From: Jatrophihabitans sp.
GTDB lineage: Bacteria > Actinomycetota > Actinomycetes > Mycobacteriales > Jatrophihabitantaceae
Reading direction: 5' to 3'
DNA length: 58,344 bases
Assembly (NCBI GenBank): GCA_025924515.1
Contig: JAICIE010000007.1
Location: forward strand, 1-58,344
Position numbers and translations under genes: made by a program. Shown in pieces: positions 1 through 58,344 of the stretch. Under the pieces are notes generated by a model. That model saw only the letters and a program-made list of their open reading frames with translations, made no database searches and was not told the DNA's origin. Each line of letters begins with the position of its first letter. The first letter of the stretch is position 1.

Positions 1-830
1 GCCTTCTCGTCGCTCATCACGACGACTGCGGCCGCCCCGTCGTTCAGCGGGCAGCAGTTTCCCGCGGTCACCCGCCCGTCCGGCCGGAAGACCGGTTTGA
101 GCTGTGCGACCGCCTCGTATGTGACGCCCGCGCGCGGACCGTCGTCCTTCGACAGCACCGTCGCGTCCGGCAGCGTCACCGGAGTGATGTCCTTGGCCCA
201 GAACCCGTCCGCGATCGCCTTCTCGGCGAGGTTCTGCGACCGGACGCCGAAGCGGTCCATGTCCTCGCGGCTGACGTCCTTCAGGAGCGCGACGTTCTCC
301 GCGGTCTGCCCCATGGCGATGTAGATGTTCGGTACCGAGGCGTCCGCACGCGGGTCGTGCCACTCGGACGACCCTGACTCGGCGATCTTGGCGACGCGCT
401 GCTCGGCCTCGGCGAACATCGGGTTGTGGGTGTCGGGCCAGCCGTCCGCGTTCCCCTTCGCGAACCGGGACACCGTCTCGACGCCGGCCGAGACGAACGC
501 CGAGCCCTCGCCCGCCTTGATGGCGTGCATGGCCATCCGGGTCGTCTGCAGTGACGAGGAGCAGTAGCGCTGGACCGTCGTGCCCGGCACGAAGTCGTAG
601 CCGAGCTCCACCGCGATCACTCGGGCGAGGTTGAACCCGGCCTCGCCGGCGGGCTGCCCGCAGCCGACCATGAGGTCGTCGAGATCGTGGGGGTCGAGTT
701 GCGGGACCTTGTCCAGCGCGGCCCGCACCATCTGCGCGCCGAGATCGTCCGGACGCATGCCGACCAGCGAGCCCTTGCCGGCGCGGCCGATCGGCGAGCG
801 GGCGGTAGAGACGATCACGGCCTCGGGCAT
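1..830 (-). CDS. acetyl-CoA C-acyltransferase (thiolase), C-terminus outside the window
   Basis: Reads from an ATG at 830 (MPEAVIVSTARSPIG) and runs off the left edge after about 276 codons; thiolases are usually near 400 residues, so roughly the last third is missing. AGGAG lies about 7 nt upstream of the ATG. The nucleophilic cysteine is in VQRYCSSSLQT near residue 89, followed by the usual GGxE-like stretch SAGVETVS and, near the edge, TAGNCCPLNDGAAAV. It would catalyse reversible CoA-dependent cleavage or condensation of 3-oxoacyl-CoA in the cytoplasm, as in beta-oxidation or acetoacetyl-CoA formation. The next gene upstream in the same direction is an SGNH hydrolase 61 nt away. Substrate length cannot be told from what is visible. 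Confidence 0.93.
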   Translation of the reverse strand, partial: MPEAVIVSTARSPIGRAGKGSLVGMRPDDLGAQMVRAALDKVPQLDPHDLDDLMVGCGQPAGEAGFNLARVIAVELGYDFVPGTTVQRYCSSSLQTTRMAMHAIKAGEGSAFVSAGVETVSRFAKGNADGWPDTHNPMFAEAEQRVAKIAESGSSEWHDPRADASVPNIYIAMGQTAENVALLKDVSREDMDRFGVRSQNLAEKAIADGFWAKDITPVTLPDATVLSKDDGPRAGVTYEAVAQLKPVFRPDGRVTAGNCCPLNDGAAAVVVMSDEK

Positions 831-891
831 GGCGGACTCCTGACGATCGGCGCGGGAGCGACCCGACCAGCGTGCCACTCGGCACGCCCGC

Positions 892-1902
892 TCAGCTGTG
901 CACCGGCGTGGCGGCCTCCGTCGCGATCTGAACCGGTTCGCTCGGACGACGTCGCCGCAGCCGGGCGAACGCGCCGCGGCGCCCGCGCGGACTGTCGGTG
1001 CCGACGACCTCGCTGCCGGGCCGGGTAGCGGCCTGCGCCGCCGCCTTCTCCACCGGCTTCGCGCGCCGGGTCGTGAACGCGCTGGCGGACGTCGACCGTG
1101 TGTGCAGGCCGAGCGCGTCCAGGGCGGACGGCAGGACCGCCTGCGCGGCCTCGAAATAGCCCGCCGAGGACGGGTGGAACTGGTCGGCCGCGAACAGCTC
1201 GCGCCGCTCACCGAACAGCGGCCCGAGCAGGTCTCCGAGCGAGACGGTGCGGCCGCCGGCGCGGACGACGGCGACCGTCTGCGCCGCGGCCATCCGCCGG
1301 GACAGCCGCCGGGCGTAGGCGCGCAGCGGCTGGGCGAGTGGCCGGATCGTGCCCATATCCGGGCACGTGCCGACGACGACCTCGACGCCGCGGGCGCGCA
1401 GCGCCAACACCGCCGACTCGAGGTGGCGCACGGCCACCGCGGGTTTGGTCCGGCTGGTCACGTCGTTGGCGCCGATCATGAAGACGGCGAGATCCGGAGT
1501 CGGCTCCCCGAGCGCGTCGAGCTGCGGCGGCAGCTCCCGCGACTCGGCGCCCACCACGGCGACGTTCGTCACGTGTACCGGACGCCGGGCGACCTCGGAG
1601 ATCCCGATGGCGAGGACGGCCGCGGGCGTCTCCTTCTCCCGGTCCGCGCCGTACCCGGCCGCCAGCGAGTCGCCGAGCATGGCCAACCGGATCGGGACCC
1701 GAGCGAGGGACACGCCCTCGGCGGCCCACGTCGTGTCGTGGGTCGGGGGCGGCGGCTCCATGGCGAGCGGGATGCGCCGCCGCGCCAGCTTGGTCTCCCC
1801 GACCACGAGCGCGATCAGCGCCGCGCCGCCGACCGCGCCGGCAGCGCCCAGGCCGCCGCCGCCATAGGCGGCGGCGGTCGCGATGCGGCGCGCTCGGCTC
1901 AC
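892..1902 (-). CDS. membrane-anchored SGNH/GDSL hydrolase
   Basis: 336 residues. An N-terminal Gly/Ala-rich hydrophobic segment (about 13-34) looks like a membrane anchor or uncleaved signal. The SGNH blocks are clear: block I LGDSLAAGYG with Ser79, block III IGANDV with Asn146, and block V DQFHPSSAGY with Asp240 and His243. These form the Ser-Asp-His triad of GDSL esterases/lipases. The last 70 residues are basic and low in complexity. Substrate unknown; extracytoplasmic ester hydrolysis is the family expectation. It sits upstream of the thiolase and diverges from cbs across about 130 bp that should hold both promoters. Confidence 0.88.
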   Translation of the reverse strand: MSRARRIATAAAYGGGGLGAAGAVGGAALIALVVGETKLARRRIPLAMEPPPPTHDTTWAAEGVSLARVPIRLAMLGDSLAAGYGADREKETPAAVLAIGISEVARRPVHVTNVAVVGAESRELPPQLDALGEPTPDLAVFMIGANDVTSRTKPAVAVRHLESAVLALRARGVEVVVGTCPDMGTIRPLAQPLRAYARRLSRRMAAAQTVAVVRAGGRTVSLGDLLGPLFGERRELFAADQFHPSSAGYFEAAQAVLPSALDALGLHTRSTSASAFTTRRAKPVEKAAAQAATRPGSEVVGTDSPRGRRGAFARLRRRRPSEPVQIATEAATPVHS

Positions 1903-2032
1903 GTCCTCACGTTAACGGCCAGCCTGAGAATCGGCCTGTCGTAATGCCAGTGTGGGGTGGGTACGGCGCGGATCCCGGTCGCATTCCGGCTCAAGCCGCC
2001 GTATAACTGCGCGGCCCGGCTAGCCTCGGCGA

Positions 2033-3403
2033 ATGCAGTACTCCGAATCGGTGCTGGACCTGATCGGCAATACTCCGTTGATCCGGCTGCGCTGCGTGAC
2101 CTCGCTCCTGCCGGCAGATCGAGCTCCGCTCGTCCTGGCCAAGGTCGAGTATTTCAACCCGGGCGGATCGGTGAAGGACCGGATCGCCGCGCGCATGGTC
2201 GACGCCTCGGAGGAGTCCGGCGAGCTGCGGCGCGGCGGCACGATCGTCGAACCGACCTCGGGCAACACCGGCATAGGGCTGGCGCTGGTCGGTCAACAGC
2301 GCGGGTACCGATGCGTCTTCGTCTGCCCCGACAAGGTCAGCGGCGACAAGATCAACACCCTGCGGGCCTTGGGCGCGGAGGTTGTCGTATGCCCCACCGC
2401 AGTGGCCCCGGAGGACCCGCGCTCGTACTACTCGGTCTCCGACCGGCTGGCCCGGGAGATCCCCGGCGGCTGGAAGCCGAACCAATATGCCAACGTCAAC
2501 AACCCGCGGTCGCACTACGAGACCACCGGTCCGGAGATCTGGGACCAGACCGACGGACGGGTCACCCACTTCGTCGCCGGCGTCGGCACCGGCGGGACGA
2601 TCAGCGGCACCGGGCGTTATCTCAAGGAGCGCGGGCCCGTCCGGATCATCGGCGCCGATCCCGAAGGGTCCGTCTACAGCGGCGGGACCGGGCGGCCGTA
2701 TCTCGTGGAGGGCGTCGGCGAGGATTTCTGGCCCTCCACCTACGACCGCAGCGTCTGCGACGAGATCATCGCGGTCTCCGACGGAGACTCCTTCGCGATG
2801 ACCCGGCGGCTGGCCCGCGAGGAGGGGCTGTTGGTCGGCGGCTCGTGCGGCATGGCGACGGTTGCGGCGCTGCGGGTCGCCGAGCGCTGCGGTCCCGACG
2901 ACGTGGTCGTGGTGCTCCTGCCGGACGGTGGCCGCGGCTATCTGTCGAAGATCTTCTCCGATGAGTGGATGGCCGACTACGGCTTCCTGGCCTCGCCGGC
3001 GGACATCACCGTTCTCGACGTGCTGCGCGGCAAGTCGGGCGACACGCCGTCCCTGGTGCACGTGCACCCGAACGAGACGGTCCGCGAGGCGATCGACATC
3101 CTCCGCGAGTACGGCGTCTCGCAGATGCCCGTCGTCCGCGCCGAACCGCCGGTCACCGCCGGCGAGGTCGTCGGATCCGTGTCCGAGCGGGCTCTGCTCG
3201 ACGGGTTGTTCGGGGGCAAGGCGACACTGTCCGATGCGATCGAGAAGCACCTCGCCGACCCGCTCCCGATCATCGGGTCCGGGGAGCCGGTGAGTGTCGC
3301 GGTCGCGGCACTGGAAGGAGCCGACGCGCTGCTCGTTCACGTGGACGGCAAGCCGGCAGGCGTCCTCACCCGTCAGGATCTGCTGGGCTACCTCACGCGG
3401 TGA
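2033..3403 (+). CDS. cbs: cystathionine beta-synthase
   Basis: 456 residues, the usual size for actinobacterial CBS. Residues 1-310 are the PLP fold type II domain: GGSVKDR carries the PLP lysine (Lys48), SGNTG (76-80) is the substrate loop and GVGTGGTISG binds the PLP phosphate. Residues about 330-456 form a pair of CBS (Bateman) modules (VHPNETVREAIDILREYGVSQMPV...). It condenses serine and homocysteine to cystathionine, the first step of reverse transsulfuration. The gamma-synthase/lyase about 1 kb downstream on the same strand completes the pathway. Its 3' end overlaps that of the opposite-strand beta-lactamase-like gene by 11 nt. A GNTP/GNTG reading as cysteine synthase is unlikely because of the CBS modules. 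Confidence 0.95.
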   Translation: MQYSESVLDLIGNTPLIRLRCVTSLLPADRAPLVLAKVEYFNPGGSVKDRIAARMVDASEESGELRRGGTIVEPTSGNTGIGLALVGQQRGYRCVFVCPDKVSGDKINTLRALGAEVVVCPTAVAPEDPRSYYSVSDRLAREIPGGWKPNQYANVNNPRSHYETTGPEIWDQTDGRVTHFVAGVGTGGTISGTGRYLKERGPVRIIGADPEGSVYSGGTGRPYLVEGVGEDFWPSTYDRSVCDEIIAVSDGDSFAMTRRLAREEGLLVGGSCGMATVAALRVAERCGPDDVVVVLLPDGGRGYLSKIFSDEWMADYGFLASPADITVLDVLRGKSGDTPSLVHVHPNETVREAIDILREYGVSQMPVVRAEPPVTAGEVVGSVSERALLDGLFGGKATLSDAIEKHLADPLPIIGSGEPVSVAVAALEGADALLVHVDGKPAGVLTRQDLLGYLTR

Positions 3404-4340
3404 CGTAACCGGCCAGCGGCTTCGCCAGGTGCTGGACGAGGGTCACTCCCACGTCGAAGGACGGGTTGTGCCGGGTGAGCACGGCCATCAGCACCCGGTC
3501 GCCGGAGCTGGTGATGATCCCGAGGCTGGTGACCGCCCACAGGTCGTTGTCGTTCTCGCCCGGCGCGTTCGAGTTGTCGATCGAGAGCCAGCCGTTCTTG
3601 TTGTAGACGGTGGTGCCCTTGTCGGCCGCGACGCCGACGCCCCAACGCTGGTCGGCCTCGACGCCGGCCATCAGCTGCAGGACGAACCGCCGTGAGGCGG
3701 CGTTGAGCGGGCTCTGGCGATCGACCAGCGCCTGCAGCAGGAGCAGGCAGTCGCTGCCGCTGGTCGCGGTGAACGTGGGGTCGCTGACCCCTGGGGTGGT
3801 GTCCGTCATCCCGAGCCGGTCGGCAGCGGACGACAGCGCCGGGTTGCCGCCGGCGTCCTCCCAGAGCTCGTAGCCGGCCACGTTGTCGCTGTTCTCGATC
3901 ATGGTGGTCGCGGAGCTGATCTCGTAGGACGACAACCCGGTCGTCCCCGGCGCCTGCCGGTTCATCAGCAGCGACTCGAGAACGAACAGCTTGTACGCGC
4001 TCGCCGTCCACATGCCGGAGGTCGCCCCCGCGGCGAAGCGGCGGCCCGTCGTCAGGTCCAGCGCGGCGACCGAGATCGAGCCGGTCGGGTGAGAGCGGAT
4101 CAGGGCGCGGATCCGGCCGGCGTCGATGGCGCGGACCTGCGCCGGGGACGGGCCGGGATCCGCCGGCGACGAAGCGCTGACGGACGGGGCCACGCGCGGA
4201 TGCTGCGTCGACGTGAGGGGAGACGGCTGTCCGGCCGGCGAGGCCGGCATCGAGGAGCAGCCGGTGAGCGCCGCCGCTGCGGCCACGGCCGCCAGAGCCG
4301 GCACGCGCCAAGGCCGAGGCCGGGCGGGTTGTCCGGTCAT
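3393..4340 (-). CDS. beta-lactamase-like serine hydrolase lipoprotein
   Basis: 315 residues from the ATG at 4340. This start gives a clean lipoprotein signal (Arg-rich n-region, ALAAVAAAAALTGC, lipobox Cys28) followed by a Pro/Ser linker, so the enzyme should be anchored on the outer face of the membrane. Class A-like motifs are in order: SxxK as S-A-Y-K (114-117), SDN (151-153) and KNG (248-250) in place of KTG/KSG. The general-base Glu of the omega loop is not evident, so this may be a penicillin-interacting or other serine hydrolase rather than an efficient beta-lactamase. It is inserted between cbs and the cystathionine gamma-synthase gene, convergent with the first and divergent from the second. 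Confidence 0.8.
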   Translation of the reverse strand: MTGQPARPRPWRVPALAAVAAAAALTGCSSMPASPAGQPSPLTSTQHPRVAPSVSASSPADPGPSPAQVRAIDAGRIRALIRSHPTGSISVAALDLTTGRRFAAGATSGMWTASAYKLFVLESLLMNRQAPGTTGLSSYEISSATTMIENSDNVAGYELWEDAGGNPALSSAADRLGMTDTTPGVSDPTFTATSGSDCLLLLQALVDRQSPLNAASRRFVLQLMAGVEADQRWGVGVAADKGTTVYNKNGWLSIDNSNAPGENDNDLWAVTSLGIITSSGDRVLMAVLTRHNPSFDVGVTLVQHLAKPLAGYVTA

Positions 4341-4392
4341 GGCGTACAGCATCCCTGACGGATCGACCAATGCGTGGGTAGCGTCGCCGGAT

Positions 4393-5544
4393 ATGGACGA
4401 GAATCACCCCGGCTTCGACACCCTCGCGATCCACGCCGGCCAGGAGCCGGATCCGTTCACGGGCGCGGTGACGGTCCCGATCTACCAGACCTCGACGTAC
4501 AAGCAGGACGGAGTCGGCGGGCTGCGCGGCGGCTACGAGTACAGCCGCAGCGCCAACCCGACGCGCACGGCTCTCGAGGGGGCACTGGCGGCGCTGGAAG
4601 GCGGCGGCCGCGGGCTCGCCTTCGCCAGCGGGCTGGCGGCTGAGGACACCCTGCTGCGCGCCGTCTGCGCGCCCGGCGACCACGTCGTGCTGCCTGGTGA
4701 CGCCTACGGCGGGACCTTCCGCCTGGTGGCACGGGTCCTGAGCCGCTGGGGCCTCGAGTACACGGCCGTGCCGCTGGGCGATCTCGACGCCGTCCGGGCG
4801 GCGCTGCGCCCGTCGACCCGGGTCGTCTGGTGCGAGACGCCGACCAATCCGCTGCTCGGCATCGCCGACATCGCCGGCCTTGCCGGCCTGGCCCACGAGC
4901 ACGGCGCGCTGCTCGTGGTCGACAACACCTTCGCCTCCCCGGCGCTGCAGCAGCCCCTTGCTCTCGGCGCCGACGTGGTCGTGCACTCCACGACCAAGTA
5001 CCTCGGCGGCCATTCCGATGTCGTCGGCGGCGCGCTCGTCATCGGTGCGGACGCTGACCTCGCGCAGCAGCTGGCCTTCCATCAGAACGCGATGGGCGCG
5101 GTGGCCGGGCCGTTCGACGCCTGGCTCGTCCTGCGCGGGCTCAAGACGCTCGGCGTGCGGATGCGCCAGCACTGCGCCAACGCCGAGCGGATCGTGGCGT
5201 TCCTCGTCGACCATCCGGCCGTCGACCAGGTGCTGTACCCGGGACTGCCCTCGCACGACGGTCACGCGGTCGCGGCGCGGCAGATGCGCGGGTTCGGCGG
5301 GATGGTGTCCTTCACCGTCCGCGGCGGCGAGGAGGCGGCGCTGAAGATCTGCGAGTTGACCCAGGTCTTCACCCTCGGCGAGTCGCTCGGCGGCGTCGAG
5401 TCACTCATCGAACACCCGGCGCGGATGACCCACGCCAGCGCGGCGGGCTCTCCGCTCGAGGTCGCGCCGAACCTGGTGCGACTGTCCGTCGGCATCGAGG
5501 ACGCCGACGACCTGGTCACCGACCTGGCGCAGGCGCTGGCATAA
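4393..5544 (+). CDS. metB: cystathionine gamma-synthase / gamma-lyase
   Basis: 383 residues from ATG 4393 (MDENHPGFDTLAIHAGQ), which matches the usual start of the family; an in-frame ATG at 4339 would add 18 residues and overlap the divergent lipoprotein start. This is a PLP fold type I enzyme of the Cys/Met metabolism family. The PLP lysine is Lys202 in VHSTTKYLGGHSD, YEYSRSANPTR is the substrate/PLP phosphate loop, and SLGGVESLIEHPA is the C-terminal signature. It either makes cystathionine from O-acyl-homoserine and cysteine or cleaves cystathionine to cysteine. The neighbouring cbs favours the lyase direction, but sequence alone does not decide, so the symbol is tentative. Confidence 0.88.
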   Translation: MDENHPGFDTLAIHAGQEPDPFTGAVTVPIYQTSTYKQDGVGGLRGGYEYSRSANPTRTALEGALAALEGGGRGLAFASGLAAEDTLLRAVCAPGDHVVLPGDAYGGTFRLVARVLSRWGLEYTAVPLGDLDAVRAALRPSTRVVWCETPTNPLLGIADIAGLAGLAHEHGALLVVDNTFASPALQQPLALGADVVVHSTTKYLGGHSDVVGGALVIGADADLAQQLAFHQNAMGAVAGPFDAWLVLRGLKTLGVRMRQHCANAERIVAFLVDHPAVDQVLYPGLPSHDGHAVAARQMRGFGGMVSFTVRGGEEAALKICELTQVFTLGESLGGVESLIEHPARMTHASAAGSPLEVAPNLVRLSVGIEDADDLVTDLAQALA

Positions 5545-5629
5545 GGCCGGCCGCTGTCGCGGCGTCCCCGGTCGAGGTGGGTAGGACGGCCCCGGAACGT
5601 TGTTGATCCCCTGCGAGAGGAGTTCCACG

Positions 5630-6001
5630 ATGGCCGGCAATTCTGACCGTGCCGACGGTGCGGCGTCGGCGGCGGCGCAGCAGGCCGATGCGGTCGACGA
5701 GGTCGAGCGCAACACCAAGTCGCAGACCACCGCGTCCAGCTACACGACGACCGACCACGACGTGATCCGCGCCTGGGCGGAAGCACGCGGAGGGCAACCC
5801 GCCGAGGTGGGCGACACCGAGAACGGACAGGGCGGCGTGCTCCGGATCGAATTCCGCGACCCCGACAACCGGCTCGACGAGGTCGACTGGGAGCCCTTCT
5901 TCAAGGTCTTCGACGACCGCAAGCTGGCGTTCGTGTACCAGGAGAAGACGAGCGACGGCGGGACCAGCCGGTTCAACAAGTTCGTCTCGCGCGACTCCTG
6001 A
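5630..6001 (+). CDS. small conserved protein of unknown function
   Basis: 123 residues from ATG 5630, with GAGAGGAG 7 nt upstream. The first 45 residues are polar and look disordered. The rest (TTDHDVIRAWAEARGG..., VLRIEFRDP, DWEPFFKVFDDRKLAFVYQ, SRFNKFV) matches my memory of a widespread small family that databases often mislabel as 1,4-alpha-glucan branching enzyme. There is no catalytic motif for that activity. Cytoplasmic, no membrane segment. Function unknown. Confidence 0.78.
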   Translation: MAGNSDRADGAASAAAQQADAVDEVERNTKSQTTASSYTTTDHDVIRAWAEARGGQPAEVGDTENGQGGVLRIEFRDPDNRLDEVDWEPFFKVFDDRKLAFVYQEKTSDGGTSRFNKFVSRDS

Positions 6002-6037
6002 GCCGAACCCGGCTCGTAGGACGCAGCCGCCGGTGCC

Positions 6038-6308
6038 TCAGTGGCTGACCCGGCCGCGGTAGGACACCAACCGCGGCCGGATCAGTCGGTCGGCGACCAT
6101 GCCGGTCGCCACGCTGTAGACGGCCTTGTGGCCGAAGTCCCACGCTTGTTCCCGCGCGGGCCAGTACGGCGGCGGTGCACCGACGCCGGACGCGTTCTCC
6201 AGCGCCTGCTCAGAGCTTCTCGGCCGCGGTCATCGCCGCGACGCCGGCAATCCCGGACACGGCGCCGCGCAGCGCGGCATCGCGCAGCAGCGGCAGTCGG
6301 TCAGTCAT
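6038..6308 (-). pseudogene. small membrane-associated protein gene broken by a one-base frameshift
   Basis: The ATG at 6308 shares ATGA with the stop of the upstream GNAT gene (6305-6307). It encodes MTDRLPLLRDAALRGAVSG plus 13 more residues and stops at 6210-6212. The frame shifted by one base continues without a stop as EQALENASGVGAPPPYWP to AWDFGHKAVYSVATGMVADRL and ends at 6038. The span is 271 nt (90 codons plus one base), so removing a single base near 6213 restores an 89-residue protein. The N-terminal part resembles a common actinobacterial small membrane protein (RGAVxGxxGxAAMTAAEKL). A real inactivation and a sequencing error are both possible. Confidence 0.55.
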
Positions 6309-6868
6309 GGCCGTGAGCGTTCCCATTCCCGGTCGAGGATCGCGAAGCCCAGCTCCGAGGACCACTCACCCTTGAACCACTCATTTTCGACGAGATGCGC
6401 CTCCTGCCGCATGCCGAGACGGCGGCACATCCGGGCCGACGGCTCGTTGCGCGCGTCGACCCGCGCCGTCACGCGGTGCAGGTGCAGGTCGGCGAAGGCC
6501 AGGCCGAGCAGGGCGCGCGCCGCTTCGGTCGCGTAGCCGCGTGCGCCGTATGCAGGGGACTGCACCCACCCGATCTCACCGGAACGGTGTTCCTTGCTGC
6601 GCCAGAAGAGCACCAGGTCGCCGATCACTCCGGTGCCGGGCAGCTCGATCGCGACCGCCAGCACCTGCCCCTCGTCCTCGAGTGTGGACCGGGTCCTCTT
6701 CCCGTCGGTGAGGAAGCGACGGACGTCGTCCCGCGTGCGCGGGGCATACGGGATGTACCGGCACACGTCCTCCAGTGAGGAGTAGGCGTAGACGTCCTCG
6801 AGGTCGCCCAGCGCCAGCGGGCGCAGCCGCAACCGCTTCGTCACGATCGGGTAATCCGGCCGGAGCAC
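6305..6868 (-). CDS. GNAT N-acetyltransferase, RimJ/RimL type
   Basis: 187 residues, full length for Acetyltransf_3. It begins with the typical TKRLRLRPLALGDLEDVYAYSS and has the acetyl-CoA loop region GYATEAARALLGLAFADLHLHRVTARVDARNEPSARMCRRLGM. It would transfer acetyl from acetyl-CoA to an amino group; the family includes ribosomal-protein N-terminal acetylases and antibiotic acetylases, and the substrate here is not predictable. Its stop overlaps the start of the broken small gene (ATGA), so the pair was probably co-translated. It is divergent from acuC with only 30 nt between starts. Confidence 0.88.
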   Translation of the reverse strand: MLRPDYPIVTKRLRLRPLALGDLEDVYAYSSLEDVCRYIPYAPRTRDDVRRFLTDGKRTRSTLEDEGQVLAVAIELPGTGVIGDLVLFWRSKEHRSGEIGWVQSPAYGARGYATEAARALLGLAFADLHLHRVTARVDARNEPSARMCRRLGMRQEAHLVENEWFKGEWSSELGFAILDREWERSRP

Positions 6869-6898
6869 CGCGCCACCCTACGGCGCTACCGTGCAGCA

Positions 6899-8071
6899 GT
6901 GGCCTGCCGCGCGAGCGCGATCTGGGACGAGGGTTACCTGTCCTACGACTTCGGCGAGCATCCGCTGTCGCCGGTGCGGCTCGACCTGACAGTGCGGCTC
7001 GCCCGTGAGCTCGGCGTCCTCGACCGGCTCGAGATCGTCCGTCCTGCCGCCGCGGACGAGCGGCAACTGCTCGAGGTGCACGACGCCGACTATCTCGCGG
7101 CTGTCCGCCGGGCCGGCAGCGATCCGTCGTTCACCGGCTACGGCCTCGGCACCGAGGACGACCCCGTCTTTCCCGGCATGTACGAGGTGTCCGCGCTGAT
7201 CGCGGGCGGGTCCGCCACGGCCGCCCGGCTGGTGTCGGAGGGGACCGTCGACCACGCGGTCAACATCGCCGGTGGGCTGCACCACGCCATGCGCCGCTAC
7301 GCCAGCGGCTTCTGCGTCTTCAACGACGTCGTTCTCGGAATCCGGACGCTGCTCGCCGGCGGTGCCGCGAGGGTCGCGTACGTGGACATCGACGCCCATC
7401 ACGGCGACGGCGTGCAGGTGGCCTTCTGGGACGAACCCCGCGTGCTCACGATCAGCCTGCACCAGGACCCGCGGTTCCTGTTCCCCGGAACCGGGCTGCC
7501 GACCGAGACCGGGGGCCGCGGCGCCGAGGGCAGCGCCGTGAACGTCGCCCTGCCGCCGGGAACCGACGACGACGGCTGGCTGCGGGCCTTCGCCGCCGTG
7601 GTGCCGGGAGCGCTGCGGTCCTTCGGACCGGACGTCCTGGTCACACAGTGCGGCTGCGACACCCACCATGAGGACCCGTTGGCGAACCTGCAGCTCAGCA
7701 TCGACGGGCAGCGCACCGCCATTCAGCTGCTGCATCGACTGGCGCACGAGCTCACCGGCGGCAAGTGGGTCGCCTACGGCGGCGGCGGGTACGGCGTCGT
7801 CCGCTGCGTGCCGCGGATCTGGACGCACCTGCTGGCGGAGGCCTCGGGCAGCCCGGTCGACCCGGCGACGGAGACCCCGCGCGGCTGGCGCCAACACCTG
7901 CGCGGCCGCGGCGTCCGCAGCGCTCTTCCCGACACCATGGGAGAAGGACGCCAGCCGCAGATCACCGAGTGGGCTCCGGGCGGCGAGAGCTGGCTCGACC
8001 GTGCCATCGGCGCCACCCGCAACGCGTCCTACCCGTTGCTGGGCCTGGATCCCGACGACCCCCGTGACTGA
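6899..8071 (+). CDS. acuC: AcuC-like lysine deacetylase (class I HDAC fold)
   Basis: 390 residues from a GTG start. Histone-deacetylase family signature: GGLHHAM with the catalytic His pair 128/129, VDIDAHHGDG with zinc ligands Asp165 and His167, CGCDTHHEDPLANL with the third ligand Asp254, and a YGGGGYG loop late in the protein. In Bacillus, AcuC deacetylates acetyl-CoA synthetase and so counters its acetyltransferase. Here the next gene, a GNAT/acyl-CoA-ligase fusion, begins inside the last codons (GTGACTGA, 8-nt overlap), which makes a coupled acetylation/deacetylation module likely. Cytoplasmic. Confidence 0.92.
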   Translation: MACRASAIWDEGYLSYDFGEHPLSPVRLDLTVRLARELGVLDRLEIVRPAAADERQLLEVHDADYLAAVRRAGSDPSFTGYGLGTEDDPVFPGMYEVSALIAGGSATAARLVSEGTVDHAVNIAGGLHHAMRRYASGFCVFNDVVLGIRTLLAGGAARVAYVDIDAHHGDGVQVAFWDEPRVLTISLHQDPRFLFPGTGLPTETGGRGAEGSAVNVALPPGTDDDGWLRAFAAVVPGALRSFGPDVLVTQCGCDTHHEDPLANLQLSIDGQRTAIQLLHRLAHELTGGKWVAYGGGGYGVVRCVPRIWTHLLAEASGSPVDPATETPRGWRQHLRGRGVRSALPDTMGEGRQPQITEWAPGGESWLDRAIGATRNASYPLLGLDPDDPRD

Positions 8072-10571
8072 GCCGCCCGACGCCGCAAGCCCGGCCGCCG
8101 CGGCGCCGGCCGCCGACGTCGCGCCCGATCCGCCGGCCCACTGGGAGGCGGACGTCGTCGTCGCCGACGGCGGAACGGTGCATCTGCGCCCCATCCGGCC
8201 GTCTGACGCGGACGCCATCGTCGCGTTCCACGCCGGACTGTCGACCCGCACCCGGTATCTGCGCTATTTCTCCGCCTACCCGCGGATACCCGAGCGCGAC
8301 CTCCGCCGGTTCACCACGGTCGACCATGCCGGCCGGGTGGCGCTCGTCGCCGAACTGGCCGGCGAGATCGTCGCGGTCGGACGCTACGAGCGGTTGGACG
8401 TAACCGACGAGGCCGAGGTCGCGTTCGTCGTCGCCGACGCCCACCAGGGCCGGGGGATCGGCTCGGTGCTGCTCGAGCACCTGGGCGCGGCCGCTCGCGA
8501 GCGTGGCATCAAGCGGTTCCAGGCCGTCGTCCTCGCCGAGAACAGCGGAATGATGCGGGTCTTCCGCGACGCCGGCTACGAGATCACCCGGCACCTCGAC
8601 CACGGCGAGGTGACCCTGGAATTCGACGTGGCCGAGACCGCGACGACCGAGGCGGTGATGCGCGAGCGGGAGCAGCGCGCCGAGGCCCGCTCGATCCGGC
8701 GGCTGCTGTTCCCCACGTCGGTCGCCGTCGTCGGCGCCAGCAACGACGAGGGCAAGGTCGGCCACGCCGTCTTCACCAATCTGCTCCGCGGCGGGTTCCA
8801 GGGAACGCTCTATCCGGTCAACCCGGACGCGCGGCACGTCGCCGGCGTGCGCGCCTACCGCTCCGTCCTGGACGTGCCGGACGTGATCGACCTGGCGGTC
8901 ATCGCCGTTCCGGCGCCGTCGGTGCACGACGTGCTCGAAGAGTGCGCCGAACGCGGGGTCCGCGGCCTGGTGGTGATCTCCGGAGGCTTCGGCGAGCGCG
9001 GGAGCGAGGACGAGCGGGCCGCGGGCCGCGCCGCCCAGCGGAGCCTGGTCGCGGCCGCGCGGGCTCGCGGCATGCGGGTGGTGGGCCCGAACTGCCTGGG
9101 CGTGATCAATACTGGGGCGGGCGTCCGGCTCAACGCATCCCTGGCGCCACTGTCCCCGCTCCCAGGACGCGCCGGCTTCTTCGCCCAATCCGGCGCGCTG
9201 GGCGTCGCCGTGCTGGGCGAGGCGGCTCGCCGCGGACTGGGCGTGTCGACGTTCGTCTCGGCCGGCAACCGGGCCGACGTCTCCGGGAACGACTTGCTGC
9301 AGTTCTGGGAATCGGACGATGCCACCGACGTCGTCCTGATGTACCTGGAATCGTTCGGCAACCCGCGCAAGTTCGCGCGGCTGGCCCGTCGCCTTGGCCG
9401 CCGTAAGCCGATCGTCGCGGTCAAGAGCGGGACCGGGCCGGTCGTGGCGGGCCTGGCGTCGACCTCGGTCGAGATGCCGGAGACCAGCGTGCGGGCGCTG
9501 TTCGAGCGCGCCGGCGTGATCCGCGTCGACACCGTCGGCGACCTGTTCGACGTTGCGCTGCTGCTCACCTCGCAGCCGTTGCCGCTGTCGGAGCGGGTCG
9601 GGTTCGTCGGCAATTCCACCGCCCTGGGAGTTCTTGTCGCCAACGCGTGCGCCGCGGAGGGGCTCGAACTGGTGTGCATGAACGATGTCGGGGTCGACGC
9701 CGGTGCGGCCGAGTTCGAGCCGGCGCTGCGGGCAGCATTAGAGGACGAGTCGGTGGGCGCGGTGGTCGTCGTCTTCGTTCCGCCGCTCCAGCGGGGGGCC
9801 ACCGACGCGGTCGCCGGTGTCCTCCGCGACACCGCGGCGGCAAGCGGAAAGCCGGTCTTGTCGACGTTTCTCGGCGTCGACGGAGTGCCGCGGCCGTTGG
9901 CGGCGTCCGGGTCGAGCTTTCCGGCGCCGGGGTCGGTGCCGTCCTACCCCAGTCCCGAGCGCGCGGTGCGGGCGCTGGGCCGGGCGGTGCGTTACGCGAC
10001 GTGGCGGCGGCGTCCGGCGGGCACCGCTCCGGACCTCGAGGGTGTCGACGTCGACGCCGGGAGGTCCGTCGTCAGCTCGGTTCTCGCGGGCGAGCGCGAC
10101 GGGCGGCAGTTGACGGACGCCGAAGGCGCCCGGTTGCTGGGGGCTGCGGGCCTGACCCTCTCGAGCGAGGTGCCGCCAGGCGCGGTGGAGGTCGAGATCG
10201 GCGCGCACGACGACAGGTCCTTCGGACTTCTGATCTCCTTCGGCATCGGCGGCGTGGCCACCGACCTGCTCGGCGACCGCGCCTACGCGGCCGTGCCCCT
10301 GACGGTCGAGGATGCGGACGAGTTGCTGCGGGCGCCGAAGGCCGCGCCGCTACTGCGCGGATACGCCGGTGCCGAGCCCTGCGACCTGCTCGCCCTCGGC
10401 GACGTCGTCCTGCGGCTGTCCGCGCTCGCCGACCTGGTTCCGGAACTCACCGACTGCACCCTGTCGGTGCTGGCCGCGCCGACCGGCGCGGTCGTGCAGC
10501 GGGTGTCCGCGCGGGTGGCGCCCGCCACCGCGCGCGCCGACACGGGTCCCCGTCGGCTTCGCGGGCTGTGA
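8064..10571 (+). CDS. Pat-like protein acetyltransferase: GNAT fused to a degenerate ADP-forming acyl-CoA synthetase
   Basis: 835 residues from GTG 8064 (VTEPPDAASPAA); a longer upstream open frame only mirrors acuC. Domain order: Pro/Ala linker (1-30), GNAT (about 35-195, acetyl-CoA loop HQGRGIGSVLLEHL), CoA-binding Rossmann domain (SVAVVGASNDEGKVG, about 215-315), ligase-CoA domains (GRAGFFAQSGALG onward) and a short C-terminal ATP-grasp remnant. The usual SHTG motif with the phosphorylated histidine is absent: the stretch reads VVAGLASTSVEMPETS. The ATP-grasp half with the LKA/LHK lysine is missing between GLTLSSEV and PPGAVEVEIGAHDD, and the ELNPL metal motif reads TLSVL. Salmonella Pat and Streptomyces PatA also have non-catalytic synthetase halves, so the likely role is acetylation of metabolic enzymes such as acetyl-CoA synthetase. 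It overlaps acuC by 8 nt. Confidence 0.88.
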   Translation: MTEPPDAASPAAAAPAADVAPDPPAHWEADVVVADGGTVHLRPIRPSDADAIVAFHAGLSTRTRYLRYFSAYPRIPERDLRRFTTVDHAGRVALVAELAGEIVAVGRYERLDVTDEAEVAFVVADAHQGRGIGSVLLEHLGAAARERGIKRFQAVVLAENSGMMRVFRDAGYEITRHLDHGEVTLEFDVAETATTEAVMREREQRAEARSIRRLLFPTSVAVVGASNDEGKVGHAVFTNLLRGGFQGTLYPVNPDARHVAGVRAYRSVLDVPDVIDLAVIAVPAPSVHDVLEECAERGVRGLVVISGGFGERGSEDERAAGRAAQRSLVAAARARGMRVVGPNCLGVINTGAGVRLNASLAPLSPLPGRAGFFAQSGALGVAVLGEAARRGLGVSTFVSAGNRADVSGNDLLQFWESDDATDVVLMYLESFGNPRKFARLARRLGRRKPIVAVKSGTGPVVAGLASTSVEMPETSVRALFERAGVIRVDTVGDLFDVALLLTSQPLPLSERVGFVGNSTALGVLVANACAAEGLELVCMNDVGVDAGAAEFEPALRAALEDESVGAVVVVFVPPLQRGATDAVAGVLRDTAAASGKPVLSTFLGVDGVPRPLAASGSSFPAPGSVPSYPSPERAVRALGRAVRYATWRRRPAGTAPDLEGVDVDAGRSVVSSVLAGERDGRQLTDAEGARLLGAAGLTLSSEVPPGAVEVEIGAHDDRSFGLLISFGIGGVATDLLGDRAYAAVPLTVEDADELLRAPKAAPLLRGYAGAEPCDLLALGDVVLRLSALADLVPELTDCTLSVLAAPTGAVVQRVSARVAPATARADTGPRRLRGL

Positions 10572-11300
10572 TCAGTGGGTCGCCGTCGCGCCGAGGACGT
10601 CGGACATCGACGCCGGCGGGGACCAACTGAACCGCACCGCGGTGCCGTTCGTCGACCGGCCCCGGCAGCCCGGCTCCGCGGTCACCGGGCGCAGCTTCTC
10701 CCCGGCGGCACTCACCGCCAGGAACTCGAACGTGAGCTGGTTCTGCGGCATCAGGTCGGGGCACATGCGCCCGCGCAGGCTGGTCGGCGCCTCGTCGAGG
10801 CTGGTCGCGACGCCTTGGGCGTCGGCGCCGCGCAGGACGACGCTGCGCGGATGCGCGCCGGCGGCCGAGGGATAGATGCACACCTTCATCGCGGCGACCG
10901 GCTGGTCGAACAGCGCCGCGCTGCCGTCGAACTGTCCCGTCCCGCCACCGCCGGGGACGGCGTAAGTCGGCGGGGTCGCCGGGCAGGTGAGCGTCGACAC
11001 CGCGTCCTGCGCCGGTGCGGAGCCGCGGCTGCCGTACAGCATCCGTTGGGAACCGGACGGCGATGGGCTGTTACTCGCCGACGGACCTCCGGCCGTCGGG
11101 TTTCCTGATGGACGCAGGTCGGCGACGCCCAGGCCGCCGCCGATCGCCGCGACGACGACAACCGCGCCGGTGGCGGACGCGATCCGCACCCGCCGCTGGT
11201 GCCGGGCAGCGCGTGCGGCCGACAGTACGGACTCCGGGTCGAGAGCGTCGCCCTCGCCGGCCCGCAGGGCCGCGCGGAGGTCGGACTCGCTGGGGCTCAT
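10572..11300 (-). CDS. single-pass membrane protein, probable anti-sigma factor
   Basis: 242 residues from ATG 11300, which overlaps the stop of the sigma gene (ATGA). Residues 1-35 are cytoplasmic and charged (SESDLRAALRAGEGDALDPE), about 38-60 form one transmembrane helix (RIASATGAVVVVAAIGGGLG), and the remainder is extracytoplasmic with a Ser/Pro linker and about five cysteines. Position directly after an ECF sigma gene, coupled translation and this topology suggest an anti-sigma or signal-sensing partner. There is no zinc-binding HxxxCxxC motif, so it is not a classical ZAS protein. The stop is back-to-back with that of the converging Pat-like gene (TGATCA at 10569-10574). Confidence 0.7.
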   Translation of the reverse strand: MSPSESDLRAALRAGEGDALDPESVLSAARAARHQRRVRIASATGAVVVVAAIGGGLGVADLRPSGNPTAGGPSASNSPSPSGSQRMLYGSRGSAPAQDAVSTLTCPATPPTYAVPGGGGTGQFDGSAALFDQPVAAMKVCIYPSAAGAHPRSVVLRGADAQGVATSLDEAPTSLRGRMCPDLMPQNQLTFEFLAVSAAGEKLRPVTAEPGCRGRSTNGTAVRFSWSPPASMSDVLGATATH

Positions 11301-11782
11301 CTGGCACCTCCTGCCGCCGTCGCCCCGACCCGCAGCCGGGCCAGGGCGCGCGAGCACATGCTCTTGACCGTGCCGACCGGCATGCCGAGGGTGGCCGCGG
11401 TGTCCTGCTCGGACAGGTCGGCGTAATAGCGCAGGACGATGACGGCGCGCTCCTTGGGGGAGAGGTCAGCCAGCAACCTGCGCAGCTGGTCACGGTCGTC
11501 GGCCGGGCCGGCCTCGTCCTCACCGCGTATGTCCGGAAGCTCTTCGACCGGACGCTCACCCCGCCATTTGCGCCGGGACGAGTCGATCGCGGCGGTGACC
11601 AGCGCCTTGCGCGCGTAGGGGAGCGGTGCGTCGACGCGGTCCCACTTGAAATAAAGCCGGGTCAATGCCGTTTGCACGAGGTCCTCGCCGCGGTGGTGGT
11701 CTCCGGTCAACAGGCGGGCGGCATGCAGCAGCGTCGCGCCGTTCGCCTCGACGAATGCGCGGAAGGCCGCGTCGTCAGCCAC
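11297..11782 (-). CDS. ECF RNA polymerase sigma factor, SigE-like family
   Basis: 161 residues from GTG 11782 with an AAGGAC ribosome site. Region 2 (FRAFVEANGATLLHAARLLTGDHHRGEDLVQTALTRLYFKW) binds the -10 element and core polymerase. Region 4 (LRRLLADLSPKERAVIVLRYYADLSEQDTAATLGMPVGTVKSMCSRALARLR) is the -35-binding helix-turn-helix. Length and linker match the SigE-type actinobacterial ECF group. Translation is probably coupled to the downstream membrane protein by a 4-nt overlap. The start overlaps the end of the GNAT fragment by 8 nt, linking it to pheA. Its signal and regulon cannot be read from sequence. Confidence 0.92.
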   Translation of the reverse strand: MADDAAFRAFVEANGATLLHAARLLTGDHHRGEDLVQTALTRLYFKWDRVDAPLPYARKALVTAAIDSSRRKWRGERPVEELPDIRGEDEAGPADDRDQLRRLLADLSPKERAVIVLRYYADLSEQDTAATLGMPVGTVKSMCSRALARLRVGATAAGGAR

Positions 11783-12005
11783 CTGTCGGTCCTTTTGTCC
11801 GTCCTGAGGGAAAGGACGAGGTGACGACTCGATCGAGTTCCCGACACATCGTGCGGTGCGGGACCCCGGTGTCGGCCGGAACGAACTCGTCGCTGTCGAC
11901 GGCGATGCCGCGGCGTTCGTAGAAGCGCAGCGCCGAGACCCGCGCGTTGCGAGCGCCGCGCTGGCGCACCGCACGCGCCGCGGCGTCGAGCCCGACGCGG
12001 ATCAT
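11775..12005 (-). pseudogene. C-terminal fragment of a GNAT acetyltransferase
   Basis: 76 codons from an ATG at 12005 that overlaps the pheA stop (ATGA). The product holds only the last strand-helix part of a GNAT domain: RQRGARNARVSALRFYERRG, then DEFVPADTGVPHRTMCREL. The acetyl-CoA P-loop (Q/RxxGxG/A) is missing, so it cannot be a working acetylase alone. It lies exactly between pheA and the sigma factor, overlapping both, which suggests an ancestral full-length gene lost its 5' two thirds while coupling was re-formed. It could also be a retained short protein. Confidence 0.55.
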
Positions 12006-12949
12006 CCCGCCCGGCCGGCCCGGAGCCCGGCGAGCCAGCGCTCGGCGTCGGCAAAATTCGCGTCCGCGGTGCCGGGACGGACCTGGGGCACGACGCCGTC
12101 CGCGCGCGGATACGAGCCCAGGAAGCGGACAACGGGACAGACCCTGCGCAACCCCATGAGGGCTTCGCCCATGCGCCGATCGCTGAGATGACCCTCGGCG
12201 TCGATGGAGAAGGAGTAGCGGCCGAGCTCGTCGCCGATGGGCCGCGACTCGATGCGGGAGAGGTTGACTCCGCGAGTCGCGAACTGCTCGAGCATTTCCA
12301 GCAACGCGCCGGCGCGGTTGGTGGGCAGATGGACGACGAGCGAGGTCTTGTCGGCGCCGGTGGGCGCGGGCAGCTCACCCGGCGGTCCGACGACGACGAA
12401 TCGGGTGACCGCGGAGGTGTTGTCGGCGACGGTCGGCGCGAGCGTCTCCAGGTCGTAGGCCCGCACCGCTGGAGGGGGGATCAGCGCGGCCTGGAACGGT
12501 AGGCCGGGCTCGCCGGCTGCCAACAGCTGCGCTGGTGCGGTGTTGGAGGTGGCGGGCCAGTGCCGGGCGCGGGGCAGGTTGGCAGCGAGCCAACGGCGGC
12601 ACTGGGCCCACGCGTGTGGGTGGGCCGCCACGTCGGTGACCTCGTCGGTCTTCGTGCCGGGCCGCGCCGCAAGGTCGAAGGACACCGGAACGAGAACCTC
12701 GCGCAGCATCACCAGCGGCGACCCGGAGGCCAGGGTGTCGAGCACCGCGGTGACCGAGCCCTCGACCGAGTTCTCGATCGCCACCACCGCGCGGTCGGCC
12801 GTGCTTGACCGCACCGCCTCGAGAGCGCTGATGACGTCGATCTGAGGCAGGTACTCGGCTTCGTCCGGCCTGACGACCTGGCTCAGCGCGGCCTCGGTGA
12901 AGGTTCCCGCCGGGCCCAAATACGCGTAGCGAGGACGGGACCCGGGCAT
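12002..12949 (-). CDS. pheA: prephenate dehydratase
   Basis: 315 residues from ATG 12949 (MPGSRPRYAYLGPAGTFTEAAL). The catalytic domain (about 8-190) has the YLGPAGTFTE start, AIENSVEGSVTAVLD and the diagnostic TRF motif (NTSAVTRFVVVG). The C-terminal ACT domain (about 205-285, TSLVVHLPTNRAGALLEMLEQF, ESRPIG) binds phenylalanine for feedback control. It converts prephenate to phenylpyruvate. No chorismate mutase domain is fused. It begins a tight series with the GNAT fragment, sigma factor and anti-sigma-like gene, an unusual pairing for an amino-acid gene. Confidence 0.95.
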   Translation of the reverse strand: MPGSRPRYAYLGPAGTFTEAALSQVVRPDEAEYLPQIDVISALEAVRSSTADRAVVAIENSVEGSVTAVLDTLASGSPLVMLREVLVPVSFDLAARPGTKTDEVTDVAAHPHAWAQCRRWLAANLPRARHWPATSNTAPAQLLAAGEPGLPFQAALIPPPAVRAYDLETLAPTVADNTSAVTRFVVVGPPGELPAPTGADKTSLVVHLPTNRAGALLEMLEQFATRGVNLSRIESRPIGDELGRYSFSIDAEGHLSDRRMGEALMGLRRVCPVVRFLGSYPRADGVVPQVRPGTADANFADAERWLAGLRAGRAG

Positions 12950-13046
12950 GTCTAGGAGCCTATGCGTCCGTTCAGCGGGGCTGGGTCCGCAGCGCGAGAG
13001 CGGCGGGGGACGGTCGATCGGCTCGGATGCGAAGCCAGCGGTGACC

Positions 13047-14171
13047 TCAGCCGCGGCGTGTCGAAACGGGCTCCGGTCGGTCGTCAACCGCCGGCCTCTC
13101 GCGGCGAGGCACCGAAGACGCTTGCGCGCCGCGGACCCCGGGCCGCTTGAGTTGGTCGACCTTCGGAGGCGCGCCGTACGGGCGCTGGTCATCCTCTCCG
13201 CCGCCCGGCTCCGCTACGGGACGGGACCGCTTCCTACGGCTCGCCCGGGCAGCTACGAGCAACGCAAGACCAGCAAGCACGATGCCGCCGATCGCGCCCG
13301 CGACGCACAGCTGCGCAAGAGCGTTGAACCGCGACACCCGTCCGCCGCTGGTCGACAGGACACCGCCGACCGGCGATTGCAGGACGGACACAGCGCGCGC
13401 CGTCACGACGGCGCGTTGCGCTGCGGCCTCGGCCTCGAAGGTCTGCTGCCGGGTGGCGGTGAGCAGGGCCAGTTTGGCGCTGAACTTGTCGGCAGCCGGA
13501 CCGAGGGCGCGAACCTGCTTGTTGAGCGAGTCCAGCCGCGCCTGGAGTTGGCCGGCGATCGCCGTCCACCCCTTCATCTTGGCGACCGCGAGCTGCGACG
13601 TGGTCTGGGTCGCCTGACCGCGCACAGCGGCGTATTGCTCGGCGGCCGAGGGGTGTCCGGCAGCCGTGATGAAGGCCTTGAGGGCCTGCTGGGCGGCATC
13701 GGAGCTCCTGTGCGCGCTCGCGACGAGCTTCTGCGCCTGGCGCAGGCGGGAGCTGGCACCCTTCTGGTTCTGGGCCATTGCCAGGTCGACGGTGGTGCGC
13801 GCCGCGGTCTCCGTGACCCGGGTGGGGTGTTGGGACGGCGGTCCGGTGTACCTCACTTCGACCGTGCTGCCGCCGAGGACCTCCATCACGGTCAGTTTGG
13901 CGGCGAGGTCTGCCGTCCGCAGATGGCTGGTACGTGCGACCCGACGGAGCACTGTGTCGGACATCATCAGCGACTGGAAGTCCGCGACCTTGCGGCGGAC
14001 GACCAGCGGCCCGTCTCCGTTGGAGACCGGGACCTGGACGACCGTGACTGCCGCCCGCAGCGCGGGTTGACGCGACCCGACACCCACGGCCGCCATGGCG
14101 GCGACGATCGGGGCGATGACCAGAAGCCACCGGCGGCGGCCGAGCCGCCTCCAGAACTGAACTATTTCCAT
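13047..14171 (-). CDS. Wzz-like polysaccharide chain-length / co-polymerase protein
   Basis: 374 residues. Two transmembrane helices (about 15-33 and 297-320) bracket a long, helix-rich extracytoplasmic part with coiled-coil heptads (SSRLRQAQKLVASAHRSSDAAQQALKAF; LQARLDSLNKQVRALG). This is the layout of Wzz/CapA polysaccharide co-polymerases. The basic C-terminal tail (325-374) has no Walker motifs, so no kinase is fused. It probably controls chain length or export of the polymer handled by the flippase and ligase genes upstream; it lies 31 nt after the first sulfotransferase, in the same direction. ATG 14171. Confidence 0.75.
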   Translation of the reverse strand: MEIVQFWRRLGRRRWLLVIAPIVAAMAAVGVGSRQPALRAAVTVVQVPVSNGDGPLVVRRKVADFQSLMMSDTVLRRVARTSHLRTADLAAKLTVMEVLGGSTVEVRYTGPPSQHPTRVTETAARTTVDLAMAQNQKGASSRLRQAQKLVASAHRSSDAAQQALKAFITAAGHPSAAEQYAAVRGQATQTTSQLAVAKMKGWTAIAGQLQARLDSLNKQVRALGPAADKFSAKLALLTATRQQTFEAEAAAQRAVVTARAVSVLQSPVGGVLSTSGGRVSRFNALAQLCVAGAIGGIVLAGLALLVAARASRRKRSRPVAEPGGGEDDQRPYGAPPKVDQLKRPGVRGAQASSVPRRERPAVDDRPEPVSTRRG

Positions 14172-14202
14172 GCCTAGATCCCGTCGATGTGTCAGCGCGC
14201 CT

Positions 14203-15093
14203 TCACGTCGCCATGATCCGTGACGAGGCTGTGGGATAGCCGAATGTCCGCAACAGGTCGTCCAGGGCTTCTTCGAGGAGCTTCAGGTCGGTCGCGCTCA
14301 ACTGGTCGACGTATGCGGTCGAACGGTTGCCGTCGAAGGCGTGGCGCTCGAGCTGGCGTTCGAAAGCAGCATCGGCTGGCAGGCCGATGTGCTTAAGCAC
14401 GCGGTCGAGCACAGCGTGGGGGTCGCTCAGCAAGTCCTCATATCTCAGCTCCAGCCAGCGGTCGCCGATGTCCGCGCGTGCGACCTGGTGCGACTGGATG
14501 ACGGACTTCCAGACCAGTCCGGCCAACAGAGGGAATGACATGCCGTTGTCGCTCCAGTACTGCATGTCCGCCGCCGGCACGACCTCCGGCAGCATCGGAT
14601 CCCGGTAGTCCCGCCACCAGGGCATTTGCACGAGCGAGTTGGCAACCGCTCGTCCGTCACGCACGACGTGGATGAACCGACTGTCGGGCAGCACCGCGTT
14701 GATGAATCCAACCCGCGACCAGCCGGTGAACTTGTGGACGAACACCGGCTTGCGCTGCGCGGCCGCCTGCTCGTCGAAGAACCCTTTGAAGCGCCGGCTC
14801 AACCACGGGGACGCGTCCGCGCCGACGAGTGGCCGGCCGGGTACCGCCACCAACGGTGAGACTGCCCGGGAGATCGCACGATAGCCCTCGGAGGGCGCGA
14901 ATCGCGCCCGACCTTTGGCGGTCAACGACGGCGGGACGAGACGGTAAACGGCGTTGTTCGCACGGCGGAGTGGAACGCGGCCCACGAGGTCGTCGACGTT
15001 GGACAGGAAACCCACCGCACTGTGCCTGGATACGACTTCCTGGAGGAGGGAGGAGCCGCACCGTCCGGTGCCGACGATGAACACGAACGTCAT
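14203..15093 (-). CDS. PAPS-dependent sulfotransferase family protein
   Basis: 296 residues from ATG 15093, overlapping the preceding stop (ATGA). The N-terminus FIVGTGRCGSSLLQEVVSRH is the 5'-phosphosulfate loop, and HVVRDGRAVANSLVQMPW is the 3'-phosphate motif with the conserved Arg and Ser. The family moves sulfate from PAPS to carbohydrate or other hydroxyls. With a second sulfotransferase, a flippase and an O-antigen ligase in the same operon, a surface glycan acceptor is the natural inference. No signal peptide, so sulfation would occur in the cytoplasm before export. Confidence 0.82.
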   Translation of the reverse strand: MTFVFIVGTGRCGSSLLQEVVSRHSAVGFLSNVDDLVGRVPLRRANNAVYRLVPPSLTAKGRARFAPSEGYRAISRAVSPLVAVPGRPLVGADASPWLSRRFKGFFDEQAAAQRKPVFVHKFTGWSRVGFINAVLPDSRFIHVVRDGRAVANSLVQMPWWRDYRDPMLPEVVPAADMQYWSDNGMSFPLLAGLVWKSVIQSHQVARADIGDRWLELRYEDLLSDPHAVLDRVLKHIGLPADAAFERQLERHAFDGNRSTAYVDQLSATDLKLLEEALDDLLRTFGYPTASSRIMAT

Positions 15094-16487
15094 GTCGAGA
15101 CCTTCTCGGCGACGCGCGGAACCGATCGCGCCGCCTTCGAGACGGCCGAGGCCGCGGCTGCGAACAGCGCCACGTACCAGAGGACGACCGACTGGGTGAT
15201 CAGGTTGTCCGAAGCGCTGATCAGCAACAGCGCCGCGACGCAGCCCATGAAGCCAACGGCAACCGAGCGGCCCAGTCGGTCCCTTGCGCGCCGGACTGCA
15301 CGGACACCCGTCGTTGCGAGAGCGGCGAGCAGGCCCAGGTATGTGACCAGCCCGGGGACGCCACCCTCCACATAGGACCGGACGTAGTCGTTGTGGGCCA
15401 GCTTTCCGCCGGCCGCCTCGACTTCGATCATCCTCAGGCCGATGCCGGTGACCGGCTTCTCCTTCGCGAGTTGCAGCGACTGCTCCCAGTGATCCACTCG
15501 CCACACAAGGGAGTTGCCGGGCGCTCCGGATGCGCGTGTCTCCTGGCTCAGGTCGTGGAAGCGGCCCCACACCGGCGGCAGCGCCGCGAACACGGCGACG
15601 ACGACGAGAACAGCGGCGAGCATCCGCCGGCTTCTCAGTCCGACGACCACGAGCACCCCGACCACCGCGCCGATCCACGAACCGCGCGTCTGCGTGAAGT
15701 ACAGCATCCCCACTGCCATAAAGAGGATGGCCACCAGGCTCCATCGGTACCAACCTCGTGTGTACCAGAGAAGCGCGACGCCCATCACAATCATGAAGGC
15801 TAGATACATCGCGAACGAATTCGGATGGGCAAAAGTGCCGCGAACCCGGTCCAGGCCGTCCGAGTAGTTGAGCCCCCGATGGGTGATCCGCTGGTATGTA
15901 CCGAGCAGGACTGGTGGCAGGAATGACAGGTAAGCGGCGAACAACATCCTCGGCAAAGCCGCCGGCGTAGTGGCGAAAAGCCTTTCGAGAACGATAAGCA
16001 TCATCATGGCCGAGAGCAGGCGAGTCCATTCCTGCAGGCTCACGCTCGGCTGGTCGGATGTGACGACGCTCAGAAGTGCGGCCACGACGAAACATATTGC
16101 GGCCCTGCTGAGCAAGCCGAGCTTGACGACCGTGCCACTCGCGCGCTGCACCAGCAACCACGCGACGGAGAACAGGACGAAAACACCCGCGACCACGACG
16201 GTCGCCGGCAGCGCCCCGGCCCGCGCTGCGTCCAGACCGGTCCGGACGGCAACGAGCACGCAGACGAAGATGTCGAACCTGTGAACGGCCAGCAGCGCGG
16301 CGAGGCTGCCTCCCGCAAGGATCAGCGGGATCTCAATCGTCGTCTTGGCCGAACCTCCCGAGCCGGACAAGGCGAGAGCTGTGAGCCCGCCGAGAAGAAC
16401 TGCACAGAGGGTGCCGAGAAGCAGGAAAGCGGTGCTCGATCCCCGACGATGTCGCCCGGACGACGGCAATGCTGATGTTGCCGTCAC
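15090..16487 (-). CDS. O-antigen ligase / Wzy-type polymerase-like membrane protein
   Basis: 465 residues from GTG 16487, with GGAGGGG 5 nt upstream and a GTGA overlap with the flippase stop. About 11-12 hydrophobic segments. The central Wzy_C-like region contains RGTFAHPNSFAMYLAFMI, TQTRGSWIGAVVGVL and a large loop ending GIGLRMIEVEA...LAHNDYVRSYVEGGVPG, all typical of O-antigen ligase family proteins (conserved Arg in the TRGSW motif, His in HND). It would polymerise or ligate undecaprenyl-linked glycan on the outer membrane face. Ligase versus polymerase cannot be separated by sequence. Confidence 0.85.
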   Translation of the reverse strand: MTATSALPSSGRHRRGSSTAFLLLGTLCAVLLGGLTALALSGSGGSAKTTIEIPLILAGGSLAALLAVHRFDIFVCVLVAVRTGLDAARAGALPATVVVAGVFVLFSVAWLLVQRASGTVVKLGLLSRAAICFVVAALLSVVTSDQPSVSLQEWTRLLSAMMMLIVLERLFATTPAALPRMLFAAYLSFLPPVLLGTYQRITHRGLNYSDGLDRVRGTFAHPNSFAMYLAFMIVMGVALLWYTRGWYRWSLVAILFMAVGMLYFTQTRGSWIGAVVGVLVVVGLRSRRMLAAVLVVVAVFAALPPVWGRFHDLSQETRASGAPGNSLVWRVDHWEQSLQLAKEKPVTGIGLRMIEVEAAGGKLAHNDYVRSYVEGGVPGLVTYLGLLAALATTGVRAVRRARDRLGRSVAVGFMGCVAALLLISASDNLITQSVVLWYVALFAAAASAVSKAARSVPRVAEKVST

Positions 16488-18163
16488 GAGTCCCCTCCGG
16501 CGCCGAATCGAATTCGATATGCCGGCCGTCGCGCGAAGAGGACGATGACCAGCGCGTATATTCCGCTCACAACCAGGACAGCAGCCCCCACAAGAGACAC
16601 TGTCACCACACGCGGGTGCGGATCCGCCAGTCCCAACCACCGTAACGCTGACACGGCCACCCCCGTGGCACATGCCGTCGCCAACATAACAGGGCCCACC
16701 ATGGTGCGCCAATCGAAGCGGACCGTACCGATCCGGGCGCGCAGCCGGAGGATCGCGTGAACGGGCCCGACGTACTCGGAGAGGACGAACGCCACCGCGA
16801 TACCGAAGAGGGCGGCATAGCCCCGGCCCCAGGGCAGTACCAGGATGGGCAGTAGCACCAATTCCGCAGTGGCGCCTAGCAACGCATTTCTGAAAGGCGT
16901 CTTTGTATCTAAGCCGGCGTACAGCGGCGCGAGCAGGATTCGCTGCCAGGCTTCCCCGACCAGCGACAGCGAGAGCACCGCGATCACCTCGCCGAGCAGG
17001 ACCGCTTGGGCGTGGGTCACGCCGCCGCGGTGGAACAGCGCCAGGCTGATCGGCACGGCGAGGGTTACGAGCACCGTCGTCAGGCCGACCGATATGACCG
17101 TCATTGCCCGGAATCCCTCGGTCACCAGCCGCCGGAGCCGGCGCGTCTCCAGCCGCGCCGTGGCCTCGGTCATCCGAGGAACCAGCACGCCGACGATCGA
17201 CCGGAAGAACACGGTGCCGCTGGAGGCGAAGACGAGCCGATAGCCGTAAGCGAGCAGCGAAATGGACCCGGCCGGCAGGAACGAGGTGAACAGCTGCTCC
17301 ACCAGGCGCATCCCGGGCGCGAGGGACGAGGCGGCGGCGGGCCGGAGAGACAGGTGCAACGCCGCCCAACTGTCACGATCCGCGAACGCCGTCGCCGCGG
17401 CCCTGAGCCGGGGTCGGTATCCGGCACGCAGAACCTGTACGAAGGCCAGCACGACCCGTGCCGCGGCGCCGCCCACGTAGGCCCAAGCCGCGACTTCGAT
17501 GCCGGACCGGCCCCACATCAGCACGACGGCCATCGCGACGACGTTGAGCACCGCGTTCAACAGGGCCGGCTGCACGAACCAGTGCCGTGCATTGAGCGCC
17601 GCCCGGAGCACTTCGGCGACGGCGGTGAGTGGGACGACCGCAAAGAGCAGGGGGAGCATGGACGCGGCCAGTCCGGACTCGGCGGACGGCAGGCCGGGCG
17701 CGATCAGTCGGACGATGAGCCCAGCGGCCACGGCGAACGGAACGGAGATCAGGACACTCGCGGACGCGACCACCACGAGAAGTGATGTCAGGTGCCGTGA
17801 GGCGTAGGTCATCCCGTGCCGGGTGATCCATCTTCCGATTACGGGGACGAGGCTCAGGTTCATGCCGCCGAGCACGACGGTGCCGAGGCCCACCGGAAGC
17901 CGCTGGGCCACGAAGAAGGCGTCGGTCGCCCGGCCCACACCGAAGGTCGTCGCGATGGACACGTCCAGCGCCAGCCCGGTGAGGACCGCGATCGCGGCCG
18001 CGACGGTCGTGCCGGACGAGACGAGCAGCAGGCGCCGGCCCGCCGCCGGCGTCCTCTTCGAGTCGGGCGCGGGCGAGGTCAGATCTGCGGCCTGCGGCGC
18101 GGCGTCATCTGCGCCGGCGCCATCACCGGGTGCCTGGCAGAAGCTGCTCGACTGTTCGCTCAC
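16484..18163 (-). CDS. MurJ/Wzx-like lipid-linked oligosaccharide flippase
   Basis: 559 residues from GTG 18163, overlapping the sulfotransferase stop (GTGA). After about 45 polar residues there are some 14 transmembrane helices of the MATE/MVF fold. TTFGVGRATDAFFVAQRLPVGLG and the MxxLVPVI-like MNLSLVPVIGRW at the first helices match MviN/MurJ. Because it sits in a polymer operon and not beside the cell-wall genes, a dedicated Wzx-type role for the local glycan is more likely than lipid II export. It pairs functionally with the Wzy-like gene downstream. Confidence 0.85.
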   Translation of the reverse strand: MSEQSSSFCQAPGDGAGADDAAPQAADLTSPAPDSKRTPAAGRRLLLVSSGTTVAAAIAVLTGLALDVSIATTFGVGRATDAFFVAQRLPVGLGTVVLGGMNLSLVPVIGRWITRHGMTYASRHLTSLLVVVASASVLISVPFAVAAGLIVRLIAPGLPSAESGLAASMLPLLFAVVPLTAVAEVLRAALNARHWFVQPALLNAVLNVVAMAVVLMWGRSGIEVAAWAYVGGAAARVVLAFVQVLRAGYRPRLRAAATAFADRDSWAALHLSLRPAAASSLAPGMRLVEQLFTSFLPAGSISLLAYGYRLVFASSGTVFFRSIVGVLVPRMTEATARLETRRLRRLVTEGFRAMTVISVGLTTVLVTLAVPISLALFHRGGVTHAQAVLLGEVIAVLSLSLVGEAWQRILLAPLYAGLDTKTPFRNALLGATAELVLLPILVLPWGRGYAALFGIAVAFVLSEYVGPVHAILRLRARIGTVRFDWRTMVGPVMLATACATGVAVSALRWLGLADPHPRVVTVSLVGAAVLVVSGIYALVIVLFARRPAYRIRFGAGGDS

Positions 18164-19209
18164 GCCGCGTCATTGTCGCGCGACCGCTCGGCGGCGAAGC
18201 GGTCGAGTTCCTCGGCGAGCTCTGTGCACAGGTCTCGGACCCCTCGGTCGAGATCCAGTTCGGTCGGCGACAAGCTGGGACGAGTCACGTCAGCAGCCAT
18301 CGGCGTCGTGAAGGTCACACCGACGAATCGGCACAGCCGCTGCAGCTCGGGAGCCGGTTGCGCGAGCACCCGGTCATAGGACACCACGAGGACGTCGTCC
18401 CGTTCGGCCCATCCGCGGTCCAGCACCAAGCGGTTGCGCGCCCACCAGAAGAGGGCAGATGCGCTTGCAGGCGACAAGGACGGCACGTCGAAGGAGCTTA
18501 TGGTCGCCCTGGTCGGCTCGCTGAGGCCGCCGGCCTGCCACAATCCGTCGCCCCGTCCTGCGGCGATCAATGACAACACCGTCCGGTCGTGGTCGCCGAA
18601 CTTCGACAGCGTCGACCGCACCCGGCCGTCCACCGCCCGATACACCCAGACCGCCCGGCTCCCGGGCGATCCGGTGCCGCAGGTCCGCGCCAGGTGGAGC
18701 AGGTCGTCGAGCCGGTGCGAATCGCACAAGGGCTTGAACAGCACGGCGCGAGCGCGGGATTGCCCGACGAGCGGGCACACCCGATCGTCCAGGAGCCGGT
18801 ACCTGTCAAAGGCCCGGCGGCTGTTCTCGTTGTAGACCTGGGTCTCCGGCGAGGTGTCCACGGCGCGCAGCACCATGTTGGTCCCGGAGCGCTGGAGGCC
18901 CACGACGAAGACGGGCCGGGCCGTGCCCGTATCCTGCCCCTGCCGCGACTGCCACCGATGTTTGCGCCACGCCGTCCGGGCGCGGTCCACCGGATCGAGC
19001 TGATCCTCGGCGATCAGCCGTCGGAGCCCCTCCGTGCGGACCCAGTCCAGGTGCCGCCGCGCTTTCCCGATGGCGAACGACCAGCGACCTTGCGGCTCTC
19101 CGGACAGGGTCTGGCCACTCGCCGCGAGCCGCCGATGCATCTGGTGCTCGTCGGCAGGCGCGGCGCCGTCCGCACCGCCCGCGTCCGGATCCGCCGAGCG
19201 ATCACTCAC
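18160..19209 (-). CDS. second PAPS-dependent sulfotransferase family protein
   Basis: 349 residues from GTG 19209 with GTGA overlaps at both ends. The first 95 residues are polar and family-specific. PVFVVGLQRSGTNMVLRAV is the 5'-phosphosulfate loop, SRAVWVYRAVDGRVRSTLSKF the 3'-phosphate motif, and the later ...FWWARNRLVLDRG and VVSYDRVLAQPAPEL match the C-terminal half of sulfotransferases. It shares little sequence with the other sulfotransferase in this operon, so the two probably act at different positions or on different acceptors. Cytoplasmic. Confidence 0.8.
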   Translation of the reverse strand: MSDRSADPDAGGADGAAPADEHQMHRRLAASGQTLSGEPQGRWSFAIGKARRHLDWVRTEGLRRLIAEDQLDPVDRARTAWRKHRWQSRQGQDTGTARPVFVVGLQRSGTNMVLRAVDTSPETQVYNENSRRAFDRYRLLDDRVCPLVGQSRARAVLFKPLCDSHRLDDLLHLARTCGTGSPGSRAVWVYRAVDGRVRSTLSKFGDHDRTVLSLIAAGRGDGLWQAGGLSEPTRATISSFDVPSLSPASASALFWWARNRLVLDRGWAERDDVLVVSYDRVLAQPAPELQRLCRFVGVTFTTPMAADVTRPSLSPTELDLDRGVRDLCTELAEELDRFAAERSRDNDAA

Positions 19210-21785
19210 GGGGCTACCGCGAACGCTTCAATGTGCTGGTTGAAGTCGCTCACGTACAGGTTCCCGGCCGCGTCGAAGGACAGGTACCGCGGCAGGTTGA
19301 AGGATCCTTCCAGGGTGTCGTAGCCGGTCGTCACGATCTGTCGTTGGGTGGGATCGGCGAGGCTGACCCGCACGATCCGCCTGTTGCCGGAGTCGGCGAT
19401 GTAGAGCCATTTGCCGGCCGGGTCGACGGCCACGCCCTTGGGCTGGTTCAGGGCGAGGCCGTTGAAGCTGCCTCCGATCGTCGAGGTGATGTGGCCGGTG
19501 GAGGTGTCCCAGACGTCAACGCGCGCGCGGGCCGCGTCCACGACGTAGGCGAGGTTGCCCACGACCCAGACCTGCCACGGAGCGGTCATCTGGTCGGTCC
19601 CCGTGCCGCAACTGCCCATCTCCTTGATCAGGTTCCCGTTGTAGTCGGAGAGCATGAGCCTGCAGTTGCCGATATCGGTCGTGTAGACGGTTCCGGCGGT
19701 GCTCGGGCTGCCGCTGTTCGGGTCGGGGACGGCGAAGATGCCCGTGGGTCCCGTCTTGAACTGCCCCGGACCGGAGCCCCACTGGCCCCACCGGTCGGCG
19801 AAGCTGCCGTCCTCGTTGTACTCGACGACGGACTGGCCACCGTCGGTCCACAGGTGCCCGCCGCCGACCGTGGCGTCGCGCGGATAGTTGAACCCGTCGT
19901 CGCTGATGCCGTTCGTGGCGCGGTGCCCGAACTGCGCCTGGTAGGCCGGGCAATTGCTGGGTGACACGCACCACCACAGCGATCCAGGATGGTTCGGGTC
20001 GGCGGTGCCGAACACCTGGCCGCGGTTCTCGAAGGTGTCCACCGCCATCAGGACGTTGTTGCTTCCGTCGACACCGAAGCCGCTGACCTGGTTGAACCCG
20101 CCGTTGGGCGGCGGCTGCGGGCCGGTGTCCCACTGCAGCACAGTGGCCGCCGAGGTGCCGGTGCGCGCCCCGCCGAGGTGCCAGACCCGGTAGCCGTACA
20201 TGTCGCTGACCCAGATCTGGCCGTTCGCGGCGGTGATGTACCGGACCGAATTGAAGCGGGTCGATCCGGCGTAGGTCCACGTGTCGAGCAGGTTGCCGTT
20301 GCTGTCGAAGTGGAACACGTCCTGCGTCAGCGCACCCACCACGTAGATGTCCCCGGTGCTCCAGTCGACGGCAACCCCGCGCGGGTCCTGCATCGCCGGG
20401 ATGACCGGGCTCATCCAGATCAGCTTGCCGTTGGGGTCGAATTTCGCGATTCGGTCGCTCTGGTGCTCGGCCAGGACGAGGTTGCCGTCCGGCGCGACGT
20501 CGATCCCGCGCGGGGTCAGTTTGTTGACGCCGAACAGCGCGGGACTCAGGTTCCACGCTCGCAGAAACGCGCCGGTGCTCTGGTCGAACTGGTACACGTC
20601 GCCGCAGTAGCCGTCCGAGACGTAGAACGTGCCGTTGGTCGGGTGCACCGCGATGTTCGTCGACCAGTGCATGCTGCCGTTGCCGCAGCCGCGCGGATAG
20701 TTGCTACCGGAGCTGCCGTTCACCCCGATCGAGCGGATCAGCGTCTTGCCGTCCGCTGAATAGTGGTCGATGCGGGTGTAGGCCTCCTGGGCGACCCAGA
20801 TGGTGCCGTCCGGGCCGAGGTCCAGGTCGTAAGGCTCGACGCGCGGCGCTCCGGCCGGCGGAATAGAGAAACCGGGCACCTGCTGTCCGGTCGAGCTGAA
20901 CTTCACGACCCGGTGATTCCATACGTCGGCGACCAGCACGCTGTCGTCGAACTTGTCGTACTTCATCCCGTACGGGTACAGCCCGGCATGGCCGGTGTTG
21001 TTCGGGCCGTAGCCGAAATCCGTCAGGAAACGGGCGCCGGACGTCGGGGCCGGCGGCAGGTTGCCGTCGTGATAGGTCGTCAGGACGAAGTTCGCACTGC
21101 CCGACGTGGCCTTCACCTGCACCGCGTAGCTGCCGGCAACCGCACCCGGCCACACCACATCCTCGGGCTTGGCCGTCGTCGAGCGCGCCCACTTGACCCA
21201 CTTGCCGTCCGGCGTGCGCAACCCGAGATCGAGGTTGGCGGTCGAATTGTCCCAGTCGAGTAGAGCGGTCAGGTTGCTCGCCTGCGACACGGTGAAGGAA
21301 TACGTGATGCTGGCGGGGTTGCTACCGCCGACGGCGCCGCAGAATTGCCCGCTGCAGGCCGCCGGCGCGGCAGCGTCGGTCACCGTCAGGGTGTAGTTCG
21401 CGATGCCGCCGGACTTGTCGACCACGCTGATGGTCCACGTCCCCGCCGTGGAGAGGTTCCAGAAGAGGGTCTCCGGCTTGGAACCGGTGACCCACTTGAC
21501 CGCGGTTCCCGTCGGGTCCTTCAACCCGAAGAGGAGGTTCGCCGCTGTGTTGTCCCAGTCCAGGGAGATGTTCACATAGCCGGGCGTCACCACATTCAAA
21601 ACGTTTTTGGCAGTGGTCGGTCCGCTCGAGTTCAGCTGACCGGCGAACTTGGCAGCGTTGCTGTCGGCATGCGCCACCGACCCGGGCGCCGCGACCGTTG
21701 CCAGCATCAGGAGCACGCTCGACACCAGCATGACGAGGACCCGCCCCCGGCGCCGGACTGTTGGGTGCATCAGCGGGCCTCTCAT
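19206..21785 (-). CDS. secreted NHL-repeat beta-propeller protein with two N-terminal PPC-like modules
   Basis: 859 residues from ATG 21785 (ATGA overlap); a nested ATG at 21770 has the better ribosome site (GAGAGG, 7 nt). Signal peptide about 12-40 (VLVMLVSSVLLMLATVAAPGSVAHA). Residues 45-140 and 145-235 are two beta-sandwich modules with the repeated signature LDWDNTxANLxxGLxxPxGxxVKW...GTWTISV, each pair linked by a short Cys-containing segment (CSGQFCG). Residues about 250-859 are NHL/six-bladed propeller repeats (PYGMKYDKFDDSVLVADVWNHRVVKF, PRGIDVAPDGNLVLAEHQSDRIAKFD, PKGVAVDPAGKWLYIADSGNRRIVRV). Such proteins bind ligands or partners outside the cell; no catalytic motif is visible. It is co-transcribed with polymer export genes. 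Confidence 0.82.
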   Translation of the reverse strand: MRGPLMHPTVRRRGRVLVMLVSSVLLMLATVAAPGSVAHADSNAAKFAGQLNSSGPTTAKNVLNVVTPGYVNISLDWDNTAANLLFGLKDPTGTAVKWVTGSKPETLFWNLSTAGTWTISVVDKSGGIANYTLTVTDAAAPAACSGQFCGAVGGSNPASITYSFTVSQASNLTALLDWDNSTANLDLGLRTPDGKWVKWARSTTAKPEDVVWPGAVAGSYAVQVKATSGSANFVLTTYHDGNLPPAPTSGARFLTDFGYGPNNTGHAGLYPYGMKYDKFDDSVLVADVWNHRVVKFSSTGQQVPGFSIPPAGAPRVEPYDLDLGPDGTIWVAQEAYTRIDHYSADGKTLIRSIGVNGSSGSNYPRGCGNGSMHWSTNIAVHPTNGTFYVSDGYCGDVYQFDQSTGAFLRAWNLSPALFGVNKLTPRGIDVAPDGNLVLAEHQSDRIAKFDPNGKLIWMSPVIPAMQDPRGVAVDWSTGDIYVVGALTQDVFHFDSNGNLLDTWTYAGSTRFNSVRYITAANGQIWVSDMYGYRVWHLGGARTGTSAATVLQWDTGPQPPPNGGFNQVSGFGVDGSNNVLMAVDTFENRGQVFGTADPNHPGSLWWCVSPSNCPAYQAQFGHRATNGISDDGFNYPRDATVGGGHLWTDGGQSVVEYNEDGSFADRWGQWGSGPGQFKTGPTGIFAVPDPNSGSPSTAGTVYTTDIGNCRLMLSDYNGNLIKEMGSCGTGTDQMTAPWQVWVVGNLAYVVDAARARVDVWDTSTGHITSTIGGSFNGLALNQPKGVAVDPAGKWLYIADSGNRRIVRVSLADPTQRQIVTTGYDTLEGSFNLPRYLSFDAAGNLYVSDFNQHIEAFAVAP

Positions 21786-24700
21786 CCGATTGTGTAGATG
21801 GCCACGCGGTCATGGCCGGTATCGATAGCGTAAAGCTGCAGCCCGGATCCCGACCTCCGGGCGATCAGCTTGGCCGGCGAGTACAAGGCCCCGCTGCCGG
21901 CCGGCTTCACCGCCTGCCGTAGTGCACCGGCGGGAGTGAAGTCGAGGAACCGGTTCCACGACGTGTCGCTGACCCAGACGTCACCGGTGGCATCGACGGT
22001 GACGCCCTGCGGGTCGTGCAGCGAGGAATCGGTGATCTTCTTGAGCACGGCGCCGGTGTTCACGTCGACCATCGTGATCGACTTGTTGCCGTCGTCGGCG
22101 ATGTACGCCACGGCGCCGACCACCGTCACGTCCTTGGGGTGGTTGAACCCGGTCGTGGTCCAGTCGTTTACCTCGCTGCCCTGCGCCGAACCGGGCGAGA
22201 TGCGCATGACCCTGTTGTTCCATGTGTCCGCGACGATCAGATCGCCGCCGGTCACCACTGTCACGGCGTCCGGCCAGTGGAACTTCAGTGGCCCGGTGCC
22301 CAAGCTCCCGATGCGGTGGCCGGCCTCCGTGCCGTTGCTGTTGTATTCCGTCAACCGGTTGTTCTTCGTGTCGGCCACCCAGATCATTCCGGTCGCCGGA
22401 TCTCGCGCCACGTCGTGCGGCCAGTTCATTCCGTCGACGGTGTCCCCGAACCCGCGACCTCCCCAACTGTTGGAGAATGTGCCGGTCGGGTCGAATACCT
22501 CGATGCGCTGGTTGGTGGTGTCCGCGACGTAAAGAGTGCCGTCGGAGGCCATCGACATTCCGAAAGGCTTGTTGAACCCACCGGTGGGTGGCCGGACGGT
22601 CCCCAGTTCGGTATTGGTTGAGCCGTCGGCGTTGAAGATGGTGATCTTGTCCGCCCACAGGTCGGCGGCATAGATCTTGGGGTTCGAACCGTCCGCGACG
22701 ACTGCGCGGCGCAACTGGAAGAACTGACCCGGTCCGGTTCCGGCCGAGCCGAAGGACGCGACATACGCGTGCGTCGGGTCGAACTCTTCCACCCGCGAGT
22801 TGTTCGAGTCGGCGACGTAGATGTTGTTCTGGTCGTCGAGGTCGACTCCGTACGGGCCGTTGAACTGGCCCGGACCGGATCCCAAGCTGCCGAAGGAGCC
22901 GAGCCAGGAACCGGTCGGCGAGAAGATCGCGATCCGGTGGTTGCGGAAGTCGGCGACGTAGATGTCGCCGTCGGAACTGGTGGCCGCGTCGCGGGGCTCG
23001 TTGAGCTGGCCGGCGCCGGAGCCGAATCCGCTGCCGACGGTTGCGAGAACCTGACCCGTCGACGGATCGTGAACGTGGACGACGTTGACGTTGATGGAGC
23101 CGTCGGTGCCGAGGATCACCGGGTTGCCGGTGCCGTCGACGCCGGCGCTGATGCCCATGATCGCGGTGTACTTCGTGGGCCAGGTCGTGATCCAGGAGCC
23201 GTCGGCGGCGCTGAGCACCTGGATCCGGTTGTTGCCGGTGTCGGCGACGTAGACCTTGCCGTTGTAATAGGCGACGTCACGCGGTTCGCTGAACTGGCCG
23301 TTCGCGTGACCCCAGGACAGGTGCTTCCATTTCAGGGACCCGTCTGGGTTGTAGGCCTGGACGCCGTCGTTACCGGTGTCGGCGAGGTAGACCGTGCCGT
23401 CGGGACCCACGTCGAGCCCCGAGGGGTACATGATCGCCCGGGCCGATCTGCCCACCTGGCCGGCGGCCGTCGGCGCGATGGCGCCCTGCAATGCTGCGCC
23501 GGAAGCGTCAGCCAGGACGTACGCGGAGCCGGCGGACGACGTGACGTGCACGCTGAACATCCCTGTGCTTCCGGTCGTCGCGGTCAGGGTGCACGGACGC
23601 GAACACGCCGGCGAGCTCACGACCGTGGTCCCCGACGGATTCACCAGCGATGCCGCGATCGCCGTACTGCTCGACTCGTCCCAGTCGACCGTGACCGACA
23701 GCCCCGCCTTGCTTCGCACCGGAACGGCCAGGTCGGCGGAGTGGGTCGTGTCGACCTGGCCGTTCGCCGTGACGTCACCGGTAGGCCGGGCTCCGATGTT
23801 GACCGTGGTCGACGAGCCGGAGGAAATCGCGAACGCCCGCGAATAACCGGTGTCCGAATCGATCGTGCTGTTGATGGAGGGCGCGGGGGCCGTTCCGGCG
23901 GGGCTGTACGAGTATCCGCTCGGCAGCGCCACTCGGACCCGATAGGAGGAGCCGGACGCAACGGTGGCCGACCACCGTCCGTCGGTCCCCGTCGCGGCCT
24001 GTTCGGCGACAACACCGGTCGAGGCATCGACGAGGTTGACGGTGACGGCCGGCAGACCCGCCTCGCTGTCGTCGACGCCGTTGCCGTTGGAATCGACCCA
24101 CAGCACGCCACCGACCGTTCCGGTGCTCGGCTGGCTGGGTTGGGCCACGCTGATGGTGAAGGCCGACGTACCGCTCTTGGCGGTCACCACGATCGTCCAC
24201 GTCCCGGTCACCGACACCGGATACGAGATGGCCTCCGGGTCGTTGCCGACAGCCCACTTGACCGCGGTGCCCGACGGGTCCTTGAGCCCGAGGTTCAATG
24301 CGGCCGCGGAGTTGCTCCAGTTCAGCACGACCGTCGCGGTCCCCGTCGAACTGAACACCACGGGATACTGCTTCGTCTTCGGAGCCGTGACGCCCGTGGA
24401 GTCGACCGTGCCGCAGAAATCGGCGCTGCAGGTCGTCGTCGCGGGAGCCGCCGTGTCTGCCACGGTCACCGTGTAGCCGGTGGACCCGCCGGACTTGGCG
24501 ACCACGACGATGGTCCAGTTGCCGGTCGTCGAAAGGTCCCAGGTGATCGCTTCGGGTCTGTGACCGGTGACCCATTTGACGGCGGTCCCGGACGGATCCT
24601 TCAGCCCGAGGTTCAGGGCGGCCGCGGTGTTCTGCCAGTCAAGCGTGATGGTGACCCATCCGGGCGTGGACACCGCGAGAGAGTGTGTCGAGGTCGTCTT

Positions 24701-24901
24701 GCCGGCGGAGTCGACCTGCCCGGTGAAGGTCGCGGCGTTGGTCGCTCCCGCCTGCGGGGCGGCGACGACTGTCGACGCCATGAGGATCGCTGCCAGGATC
24801 CCGACGGTCCACCGTCTGCCGGGCCCTCCGCTCCTCGTGCGTCTGATGCCGCCGGGGGCCACCTGACTTATGCGCTGGCGCCGAAGGGCACGATGCAGCA
24901 C
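21782..24901 (-). CDS. large secreted NHL-repeat protein with PPC-like and SdrD-B-like modules
   Basis: 1039 residues from GTG 24901, chosen because GGGAGG lies 6 nt upstream; an in-frame GTG at 24973 would add 24 residues. Signal helix WTVGILAAILMASTVVAAPQAGA. Two modules follow, nearly identical in signature to those of the next gene (LDWQNTAAALNLGLKDPSG, AVKWVTGHRPEAI; LNWSNSAAALNLGLKDPSG). Then come an SdrD-B/Cna-B-like domain (VGGVLWVDSNGNGVDDSEAG...), a third PPC-like module, and from about residue 450 to the end 9-10 NHL repeats of the form PxGVxVxxxGxxYVADTxNxRIxxF. The protein has no sortase signal or transmembrane C-terminus, so it is presumably released or held non-covalently. It heads the six-gene chained operon. 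Confidence 0.83.
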   Translation of the reverse strand: MLHRALRRQRISQVAPGGIRRTRSGGPGRRWTVGILAAILMASTVVAAPQAGATNAATFTGQVDSAGKTTSTHSLAVSTPGWVTITLDWQNTAAALNLGLKDPSGTAVKWVTGHRPEAITWDLSTTGNWTIVVVAKSGGSTGYTVTVADTAAPATTTCSADFCGTVDSTGVTAPKTKQYPVVFSSTGTATVVLNWSNSAAALNLGLKDPSGTAVKWAVGNDPEAISYPVSVTGTWTIVVTAKSGTSAFTISVAQPSQPSTGTVGGVLWVDSNGNGVDDSEAGLPAVTVNLVDASTGVVAEQAATGTDGRWSATVASGSSYRVRVALPSGYSYSPAGTAPAPSINSTIDSDTGYSRAFAISSGSSTTVNIGARPTGDVTANGQVDTTHSADLAVPVRSKAGLSVTVDWDESSSTAIAASLVNPSGTTVVSSPACSRPCTLTATTGSTGMFSVHVTSSAGSAYVLADASGAALQGAIAPTAAGQVGRSARAIMYPSGLDVGPDGTVYLADTGNDGVQAYNPDGSLKWKHLSWGHANGQFSEPRDVAYYNGKVYVADTGNNRIQVLSAADGSWITTWPTKYTAIMGISAGVDGTGNPVILGTDGSINVNVVHVHDPSTGQVLATVGSGFGSGAGQLNEPRDAATSSDGDIYVADFRNHRIAIFSPTGSWLGSFGSLGSGPGQFNGPYGVDLDDQNNIYVADSNNSRVEEFDPTHAYVASFGSAGTGPGQFFQLRRAVVADGSNPKIYAADLWADKITIFNADGSTNTELGTVRPPTGGFNKPFGMSMASDGTLYVADTTNQRIEVFDPTGTFSNSWGGRGFGDTVDGMNWPHDVARDPATGMIWVADTKNNRLTEYNSNGTEAGHRIGSLGTGPLKFHWPDAVTVVTGGDLIVADTWNNRVMRISPGSAQGSEVNDWTTTGFNHPKDVTVVGAVAYIADDGNKSITMVDVNTGAVLKKITDSSLHDPQGVTVDATGDVWVSDTSWNRFLDFTPAGALRQAVKPAGSGALYSPAKLIARRSGSGLQLYAIDTGHDRVAIYTIG

Positions 24902-25076
24902 GGAGCGCCTCCCATCCCTCCATCGTCCCGTCGTGCCACTTTCTGGCGCGGGACCGCATGCGACCGCGCTCACGCAGGCCGTGTAACGGAAGATACCTGA
25001 CCTTGAAGAAATAGGGGAATGCTAAGCAGTGGCGCACTCATAGGTCCCCACCGCTGCAACCGTGAGTAACCAGTCC

Positions 25077-26372
25077 TCACGATGTGCCACCGGCCGGCTG
25101 CGGCACGCGCACCGCGCGGCAGATGGAGAAGGGCCCGCTCGAGATCGTCGCTGCGGGCTGCAATCCGTAGCGAGGCAGCTCGCGGGCGAACGACGCCCAC
25201 TGTTCGGAGAACATCTGTAGAACGATGACGGCTTCTACCGACAGGTAGCTCCCGGCGGCTGCGAGCAGCGCTCGGTGCAGGCCGAGTCCGTCGTCATCCT
25301 CGCCGACGATGGTCGCCTCCGCCACTGCGCCGATCGCTGCGCGCCGCGCCGGTGGATAGAACGGGAGGTTCGCCACGAGGACATCGACGCGCCCGCGCGT
25401 CCATGCCGGCAACGGATCGAGCAGTGATCCCGGCAGGAATCTGGCATTGCCAAGTTCGGCCCGTCGCGCGGCGCGCCGTGCTGCCCGCACGGCTCGGCGA
25501 TCGGGATCCACCCCGACGACCTCGGCCCGCGGTCGGTGCCGGGCGATGCCTAATGCGATCGCGCCGTTGCCGGTCCCACAGTCGATCGCAACAGTGTGCT
25601 TGTGTCCGTCGAGCTCGGCGATGACCGTGTCGACCAGGGTCTCGGCGTCCGGAGTCGGCACGAAGCTGCCCGGAGGGGAGTAGGTCTCCACGCCGGCGAT
25701 GCGGACCGTGACCGGCGCCAGGCCGATCCTCAGATCTGCCTGCACTGCGGCCCGAATCCGGGTCGGCCTGATCCGGCGGGACATCGCCGAGAGCACCCGG
25801 GCCACGCTCGCGCGGCCGTCGCGGGAGGCGACGCCTGACCAACGGCCGTCGCCTGCTGCCGCCAGGGCTCGGTCGAGCGTCCCGGTGAGTCGGCACCCGG
25901 CGGCGGCCGCCCGCGCCTGCCGAACGACGGCCGCGTCGCTGCACCCGGCGACGAAGCGCGTGCGCGCGTCGCGGTCGGCCGCACCGGGACGCAGCGCCTG
26001 CACCGCCGCCGTGAGCAGGATGTCGGCGGGCGCCCGCCGCGGCGCGTCGGCCCACAGCCGCTTCTCGAGCGGCGCGAACCACCACGGCGGCAGGAGCCCG
26101 GGGCAGATCCGGCGCTGCAGCAGCAGTTGGGAGCCGTCCGCCCAGAGATAGCCGACCGCCGGCACCCTGCGCCACAACCCCGTGCCGCCGATGCGGTAGC
26201 GCCACGGCTCGCCGTCGAGGGCGCGGCCGACGGCCTTCCAGACCGACGACGGGACGAGAACCTCGATATTGACGCCGGCGTCGCCGACGGGCGAGCGGGC
26301 GGTCACCACGGCGCCGTCGGCGGCGAGCCGATCTGCGGCGAGCTCGGCTGCGTACTTCGCGTCGGGCCTCAC
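25077..26372 (-). CDS. HemK-like class I methyltransferase with an extra N-terminal domain
   Basis: 431 residues from GTG 26372. The C-terminal half (about 235-425) is a SAM-dependent methyltransferase: PTPDAETLVDTVIAELD resembles the HemK substrate loop, AIDCGTGNGAIALGIA is motif I, VVGVDPDRRAVRAARR is motif II. The N-P-P-Y catalytic motif appears as DVLVANLPFYPP, that is N-L-P-F, which leaves amide-nitrogen methylation uncertain. Residues 1-200 form a separate domain I do not recognise (SPVGDAGVNIEVLVPSSVWKAV, GGTGLWRRVPAVGYLWADGSQLLLQRR), vaguely nucleotidyltransferase-like. Substrate unknown. It lies between the NHL operon and the divergent glycosidase-like gene. Confidence 0.72.
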   Translation of the reverse strand: MRPDAKYAAELAADRLAADGAVVTARSPVGDAGVNIEVLVPSSVWKAVGRALDGEPWRYRIGGTGLWRRVPAVGYLWADGSQLLLQRRICPGLLPPWWFAPLEKRLWADAPRRAPADILLTAAVQALRPGAADRDARTRFVAGCSDAAVVRQARAAAAGCRLTGTLDRALAAAGDGRWSGVASRDGRASVARVLSAMSRRIRPTRIRAAVQADLRIGLAPVTVRIAGVETYSPPGSFVPTPDAETLVDTVIAELDGHKHTVAIDCGTGNGAIALGIARHRPRAEVVGVDPDRRAVRAARRAARRAELGNARFLPGSLLDPLPAWTRGRVDVLVANLPFYPPARRAAIGAVAEATIVGEDDDGLGLHRALLAAAGSYLSVEAVIVLQMFSEQWASFARELPRYGLQPAATISSGPFSICRAVRVPQPAGGTS

Positions 26373-26633
26373 AGGATCCCGCCGGCGGGCGCCGTTCGAC
26401 CTGTTCGCAGGGACAGCGCCGCCGCGGCGCCGTCGCAAAGAGGCGCGGAATCTCGGTCGGCGGGGCCCATGCCTTGGGACCGTATCGAAGGCCGGGGTTC
26501 GCAACCACTTGAATGCCGACGTCGGCGGGCCTTCAGGTGCTTGCGGGATCCGCCGATTAGCGACCGTGAAGGCGGAACGTCCGTCCCCCCGCTCGTCCGC
26601 CAGCGTTCGGTATTCGACATCGGAGGTACGTCG

Positions 26634-27866
26634 ATGCGCTTGTTTTGTCTTTCCCGCCCGGCAGTCAGAGTCGTCGCAGGCGCTCTCGCCGCTACGGCGC
26701 CATTGGCCACCATGTGGGTGGCGGATGGTCCGGTTGCCGCCGCGCAGGCGACGGCCGTCATGCCAGCCGCGCAGCAGACCTGGATGGACGACCAGGAGTC
26801 GCCGACGCACAGCTACACACAGGCCGAGGCGGTGGCTCAGGCGAAACGCTTCTCACTCATCAGCGCGCTGCCGAATACCTATGCGCCGTACGTATCGGCG
26901 ATGAAGGCGGCCAATCCCAACCTCAAACTCTTCGTGTACATGAACGGCACAATGGCCAACGGCGGTGAGGTCAAGTCTGCGCCCGAGGCGTGGTTCCTGC
27001 ACGACCGGTACGGCCACCGCTTGCAGAACCAGTGGCATCTGTTTCTGATGGACATCGCCAATCCCGCGTGGACCACGAACCGCATCGGCCAGTGTGCTGC
27101 TCTCGTGGCCCAGAGCCATTACGACGGGTGCTTCCTCGACAACCTGGGCAGCGGCACCTTCGGCACCGGAATGCTGTCCGGGACGCCGATCGACCCGGCG
27201 ACCGGGCTGGCGTACACGGCCGGCGCGTGGTTGCCCCGCGCGGCCAAGCTCGCCGATGCGGTGCGCGTCGGCACCGGCAAGCCCGTCTTCGGCAACGGCC
27301 TCGTCAACGGGCAGGCCTACTTCGCCGGAGGAGCCGCATCGTCGAGCACGTTGTTCAACGGCAGCCAGATCGCCTGTGCGGAGACGTTCGTGCGGACCGC
27401 ACGCATGGCTATCAACGAGTACCGTTCGCTCACCGCGTGGAAGCAGGACGTGGACATGCTTGCGGCCGCCGCGTCGCAAGGCCGCCGCGTCGCCGCACTC
27501 ACCAAGGTGTGGGCCAGCGGCACCACCCAACAGATCTACCGGTGGCACACGTTCGCGGTCGGGTCATTCCTGCTCGGCGCCGACGGCAACCAGTTCTTCG
27601 AGTTCAGCTCGTCACCGAAGGCCGCGCTGTCCGCAGGCGACTCCATCCTGCCTAATCTGACCCGGCTGGGCAGCCCGAGCGGCGGCTACACCGCCATGAA
27701 CGGCATCTACGCGCGCGCGTTCACCGGTGGCATGGTCCTGGTCAACCCGACCTCTCAGCCGGTCGTCGTGCCGCTGACCAGGACCTACACCGGAGCCTTG
27801 ACCGGCCAAACGGAGACCGGCTCCATCACCGTCGATCCCCACGGCGCGCGATTCTTGCTCGGCTGA
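26634..27866 (+). CDS. secreted glycosidase-like protein, paralog 1 of 3
   Basis: 410 residues from ATG 26634 with GGAGG 7 nt upstream. Signal peptide about 1-38. The mature part starts with the paralog signature W-M-DDQESPTHSYTQ and has LKLFVYMNGTMANGGE, SHYDGCFLDNLGSGTFG, GKPVFGNGLVNGQAYF and ALTKVWASGTTQQIYRWHTFAVGSFLLG. The strand-turn-acidic pattern (YDGCFLDN) resembles TIM-barrel hypothetical glycosidases of the GHL15/GH114 kind, and the last 70 residues look like the small beta domain that follows such barrels (GGMVLVNPTSQPVVVPL...). Enzymatic activity is inferred, not shown. It converges on paralog 2 with a 14-nt gap containing the palindrome GAAGGCCTTC. Confidence 0.7.
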   Translation: MRLFCLSRPAVRVVAGALAATAPLATMWVADGPVAAAQATAVMPAAQQTWMDDQESPTHSYTQAEAVAQAKRFSLISALPNTYAPYVSAMKAANPNLKLFVYMNGTMANGGEVKSAPEAWFLHDRYGHRLQNQWHLFLMDIANPAWTTNRIGQCAALVAQSHYDGCFLDNLGSGTFGTGMLSGTPIDPATGLAYTAGAWLPRAAKLADAVRVGTGKPVFGNGLVNGQAYFAGGAASSSTLFNGSQIACAETFVRTARMAINEYRSLTAWKQDVDMLAAAASQGRRVAALTKVWASGTTQQIYRWHTFAVGSFLLGADGNQFFEFSSSPKAALSAGDSILPNLTRLGSPSGGYTAMNGIYARAFTGGMVLVNPTSQPVVVPLTRTYTGALTGQTETGSITVDPHGARFLLG

Positions 27867-27880
27867 AGAAGGCCTTCCGG

Positions 27881-29140
27881 TCAGCCGAGCAGGAACCGCG
27901 CCGTGTGCCCCGCCAACGTGAGGGAGCCGCTCACGCTCGCTCCGCTGAGCGCGTCCTTATACGTCTTGGGCAAGGAGATCGTGAGCGAGCTGCCGGTGGG
28001 ATTGACCGCCACCAGGCCGCCGCTGAACGGCCGCCGGTAGACGCCGTTCAGCGATGAGTATCCCGCTGCGGGAGAACCCAGGCCGCCCAGCTTGGCGAGC
28101 AGCGAGTCACCGGCGGAGATGTCGGTCTTCGGCGAGGCGCTGAACTCGAAGGTCTGCAAGCCGTTCTCCGCGAGGAGGAATGACCCGACCGCGAACGCAT
28201 GCCAGTTGGCGATCTGGGTCTGCGTGCCGCTCACCCAAACCTTCGTGATTGCGGCGAAGCGCTTCCCGTTGGCGGCCGCCTGGGCCACCATGTTGACGTC
28301 CTGCTTCCAGGCCGTAAGGGAGCGGAAGGAGGTTATGCCGGACTTCGCGAGCCGGATGAAGGCCTCGGCGAGGGCTCCGTTCGTCGTCGTGGATATCACG
28401 CTCGACGGCGCGGTCGGATCGAAGTACGCCTGGCCGGTCGAGAGCCCGTTGCCGAAAGTGAACCTGTTGGTCTGTGTACGGATGGTGCCGGCGAGACTCG
28501 CCGTGCGACTCAACCAGTTCTTGGCAGTGTAGGGATAGCCGGTCGAAGGATCGATCGGCGTCGCCGACAATTGCCCGAACGTCCCGGTGCCGAGATTGTC
28601 GACGAAGCAGCCGTCGTAGTGGCTGATGGCGATGAGGTGACTGCATTTCGTGACGCGATTGCTCACCCATCCGGAGTTGCCCGGATTCATCAGGTACAGC
28701 TTCCAGGAGTTCATCAGGCGGTGCCCGTACCTGTCGTGAAGGAACCATGACTCGGGCAGTCCGGTCGCCTCGGCGCCGGTTGCGAACGTGCCGTTCATGT
28801 AGGCCAGCAGCCGGAGGCTCGGATTCGCGGTCTTCATCGCCGAGACGTACGACGAGTACGTACTCGTCAGCGCGCTGATGATGGAGAAGCGCTTGGCCTG
28901 AGTGACCGCCTCGGTCGCGGTGTAGTTGTGCGTGGGCGATTCTTGATCGTCGAGCCACATGAGGCGAGTCGGAGACGAGGACGTGGTCGTCTGCGTCGTC
29001 GAGGTCGCGGCACTGGCGACCGCTTGGGCCGGCGAGCTGGTGAGGGACAGCAGGGTGCAGCTTGCCAGTGCCCCGGCCAGGGCTGCTGTGATTGTTGCCT
29101 TGCCGCCGGCGATGCGACGCAGAGCAGGAAGCTTCGACAT
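27881..29140 (-). CDS. secreted glycosidase-like protein, paralog 2 of 3
   Basis: 419 residues from ATG 29140 with GGAAGG 6 nt upstream; a longer open frame reaches 29230 but would precede the signal sequence. Signal peptide about 12-45 (ITAALAGALASCTLLSLTSSPAQA) and a Thr/Ser linker. The same core as the neighbour: W-L-DDQESPTHNYT, LRLLAYMNGTFATGAE, SHYDGCFVDNLGTGTFG, AITKVWVSGTQTQIANWHAFAVGSFLL. By eye about half of the positions are identical to paralog 1. All acidic residues of the DDQE and YDG.DN motifs are kept, so it is probably active if the family is enzymatic. Confidence 0.7.
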   Translation of the reverse strand: MSKLPALRRIAGGKATITAALAGALASCTLLSLTSSPAQAVASAATSTTQTTTSSSPTRLMWLDDQESPTHNYTATEAVTQAKRFSIISALTSTYSSYVSAMKTANPSLRLLAYMNGTFATGAEATGLPESWFLHDRYGHRLMNSWKLYLMNPGNSGWVSNRVTKCSHLIAISHYDGCFVDNLGTGTFGQLSATPIDPSTGYPYTAKNWLSRTASLAGTIRTQTNRFTFGNGLSTGQAYFDPTAPSSVISTTTNGALAEAFIRLAKSGITSFRSLTAWKQDVNMVAQAAANGKRFAAITKVWVSGTQTQIANWHAFAVGSFLLAENGLQTFEFSASPKTDISAGDSLLAKLGGLGSPAAGYSSLNGVYRRPFSGGLVAVNPTGSSLTISLPKTYKDALSGASVSGSLTLAGHTARFLLG

Positions 29141-29460
29141 GAGTGCCTTCCAGTGCTGGAGTACGGGGGCGAGCCCGCTCGAGACTTGGCGGCTCACGTC
29201 GCGGAGCGGTGCGGATACGCCTGACGCCACTGCCGCGGGATGATCACGCGGAGCCGTCTTCGGGGGGTTCTCGATTATGACGTCGTCCAGATGCGGATTA
29301 ATAGCACATGCTGGGCGGCTCGGGGGTCGTAGTGAGGCAGCTCCTAGAAGGTTGTGAGGGAAGCAAAATTATCTCGAAAGGGCACGTTACCGCAGCCCGC
29401 CTCTCCCGGCATCTTTTCCCATACGACATCACATCCGGGTTAAGCCGGCCGGTGCACCAT
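29141..29460. other. 320-nt intergenic stretch, probable promoter region of paralog 2
   Basis: No coding sequence I would accept. The stretch has AT-richer patches (GGATTAATAGCAC at 29295-29307, AAAATTATCTCG at 29365-29376, ATACGACATC near 29421) in an otherwise GC-rich background. It should hold the promoter of the leftward glycosidase-like gene and the end of the RiPP operon transcript. No strong hairpin terminator was found downstream of the nucleotidyltransferase stop at 29461. Confidence 0.4.
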
Positions 29461-30654
29461 TTATCGCTGCGCGGCGACCTTGGAGAAGTACTCGCCTCGT
29501 TCGCGCGTGCCTCCACCAGGAGCCGTGACCGGCTCGGACGGGATCCTGGCGGCCCTGGGCGACCAAGAGCGCCTGAGCACCGACGATCCGAGGGCAGCCG
29601 CGTGGCGCGCGTGCAGCAGTCTGCGCAAACGGGGGGAGAGCCCTAGCCCGACGTTGCGGTACAGCGGGGTCGTGAGTGCGATCGATGTGAAGGGGTGGAC
29701 CGTCGACCCGAAGGACGCCGCTGCGTCGCCTACGGCCACGGCAGCCAAGATCGAAGAAGGCGCCAACGCGTCGAGCACCCCGCGGGGAACCGGCGTGGCC
29801 GCGATCCTTCGGGCTCGGTCGAGCATCACCGCGGTGGCCAGGCGGGCACGCCAGGCCCGGGCCACGTCCGCGACGTCCTCCCACTCCGGGCGCAAGGTGC
29901 GCAGCGCACGGTCGATATCGACCAGCCAGCCGAGCCGATCCCCGCCGCTGAGCGACGCGTGCAGGCACAGGTGGACGACCGTGGCCGTCGGCGCGAGGGT
30001 CGGAACATCCAGCCCGGCCACCGGGGTCGACGTCCGGTCCTTGAAGAGCGCGCAGGTGCTGATCGGGAAGGCGCGGCGCTGGTCGTGCCGGTTGAGCAGG
30101 CTCCAGTGCAGGTCGCAAAGCGTGCCGTCCGGCAGGACGAGATGCACCTGGCCGCGCATCTGGTCGCTGATCAGCCGCCAGTTCGCGTCCAGCAGCTGGC
30201 AGCCGGCACCCTCCATCGCGCTCACGGCGTCGGCGAAGGCCTCCGGCGGCACGAGGACGTCGATGTCGGCGTAGGTACGCAGGTCCGTGCGGGAGTACAT
30301 GGCCCCGATGACAGGCCCCTTGAAGGAGAGCCAGTCGATCTGCGCCCGCTCGAGAACGTCGCCGACGAAACCCAGTGCCTGCGCGGCGTGCATTCCACCA
30401 ACGGCGCCGGCGACGTATCTGTCACTCAGGGCAGCCTCGACGTCGGGTGGAAGATTGGTCAGACCGTGCAGGCTGAGAAAGACCGCGGGAAGGACGCGTT
30501 GATACTCCGCGACGGCCACCAGCGGCGTGGCGTCCCGGCCGCGCAGGAGGTCGTCGAGTTCGGCAATCGGCCTGTTCCAGTCGTGCTCGATGATGCACTG
30601 CCGCAGCAGTCGGCGGACAGCGCTCCGGCCGAGCGGTATCTCGGCCGTCACCAT
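29461..30654 (-). CDS. RiPP-cluster nucleotidyltransferase (NTP_transf_5-like)
   Basis: 397 residues from ATG 30654, overlapping the B2 protease gene by 7 nt. The fold signature is IDWLSFKGPVIGAMYSRTDLRTYADIDVLVPPEAFADAV with the D-I-D metal pair, then GQVHLVLPDGTLCDLHWSLLNRH. This matches the uncharacterised nucleotidyltransferase family that recurs in lasso-peptide clusters together with an HPr-kinase homolog. In those clusters its job is not settled; adding a nucleotide or extending a phosphate on the peptide is a reasonable guess. It is the last gene of the minus-strand biosynthetic operon. Confidence 0.8.
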   Translation of the reverse strand: MVTAEIPLGRSAVRRLLRQCIIEHDWNRPIAELDDLLRGRDATPLVAVAEYQRVLPAVFLSLHGLTNLPPDVEAALSDRYVAGAVGGMHAAQALGFVGDVLERAQIDWLSFKGPVIGAMYSRTDLRTYADIDVLVPPEAFADAVSAMEGAGCQLLDANWRLISDQMRGQVHLVLPDGTLCDLHWSLLNRHDQRRAFPISTCALFKDRTSTPVAGLDVPTLAPTATVVHLCLHASLSGGDRLGWLVDIDRALRTLRPEWEDVADVARAWRARLATAVMLDRARRIAATPVPRGVLDALAPSSILAAVAVGDAAASFGSTVHPFTSIALTTPLYRNVGLGLSPRLRRLLHARHAAALGSSVLRRSWSPRAARIPSEPVTAPGGGTRERGEYFSKVAAQR

Positions 30655-31055
30655 CCGTACCTTGCAAGTTCTTTGTGCCCGTTGCGCCCGGGAGGGGGGC
30701 CGACGTCGACGCCCTGCACCTCCACCCAGGCGTGCGCTTCCTGATTGGTCGGGCGCTCCGGCAGGCCGATCACGATGTCGGCCCTGACGCCGGACTGTGC
30801 GAGGAGCCGATAGAGGACGAGCGAGCGCATCAGGCACGCGGGGCGCCAGCTACCGATACGCAGCCGACGCCAGACGAAGCGTCCGGTTGCCCGGGGCGCG
30901 AGATTCGGGCCGCTGTGTCTCGGCACATCTGCCAACCGCTGGACGGCGACCGGGAGGGGGTGCCTCGACAGGGCGAGGACGGCTAGGAGATATGCGTGCC
31001 ACGCCCGGGCGAACATCACGAGCCGGCCGGGCGCGGAACGAGACCGCAGGTTCAT
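30648..31055 (-). CDS. lasso peptide B2-type leader protease (transglutaminase fold)
   Basis: 135 residues from ATG 31055, overlapping the RRE gene stop (ATGA). Cysteine-protease layout of lasso B2 proteins: Cys74 in WRPACLMRSLVLYRLL, His108 in EAHAWVEVQG, with Asp117 as possible third residue. The GLP....EAHAWVEV spacing is diagnostic. It would cut the leader from the precursor once the upstream RRE protein has delivered it. The start is fixed by overlap and length; B2 proteins are typically 130-150 residues. The usual B1-B2 split seen in actinobacteria is kept. Confidence 0.88.
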   Translation of the reverse strand: MNLRSRSAPGRLVMFARAWHAYLLAVLALSRHPLPVAVQRLADVPRHSGPNLAPRATGRFVWRRLRIGSWRPACLMRSLVLYRLLAQSGVRADIVIGLPERPTNQEAHAWVEVQGVDVGPPPGRNGHKELARYGW

Positions 31056-31351
31056 TCCCCGGTCTCGGGCGTGACCGTCACGAGATTGCGCGCGGCGAGG
31101 GCCTCGACGAATTCGACGACGTCGCGTGACACGTCCGGCGGGCAGTCCTCGAAGGCACCGCGCACACGGTCGACGAGCTGTTCCACGGTGGCACCGCCGT
31201 TGCCGAGGGAGTCCCAGAGCACCGACGCGACCGAATCCAGACCGAAGTACTCCGCGGTATCAAGATCGAGGACGATCGCTCCCTGATCCCCCGCGAGCTG
31301 TTGTACGACGGCCCGGGGATTGCGCCGGACGCGGTTCGTCATATCGACCAC
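31052..31351 (-). CDS. PqqD-like RiPP recognition protein (lasso B1)
   Basis: 99 residues from GTG 31351, chosen because AGAGGA lies 9 nt upstream; an in-frame ATG at 31342 gives 96. PqqD/RRE winged-helix pattern: VRRNPRAVVQQLAGDQGAIVLDLDTAEYFGLDSVASVLWDSLGNGGATVEQLVDRV. The GAIVLDLDTAEYFGLD strand pair is where the leader docks in homologs. It presents the precursor leader to the B2 protease and cyclase. Fourteen nucleotides separate it from the permease gene upstream; it overlaps the protease downstream. Confidence 0.88.
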   Translation of the reverse strand: MVDMTNRVRRNPRAVVQQLAGDQGAIVLDLDTAEYFGLDSVASVLWDSLGNGGATVEQLVDRVRGAFEDCPPDVSRDVVEFVEALAARNLVTVTPETGE

Positions 31352-31365
31352 AACAATTATTCCTC

Positions 31366-32187
31366 TCAGTACAGACCCAATGTGCCACGGCGCTGTTCCC
31401 GCGCCACCGCGAGCCGGAAGACGTAGAGGCCGGCAGCGAGAAACACTGCCGCCATCGGTGTGAGCTTCACGAAGGCGTCGAGAAGTACCGACCAGCCGGC
31501 CCCGCCCAGGAGGCATTCCCGCTCACCCTCGAGTGTGATGGCGATCGGGTTGTACCGGAGGAACGCGAGCCACGAAGGCAGCAGCGAGAGCGGAAAGAAC
31601 GCGCCGGAGCTCAACGTGAAGATTGTGACACCGATACCCGCCACGGTTCCGCCGCGGCGGAAGGTCAACGTGCCCGCGGCGCTCATGAGGCCGAGACCCC
31701 AGACGATGCCGACGAAGAACACGAGCAGCACGAAACCCGGCAGCATGCCCGTCCAGTAAAAGTCGGCTCCGAACACGAGGTGCACCAGAATGAGGAAGAT
31801 GCCGATGCGGAGGGGCACGTACAGCGCTTCGTACATCGCCGACCCGAGCTGCACGATGGTCGCTGAGGTCGGCGAAATCATCAGGACTTCGATAGTTCCC
31901 ATCAGCTGCTCGGTACGCATTGCCGTCACCAGCCTGACGACCCCCACCTGCAGGAAGCTCGTCACGGCGATGCCGGTGGTCACGAACTCCACGTAGGACA
32001 CATGCTGCCCGGCGTACGACGGAAGAGAGTTGGATGAAACCAGCCGGCCGACGAAGTAGAACGTGACGAGCTGGAACAACAGCCCGGTGAAGTCGGTGAC
32101 GAACGCCAGTCGGTAACTCAGCGCCATCCTGAAATCCCGGCGGACGAACGCGCCGAGCTTCGCGATCTCTGCGACGGCCGCCGTCAC
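31366..32187 (-). CDS. ABC-2 type transporter permease of the RiPP cluster
   Basis: 273 residues from GTG 32187, overlapping the ATPase stop (GTGA). Six predicted transmembrane segments: LAFVTDFTGLLFQLVTFYFVG; a helix at VEFVTTGIAVTSFLQVGVVRL; the MGTIEVLMISPTS coupling stretch common to ABC-2 permeases; LRIGIFLILVHLVFG; MLPGFVLLVFFVGIVWGLGLM; and a last one near VKLTPMAAVFLAAGLYVF. It should form the membrane channel with the ATPase to export the mature peptide and give self-protection. Confidence 0.87.
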   Translation of the reverse strand: MTAAVAEIAKLGAFVRRDFRMALSYRLAFVTDFTGLLFQLVTFYFVGRLVSSNSLPSYAGQHVSYVEFVTTGIAVTSFLQVGVVRLVTAMRTEQLMGTIEVLMISPTSATIVQLGSAMYEALYVPLRIGIFLILVHLVFGADFYWTGMLPGFVLLVFFVGIVWGLGLMSAAGTLTFRRGGTVAGIGVTIFTLSSGAFFPLSLLPSWLAFLRYNPIAITLEGERECLLGGAGWSVLLDAFVKLTPMAAVFLAAGLYVFRLAVAREQRRGTLGLY

Positions 32188-33182
32188 TGGTCCGGCGCTT
32201 CCACGATGCTCAGGAACGCCGACTCGATTCCGGAGCGCTCCTCGCGGCAGGCGAGGACGGCGACGCCGCACTGCGTCAGATCGCAGATGACGCGTCCGAG
32301 GACGGCGTCGGGGCCCAGTTCCACGAGGACGTGCTCCGCATCGACGGGGACGACCGTCACTCCTCGCACCAACCGGGCCGCTGCGTCGGCGAGCGGGACG
32401 TCGCCCAGCGGACGCTCCGGACGGAGCCGGAGCACGTAGCGCTCCTTCGGCTGTTGCGCCAGCAGCTCCGGGACCGTGCCGCTGAACAGCACCCGGCCCT
32501 TGTTCAGGACGATGACACGGTCGGCGAAGGCGCGGATCTCGTCCAACCGCTGCGTCGCCCACAACACCGCGGCGGATCGGCCAGCGACCGCGGACACGAG
32601 CTCCTGAACCCGCCGCGCGGCTGCGGGGTCGAGGTCGTGCGTCGACTCGTCGACGAGCAGGAGCGCCGGCTGCCCGAGAAGGGCGCGGGCGACCGAGAGG
32701 CGTTTCTGCATGCCGTGCGAGTAGGTCGACACCGGCTTGCCGGCGACGTCGCTGAGGTCGACGTCCGAAAGGCACTGGCGGACGCGCTGCTTGGCGACCC
32801 GGACCGGCATCCCCAGCAACCGGGCGAAGAACAACAGGTTCTCGAAGCCCGACAGCCGCATATAGAAGGTGCGGTCGCCCGACGGCACCAAGGCCACCCG
32901 GTCCCGACCGTGCCGCGCACCGAGGCGGGCCACCGGGCGGCCCAGAACCCGCACGGTTCCGGACGTCGGTTGGGTCAGCCCGATGACGGTTCGCAGCATC
33001 GTCGTCTTACCCGCCCCGTTGGGGCCGAGTACGGCGCAGATCTGGCCCGCCTCGACCACCACGTCGACCTCGCTGAGGGCGCAGGTGCTGCCGAAGGTGC
33101 GTGACACCTGTTTCAGTTCGAGCACGGGAGCTGCGGATACGGCGGTCTGCGGCGACCTCTCCGCGGCCATGGAGTCGATCAT
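32184..33182 (-). CDS. ABC transporter ATP-binding protein of the RiPP cluster
   Basis: 332 residues from ATG 33182, overlapping the cyclase stop (ATGA). Walker A GPNGAGKT (53-60), signature YSHGMQKR (154-161; Ser-His-Gly replaces the common Ser-Gly-Gly), Walker B LLLVDES (174-180) and the D-loop HDLDPAAA. The C-terminal 90 residues are the accessory domain often found on drug and peptide exporters (DrrA-like). It energises the permease that follows. Separate half-transporter genes distinguish this cluster from those with a fused LasD-type exporter. Confidence 0.9.
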   Translation of the reverse strand: MIDSMAAERSPQTAVSAAPVLELKQVSRTFGSTCALSEVDVVVEAGQICAVLGPNGAGKTTMLRTVIGLTQPTSGTVRVLGRPVARLGARHGRDRVALVPSGDRTFYMRLSGFENLLFFARLLGMPVRVAKQRVRQCLSDVDLSDVAGKPVSTYSHGMQKRLSVARALLGQPALLLVDESTHDLDPAAARRVQELVSAVAGRSAAVLWATQRLDEIRAFADRVIVLNKGRVLFSGTVPELLAQQPKERYVLRLRPERPLGDVPLADAAARLVRGVTVVPVDAEHVLVELGPDAVLGRVICDLTQCGVAVLACREERSGIESAFLSIVEAPDQ

Positions 33183-34969
33183 CGGGCCACCGTGAGGAAC
33201 GCGTGCGCTGCAGCCAGGTCCTTCGCCCACATGTACCCCGGGACGTCGAGCGCCCGTGTGTCCAGGTCCACCGCGAGCGCACCGTAGTCGATCCCCGCGA
33301 GTCTGAACGGCGGGTCGATCAGCCACCGCCGTAGCTCTTGGTAGTCGGCACCGCCGATGACCGCGTCGCCGAAGGATGTTTTGTCCGCCCGGTCCACGAT
33401 GGCATCCGGCAGCCGACCGCGAAGCAGCAGCCGGGCTACGCCCTTGCGCCGGCCGTCCGGGAACTTGACCTCGGCGGGGAGCGCCAGGAACCACTCCCAG
33501 AGATCGACGTCGGCCCAGGGTCGCCGGGTGGTGATCCCGGTGGCTGCCTGCAGCACATCGTCAGCCTCGATGCTGAGCCCCGGACCCTCGAAGGCGCCGA
33601 GCTGCCAGGCCACCCAGCTGCGTCCCGGCGCCTCGATGTTCCGGGCGCGCAGCTCGCGCAGCCGGCCGGCGTCCAACCAGCGCACGGGAGCGTCGCCGGC
33701 GACCCATCCGCGGCTGCAGGCCAGTGCTGCGGCGCGTTGCGGAACCAGGGCGGACACCGCCTGTCGGGCGATCCGCGACAGGCGGACTCCGCGCCTGCGC
33801 TGCAGAGCGAGGTTGGACGCGACCGCGCGCCAGCGTCGCTGCCGCAGCAGGTGCGGCACGAGCCCTCCGCGCATGTCGGCGACGAACTCGGCGATCTCAC
33901 CGGTCAGCAGCGTGCGATAGCCCTTGCTGGCGGCGAGGGCGTACTGCGCTTCGAGCTCCCGGAACGCGATCGCGGGGACTGGGCCGTCGAACAGCTTCGT
34001 CCAGTCGCTGAGCGATCCGAGCCCCGAGACCTCGTGCGGGACCGTTTCCAGGTCCAGGTGGAGCTCGTCCGCGACGAGCTGCACCCAGGGCGTCTCGTCG
34101 ACGGCGGGGTACGCCGGATACGTGGTCGTCATCGCAGGCAGGGGCCGGCCGGTCATGCGGCGGTAGGGTTGGGCGGCATACGCAGCGACGGCGGGGGAGT
34201 CCAGCCCGCCGCTGAGCGACACCACGTCGGCGCCGGTCAGGACGCGGCTGCACGCCTGCCGCATGAGGCTGTCGAACTCCTCCTGCAGATCGGCCGTGGA
34301 GCGCGAACAACCGGTCTCGAGCAGGCGCTCCGGCAGCCAGTACCGCTCGGTCCGGATCGTGTCGCCGGTGGTGGCGAGCACCGTCGCTTTCGGCAGCCGA
34401 GACACGCCGGAGACCGCCGAGGGCGTCTCATCGTCGTACTGGCCCCACAGGATCTGCTCCACGACGTCCCGGTCCGCGACGATGTCGAGCCCGGCGCCTG
34501 CGGCGACCTGCTTGGCCTCGGAAGCGACCCAGGTGAGCCCGTCGGCGTGCCGGAAGGAGCACGCTGCGAAGCCGAGATGGTCCCGCCACGCCCACATCCG
34601 GGTGCCGTCCGTGACGACGGCCAGGTAGCGCCCGCGCAGGTGTCGCGGCAGTCGCTCGCCGTGCCGGGCGAACGCTTCCGCCAGCAGCACGTCGAGGTCC
34701 GCGTCAGCCGGCAGGCCGATATCGCGGGCGATCTCCGCGCGGTTGTCCAATCGGCCTTCGAAGGCGACCGCGAAGCGGCCATGGGAGCCGACAGCTGCGC
34801 AGTTCGGGTCGTCGGGGCGGCTGGCGATGCCGAGAGTGCACTGCTCGCGCTCGACCAGCGTCGCCGCCGTGCCGCGGTGAGGAGCGGCCGTGAGAGCTGA
34901 CTCGACCTGGCGCCGCGGTGGTCGTCCTCCGGTGCGGGATGACCGACACACCGCCACCAGTGACGCCAT
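33179..34969 (-). CDS. asparagine synthetase-like lasso cyclase
   Basis: 596 residues. The N-terminal 200 residues keep the class II glutaminase fold (GRLDNRAEIARDIG, DHLGFAACSFRHADGLTWVASEAKQV) but start MASLV instead of Met-Cys, so the glutamine-hydrolysing Cys2 is missing, as usual in lasso cyclases. The synthetase domain has the PP-loop VSLSGGLDS (252-257). Such enzymes adenylate an Asp or Glu side chain in the core and let the core N-terminal amine attack it, forming the macrolactam. It is the first large gene after the precursor and hairpin, and overlaps the ATPase gene. Confidence 0.88.
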   Translation of the reverse strand: MASLVAVCRSSRTGGRPPRRQVESALTAAPHRGTAATLVEREQCTLGIASRPDDPNCAAVGSHGRFAVAFEGRLDNRAEIARDIGLPADADLDVLLAEAFARHGERLPRHLRGRYLAVVTDGTRMWAWRDHLGFAACSFRHADGLTWVASEAKQVAAGAGLDIVADRDVVEQILWGQYDDETPSAVSGVSRLPKATVLATTGDTIRTERYWLPERLLETGCSRSTADLQEEFDSLMRQACSRVLTGADVVSLSGGLDSPAVAAYAAQPYRRMTGRPLPAMTTTYPAYPAVDETPWVQLVADELHLDLETVPHEVSGLGSLSDWTKLFDGPVPAIAFRELEAQYALAASKGYRTLLTGEIAEFVADMRGGLVPHLLRQRRWRAVASNLALQRRRGVRLSRIARQAVSALVPQRAAALACSRGWVAGDAPVRWLDAGRLRELRARNIEAPGRSWVAWQLGAFEGPGLSIEADDVLQAATGITTRRPWADVDLWEWFLALPAEVKFPDGRRKGVARLLLRGRLPDAIVDRADKTSFGDAVIGGADYQELRRWLIDPPFRLAGIDYGALAVDLDTRALDVPGYMWAKDLAAAHAFLTVAR

Positions 34970-35021
34970 CAGCCCCCTCCCTGGGAGTCAAGTCGATTGA
35001 CATGCGGAGGGCCGCAAATAG

Positions 35022-35060
35022 ATCTGCGGCTGGTGTGAGGATCTCACACCAGCCGCAGAT
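35022..35060 (-). terminator. 18-bp perfect hairpin between precursor and cyclase genes
   Basis: ATCTGCGGCTGGTGTGAG at 35022-35039 is perfectly complementary to 35043-35060, with a 3-nt loop. It starts 19 nt after the precursor stop and ends about 52 nt before the cyclase start, in the direction of transcription. No T-run follows, as in many actinobacterial terminators. Likely role: partial termination or 3' stabilisation so that precursor mRNA exceeds enzyme mRNA. Confidence 0.8.
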
Positions 35061-35079
35061 GCGCGCGTCGATCGGAGTC

Positions 35080-35226
35080 TCAGGACCCGGCTGCCGGGTG
35101 TGAGTACTCGTTGTACTTGTCGAGCTGGTACGTCGTGTTCGTGCTCTTCGTGCCCTTGCCAGGCGTCTGGAACGTGTGCCCAGCGATCGAACCGAAGTCC
35201 TTGATCGTCGGCTTGCTGTACCTCAT
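35080..35226 (-). CDS. lasso-type RiPP precursor peptide
   Basis: 48 codons from ATG 35226 (GGGAGGGGG about 5 nt upstream) to TGA 35080-35082. The leader begins MRYSKPTIKDFGSIAGHTF: Tyr3-x-x-Pro6 and Thr18 as penultimate residue give exactly the Y-to-cleavage length (17 residues) I recall for lariatin. In that register the core would be residues 20-48, starting Gln-Thr-Pro-Gly and lacking Asp/Glu at positions 7-9. An alternative cut after Thr26-Lys27 gives a 21-residue core starting Ser28 with Asp36 at position 9. The C-terminal half is polar (TTYQLDKYNEYSH) and the last residue is Ser48, a possible target of the neighbouring HPr-kinase homolog. The gene was identified from its position before a cyclase/RRE/protease set; the product is unproven. 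Confidence 0.82.
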   Translation of the reverse strand: MRYSKPTIKDFGSIAGHTFQTPGKGTKSTNTTYQLDKYNEYSHPAAGS

Positions 35227-35268
35227 GGGTTCCCCCTCCCTTCTGACCTTGAGGCGACGGTATCTCGG

Positions 35269-35297
35269 AGACTAGGACGGCCCGGCAGCCCGCGCAA
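35269..35297 (-). promoter_or_regulatory. candidate sigma-70-type promoter of the precursor gene
   Basis: On the minus strand TTGCGC (35292-35297) and TAGTCT (35269-35274) are separated by 17 bp, close to a TTGACA/TAnnnT promoter. The -10 lies about 42 nt before the precursor ATG, leaving a short leader with the GGGAGGGGG ribosome site. A palindrome GATATATC at 35330-35337 sits upstream, between the two divergent genes, and might serve regulation. Prediction from pattern only. Confidence 0.45.
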
Positions 35298-35451
35298 TCC
35301 CGACTGCCATCGGGGTACGGAGAGTCACCGATATATCACACTCAGCTATCCCGGGTCCTAAGGAGTGGCCCAGCACTGCGTCGTTCGGTTTGCCGGGCCC
35401 AGCCCCGCCGGTTACCGTCCGGGTCGGAGGTTGGCGAGAGGAGGGGCTCGC

Positions 35452-36378
35452 ATGATGGCGACTCGTCTCGCCCGCGGCGCCTGTTTCGGCTATGAGCCGA
35501 CCGGGCTGGCGCTGCAGCAGTTGCGTCCCGGGACGGGAGCTGCGCTATCCGTCGCGGAGTGCGCGCCGCAGGACGTTCCCGCGGTGCCTCCCGACGCACA
35601 CCCGATCTCGGTATGGCGGCCTCGTCCCGACAATCCGTTCAGCGCGCGGTTGGTCCGGCAGGACGGGATCTTCCTGTTCAGCGTGGACGGGATGGGCGTT
35701 TACGTCATCGATCCGGCGGCCGCAACGATCGGCGTCCCACCCGATGTGGACCCGTACCGGCGCGAGGCTCGAATGTGGGGTGTCCCCGCCGTCCTCTGCT
35801 TCGACCGTCGCGGCGATGTGCCGCTGCACGCGGCGGCTGTCGACGTAAACGGAGCGGCGGTCCTGCTGGTCGGTCCGAGCCATCACGGGAAATCCACCCT
35901 GGCGGCTGCATGCGTCGCCGGCGGCCATCGGCTGCTCGCGGAGGACACCACCTGTGTCGGCCTGGAGCCCGCGCCGTTCGTTCTTCCCGGGCCGCCGACC
36001 CTACGCCTGCGTCCTGACGTCTTCGCGGCCCTGGAGGTACCCGGCGCACGAGCCGTGCGGCGCGACGCCGACCGGGTACACCTCCTACTCGACGAGAACT
36101 CCCGCGGATCCGCGACCGCGGTTCCGCTGGCCGGCGTAGTGTTCCTGCACGTCGGCGCAGACGACGACATAAGGGTCGAACCCGTCGAATCGCGAGCAGC
36201 CCTCAGCAACCTGTGGGTGACGAGCTACAACATTCCGGACGATGAACACCGCGGGGTGCGCTTCGCGCAGCTGGCCCTGATGGCCGCCGTCACTCCGATA
36301 TGGAACCTGACGCGGCCGCTCGTTTTTCCGCGACTGCCCGACGTGGTGGCGGTGATCGAGAAGATCGCATCGGGATAA
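35452..36378 (+). CDS. HPr kinase-like protein, probable RiPP tailoring kinase
   Basis: 308 residues from ATG 35452 after GAGAGGAGGGG. The C-terminal half is the HPr kinase / PEPCK-like fold: PLHAAAVDVNGAAVLLVGPSHHGKSTLAAA with P-loop G141-PSHHGKS148, and GGHRLLAEDTTCV with Glu164-Asp165 where HPr kinases have Asp-Asp. No HPr or PTS gene is nearby. In the paeninodin-type lasso clusters a homolog phosphorylates the C-terminal Ser of the precursor, and this precursor ends in Ser. Divergent from the precursor with about 225 bp between starts; probably a separate transcript. Confidence 0.82.
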   Translation: MMATRLARGACFGYEPTGLALQQLRPGTGAALSVAECAPQDVPAVPPDAHPISVWRPRPDNPFSARLVRQDGIFLFSVDGMGVYVIDPAAATIGVPPDVDPYRREARMWGVPAVLCFDRRGDVPLHAAAVDVNGAAVLLVGPSHHGKSTLAAACVAGGHRLLAEDTTCVGLEPAPFVLPGPPTLRLRPDVFAALEVPGARAVRRDADRVHLLLDENSRGSATAVPLAGVVFLHVGADDDIRVEPVESRAALSNLWVTSYNIPDDEHRGVRFAQLALMAAVTPIWNLTRPLVFPRLPDVVAVIEKIASG

Positions 36379-36464
36379 GTCATGGAAAGTGTCCTGCGCG
36401 TGGTGCTCCTGTTGACAGTGCGGTGCGCACCGTGGATGAACGGGTACAAGGAGAGCCAGATCTG

Positions 36465-37742
36465 ATGCGCATACTTCACGTGAACAAGTTCCTCTACCGC
36501 CGAGGCGGGGCCGAGGCCTACATGGAGGACGTGGCCGCCCTGCAGAGCGAGGCCGGACACGAGGTCAGCTTCTTCGGGATGGCCCATCCGGAGAACACCC
36601 ACAACGAGTGGGCCGACTTCTTTCCCCCCCAGATCGAGTTGGACCCGCTGCCCGCCGGCTTGCGCGACCGGGCCCAGGCGGCCGCCCGCGCCCTGTGGTC
36701 GACCACGGCGCGCCGCGGAATGGTACAGGTGCTGCGCGAGTTCCGTCCGGACGTCGTGCACTTCCACAACATCTATCACCACCTGTCCCCGTCCGTCATC
36801 AAGCCGGCGAGGGACGCGGGAGCGGCTACGGTGCTCACGCTGCACGACTACAAGCTGGCCTGCCCCTCCTATCTTTTCATGAGCCAGGGACAGGTGTGCG
36901 ACGTCTGCATCGACGGCAAGTTCCGCCACGCGGTCCAGCGCCGCTGCAAGGGAGGCTCCCTGGTCGGCAGCGCGCTGCTCGCCGTGGAGACCGGGCTGCA
37001 CCGGCACACCCGCGCCTACGGCGGTATCCAGGTGTTCGTCTGCCCGAGCCGGTTCATGCGAGACAAGATGACCGAGGCCGGCGTGTTCCCCGACCGCCTG
37101 ACGGTGGTACCGAGCTTCGTCGACCTGGCCGCTCCCGCGAAGGACCCGCTGCCGCGCACGGCCGCCCGCATCGTGTACGCGAGCCGCCTGGCCCCCGAGA
37201 AAGGGGTGGACGTGGCAGTCGCTGCCATGGCCGAGCTGCCCGAGGCGACACTGCACGTCGCGGGAGAGGGGCCGGAGCACGCTCGGCTGCGGGAACTCGC
37301 CGATCGCTGCGCGCCGGGTCGGGTCTTCTTCCTCGGCCGTCTCAGCAAGCCCGCGGTCGCTGAGCTGATCGCCAGTGCGTCCGCGGTCGTCGCGCCGTCG
37401 CGCTGTTACGAGAACCTTCCGTTGACGGTTCTCGAGGCGATGGCTGCCGGCAGACCGGTCGTCGGGTCGGCGCTCGGCGGGATCGCCGAGCTCGTGCGTC
37501 CGGGGGTGACCGGCCAACTCGTCCCACCTGACGACCCGTCGGCGCTGGCCAACGCCCTGCGCGCGCTGCTCCAGAGCGCGGATGTGGGTGCGCGGATGGG
37601 GGAGCGCGCCCGCGCGGTCATCGCCGACGAGTATTCCCGCGAACGCCACCTTGCGATGCTGACGCGCCTCTATGCCGACCTCGTCGGCGAACAGACTGAG
37701 CCGGTTCCGGCCGGTGCGATCACACTAGGGGCGGACCGATGA
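36465..37742 (+). CDS. GT4-family glycosyltransferase
   Basis: 425 residues from ATG 36465 with AAGGAGAG about 9 nt upstream. GT-B fold: N-terminal MRILHVNKFLYRRGGAEAYMEDVAALQSEAGHEV with the acceptor-side GGAE loop, HFHNIYHHLSPSVI, LTLHDYKLACPS; C-terminal donor site RIVYASRLAPEKGVDVAVAAM, the EX7E-like region ENLPLTVLEAMAAGRPVVGSALGG and a GLVPPDDP-type loop. A Cys-rich insert (CDVCIDGKFRHAVQRRC) follows the Tyr-rich segment and is typical of a subgroup of GT4 enzymes. It would transfer a sugar from an activated donor to a growing glycan in the cytoplasm. ATGA overlap with the next gene. Confidence 0.9.
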   Translation: MRILHVNKFLYRRGGAEAYMEDVAALQSEAGHEVSFFGMAHPENTHNEWADFFPPQIELDPLPAGLRDRAQAAARALWSTTARRGMVQVLREFRPDVVHFHNIYHHLSPSVIKPARDAGAATVLTLHDYKLACPSYLFMSQGQVCDVCIDGKFRHAVQRRCKGGSLVGSALLAVETGLHRHTRAYGGIQVFVCPSRFMRDKMTEAGVFPDRLTVVPSFVDLAAPAKDPLPRTAARIVYASRLAPEKGVDVAVAAMAELPEATLHVAGEGPEHARLRELADRCAPGRVFFLGRLSKPAVAELIASASAVVAPSRCYENLPLTVLEAMAAGRPVVGSALGGIAELVRPGVTGQLVPPDDPSALANALRALLQSADVGARMGERARAVIADEYSRERHLAMLTRLYADLVGEQTEPVPAGAITLGADR

Positions 37743-38920
37743 CCAGGCGACGACCGCTTCGGGTCGCGTTCATCGGTTGCCGTGGCGTCCCCGCCACCTA
37801 CGGCGGCGTAGAGCACCACGTCGAGGAGATCGCCCGTCGACTCGCCCTGCGAGGGCACGAGGTAACGGTCTTCTGCCGGCCCGGCTACGTTGACCCGCCC
37901 TACGACGATTACCAGGGCATCCACCGCCGCGCTGCGACCACCGTCTCGACGAAGCATCTTGACGCCATCGTGCACAGCATCTTCGCCTCGCTAGCCGCGC
38001 TGCGTGGCTTCGACGTCGTGCATTACCACGCGGTCGGTCCGGGTCTCACCGCGCCGATCGTCCGGTTCGGTTCCAAGACGGCCGTTGTGCTCACCGTGCA
38101 CGGGTTGGACAGCCAGCGCGGCAAGTGGGGAGCCATCGCCAAAACGGTCTTGCGAGTGGCCGAGTGGATGTCGGCTCGAATCCCGCACTCCACGGTGGTG
38201 GTGTCCGAGGACCTTGAACGCTATTACGGAGCTCGCTTCTCCCGTGCAGCCGAGCGGATCCACAACGGAGTCAACGTCAGACCTCCGCTCGAGCCTGGAA
38301 CGGTTCTGAAGGAATTGGAGCTCGATCCCGGAAAGTACATCCTCTTCGTGGGCAGGCTCGTCCCCGAGAAGGCGCCGGACGTGCTCATCGAAGCATTCAA
38401 GAAGATCGACGCCGGTGTTCCGCTGGTCCTGGTGGGTCCTTCCTCCTTCACCGACGACTACGTGCGCGAGTTGCAGGGGATCGTCGGCACCCGCAACGAC
38501 GTGATCTTTGCGGGGCCGCGCTACGGGGAGGAACTCGCTGAGCTTTATAGCAATGCCGCCCTATTCGTCCTTCCATCTCTTCTGGAGGGACTGCCGCTCA
38601 CGCTCTTGGAGGCCGTGTCCTACGGCATTCCGGTAATCGCGAGTACGATCGCACCGCATATGGAGATCCTCCGCAGCGACGGGCCCGGCCGCCGCCTGGT
38701 GCCGCCGGGAGATCCGGACGCCCTCGGTCGAGCACTGCTCGACGTCCTGGCGCGAGTGGACCTCGAGCGTGAGGCCTCCTTGTCCGCTAGGGACGCCCTG
38801 CTGAGGGAGTACACCTGGGACGCGGCGGTCGATGCCCATGAGGAACTCTATGCGCGCCTGGTCAACGGAGCCTCCACCGCAGAGCCGCGCAACGCAGAAC
38901 CGATCGGGATAGCCATTTGA
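37739..38920 (+). CDS. second GT4-family glycosyltransferase
   Basis: 393 residues from ATG 37739, overlapping the previous stop. FIGCRGVPATYGGVEHHVEEIARRLALRGHEVTVFCR is the rhamnosyltransferase-like N-terminal motif (GVPAxYGGxE). The donor half has YILFVGRLVPEKAPDVLIEAF and PSLLEGLPLTLLEAVSYGIPVIAS, the EX7E motif. Together with the preceding gene it should add two successive sugars to a lipid-linked repeat unit of the local surface glycan. The stop overlaps the TTG start of a lipoprotein gene. Confidence 0.9.
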   Translation: MTRRRPLRVAFIGCRGVPATYGGVEHHVEEIARRLALRGHEVTVFCRPGYVDPPYDDYQGIHRRAATTVSTKHLDAIVHSIFASLAALRGFDVVHYHAVGPGLTAPIVRFGSKTAVVLTVHGLDSQRGKWGAIAKTVLRVAEWMSARIPHSTVVVSEDLERYYGARFSRAAERIHNGVNVRPPLEPGTVLKELELDPGKYILFVGRLVPEKAPDVLIEAFKKIDAGVPLVLVGPSSFTDDYVRELQGIVGTRNDVIFAGPRYGEELAELYSNAALFVLPSLLEGLPLTLLEAVSYGIPVIASTIAPHMEILRSDGPGRRLVPPGDPDALGRALLDVLARVDLEREASLSARDALLREYTWDAAVDAHEELYARLVNGASTAEPRNAEPIGIAI

Positions 38921-40035
38921 GGCATCGGCGCGGCCGATCACGACCGCGGGGAACTCGGGCTGGCGTACGGCTCGGCGCGGCTGCGGCGCTCGTGCTGGCG
39001 GCCGGTGGGTGCACCGGTACGGCCCGCACCGACGTACCGACCGGCGCGCCGCCCAGCCGATCGAACGGCTCAGTGGCGTCGTCCTGCGGACAATGGGCCG
39101 GCGTCAAGCCCCCACTCAAGGGGCTGATCGTCTCCGACGCCAAGGTGCCCGACGGCCTCGCGGCCTCGATCAGCGTCAACGTTGCCTGGTCGCAGCTGCA
39201 ACCCACCGAAGGCGGACCGATAGTCCGGCCGAACCCGATAGACGCCGCCATAAAAGGGATCAGCCAGGACGGGGGGCCCTGCGCAGGCATCAGGTTGCGC
39301 GTCTTGGCCGGGACGGAAGCACCTTCGTGGGCGAAGAGGCTCGGAGGTGCCCCGGTGACCGTGTCGCTGAGCTACGACATGCGCTCGGGAACGATAGGCC
39401 GGTTCTGGACGCCCCAGTTCGGGGCGGCTTACGCCGAACTTCAGCGCCGGCTCGCTGCGGCCTATGACGATCAGCCGCGCATCCGGGAAGTCGCCATCTC
39501 GCGTTGTATGACCTTCTATGCCGAACCGATGACACGTCAGGTCGCGGACGCCCGCACCGTTTCAGCACTGGTTGCGGCGGGCTACACGACGGCTGACGAC
39601 CTGAGGTGCCAGCAAGCGGAGCTCGCGGCCGGCCGGTCCTGGCGGCGCACCAGTTCTTATCTGGCGCTGAACCCCTATGACGTGATCGACCCGGCCGGCG
39701 GCACATGGCAGAGCGTCGACAAGGCGATCGCGATCGCGTCGACGTGCCGGCGGTTGCTCGCTCGCCGTTGCGTTCTGGGTAACAATTCCGTCCGCGTCCC
39801 GACCCTCGCCGGGAACTACCCGCAGCTCTATGCGCGGATGCGCCGGCTGGGGCCGCCGGTCGCCTTCCAGCTGGCCGCCCCGGCTCGTGTCGGCGACGTC
39901 TTGGTGGCGTTGAAGTGGTGCATCGGCTTCGGCGCGGGATCCGTGGAGCTGACGGGGGTCAGCGCAAGCCAGTTGTCAGCGCAGACCCACGGAGGACGCG
40001 ACAGCGCCGTGCGCGACTGGCTGAGCCTGAACTGA
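38917..40035 (+). CDS. secreted lipoprotein of unknown function, glycosidase-like barrel possible
   Basis: 372 residues from TTG 38917, which shares TTGA with the stop of the glycosyltransferase. Arg-rich n-region, RLGAAAALVLAAGGC lipobox with Cys near 32. The mature part has IRLRVLAGTEAPSWAKRLGG, IGRFWTPQFGAAYAELQRRLAAAYDDQPRIREVAISRCMTFYAEP and a late VALKWCIGFGAGSVELTG. The beta-strand/helix rhythm and the conserved-looking Trp/Phe/Asp residues recall TIM-barrel hydrolases acting on sugars, but I recognise no defined family. Translation coupling to two glycosyltransferases supports a role with the same glycan. Confidence 0.65.
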   Translation: MRHRRGRSRPRGTRAGVRLGAAAALVLAAGGCTGTARTDVPTGAPPSRSNGSVASSCGQWAGVKPPLKGLIVSDAKVPDGLAASISVNVAWSQLQPTEGGPIVRPNPIDAAIKGISQDGGPCAGIRLRVLAGTEAPSWAKRLGGAPVTVSLSYDMRSGTIGRFWTPQFGAAYAELQRRLAAAYDDQPRIREVAISRCMTFYAEPMTRQVADARTVSALVAAGYTTADDLRCQQAELAAGRSWRRTSSYLALNPYDVIDPAGGTWQSVDKAIAIASTCRRLLARRCVLGNNSVRVPTLAGNYPQLYARMRRLGPPVAFQLAAPARVGDVLVALKWCIGFGAGSVELTGVSASQLSAQTHGGRDSAVRDWLSLN

Positions 40036-40036
40036 C

Positions 40037-40065
40037 GGTGGGCCCACGCTATGCGCGGGCCCACC
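40037..40065 (+). terminator. terminator hairpin after the glycosyltransferase operon
   Basis: GGTGGGCCC (40037-40045) pairs perfectly with GGGCCCACC (40057-40065) around an 11-nt loop, starting 2 nt after the lipoprotein stop. No T-run follows. Located between convergent genes, it can serve both strands. Confidence 0.75.
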
Positions 40066-40094
40066 GAGAGGAATTGTGACGCTGAGCGAGCCGC

Positions 40095-41327
40095 TCAGCC
40101 GATGAGAAATTGGGCGGTGTGCGCCGGCAGGGTGATCACACCGCTGACCGAACCGCCGGTGAGAGCGTCGTTGTAAGCCTTCCCGAGGGAGACGGTGAGG
40201 GGGCCCGTCGTCGGGTTGACCACAACCAGGCCGCCGCTGTACACGCGCTGGTACACGCCGTTGATCACGGAGTAGCTGCCGACCGGCAATCCGAGGGCGG
40301 CAAGGGAGGGCAGCATAGAGTCACCTGCGGAGATCGCAGCCGTCGACGAGTTGCTGAACTCGAAGGCCTGCTGGCCATTGGAGCCGAGGAGGAACGACCC
40401 GATCGCAAAGGCGTGCCAGTCGTTGATCTGCTGTTGCGTCCCGTCAACCCACACCTTCGTAAGGACCGCGACGCGCTTGTTCTGCGAAGCAGCCTGAGCC
40501 AGCATGTCGACGTCCTGCTTCCACTGGGTGAGCGTCCGGTACTGCGTGATTCCCATTTGCGCCGTGCGAATGAAGGTCTCTGCGAGAGCGATGTCGCTGC
40601 CGTTCAGGAGCACGCTCGATGGTGCGGTTGAATTGAAGTAGGAAGCCCCGCTGACGAGTCCGTTCGCAAAGATCGGCTTGCCGGTCTGGCTGCGGACGGC
40701 GTTCGACAGGTTGGTGGTGCGGGACAACCATGCGCCGGGGGTGTATGCCACACCGGTGGCGGGGTCGATCGGGGTGGCCGACACCATGCCGGCCGACCAG
40801 GTCCCGGCCCCGAGGTTGTCGAGGAAGCAGCCGTCGTAGTTGCTCGACGTCACAAGCTGGCTGCACTTCGAGGCGCGGTTGTTGATCCAGCCGGAGTTGA
40901 CCGGGTTCATGAGATAGAGGTTCCAGGCATTCGTGATCCGGTGACCGTTCGCGTCGTGGAGGAACCACGACTCCGGGAAACCGCTTGCCTCAGAACCGTT
41001 GGCCATGGCGCCGTTCATGTAGACGAGGATCCGCAGGCTCGGGTTCGCCGTCTTCATTGCTGAGACGTACTTGGCGTACGTCGACGGCAGGGCGCTGATC
41101 ACGGAAAACCGCTTGGCTTGGGCGACCGCTTCGTCCTGGGTGTAGCTGTGGGTGGGCGACTCCTGGTCGTCGAGCCATCCCTGGCCGGCGGGCGAGCTCG
41201 TCGTGGTCGACATCGTGAGCGCAGTGACCGCGGACGCTGTCGGGCAACCAGCAGCGAGCAGCATAGGCGCGGAGATCAGGCACGCGGTCGCGCCGATGCT
41301 GATCCGTGCGTAATTGATTTTGGGCAT
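40095..41327 (-). CDS. secreted glycosidase-like protein, paralog 3 of 3
   Basis: 410 residues from ATG 41327 (GGGGAAGGG just upstream). Signal peptide about 8-33 (ISIGATACLISAPMLLAAGC), possibly a lipobox at LLAAGC. The mature part starts W-L-DDQESPTHSYTQ and keeps LRILVYMNGAMANGSE, SNYDGCFLDNLGAGTWS, GKPIFANGLVSGASYF and VLTKVWVDGTQQQINDWHAFAIGSFLLG. It is closer to paralog 1 than to paralog 2 in several of these motifs. It stands alone, about 11 kb from the other two, on the far side of the RiPP and glycosyltransferase genes. Confidence 0.7.
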   Translation of the reverse strand: MPKINYARISIGATACLISAPMLLAAGCPTASAVTALTMSTTTSSPAGQGWLDDQESPTHSYTQDEAVAQAKRFSVISALPSTYAKYVSAMKTANPSLRILVYMNGAMANGSEASGFPESWFLHDANGHRITNAWNLYLMNPVNSGWINNRASKCSQLVTSSNYDGCFLDNLGAGTWSAGMVSATPIDPATGVAYTPGAWLSRTTNLSNAVRSQTGKPIFANGLVSGASYFNSTAPSSVLLNGSDIALAETFIRTAQMGITQYRTLTQWKQDVDMLAQAASQNKRVAVLTKVWVDGTQQQINDWHAFAIGSFLLGSNGQQAFEFSNSSTAAISAGDSMLPSLAALGLPVGSYSVINGVYQRVYSGGLVVVNPTTGPLTVSLGKAYNDALTGGSVSGVITLPAHTAQFLIG

Positions 41328-41527
41328 GGCCCTTCCCCTTCGCGGAGCTGTCGGATACTCGCGGGCGGAGTGAGCGGGTGACTGGTGCGTCGGGGGACCC
41401 GCTGGACCGCCGTCGACTTCCGTAATCGGCACCGCAAGGGGGTGACTGAAGTAGTGCTCGGGGAAAGGCCGTCCCGCTAACTAATTCTCGCCGGTCCCGT
41501 TCCTGCCGGACGATCTGCTTGCTCCGG

Positions 41528-41926
41528 TTACATGGTGCGCGAGCCGGGGCCGCCCTCGATCAGCAGCTGCACCGACCGCGTCCAGTGCCTCGCGTAGCGC
41601 CGCTGCAACTCGGGTATGCGCCAGTCCTCCCCGGTGACCATCTGCCGACACCGGTACGACTCGCAGTGACAGGCCAGCAAAAAGGACGGATCGGCGTTTC
41701 CGGTGGAGTAGTCGATCGTCAGCTCGTCGCCCGCAGCAATGTCGCGACGCGCCACGAGGGTGTCGCCGGCCCACCAGGCGTTCGGATCGCAACTGTGATT
41801 GACCGGTGCGGCCTCGGATGTGCTCCTCCACAGTGCGGCGCCCTCTGGCAGCGGGTCGACCGCGAACCAGCCGCGCCCCGCGATCGCCGACGGGCGCCGC
41901 TGCACAGCGACGACCCAGCCGGTCAA
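41528..41926 (-). CDS. SET-domain protein (putative lysine methyltransferase) with a shortened N-terminal part
   Basis: 132 residues from TTG 41926, sharing TTGA with the stop of the VWA gene. SET motifs: SAIAGRGWFAV at the start, VNHSCDPNAWW (Asn43-His44-Ser45-Cys46), GDELTIDYST with Tyr73, and a post-SET zinc site C86xC88xxxxC93 that should join Cys46. Homologs I remember have some 30-40 more residues between the G-R-G strand and NHSC; here LPEGAALWRSTSEAAPV bridges it directly. Either part of the SET core is lost or this is a minimal version. It would use SAM to methylate a protein lysine; substrate unknown. Confidence 0.75.
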   Translation of the reverse strand: MTGWVVAVQRRPSAIAGRGWFAVDPLPEGAALWRSTSEAAPVNHSCDPNAWWAGDTLVARRDIAAGDELTIDYSTGNADPSFLLACHCESYRCRQMVTGEDWRIPELQRRYARHWTRSVQLLIEGGPGSRTM

Positions 41927-43890
41927 CTCGCCGCGCGCCGCCGACCGTGCCGGGCCCGTAGGTAGTCGGCCACGACGTATTCGCCCAGCGCTCCCGGCTT
42001 CGGCAGGAACACCCGCCCGCCGTTGCGGCGGCCGACCTCCTCCATGAACGACACCAGCCGCGGGTCGTCATCGAGCATGAAGACGTTTATGATCGCCCCG
42101 CGCCGCGTGCACCGCTCGACCTCCGCCAGCGTCGCAGCGATCGTCTCGCGGGTGGGCGGCCAGGCGAAGTCGGCGAAGCCGTCGGCCGAGAGGTGCGCCG
42201 TCGGCTCGCCGTCGGTGATCACCAGGATGATCGGCTCGGACCCGCGGTGCTTGTCGAGATGCCGGCGGGCGAGCATCAGCCCGTGCTGCAGGTTGGTTCC
42301 CTGCACCCGGTCCCAATCGTGCTCGACGAGCGCGGCCGGCGTCATCGTCCTCGCATAATCAGAGAACCCGATGATCTCGATCGCGTCCTGCGGGTATCTC
42401 ATGCTCACAAGCGCATGCAGGGCCAGCGCGGTGGTCTTCGCCTCACCCCAGGTGCCGCGCAATTCCATCGAATAGGACATGTCGACCAGCAGGGCGACCG
42501 CCGCCGACGTACGCCGCTCGGTCTCGACGACCTCGAAGTCATCGGATGTCAGCGATACTGACGAACCGGTGGCGACGCTGCGCCGCACAGCGTTCCTGAC
42601 GGTTCGGACGACGTCGATCGGCTGTTCGTCACCGAAGCGCCATTCGCGGCTCGCGCCGGTGAATTCGCCGGCCGCGCCGGCGTCGCGCACGTCATGGCTG
42701 CCCTGTCGGCTCGCCTCCAGCGAGTCGAACACGCGCCGCAGCGCGGTGCCGCCGAGCCGTCGCAAGGCGCGGGGCGTAAGGGCCAGCCCGTCCCCCCGTC
42801 GCTCGAGATAGCCCTGGTTGCGCAGCTCCCGCTCGATTCGGCGCAACTGCTGCAGGTCGTTCACCGCGGACCGGCCGAGGGCCCGTTCGATGAGTTCTTC
42901 GTCGATGTCGTCGAGGCTGGCGCCGGGATAGTCCTGACCCAGCAGATCCTCGAGTTGGTCGAGGTCGGCCAGTTCCGCGATTGCGCCGGTGGCGTCGGAG
43001 TACCCGAGTGGCTGCTCGCCGCTCATCCGCTCTCGGCCGCCCCATTGGAGGTCCGGGCGGGCCGACCGCAGCCCCCGCTGCAGCCGGGCCATCTGCTCGG
43101 CCAAGCCGCTGTCACCGAGCGCCTGCTGCAGCAGCGACTCCAACTCGCCGCGCTGCTCGGGGGTCAGCGAGTCGAGCAGGCGTTGCGCGGCGGCGGCGCG
43201 GCGAGCGAGCGAGTCGATCAGCTCGTCGAGGTTCTGCGGGTTCTCCGGGAAGAAGTCCCCGTACCGTGCCATGAACTCGTCGAACTGTTCCTGCGTGTGC
43301 TCGCCGCGCGCGTCGGCGTCGAGCAGGTCGTTGAGCGCCTGCATCATCTCGCGGATGCGCTGGAAATCCTCGGCGGACGCGTTCTGCAGCGCCTGGCGCA
43401 TTCCCGCGAACTGGGCGTCGAGGACCTCCTCGCGCAACAGTTGCTGGATCTGCGCGTACGCCTGCTGCGCCTCCGGTGAACGCCACGAGTAGTCGGCCAG
43501 CGCCCGCACCGCCCGCGCTGTGTCATCCGGGAGCGTGTCCAGTTCGGCCTCGGCCATCCGCGCCGCGTCGGACGGGTCCGGGAACAGCTCGCGCCGTTCG
43601 GCCGTCAGCGCCTGGTCGAGCAGCTGCCGGACCTCCTGGAGCGTGCCGTCGAGGCGGCCCTGGCGACGCAGCTCCCGCGCCCGCTCACGCGAGCGCCGGC
43701 GCAGCGCGTCGAGCCCATTGCGCCCGTCGGGTCCGCGGCGCAGCAGCCGGTTCAGCGCCGCGCGCGCGGACGAACCGCTGAGCACCTCGTCGCCGACCTG
43801 GTCCAACGCCTCGCGGATGTCGTACGGCGGCGCGAGCGGGTCCGGACCCCCGTGCCAGGCCCCGTACCGGCTCTGTCCGAAGCGGGTCAT
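41923..43890 (-). CDS. VWA-domain protein paired with a MoxR-like ATPase
   Basis: 655 residues from ATG 43890. Residues 1-400 are charged and helical (many Leu/Gln/Glu-rich stretches such as RRAAAAQRLLDSLTPEQRGELESLLQQAL). The C-terminal 200 residues are a von Willebrand A domain with a full MIDAS: VALLVDMSYSMEL (DxSxS), GTNLQ (Thr) and LVITDGEPT (Asp). This architecture and the adjacent AAA gene form the MoxR/VWA pair thought to act as a chaperone for metal insertion or complex assembly. A 19-nt gap separates it from the ATPase gene upstream. Confidence 0.85.
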   Translation of the reverse strand: MTRFGQSRYGAWHGGPDPLAPPYDIREALDQVGDEVLSGSSARAALNRLLRRGPDGRNGLDALRRRSRERARELRRQGRLDGTLQEVRQLLDQALTAERRELFPDPSDAARMAEAELDTLPDDTARAVRALADYSWRSPEAQQAYAQIQQLLREEVLDAQFAGMRQALQNASAEDFQRIREMMQALNDLLDADARGEHTQEQFDEFMARYGDFFPENPQNLDELIDSLARRAAAAQRLLDSLTPEQRGELESLLQQALGDSGLAEQMARLQRGLRSARPDLQWGGRERMSGEQPLGYSDATGAIAELADLDQLEDLLGQDYPGASLDDIDEELIERALGRSAVNDLQQLRRIERELRNQGYLERRGDGLALTPRALRRLGGTALRRVFDSLEASRQGSHDVRDAGAAGEFTGASREWRFGDEQPIDVVRTVRNAVRRSVATGSSVSLTSDDFEVVETERRTSAAVALLVDMSYSMELRGTWGEAKTTALALHALVSMRYPQDAIEIIGFSDYARTMTPAALVEHDWDRVQGTNLQHGLMLARRHLDKHRGSEPIILVITDGEPTAHLSADGFADFAWPPTRETIAATLAEVERCTRRGAIINVFMLDDDPRLVSFMEEVGRRNGGRVFLPKPGALGEYVVADYLRARHGRRRAAS

Positions 43891-43909
43891 CGGCGCTTCC
43901 TCCCCGTCC

Positions 43910-45337
43910 TCACGAGCCGTACACGGTCCGGGTGCCGTCGGAGTCCTTGGCCAGCCGCTTGTTCAGGTGCAATCCCTCCAGGGCGAACTCGAGGACGGCC
44001 GCAGCGATGCCGATTGCTGCCGGGCCCTCCCCGATCCCGCCGGGTTCCAGCCGCTCCAACAGGCCGGACAGGACGGGAACCGGCCCTAGTTGCGACAACA
44101 GCGCCTCGGCCGCGACCGTGTCCCCGGTCTCGACGGTCAGGCCCTCGTCGAACCGGCGCTGCAGCGGCCGCAGGTCCAGCCCGGCCAGCCGCGAGCGGTA
44201 GGTCTCGGCGATCGCCCGCCGCAGCAGGTGCTCGAGCAGATCGAACTCGCGGCCCTCGTCCGCGTCGTCGAACTCGACCTTTCCGCGGCTGGCCGGAACG
44301 ACCGACCAGAGATCGGCGACCCGGGCCACCGCGGCCGGCTCGCGGGTGCGCGCCGCACGCCGCACTGCGCTTGCGGCGACCGTCTCCACCGCGGCGATCG
44401 CCAGCCGAGCCGAGACCCCGGACCGCTGGTCGACCTGCGGGGCGTCGCGCACGTTGCGGGCGAAGCGCGCCACGACCTCGAGCAGGTGCCCCGGGACCAG
44501 CGGCGCCTCGAAGTCGGTGTCGCTCCAGAGGACGGCGGCTTCCTGAGTGATCAAGCGCAGCTCGTCCATCAGCGCGAGCGGGTAGTGCGTGCGGACCTCG
44601 GCCCCGAACCGGTCCTTCAGCGGGGTGATGATCCGTCCGCGGTTCGTGTAGTCCTCCGGGTTGGCGCTGGCGACCACCAGCAGGTCGAGCGGCATCCGCA
44701 ACTGGTAGCCACGCACCTGGATGTCGCGCTCCTCGAGGACGTTGAGCAGCGCGACTTGGATTCGTTCGGCGAGGTCGGGCAGCTCGTTGACGGCCATGAT
44801 CCCGCGGTTGGTGCGCGGCACGAGGCCGAAGTGGATCGTCTCCGGGTCGCCGAGGGTGCGCCCTTGCGCAACCTTGATCGGGTCGATGTCCCCGATGAGG
44901 TCGCCGACGGAGGTGTCCGGGGTGGCGAGCTTCTCGCCGTAGCGCTCGCTGCGGTGCTTCCAGTCCACCGGGGTCAGGTCGCCGTCCGTGGCGACGAGCG
45001 CGATGCACCGCGAGCAGACCGGCGCGTACGGGTGGTCGTTGATCTCGCAGCCGGCGACGACCGGCGTCCACTCGTCGAGCAGGCTCACCAGGGTGCGGAT
45101 CAGGCGGGTCTTGCCCTGACCGCGCTCGCCGAGAAGGACGAGGTCGTGCCCGGCCAGCAGAGCTCGCTCGACCTCGGGAACCACGGTGTCGTCGAACCCG
45201 ACGATGCCGGGAAGAGACGGCTCGCCGGCCTCCAGGCGGGCGATGAGGTTCTGGCGGATTTCGGTCTTCACGCTGCGGTGTACGTGTCCGGAGGCGCGTA
45301 GATCGCCGAGGGTGGCTGGTGCTGGCGGCGCTGTCAC
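43910..45337 (-). CDS. MoxR / magnesium-chelatase-like AAA+ ATPase
   Basis: 475 residues from GTG 45337 (a GTG one codon earlier is equally possible). Start RASGHVHRSVKTEIRQNLIARLEAGEPSLPGIVGFDDTV; Walker A LLGERGQGKTRLIRTL; a zinc-like Cys pair in APVCSRCIA; Walker B-like GIMAVNELPDLAERIQVALLNVLEERDIQVRG; sensor 1 LLVVASANPEDYTNRGRII. The NEL.DL in place of DEV.D is normal for this group. It probably remodels a client together with the VWA protein. Cytoplasmic hexamer expected. Confidence 0.9.
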   Translation of the reverse strand: MTAPPAPATLGDLRASGHVHRSVKTEIRQNLIARLEAGEPSLPGIVGFDDTVVPEVERALLAGHDLVLLGERGQGKTRLIRTLVSLLDEWTPVVAGCEINDHPYAPVCSRCIALVATDGDLTPVDWKHRSERYGEKLATPDTSVGDLIGDIDPIKVAQGRTLGDPETIHFGLVPRTNRGIMAVNELPDLAERIQVALLNVLEERDIQVRGYQLRMPLDLLVVASANPEDYTNRGRIITPLKDRFGAEVRTHYPLALMDELRLITQEAAVLWSDTDFEAPLVPGHLLEVVARFARNVRDAPQVDQRSGVSARLAIAAVETVAASAVRRAARTREPAAVARVADLWSVVPASRGKVEFDDADEGREFDLLEHLLRRAIAETYRSRLAGLDLRPLQRRFDEGLTVETGDTVAAEALLSQLGPVPVLSGLLERLEPGGIGEGPAAIGIAAAVLEFALEGLHLNKRLAKDSDGTRTVYGS

Positions 45338-45518
45338 CACGTGAACGCTACGACGGGGGGAGTCGCGTCGCCACGTCCTTACCGACGCGTCACCGAAGAT
45401 CGACATCGGGTTTCTCCCACGACTGCTCGCGTTCGGGTCGGACACCGGGCAGACGCCGGACAGACGTGATCGAGGACGGGACCCGGCCGGGCGCACCGCC
45501 TGTGCCACGCTGGCGCGC

Positions 45519-45992
45519 ATGCCGGCGCAGCACTCTCCGCTCGACGATCTCGATGCCCGGCTGCTGCGCGAGCTGGACACCGCTCCGCGCGTCGGGGTCC
45601 TCGAGCTGTCGCGGCGCCTCGGCGTCGCCCGCGCCACCGTGCAGGCCCACCTCGACCGGCTGGTGGGCCGCGGCGTCATCGCGACCTTCGCACCGACCCT
45701 GGACCCGGTGGCACTCGGCTACGGCGTGACGGCCTTCGCCACCCTCGAGATCCGGCAGGGTCGCGGCGCGAACGTCCTCGAGCACCTGCGCGAGATCGCG
45801 GAGGTGCTCGAAGTGCACACGATCACCGGTCAGGGGGACATGCTGTGCCGGGTCGTCGCGCAGTCGAACGCCGACCTGCAGCGCGTGCTCGACCGGGTGA
45901 CGCAGTTCCCGGAGATCGTCCGGACGTCGACGGTCATCGCGCTGTCGAACCCGGTGCCCTACCGGGTGCTGCCGTTGGTGCGCGACGGCTGA
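45519..45992 (+). CDS. Lrp/AsnC-family transcriptional regulator
   Basis: 157 residues from ATG 45519. N-terminal helix-turn-helix LDDLDARLLRELDTAPRVGVLELSRRLGVARATVQAHLDRLVGRGVI, followed by the RAM effector domain (VTAFATLEIRQGRGANVLEHLREIAEVLEVHTITGQGDMLCRVVAQSNADLQRVLDRV). The GQGDMLCRVVA strand is the ligand/oligomer interface. It would bind an amino acid and control nearby or remote genes. The start falls 180 nt from the divergent MoxR-like gene, a candidate target. Confidence 0.92.
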   Translation: MPAQHSPLDDLDARLLRELDTAPRVGVLELSRRLGVARATVQAHLDRLVGRGVIATFAPTLDPVALGYGVTAFATLEIRQGRGANVLEHLREIAEVLEVHTITGQGDMLCRVVAQSNADLQRVLDRVTQFPEIVRTSTVIALSNPVPYRVLPLVRDG

Positions 45993-45999
45993 AGCGAGC

Positions 46000-46500
46000 T
46001 CAGCCGGTGAACGGCCGCGCGCTGACCAGGGCGACCTTGATGGTCTTGCCAGTGGGCGTGTCGTACTGGACCGTGTCGCCCTCCCGCGCGCCGGTGAGCG
46101 CCTTGCCGAGCGGGGACGCCGAGGAGTAGACGTCGATCCCCGCCGTCTCCGACTCCTCGCGGGACCCGATGAGGAACCGCTCGACCTCGTCGTCGCCCTC
46201 GAACCGGACCTCGACGACCATCCCCGGACCCGCGACGCCCTCGCTCACCGGCGCCTCGCCGACCCGGGCGGTGCGCAGCAGGTTCTCGAGCTGAAGGATG
46301 CGGCCCTCTTGCTTGGCCTGCTCCTCGCGGGCGGCCTGGTAGCCGCCGTTCTCGCGGAGGTCGCCTTCCTCGCGCCGCTCGTTGATCTCCTTGGCGATGA
46401 CCGGACGGTTGGCCTTGAGCTCCTCCAACTCACGCGACAAGCGGTCGTGGGCGTCCTGGGTCAACCAGGTGACGGTGGCGTCGTTGTCGAGTGTGGACAC
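46000..46500 (-). CDS. greA: transcription elongation factor GreA
   Basis: 166 residues from GTG 46500 with GGGAG 6 nt upstream (the open frame allows a TTG at 46506). N-terminal coiled-coil [56 protein letters not shown] with the acidic tip [10 protein letters not shown], then the FKBP-like C-terminal domain ([21 protein letters not shown]..., [18 protein letters not shown]). It rescues backtracked RNA polymerase by stimulating transcript cleavage. Convergent with Lrp and divergent from mca. Confidence 0.96.
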
Positions 46501-46667
46501 GAACAACTCCCGAAGGGGGTGGAACGGTGCTGTGATCTAGCAGTCGAACGGCCAACGTAACACCGCCTGCCGACGGCCGGCGAAACCTGCGCGGGCGCGT
46601 GGCTCGTCGTCGGACCCGTCGGGGACAATCGGCACCGACGATGCGAACACGACATGAGGACGAAGCG

Positions 46668-47585
46668 ATGAGCGAGCGGGCCGCCGACAGCCGCCCCGGC
46701 GCAGGGCTGCGACTGATGTGCGTGCACGCGCATCCCGACGACGAGTCGAGCAAGGGCGCGGCGACCATGGCCCGCTACGTCGACGAGGGCGTCGACGTGC
46801 TGGTGGTCACCTGCACCGGCGGGGAGCGCGGCAGCATCCTCAATCCTGCGCTGCAAGGACGAGCCGACATCGAGGCGAACATCGCGGAGATCCGGCGCGT
46901 CGAGATGGACCGGGCCCGGGCGATTCTCGGCGTGGGCCAGCACTGGCTGGGTTTCGTCGACTCCGGTCTGCCCGAGGGCGATCCGTTGCCGCCGCTGCCG
47001 GAGGGCTGCTTCGGCCTGCAGCCGATCGACGAGGCGGTGCGCCGACTCGTCCGCGAGGTGCGCGAGTTCCGGCCGCACGTGATCACGACCTACGACGAGA
47101 ACGGCGGGTATCCGCATCCCGACCACGTCCGTTGCCACGAGATTTCCGTTGCCGCGTTCGAGGCTGCTGCCGATCCCGACGTGTACCCCGGCGAGGGGGA
47201 GCCCTGGCAGCCGCTGAAGCTTTACTACGACGTCGGCTTCAGCCGTGAGCGCTTCGATTCGCTGCACGAAGCGCTGATCGCGAAAGGGCTCGAGTCCCCG
47301 TTCGAGGAGCGGCGCAAGCGGTACGAGGAGCGGGCCCAGAAGGTCCGCGAGCCGAAGGTCACCACCCGGGTGCCGGTCGCCGACTGGTTCCATCGGCGCG
47401 ACGCGGCGCTGCTCGCGCACGCGACCCAGGTCGACCCCAACGGCTGGTTCTTCGCGGTGCCGCTCGACATCCAGAAGGAGGCCTGGCCGACCGAGGACTT
47501 CGAGCTCGCGCGTTCGCTCGTCGACTCGCAAATCCCCGAGGACGACCTGTTCGCCGGCATCCGCGGCAAGCCGGAGCTGCAGTGA
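46668..47585 (+). CDS. mca: mycothiol S-conjugate amidase
   Basis: 305 residues from ATG 46668 with GAGGA 7 nt upstream. PIG-L/LmbE-type zinc deacetylase: [10 protein letters not shown] (His22, Asp25 zinc ligands, Asp24 base), [12 protein letters not shown], and [17 protein letters not shown] with the third histidine. The Mca-type C-terminus ([38 protein letters not shown]) separates it from MshB. It cleaves mycothiol-drug conjugates to mercapturic acids for export, and shows that the host makes mycothiol. Overlaps the next gene by GTGA. Confidence 0.95.
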
Positions 47586-47836
47586 TCCCCGCAGCGGCCT
47601 TCCCCGCGGCAGGCGTGCTTCTCGCCAAGAGCGGCGAGGCGGTGAAGTCCGGCCCGTGGGGGCTGGCGATCATCCTCGTCCTCTGCGTCGCGTGCTACTT
47701 CCTGTTCAAGTCCATGTCCAAGCACCTGCGCCGGGTCCGGGAGGATTTCCCCGGCCAGGAGCGCCCGCGCACCGACGACCCGGCCGACCCGCCGCGGGAA
47801 AAACCTCCGGCGCCGCCGGTCGAGCCGGGCAGCTAG
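47582..47836 (+). CDS. small single-pass membrane protein downstream of mca
   Basis: 84 residues from GTG 47582, overlapping the mca stop. One transmembrane helix ([21 protein letters not shown], about 24-44), then a basic stretch (KHLRRVRE) and a Pro-rich cytoplasmic tail. I recall a similar small gene after mca in other actinobacteria. Function unknown. Confidence 0.78.
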
Positions 47837-47839
47837 CTC

Positions 47840-48958
47840 ATGCGCGTCGATCGGCGGACCGTCCTCGGCTACCGGTTCCGGGCCCAGCAGCTCGACCGGT
47901 CGGTCCGCGCGCCCGGTCGCTTGCGGGTTCTCGACATCGGGGTGCAGGACGGCGCCGGCGGCCAAGCCGCGCTGGCCTTCGCCGCCCGCCTCGAGGCGGT
48001 GCCCGCCGCGCCGCCGTTCGGTCCGGACCGGCCGCTGGCGCTGGCCTGGTCGCTGCGCGGGGCGCCGTACGTGCACCGGCGCGGCGAGCTCGACCGGGTC
48101 GCCGCCGGGCTGTATCCGCTGTCGGAGGCCGACGCCGCCGGACGTCTCAACGAGACCGGGCCGAGCGTCGCTCGGGCCGGAATCCCGGCGTTGCAGCAGT
48201 ACGCGCTTGCCGTCGAGGTGATGCGCGAGGTGGTTCGGGCTCCGGTCGCGAAGGGGGCGGCCAGCACCGAGGCGACCAGGCGGTTGCCCGGGCCGATGCG
48301 GCGGCCGTGCCGAGCCTGCGGCACCGAGCACATCTCCGACTCCGCCATGCGGGCCGCCGCGCTGACCGCCGGCATCGAGTTGGTCCCCGACACGGCGCCT
48401 CCCGTCCTGCAGCCCCGGCCGTCGGCGAAGGTTCCCGACCGCGCGAATGCGGCGGCCCTGCGTCGGCTGGCGCTCTCGTACCTGACCCTGCTCGGCCCGG
48501 CGACGCAGGCCGACGTCGCGGACTATCTCGGCGTGCGCCGCGCCGACCTCGCCGAGCACTGGCCGAAGGACGAACTCGCCGACGTGGAGGTAGACGGCCG
48601 GCGGGCGGTGCTGCCTGCCGAGCTCGTCGACGAGCTCGCCGGCGCGGAGCCGCCCGACGCGGTGCGGCTGCTCGGCGGCATGGATCCGTACCTGCAGGCC
48701 CGCGACCGCGACGTCCTCGTTCCTGACCGGACGCTGCACAAGGCGCTCTGGCCGGTACTCGGCCGTCCCGGAGTGCTGCTGGTCGACGGGGACGTCGCGG
48801 GGATCTGGCGGCCGAAGTCGTCGGCACACACCCTGACCCTTCAGGTCGAGGCGTTCGCGCCGTTGCCGCCGCGCGTCTGGTCGGGCGTCGAGCAGGAGGC
48901 CGAGCGGATCCGGGCCGCCCGGGGAGCGCAGCGGGTCGACGTCAAGCGCAGCGGCTGA
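47840..48958 (+). CDS. winged-helix AlkZ-like protein (putative DNA glycosylase)
   Basis: 372 residues from ATG 47840, 3 nt after the previous stop. Repeated winged-helix layout of the AlkZ/YcaQ family: VLGYRFRAQQLDRS, LALAWSLRGAPYVHRRGELDRVAAGLYPL, LGPATQADVADYLGVRRADL, and a late beta region (LLGGMDPYLQARDRDVLVPDR, VLLVDGDVAGIWRPK). AlkZ enzymes excise alkylated or cross-linked bases. The QxQ catalytic motif of AlkZ is not obvious here, so catalysis is uncertain. It is in the mca operon, both suggesting a defence against reactive chemicals. Confidence 0.8.
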   Translation: MRVDRRTVLGYRFRAQQLDRSVRAPGRLRVLDIGVQDGAGGQAALAFAARLEAVPAAPPFGPDRPLALAWSLRGAPYVHRRGELDRVAAGLYPLSEADAAGRLNETGPSVARAGIPALQQYALAVEVMREVVRAPVAKGAASTEATRRLPGPMRRPCRACGTEHISDSAMRAAALTAGIELVPDTAPPVLQPRPSAKVPDRANAAALRRLALSYLTLLGPATQADVADYLGVRRADLAEHWPKDELADVEVDGRRAVLPAELVDELAGAEPPDAVRLLGGMDPYLQARDRDVLVPDRTLHKALWPVLGRPGVLLVDGDVAGIWRPKSSAHTLTLQVEAFAPLPPRVWSGVEQEAERIRAARGAQRVDVKRSG

Positions 48959-48961
48959 CGC

Positions 48962-49405
48962 TCAGTCCGGACGGATCCGGCCGCGCGAAGCCTTGACCTC
49001 GCCGCGATGCCGCTTGACCTCGAGGCGCCGCTGCCGGGCCGACCGGGACGGCCTGGTGGCCCGCCGGGGTGCCGCCGGAGGCGCGAGCGCCGCGGCGACC
49101 AGGGCCGCGAGCCGAGCCCGGGCGGACTGTCGGTTCTGCAGCTGCGAGCGGCGTTCGGAGGCCACGATCGACAGCGTGCCGTCGACCAGGCGCCCGGCCA
49201 GCCGCTCGAGGAGCTGCTGCCGCTGCAGGTCGGTGAGCGCCGCGGACGCTGCGACGTGCCAGCGCAGCTCGACCCGGCTGTCGGTCGTGTTGACACCCTG
49301 CCCGCCCGGACCGCCGGCGCGGCTGAAGCGCTCGACCAGTTCGGCGTCGGGGAGGACGAGGCGGCGCGGTAGCCCCGGCCCCGGAGGGATCACCAGGTCG
49401 GTCAA
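48962..49405 (-). CDS. arfB: ArfB/ICT1-type peptidyl-tRNA hydrolase
   Basis: 147 residues from TTG 49405, overlapping the pepP stop (TTGA). The GGQ motif (34-36 in SRAGGPGGQGVNTTDSRVELRW) is the release-factor catalytic loop. The tail after about 110 is strongly basic (RRATRPSRSARQRRLEVKRHRGEV), matching the helix that ArfB inserts into the empty mRNA channel of stalled ribosomes. It hydrolyses peptidyl-tRNA on non-stop complexes. Convergent with the AlkZ-like gene, 3 nt apart. Confidence 0.92.
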   Translation of the reverse strand: MTDLVIPPGPGLPRRLVLPDAELVERFSRAGGPGGQGVNTTDSRVELRWHVAASAALTDLQRQQLLERLAGRLVDGTLSIVASERRSQLQNRQSARARLAALVAAALAPPAAPRRATRPSRSARQRRLEVKRHRGEVKASRGRIRPD

Positions 49406-50910
49406 AGCGGCTTGGACGCCTGCGCCTCGCGCATCCACTCCAGCAGCTCATCGGGATCGCGGGGCAGCGCGGCCGAGAGCACGCGCGGTGCGCCGTCGGT
49501 CACCACGACGTCGTCCTCGATCCGCACGCCGATGCCGCGCAGCTCCGGCGGCACGGTGCGGTCGTTGACCTGGAAGTAGATGCCCGGCTCGACAGTGAGG
49601 ACGTGGCCAGGTGCCAGCGTGCCTGCCACGTACTGATCGGCGCGGGCGGCGGCACAGTCGTGCACGTCGATGCCCAGCATGTGCGAGGTGCTGTGCAGGG
49701 TGTAGCGCCGGTGCAGCCCCGCGCCAGGGCGATCCGGGTCGGGGTCGCAGCTGACCTCGGGTGGCACCGGAAGCACACCCCAGTGATGCAGGTGGCCCGC
49801 GATGACCTCCATCGCGGCGCGGTGCGCGGCGCGGAAGTCCGCGCCCGCCTTGACCTCCTCGATCCCGGCCTGCTGCGCTTCCTGCACGGCGCGGTAGACG
49901 CGCAGTTGGGCCGGTGCCCACTCGCCGCTCACCGGAAGCGTGCGAGTGACGTCCGCGGTGTAGAGCTCGTCGGTCTCCACGCCCATGTCACAGAGCAGCA
50001 GGCTTCCGGGGGCGACGACCCCGTTGTTGCGCCACCAGTGCAGCGTCGTGGCGTGCGTGCCGGCGCCGACGATGCTCGTGTAGCCGACCTCGTTGCCTTC
50101 CAGCCGGGCCCGGCGCCAGAAGGTGCCCTCGAGCCAGCGCTCACCGCGCAGGTCAGCACGGCCGACCACCGCGGGGAGCTCGCGGGCGACGTCGGCGAAC
50201 CCGCGGGTCGTCGCGTCGCAGGCCGATTGCAGCCGATCGATCTCCCACTCGTCCTTGATCAGCCGCAGCTCGTCGAGCGCCTGCTTCAGCCCGGCGTCGG
50301 TACCGCGGGGCAGCAGGCTGTCGAGGCGCCCGTCGATCCCGGTGAGGACGGCGGCGTCGTATTGCCGGAAGGGCCGAAGGTCGGGCTCGAGGGCGGTGAG
50401 CGGCTTCACCGGGAGCTTGAGGACGGCGCCGGTGTCGGCGACGGAGGGCACGTTGCCGATCCACAGGGCGCCGGAGGTGCGGCTGGTGAAGTACTCCGGC
50501 TCGCCCGCCTGCGCGAACTCGCGCACGTAGAGCGTCGGCTCGTGGGCGCCCTCGGACGGATAGAGGACGAGCACCGCGTCGGCCGCGGTCTCGCCGGTCA
50601 GCCAGGTGAACGCGCTCGACGCGCGGAACGGGTACTCGGTGTCGTTGGCCCGAACCTTGAGGTTGCCCGCCGGAACCACGATCAGGTCGCGCGGAAACAG
50701 CTCGGACAGCCGCCGGCGACGGCGAGCGGTGTACGGCGCGAGGTCGGCGCGGGCCGGGTGCGGCATCGGGGGCGCCGGGTCCCAGTCGACGCCGAGCGCC
50801 TCCCGCAGGCTCTCGGACACACGTTGATCATGGCTGGCGGTCGATCGCTCGCCGGCCGCTTCGGGGGTGAGCTCGTGATCGGTCGCGTCGACCGAGGTGG
50901 CGTCGGCCAT
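49402..50910 (-). CDS. pepP: Xaa-Pro aminopeptidase (M24B)
   Basis: 502 residues from ATG 50910. N-terminal creatinase-like domain (RRRRLSELFPRDLIVVPAGNLKVRANDTEYPFRASSAFTWLTG), then the pita-bread metallopeptidase with all five ligands in sequence: LLLCDMGVETDELYTADVTRT (two Asp), STSHMLGIDVHD (His), LTVEPGIYF (Glu), RIEDDVVV (Glu). It removes N-terminal residues preceding proline using two metal ions. Cytoplasmic. Confidence 0.94.
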   Translation of the reverse strand: MADATSVDATDHELTPEAAGERSTASHDQRVSESLREALGVDWDPAPPMPHPARADLAPYTARRRRRLSELFPRDLIVVPAGNLKVRANDTEYPFRASSAFTWLTGETAADAVLVLYPSEGAHEPTLYVREFAQAGEPEYFTSRTSGALWIGNVPSVADTGAVLKLPVKPLTALEPDLRPFRQYDAAVLTGIDGRLDSLLPRGTDAGLKQALDELRLIKDEWEIDRLQSACDATTRGFADVARELPAVVGRADLRGERWLEGTFWRRARLEGNEVGYTSIVGAGTHATTLHWWRNNGVVAPGSLLLCDMGVETDELYTADVTRTLPVSGEWAPAQLRVYRAVQEAQQAGIEEVKAGADFRAAHRAAMEVIAGHLHHWGVLPVPPEVSCDPDPDRPGAGLHRRYTLHSTSHMLGIDVHDCAAARADQYVAGTLAPGHVLTVEPGIYFQVNDRTVPPELRGIGVRIEDDVVVTDGAPRVLSAALPRDPDELLEWMREAQASKPL

Positions 50911-50959
50911 GGCCCGAGTGTAAGGCGACCGGCGAGGCGTCATCGCCTAGCTTGGTGCC

Positions 50960-52078
50960 ATGCCAGCGTCCTCGGTCGGCCGTCCCTCGGCGACCCGGCC
51001 CAGTCCCCAGGTCCTGCATCGGGTGCGCGCGGGACTGTGCGTGCTGACCGCGGTGCTCACCGAGATCGTGCTGATCGCGGCGGTCGGCAACCAGGCCTCC
51101 GCCACGGCGATCGCGAAGCACAACCAGAACCCGAAGTCGTTCGCCGGTCACGTGCTGCAGTCCCTGCTCACCTATCGCTGGCGGTTCGCGCCGCTCCCGG
51201 GTGACACCGCACGGCTCTGGCCGGCGGAGCTGGCCCGGCTGGGGACCGTCCTCGTCCTCACCGGGTTGCTGGTCTGGGCCATCGCCCGGGGGGTCAGCGG
51301 GTTCGTCCGCGTCTTCTTGGGCACCTGGATGTCGGTCGTGGTGGCGACGGACCTCGCGCAGATCGTCTACGGACTGGTCCTGAAGGTTCCGGGGCAGTCC
51401 GGAGTGCACACCGTGGTCGCCGCATTCTTCGGTGGCCCCGGGCCGTCCGGAACGACGCTGTTCGCGGCCCTGATGCTCGGCTTCGTGGCGGGCCTGCTCA
51501 CCGCGATCGTCGCCATGGCCAGCCGTCGCCGCGCAGGCGTCCTGATGGCCGTGCCGCCGGGCACCGACGAGGCGGACACCTGGCTGTGGGGGGACGAGGA
51601 CTATCGGGCCGCCGCGGCGCGCAGCGCCGCCGAGCGGTGGCCGCCCCGCGACTGGTCCGATTCCGCGATGGCGATGCCCGGAGGGCCGCCCTACGCCCGG
51701 GGGCCGCAGTCCGGCCCGCCGCCGTACTCGGGGCCGCCGCACCCCGGGCAGGGGGGACCGCCGCCGCAGGCCGGGCGCCTGCAGGTCGGCCCGTCGCACC
51801 GAGAGGACGCAGGGCCGCCCGCGCAGTCGGGCCCGCCGCCCGGCCGGCCGCCCCAGCGTCCTGCACCAGCCGCAGAGGACGCGGGGGAGCGCACGCAGGC
51901 GTACGACTTCTCGGAGGACCCGGATCTGTCGGACGACGTCGCAGCGCGTCGGGACGTCGGCGACCAACCGACGCAACAGTTGGACCTGCCCGCCGACCGC
52001 GCGACCCAACATCTGGATGTGCCGCCCGAACGCCACGCGGACCAGACGAGAGAGTTCCCTACCGTTCGTGAGGAGTAA
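50960..52078 (+). CDS. multi-pass membrane protein with a Pro/Gly-rich acidic tail
   Basis: 372 residues from ATG 50960. Four hydrophobic helices: about 20-45 (VRAGLCVLTAVLTEIVLIAAVG), 92-110 (LGTVLVLTGLLVWAIARGV), 115-140 (VRVFLGTWMSVVVATDLAQIVYG) and 165-190 (TLFAALMLGFVAGLLTAIVAMA). From residue 230 the tail is Gly-Pro rich (GPPPYSGPPHPGQGGPPPQAG) and ends with Thr-Gln and acidic stretches (TQAYDFSEDPDLSDD, TQQLDLPADRATQHLD). The Thr-Gln motifs recall Ser/Thr kinase or FHA targets, as an inference only. No known family. Confidence 0.8.
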   Translation: MPASSVGRPSATRPSPQVLHRVRAGLCVLTAVLTEIVLIAAVGNQASATAIAKHNQNPKSFAGHVLQSLLTYRWRFAPLPGDTARLWPAELARLGTVLVLTGLLVWAIARGVSGFVRVFLGTWMSVVVATDLAQIVYGLVLKVPGQSGVHTVVAAFFGGPGPSGTTLFAALMLGFVAGLLTAIVAMASRRRAGVLMAVPPGTDEADTWLWGDEDYRAAAARSAAERWPPRDWSDSAMAMPGGPPYARGPQSGPPPYSGPPHPGQGGPPPQAGRLQVGPSHREDAGPPAQSGPPPGRPPQRPAPAAEDAGERTQAYDFSEDPDLSDDVAARRDVGDQPTQQLDLPADRATQHLDVPPERHADQTREFPTVREE

Positions 52079-52157
52079 TGCCCCCGGCGGGTACACCACC
52101 TGCTAGGACCGGGAGCCCTGCTTCGGCGCACGGCTCGCGCACGAGGAGGAGAACACC

Positions 52158-52406
52158 ATGCGCATCGGCGGCAGCCTGGCGCTCATAGCGATCGGCGCCA
52201 TCCTCAAGTGGGCGATCACCGCCCACCTCAGCGGCGTCAATCTCGGGGCGATCGGCATCATCCTGATGGTCGTCGGCATCATCGGCCTGCTCCTCACCGT
52301 CGGATTCCTGGCCAGTCGGCGTCGCACTGACGTGATCCACCGCGACGGTGCTACCACCTACATGGAGCCGCGGGACACCTACCGGGACACGTACGACTAC
52401 AGGTAG
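52158..52406 (+). CDS. small two-helix membrane protein (DUF6458-like)
   Basis: 82 residues from ATG 52158 with GAGGAG upstream. Two hydrophobic segments (SLALIAIGAILKWAIT and GAIGIILMVVGIIGLLLTVGFLA) followed by a charged tail ending in Tyr/Arg/Asp (EPRDTYRDTYDYR). Common in actinobacteria and of unknown function. Confidence 0.82.
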   Translation: MRIGGSLALIAIGAILKWAITAHLSGVNLGAIGIILMVVGIIGLLLTVGFLASRRRTDVIHRDGATTYMEPRDTYRDTYDYR

Positions 52407-52436
52407 GCCGCAGTCGGCGGCGCAGCCCGCTCTGTT

Positions 52437-52486
52437 GATCATCAGCCAAATGGTGCTGCCAGCCCAGCGCGTTCGGGCTGATGATC
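52437..52486. repeat. 11-bp inverted repeat before the yyaL-like gene
   Basis: GATCATCAGCC (52437-52447) and its perfect reverse complement GGCTGATGATC (52476-52486) flank a 28-nt centre. The left arm is preceded by CTCTGTT. It may be an extragenic palindrome or a terminator for the small membrane gene. Its right arm contains the ATG at 52481, which argues against that ATG as start of the next gene. Confidence 0.6.
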
Positions 52487-52513
52487 GTCGCACATGAGCC
52501 CCGGAGTGACGGC

Positions 52514-54482
<1,969 letters not shown>

Positions 54483-54506
54483 CCGGGCCCGCTTCCGTCC
54501 CGTCCG

Positions 54507-55067
54507 TCAGATGCCTGGTCCTTGGGCGCGCAACTCGTCCACCTGCTGCATGGCCTGGCGCAGCTTGCCCAGCCAGTCGTCCGTGTGTTCCCGGACGAGC
54601 CGAACGCACCACACCAGCGCTTCGGACCGGGATTTGGCGACACCTGCGTCGACGAGGGTGTCCAGGACGCGCCGTTCGTCTTGCCGCAGCCGCGTCATGA
54701 CAGGCACCGACAGCGACGTGAACATGACCCGGGTTTCGCCCAACGACGCTCCCCAGGCCACCTTCCGGCGATAGCGGGCCTCGGCCTCGTCGGCGATCTG
54801 CATGCGCTTGTCGCGGGTCTCTTCGCGGAAACGGGCAATTCGGCCGGCGGCGGCGGACTGTCCCTCGGCGCCGGCCGGCAGCGCTGCCAACTCGCCGACG
54901 ATCACGATCTCCTCGCGGTCGACGCTCACCTCCGGCGCGCGCACGTACCAGTCGTCCGGGAGCCGCCCGGCGAGCCAGGCGGCGGCGTCGTCCGCCGGCG
55001 GCAGGTCGGCCTGCTGCCAGCCGCCGCGGCGGCCGAAGCCGGGCCGATGACCGTGTGTTCCGTACAT
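54507..55067 (-). CDS. conserved actinobacterial protein with a ribbon-helix-helix-like C-terminal part
   Basis: 186 residues from ATG 55067 with AGGAGGT 6 nt upstream. Middle part [65 protein letters not shown]: a strand ([11 protein letters not shown]) followed by two helices with SRSEAL, the pattern of RHH regulators. An N-terminal acidic domain contains [23 protein letters not shown]. It may bind DNA, possibly the AT-rich direct repeat just upstream of its own start. No partner toxin is visible. Confidence 0.7.
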
Positions 55068-55091
55068 GACGTAACCTCCTAGTCTTCAATA

Positions 55092-55104
55092 ATTACATCA
55101 TTAC
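55092..55104. promoter_or_regulatory. candidate operator: ATTAC direct repeat
   Basis: ATTAC occurs at 55092-55096 and 55100-55104 with 3 nt between, inside a short AT-rich block (CAATAATTACATCATTACG) that stands out from the GC-rich surroundings. It lies 25 nt from the start of the RHH-like gene and 71 nt from the divergent prenyltransferase gene, so it could control either. Confidence 0.35.
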
Positions 55105-55174
55105 GCTGCAAAGGTTGAGCTGCCAGCAGTTCGGCTGAGGGCGAAATGTTGGGTGCTCGCTAAGCTGGAAATTC

Positions 55175-55942
55175 GTGGGGCTTCGCGGCGCGGCGTACAC
55201 GCTGTACGAGCGGCGCCTGCGGGCGCAGCTCGCCGGGCTGCCCCGTCCTCGACATGTCGGCCTGATGCTCGACGGCAACCGCCGCTGGGCCCGGCAGGCC
55301 GGCTTCGAGGACGTGACCGAGGGACACCTGGCCGGCGCGCGGCACATCGCGGACGTCCTGCAGTGGTGTACCGAGGCGGGCGTCGAACACGTCACCCTCT
55401 GGTTGCTCTCCACGGACAACCTGCGGCGCCCGCCCGACGAGCTCGAGACGCTATTGCAGATCATCGCCCAGGTCGCCCAGGAGCTCTCCGCGGACGGGCG
55501 TCCATGGCGGCTGCGCGCGGTCGGGGCCCTGGACCTGCTGCCCGAGGCGACGGCGGAGGCCTTGAAGGCCGCGGGCGAGCGGACCGTCGACCGTCCTGGC
55601 CTCGGCGTCAACATCGCGGTCGGCTACGGCGGGCGTCGCGAGATCGCCGACGCGGTGCGGTCGTTGCTGCTCGAACAGGCAGCGCAGGGATCGACCCTGG
55701 AAGAACTCGCCGAGGTCGTCGACGTCCAGCACATCGCCGGCCACCTGTACACGGCCGGACAGCCGGACCCCGACCTGGTCATCAGGACGTCTGGGGAACA
55801 GCGCTTGTCAGGATTCCTGCTCTGGCAGTCCGTGCATTCGGAGTTCTACTTCTGCGACGCGCTGTGGCCGGACTTCCGGCGGGTCGACTTCCTGCGCGCC
55901 CTGCGCGACTACGGCAACCGGCAGCGACGGTACGGCGCGTGA
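55175..55942 (+). CDS. uppS: isoprenyl (cis-prenyl) diphosphate synthase
   Basis: 255 residues from GTG 55175. Cis-prenyltransferase family motifs: HVGLMLDGNRRWARQAG (catalytic Asp of DGNRRWA), TLWLLSTDNLRRPPDEL, AVGYGGRREIADAV and DLVIRTSGEQRLSGFLLWQSVHSEFYF. It extends allylic diphosphates with isopentenyl diphosphate to lipid carriers used in wall and polymer synthesis. Actinobacteria often have two such genes, one making Z-farnesyl and one decaprenyl diphosphate; I cannot tell which this is. GTGA overlap with the next gene. Confidence 0.92.
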   Translation: MGLRGAAYTLYERRLRAQLAGLPRPRHVGLMLDGNRRWARQAGFEDVTEGHLAGARHIADVLQWCTEAGVEHVTLWLLSTDNLRRPPDELETLLQIIAQVAQELSADGRPWRLRAVGALDLLPEATAEALKAAGERTVDRPGLGVNIAVGYGGRREIADAVRSLLLEQAAQGSTLEELAEVVDVQHIAGHLYTAGQPDPDLVIRTSGEQRLSGFLLWQSVHSEFYFCDALWPDFRRVDFLRALRDYGNRQRRYGA

Positions 55943-56748
55943 CCGGTCAGGATTTCGGGCCGCTCGTGACCGGCGAGTGGGTCGAGCAGCATCTCGATGA
56001 TGTCCGCGTCGTCGACGTCCGCTGGTACCTCGACGGACGGTCCGGGCTCGAGGCCTACCGCGAGGGTCATCTCCCCACCGCGGTCTGGCTCGACATCGAC
56101 GCCGACCTCTCCGCGCCGGCCACGAAGGGCGCGGGTCGCCATCCGTTGCCGACCCCGGAACGCTTCGCCGCCGCCTTGGGACGGGTCGGCATCGCGGAGG
56201 GCCAGCCTGTGGTCGCATACGACGACGCCGGCGGCTCCATCGCGGCGCGGCTGTGGTGGCTGCTGCACGTTCTCGGCCAACCGGTGGCCGTCCTCGACGG
56301 CGGGATGGCGAACTGGCCGGGTGAGTTCGTCCGGGAGATCCCCGACACGGAGCCGGTCGACCGTCCGTCGCGCCCGTGGCCGGCGCACCGGTTCGTCGAT
56401 GCGGACGAACTGGCCGCGGCCGACGCCGTGGTGATCGACGCGCGGTCCGCCGAGCGCTACGCGGCGGGCGGTCCGGCGGACCCCCGGCCGGGGCACATCC
56501 CGGGTGCGCGCAGCGTCCCGTGGGCCACCAACCTGGGCCGGGACGCGCGGTTCCTGCCCGCCGCGGTGCTCCGCGAGCACTACGACGGCGTCGCGGGGGA
56601 GCGGGTGGTCGCGTACTGCGGGTCGGGCGTCACCGCCTGCCACGACCTGCTGGCGCTGACCCTGCTCGGCTACGACGACGTCGCGCTCTACCCCGGCTCC
56701 TGGTCCCAGTGGGGTGCCGATCCGGCGCGTCGCGCCGAGACCGGCTGA
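55939..56748 (+). CDS. sseA: sulfurtransferase with two rhodanese domains
   Basis: 269 residues from GTG 55939. Inactive-type rhodanese domain (about 10-130: VVDVRWYLDGRSGLEAYREGHLPTAVWLDIDADL) and catalytic domain (about 150-265: VVIDARSAERYAAGGPADPRPGHIPGARSVPW) with the active-site loop CGSGVTA in VVAYCGSGVTACHDLLAL. It moves sulfane sulfur from thiosulfate or 3-mercaptopyruvate to thiol acceptors. The loop fits the SseA/mercaptopyruvate sulfurtransferase type. Confidence 0.9.
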   Translation: MTGQDFGPLVTGEWVEQHLDDVRVVDVRWYLDGRSGLEAYREGHLPTAVWLDIDADLSAPATKGAGRHPLPTPERFAAALGRVGIAEGQPVVAYDDAGGSIAARLWWLLHVLGQPVAVLDGGMANWPGEFVREIPDTEPVDRPSRPWPAHRFVDADELAAADAVVIDARSAERYAAGGPADPRPGHIPGARSVPWATNLGRDARFLPAAVLREHYDGVAGERVVAYCGSGVTACHDLLALTLLGYDDVALYPGSWSQWGADPARRAETG

Positions 56749-56994
56749 GCCGTCCCGGGCCCAAGGTCCCGACCGGTCCCGGGCCTGCGTGTCCGGCGAG
56801 CGCTTCGACGCCGGCGGACGTAGCGTTCCAGCTAGCGGCTCCGGCCGACCCGGGCCGCTCGGGAGGTCCCGTCCGTTGGCGATAACCAGCGCGGGGGCCA
56901 CGCTCCCGTCGCTCGCCGCGGCGGGAACGACCGGCACCCCGACCGCGCTCGGCGCGATCCGCGTCGCCGCGCGCCGAGTAGCGCTGGAGCATGC

Positions 56995-58311
56995 ATGACG
57001 TCCGTCCGCACGTTCGTCCTCGACACCTCGGTGCTGTTGTCCGACCCGGGCGCGCTGGGCCGCTTCGCCGAGCACGAGGTTGTGTTGCCGCTGGTCGTCA
57101 TCAGCGAACTCGAGGGCAAGCGGCACCACCCGGAACTGGGGTGGTTCGCCCGGCAGACGCTGCGCACGTTGGACGACCTGCGCGTCCAGCACGGCCGCCT
57201 CGATGCCCCGGTCCCGATCGGCGAGTGCGGCGGCACGCTGCACGTCGAGCTCAACCACTCCGACCTCGCTGCCCTGCCGGCCGGGTTCCGCGTCGACAGC
57301 AACGACTCGCGCATCCTCGCGGTCGCGCTGAACCTGGCCCGTGAGGGGCGCGCGGTCACGCTGGTGACCAAGGACATGCCGCTGCGGGTCAAGGCCGCCT
57401 CGGTCGGGCTGTCGTCGGACGAGTACCGCGTGCACCCGGTGGCCAGCACCAGCGGATGGACGGGCATGTCCGCCGCCGAGGTGTCTGCGCAGACGCTCGC
57501 CGACCTCTACGCCGGCGACGTCGTCGACCTGCTCGGGTCGGCGGAGTTGCAGCACCTGGCCGAGCTGCCCTGCCACACCGGGCTCGTCCTCGCCTCCGCC
57601 CGCGGATCCGGGCTGGGGAGGATCACCGCGGACAAACAGCTGAAGCTGGTGCGCGGCGACCGTGCGGCGTTCGGGCTGCACGGACGCTCGGCCGAACAGC
57701 GGATCGCGCTCGACCTGCTGCTCGACCCGTCGGTCGGCATCGTGTCCCTCGGCGGACGGGCCGGGACCGGCAAGTCGGCGCTCGCGCTGTGCGCCGGGCT
57801 GGAGGCGGTTCTCGAGCGGCGCCTGCACAAACGGGTCGTGGTCTTCCGGCCGCTGTACGCGGTCGGCGGGCAGGAGCTCGGCTACCTGCCGGGGTCCGAG
57901 AACGAGAAGATGGCGCCCTGGGCCCAGGCGGTCTTCGACACCCTCGGCGCGCTGGTCAGCGAGAACGTCGTGGAGGAGGTCGTCGACCGCGGCATGCTCG
58001 AGGTTCTGCCGCTCACCCACATCCGCGGACGGTCCCTGCACGACTCGTTCGTCATCGTCGACGAGGCGCAGTCGCTGGAACGCAACGTCCTGCTCACCGT
58101 CCTGTCCCGCATCGGAGCCGGGTCGCGGGTGGTCCTCACCCACGACGTCGCCCAGCGCGACAACCTGCGCGTCGGCCGGCACGACGGGGTGGCCGCGGTG
58201 ATCGAGGCGCTGCGCGGACACCCGCTGTTCGCCCACGTCACCCTCACCCGCTCGGAGCGGTCGCCGATCGCCGCGTTGGTGACCGAGATGCTGGAGGATC
58301 TTCCGCTGTAG
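56995..58311 (+). CDS. PhoH2: PIN-domain / PhoH ATPase fusion
   Basis: 438 residues from ATG 56995. PIN domain first ([16 protein letters not shown] with Asp10, [26 protein letters not shown] with Asp, [10 protein letters not shown]), then the PhoH RecA-like ATPase with Walker [10 protein letters not shown] (253-261) and Walker [15 protein letters not shown]. The PIN nuclease plus helicase-like ATPase fusion acts on RNA in mycobacteria. The 246 nt between the rhodanese stop and this start contain no accepted gene. The last 33 nt of the window after the stop are noncoding. Confidence 0.94.
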
Positions 58312-58344
58312 GGCTGGCAGGATCCTCCGCGTGGTGCGAATCGC

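Follow-up and report, generated by a model that had tools for sequence, protein, structure and literature searches.

Lasso cyclases close a strict ring of 7–9 residues, for which the precursor core supplies an acceptor Asp or Glu at position 7–9. Lasso leaders studied experimentally carry a YxxPxL motif at positions −17 to −12 and a defined spacing between Y(−17) and T(−2), and the cut site lies at a fixed distance in known leaders (PMC10368454). Several of the described products are phosphorylated. For example, the HprK-like kinase of paeninodin modifies the C-terminal Ser and PsmN adds hexoses onto the phosphate of pseudomycoidin (PMC9266682), while the HprK-like kinase of the Bsf lasso peptide of Bradymonas phosphorylates an internal core serine, Ser3, with the help of B1 (PMC10368454). 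Linear polyphosphorylated peptides (LPPs; Nat Commun 2026, PMC13381572) are phosphorylated at S3; their nucleotidyltransferase LppN was inactive in the host used, and the authors of that study propose partners outside the core cluster. Capsular polysaccharide loci are reported to be a frequent setting of both paeninodin and LPP clusters in Bacilli (PMC13381572).

Here we describe a cluster in a 58,344-nt stretch of DNA from Jatrophihabitans sp., referred to as the window. Like the paeninodin and pseudomycoidin systems (PadeK, PsmK, PsmN), it combines A, B1, B2 and C with an HprK-like kinase, a PF14907-type nucleotidyltransferase and ABC export, and shares their association with capsular polysaccharide loci. 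It differs from them in its 29-residue core with no Asp or Glu at positions 7–9 (given the predicted cut), its DKFGEYS motif, a C-terminal Ser that is not universal in the family, a cyclase in a separate clade, an actinomycetotal host and a DrrAB-type ABC-2 transporter in place of a fused ABC exporter. With the LPPs it has in common a kinase, a nucleotidyltransferase, an RRE, a long core, a Y-type leader motif and the polymer loci; LPPs, in contrast, have a signal-peptidase-like LppS, no cyclase or B2, a phosphosite at Ser3 and hosts in the Bacillota (PMC13381572). The Bsf system resembles the window cluster in its HprK-like kinase, for which an internal Ser is likewise a candidate target in the window, but has a Gly1–Asp8 ring, Ile(−2), its site at Ser3 and an ordinary core length (PMC10368454). 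The locus very likely encodes a lasso-derived RiPP, given that B1, B2 and C occur with a lasso-format leader. On balance, the sequences favour a secreted, phosphorylated product of lasso-derived machinery, belonging to a small actinobacterial family with cores of 25–41 residues and no acceptor at positions 7–9.

Gene content and layout of the cluster

All eight genes proposed in an earlier, sequence-only reading of the window are present in the order it gave on the minus strand, with the HprK-like kinase divergent (Table 1). The pairs C/D1, D1/D2, B1/B2 and B2/N overlap by 4 nt, D2 and B1 are separated by a short gap and A and C by 110 nt. Pfam and NCBIfam profiles assigned every protein clearly except the precursor, and gave a weak, consistent HprK-like match for the kinase. 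Each of the families named in that reading (PF13471, PF05402, PF00733, PF07475/HPrK and PF14907) was thereby matched, PF07475 at 28.0 bits, just under its curated cut-off of 33.3. This includes the protease and RRE, on which the lasso assignment had been staked: B2 scored 55.9 bits against a cut-off of 33 for NF033537 (‘lasso B2’), and B1 matched PF05402. The best NCBIfam match of D1, drrA, fell under its curated cut-off.

Table 1 Features of the cluster in the window and evidence for their assignment
Feature	Position	Strand	Size and evidence
Precursor A	35226-35080	-	48 aa ORF; leader and C-terminal motif common to nine other precursors
RNA hairpin, 18-bp	35060-35022	-	Between A and C; RNA folding vs shuffles
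C, Asn-synthetase-like ATP-dependent cyclase	34969-33179	-	596 aa; PF00733 1e-24, PF13537
D1, ABC transporter ATPase, DrrA-like	33182-32184	-	PF00005 9e-29; best NCBIfam drrA 5.7e-57
D2, ABC-2 type permease, DrrB-like	32187-31366	-	PF01061 1.9e-10
B1, discrete PqqD-type RiPP recognition element	31342-31052	-	PF05402 4.5e-13; aligned with lasso B1 proteins
B2, leader peptidase	31055-30648	-	PF13471 1.5e-14; NF033537; alignment
N, PF14907 nucleotidyltransferase, PsmN/LppN kind	30651-29461	-	PF14907 3e-37; alignment
K, HprK/PEPCK-fold kinase	about 35452-36378	+	PF07475 1.8e-6; predicted structure

Two features of lasso gene clusters, a transglutaminase-like B2 peptidase and an RRE (B1) with a YxxPx[L/I] leader carrying T(−2), are both present. 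No extra gene lies between the cluster parts, and the presence of B2 and C sets the locus apart from LPP clusters, which are defined by an SpI-like leader peptidase and no cyclase.

Alignments showed the catalytic motifs of B2 and N to be intact, including the Cys-His-Asp motifs of B2 (RPACL, EAHAW and GVDVGP) and a D-x-D motif in N (YADIDVLV). The AF2 model of K (pLDDT 87.4) matched PEPCK and HprK in Foldseek. His, the P-loop GK and ED are invariant in nine aligned kinases. The catalytic His-Lys-Asp-Asp motif is thereby kept at His, Lys and second Asp, with Glu in place of the first Asp throughout the nine.

The segment between A and C (34970-35079) has a folding excess over shuffled sequences (z = −4.86), and the hairpin it contains is possibly an attenuator or a stabiliser that keeps A in excess. 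The stretch after A also folds beyond expectation in L048 (z −2.9), whereas L072 and L058 show no such excess, and the hairpin was rejected as a conserved element. An Rfam search of the window gave no match, a sigma-70 scan gave no promoter, a negative that carries no weight in a GC-rich actinobacterium, and the GC content of the cluster gave no sign of foreign origin.

Distribution and surface-polymer setting

A single-protein kinase scan of genome contigs returned nothing, and a motif and alignment scan of 84,980 species genomes then identified seven kinase loci, all in MAGs. Full or near-full gene sets are present in at least seven other actinobacterial genomes (L035, L037, L048, L058 with L034, L072, L073 and L074; L058 and L034 are two contigs of genome G638). 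In these, A, C, D1, D2, B1, B2 and K recur together in varied order and strand, with N in most; BLAST gave no N homologue in L074, a locus with a short core, and in L037 N may lie beyond the contig end. As the same genes are grouped in other orders in distant actinobacterial genomes, chance assembly of the cluster was ruled out. The split ABC-2 transporter, which the sequence-only reading had singled out as a less common feature, proved to be a family trait: D1 and D2 occur in all seven other clusters (D2 homologues about 48–50% identical in each), which also rules out that D2 is unrelated to the cluster. In the part of the literature covered by our search, no ABC-2 exporter was described in a lasso cluster and no clear lasso peptide was described from Thermoleophilia. 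Of the family genes, L006 and L007 have only an A–C pair. Two further loci, L036 and L038, were set aside as apparently decayed: their genomes keep B1 and K (that of L036 also B2 and N) but yielded no cyclase under the E-value limit of the search, and in L038 the kinase no longer has its His.

The cluster is rare and patchy. The cyclase was found in 3 of 395 genomes of the class, 4 of 397 of the phylum and 4 of 399 of the class of L048, a Thermoleophilia MAG. It was absent from all 100 near relatives, the window’s own genome (83% complete, 253 contigs) being the only positive among 101 searched. The earlier reading had counted absence of the precursor from related genomes against the cluster, and to that narrow extent the absence is real; it marks the cluster as rare, not false.

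The window cluster is flanked by glycosyltransferases, a MurJ-like flippase, a sulfotransferase, NHL-repeat proteins and two GHL15 proteins, bearing out its earlier placement between polymer genes. Polymer genes also lie beside L035, L048, L058, L072 and L073, as well as L007 (Bac_transf), and the actinobacterial family extends the polysaccharide-locus setting known from Bacilli. A second kinase-lasso locus in the window’s own genome (L082) comes after putative glycosyltransferase ORFs.

Leader, predicted cut site and core motif

The window precursor consists of a leader (residues 1–19, 35226-35170), MRYSKPTIKDFGSIAGHTF, and a predicted core (residues 20–48, 35169-35083; 29 aa), QTPGKGTKSTNTTYQLDKYNEYSHPAAGS. 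Alignment of ten homologous precursors, including that of the window, gave the leader consensus Y-x2-P-x-[IVL]-x3-GS[IV]-x2-[HL]-T-[FL], with a Tyr-to-Thr distance of 15 residues in all ten. Because this equals the Y(−17)–T(−2) spacing of lasso leaders, B2 is predicted to cut after HT[FL], which would give the cores of 25–41 residues across the ten precursors. In L006 and L007 the family A–C pair and a conventional kinase-lasso cluster have a contig and a leader format in common, so that a B2 serving the two would cut each precursor after T-L. The number of Cys residues after the predicted cut is even in nine precursors, though not as proof of the cut, as L073 has three.

Counted from this cut, Asp or Glu at core position 7–9 is missing in nine of the ten precursors (the exception being L037, with Asp7), and the first acid of the window core is at position 17. 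Six control precursors from lasso-type clusters were read in this way, and five of them have an acid at 7–9 (the second precursor of L007, two in L065, and those of L042 and L077). The sixth, from L082, has Asp at position 10, and the 7–9 rule is therefore imperfect even for conventional-looking clusters. The description of the locus as a complete lasso cluster accordingly stands for its gene set, and with it the wider claim of lasso-type B1, B2 and C joined by a kinase and a nucleotidyltransferase in a surface-polymer region; it does not carry over to the precursor, as this and eight of its nine homologues miss the acceptor under the canonical T(−2) cut.

All ten precursors instead share a [D/E]x3-4ExS motif near the C-terminus (consensus DKFGEYS[CH]; DKYNEYS in the window, with its Ser at residue 42). 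Its joint shuffle probability is ~1e-14 over eight distinct cores, a value that serves as a guide only, as the motif was chosen after inspection. A Lys lies 6–10 residues ahead of the motif acid in every precursor, and the last 20 codons compared between L072 and L073 (VHKDHIVCETDKFGEYSCGS) differ by eight synonymous and no non-synonymous changes. The ExS serine is invariant. A C-terminal Ser is present in six precursors, including that of the window, and is replaced by Gly, Arg, Pro or Asp in the other four. C-terminal tailoring as in paeninodin, proposed earlier, is consequently uncertain: the window precursor does end in Ser, but the ExS serine is the better phosphosite candidate by conservation and the C-terminal Ser the better one by analogy.

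Cyclase and candidate products

The nine family cyclases formed one clade on a long stem (support 100/100), separate from lasso-type cyclases of Actinomycetota, Bacillota, Pseudomonadota and Halobacteria and from asparagine synthases, in a tree with long branches and an unsure deep order. In the LDGxxGD region all nine have Ala-Glu, versus Gly-Asp in the controls and Ala-Asp in one of them. Against the NF033535 lasso-cyclase profile, the window C scored 109 bits and four homologues 100–136 bits, below the cut-off of 525; the test is weak alone, as two of three controls (761, 451 and 224 bits) were also below it. A tblastn search of plasmids with C yielded only homologues of up to 28% identity, which served as controls. 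The window C has an intact SGGLDS ATP motif and, like all nine family cyclases, is without the N-terminal Cys (Cys2) required for glutaminase activity, so simple amidation by C is unlikely. Its AF2 model (pLDDT 87.7) resembles TsnB9, beta-lactam synthetase and AsnB, the nearest solved folds, which share 14–18% identity with C and act on small molecules.

If B2 cuts where the leader spacing indicates, the ring would be large, would form via a Lys side chain, or would be absent. We lean slightly towards this long core over a later cut. In the pathway we envisage, B1 would bind the YxxPxI leader, K would phosphorylate a core Ser (Ser42 of DKYNEYS or the C-terminal Ser48) and B1/B2 would cleave after T18-F19. 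C would then adenylate a conserved acid (Asp36, or Glu40) and form an amide with the new N-terminus, which at Asp36 would close a 17-residue ring in the window and rings of 14–30 residues across the family; alternatively, its amide partner would be the conserved Lys 6–10 residues before the acid. N would modify the phosphate with a nucleotidyl or sugar group, a phospho-sugar being a reasonable guess by analogy, since PsmN puts hexoses on the pseudomycoidin phosphate. D1-D2 would export the product, which would act at or with the surface polymer. Taken as a whole, we offer only tentatively the view that this is a distinct RiPP family, in which lasso-type B1, B2 and C may close a non-lasso ring (a 14–30-residue N-terminal macrolactam or a Lys-Asp isopeptide) beside DKFGEYS, and Ser may be phosphorylated and then glycosylated or nucleotidylated, with a DrrAB-like ABC-2 transporter exporting the product as part of the surface polymer or as its partner.

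The long core has its difficulties. L037 does have Asp7, family C might not cyclise at all, and cleavage further on, at Lys27, would leave STNTTYQLDKYNEYSHPAAGS, in which Ser1 and Asp9 have an ordinary lasso geometry. The locus could then encode an ordinary paeninodin-type class II lasso peptide with an extended leader, its core running from Ser28 to Ser48 with a nine-residue Ser1–Asp9 ring, a 12-residue tail and a phosphorylated and glycosylated C-terminal Ser. We consider this unlikely, though the best of the alternatives: the cyclase, B1 and B2 are lasso-type, the window precursor has the C-terminal Ser, and the residue nine back from the conserved acid is Gly or Ser in six of ten precursors (the window, L035, L037, L048, L006 and L007), yet the same count places Asp at position 1 in L058 and Lys in L072, L073 and L074, and turns the Cys number odd in L048, L006 and L007. 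It would also leave the T(−2) that the family conserves in its HT motif without a use and let the distance from RRE motif to cut vary by 16 residues within the family, where known leaders hold it fixed (PMC10368454).

The long core is also compatible with a ring closed through the conserved Lys, that is, a Lys-Asp isopeptide of about 7–11 residues with a free N-terminal extension. Lys precedes the motif acid at 6–10 residues throughout and is the sole Lys before it in seven precursors (L035, L037, L058, L006, L007, L073 and L074), and constraint between L072 and L073 is strongest in the block that begins with this Lys. Nevertheless, the distance between Lys and acid ranges over four residues, the Lys may be there for solubility or recognition and no lasso cyclase is known to us to use a Lys nucleophile, making this ring as a reading in its own right improbable.

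Least probable is a linear, phosphorylated and glycosylated LPP-like peptide in which C couples the conserved acid to another molecule, such as an amino sugar: C is about as near to Asn-synthetase profiles as to lasso cyclases, and kinase, RRE, nucleotidyltransferase, polymer setting and long core are as in LPPs, but LPP core clusters are without the C and B2 that are conserved here (PMC13381572).

The precursors yield specific mass predictions. For the window, the calculated values are 3125.47 for a cyclic long core and 3205.44 with one phosphate, against 2328.03 and 2408.00 for the shorter Ser28–Ser48 core. A cyclase clade whose substrates are free of acids at positions 7–9 would either widen the range of rings that such enzymes can close or reveal a hidden second processing step. 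The family would also carry phosphorylated, lasso-related RiPPs in polymer loci from the Bacillota to the Actinomycetota, where a role at the cell surface may be tested by comparison.

Genes flanking the window's cluster

The two genes for GHL15 (PF14885) hypothetical glycosyl hydrolase family proteins are convergent paralogues that directly adjoin the RiPP cluster, and surface-protein, sulfotransferase and flippase genes also lie in the window (see table).

Loci discussed and genes around the window's cluster
Feature	Position	Strand
Two large NHL-repeat/SdrD_B-type surface proteins, then sulfotransferase and MurJ-like flippase	window 16484-24973	-
GHL15 (PF14885) protein	window 26127-27866	+
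GHL15 (PF14885) protein	window 27881-29230	-
Second kinase-lasso locus, window's genome	L082 (G000 C12:36000-50080), 3220-9727	
Conventional kinase-lasso cluster, Actinomycetia	L065 (G290 C23) 7114-15442	
Conventional kinase-lasso cluster, Actinomycetia	L007 15091-18545	
Lasso cluster, Antarctobacter plasmid	L077 1952-9005	
Candidate precursor, MRKTYVTPSLEIFGEVAVLTA (leader), SGSQQIQTETTTGSGCSGNPNRNRC (core)	L077 6747-6929	
Candidate LPP-type cluster	L040 (G660) 6371-11444	

Other kinase-lasso loci

The second locus of the window's own genome encodes a nucleotidyltransferase, an RRE protein, a fused ABC exporter, a B2 peptidase, a short cyclase and an HprK-like kinase, and is adjoined by ORFs resembling glycosyltransferases. 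Its possible precursor, MQEETYQAPAIQELASLHELTL followed by the core QPTKHGRKSDGFGVSPVKVS, has Asp at position 10 and ends in Ser. In the conventional clusters, cyclases are only ~405-410 aa, without a GATase-like domain, and precursors end in GLS or GMS, with two precursors within the single locus L065. Glycosyltransferases adjoin the Antarctobacter cluster, which comprises nucleotidyltransferase, ABC, cyclase, kinase-like, PqqD and B2 ORFs.

Reduced and possible LPP-type clusters

Two reduced clusters are probably decayed. L036 (G606) retains B1, K, B2 and N with only a broken precursor remnant, while L038 (G626) retains B1, a kinase with His replaced by Asn, and a short precursor (...GSIARHAF, then EGEENVTNDWWHGLF). 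Neither genome yielded a cyclase.

In L040, a kinase, nucleotidyltransferase, ABC exporter, RRE protein and precursor share one locus, adjoined by an O-antigen ligase, and neither cyclase nor B2 was detected in the cluster. The precursor has a predicted core of 42 aa (MKKAYTTPSLTVHGSVEKITL, then APNGD...). Linear polyphosphorylated peptides (LPPs) are described as restricted to Bacillota (PMC13381572); from its gene content, this cluster looks like an LPP-type cluster outside that phylum.
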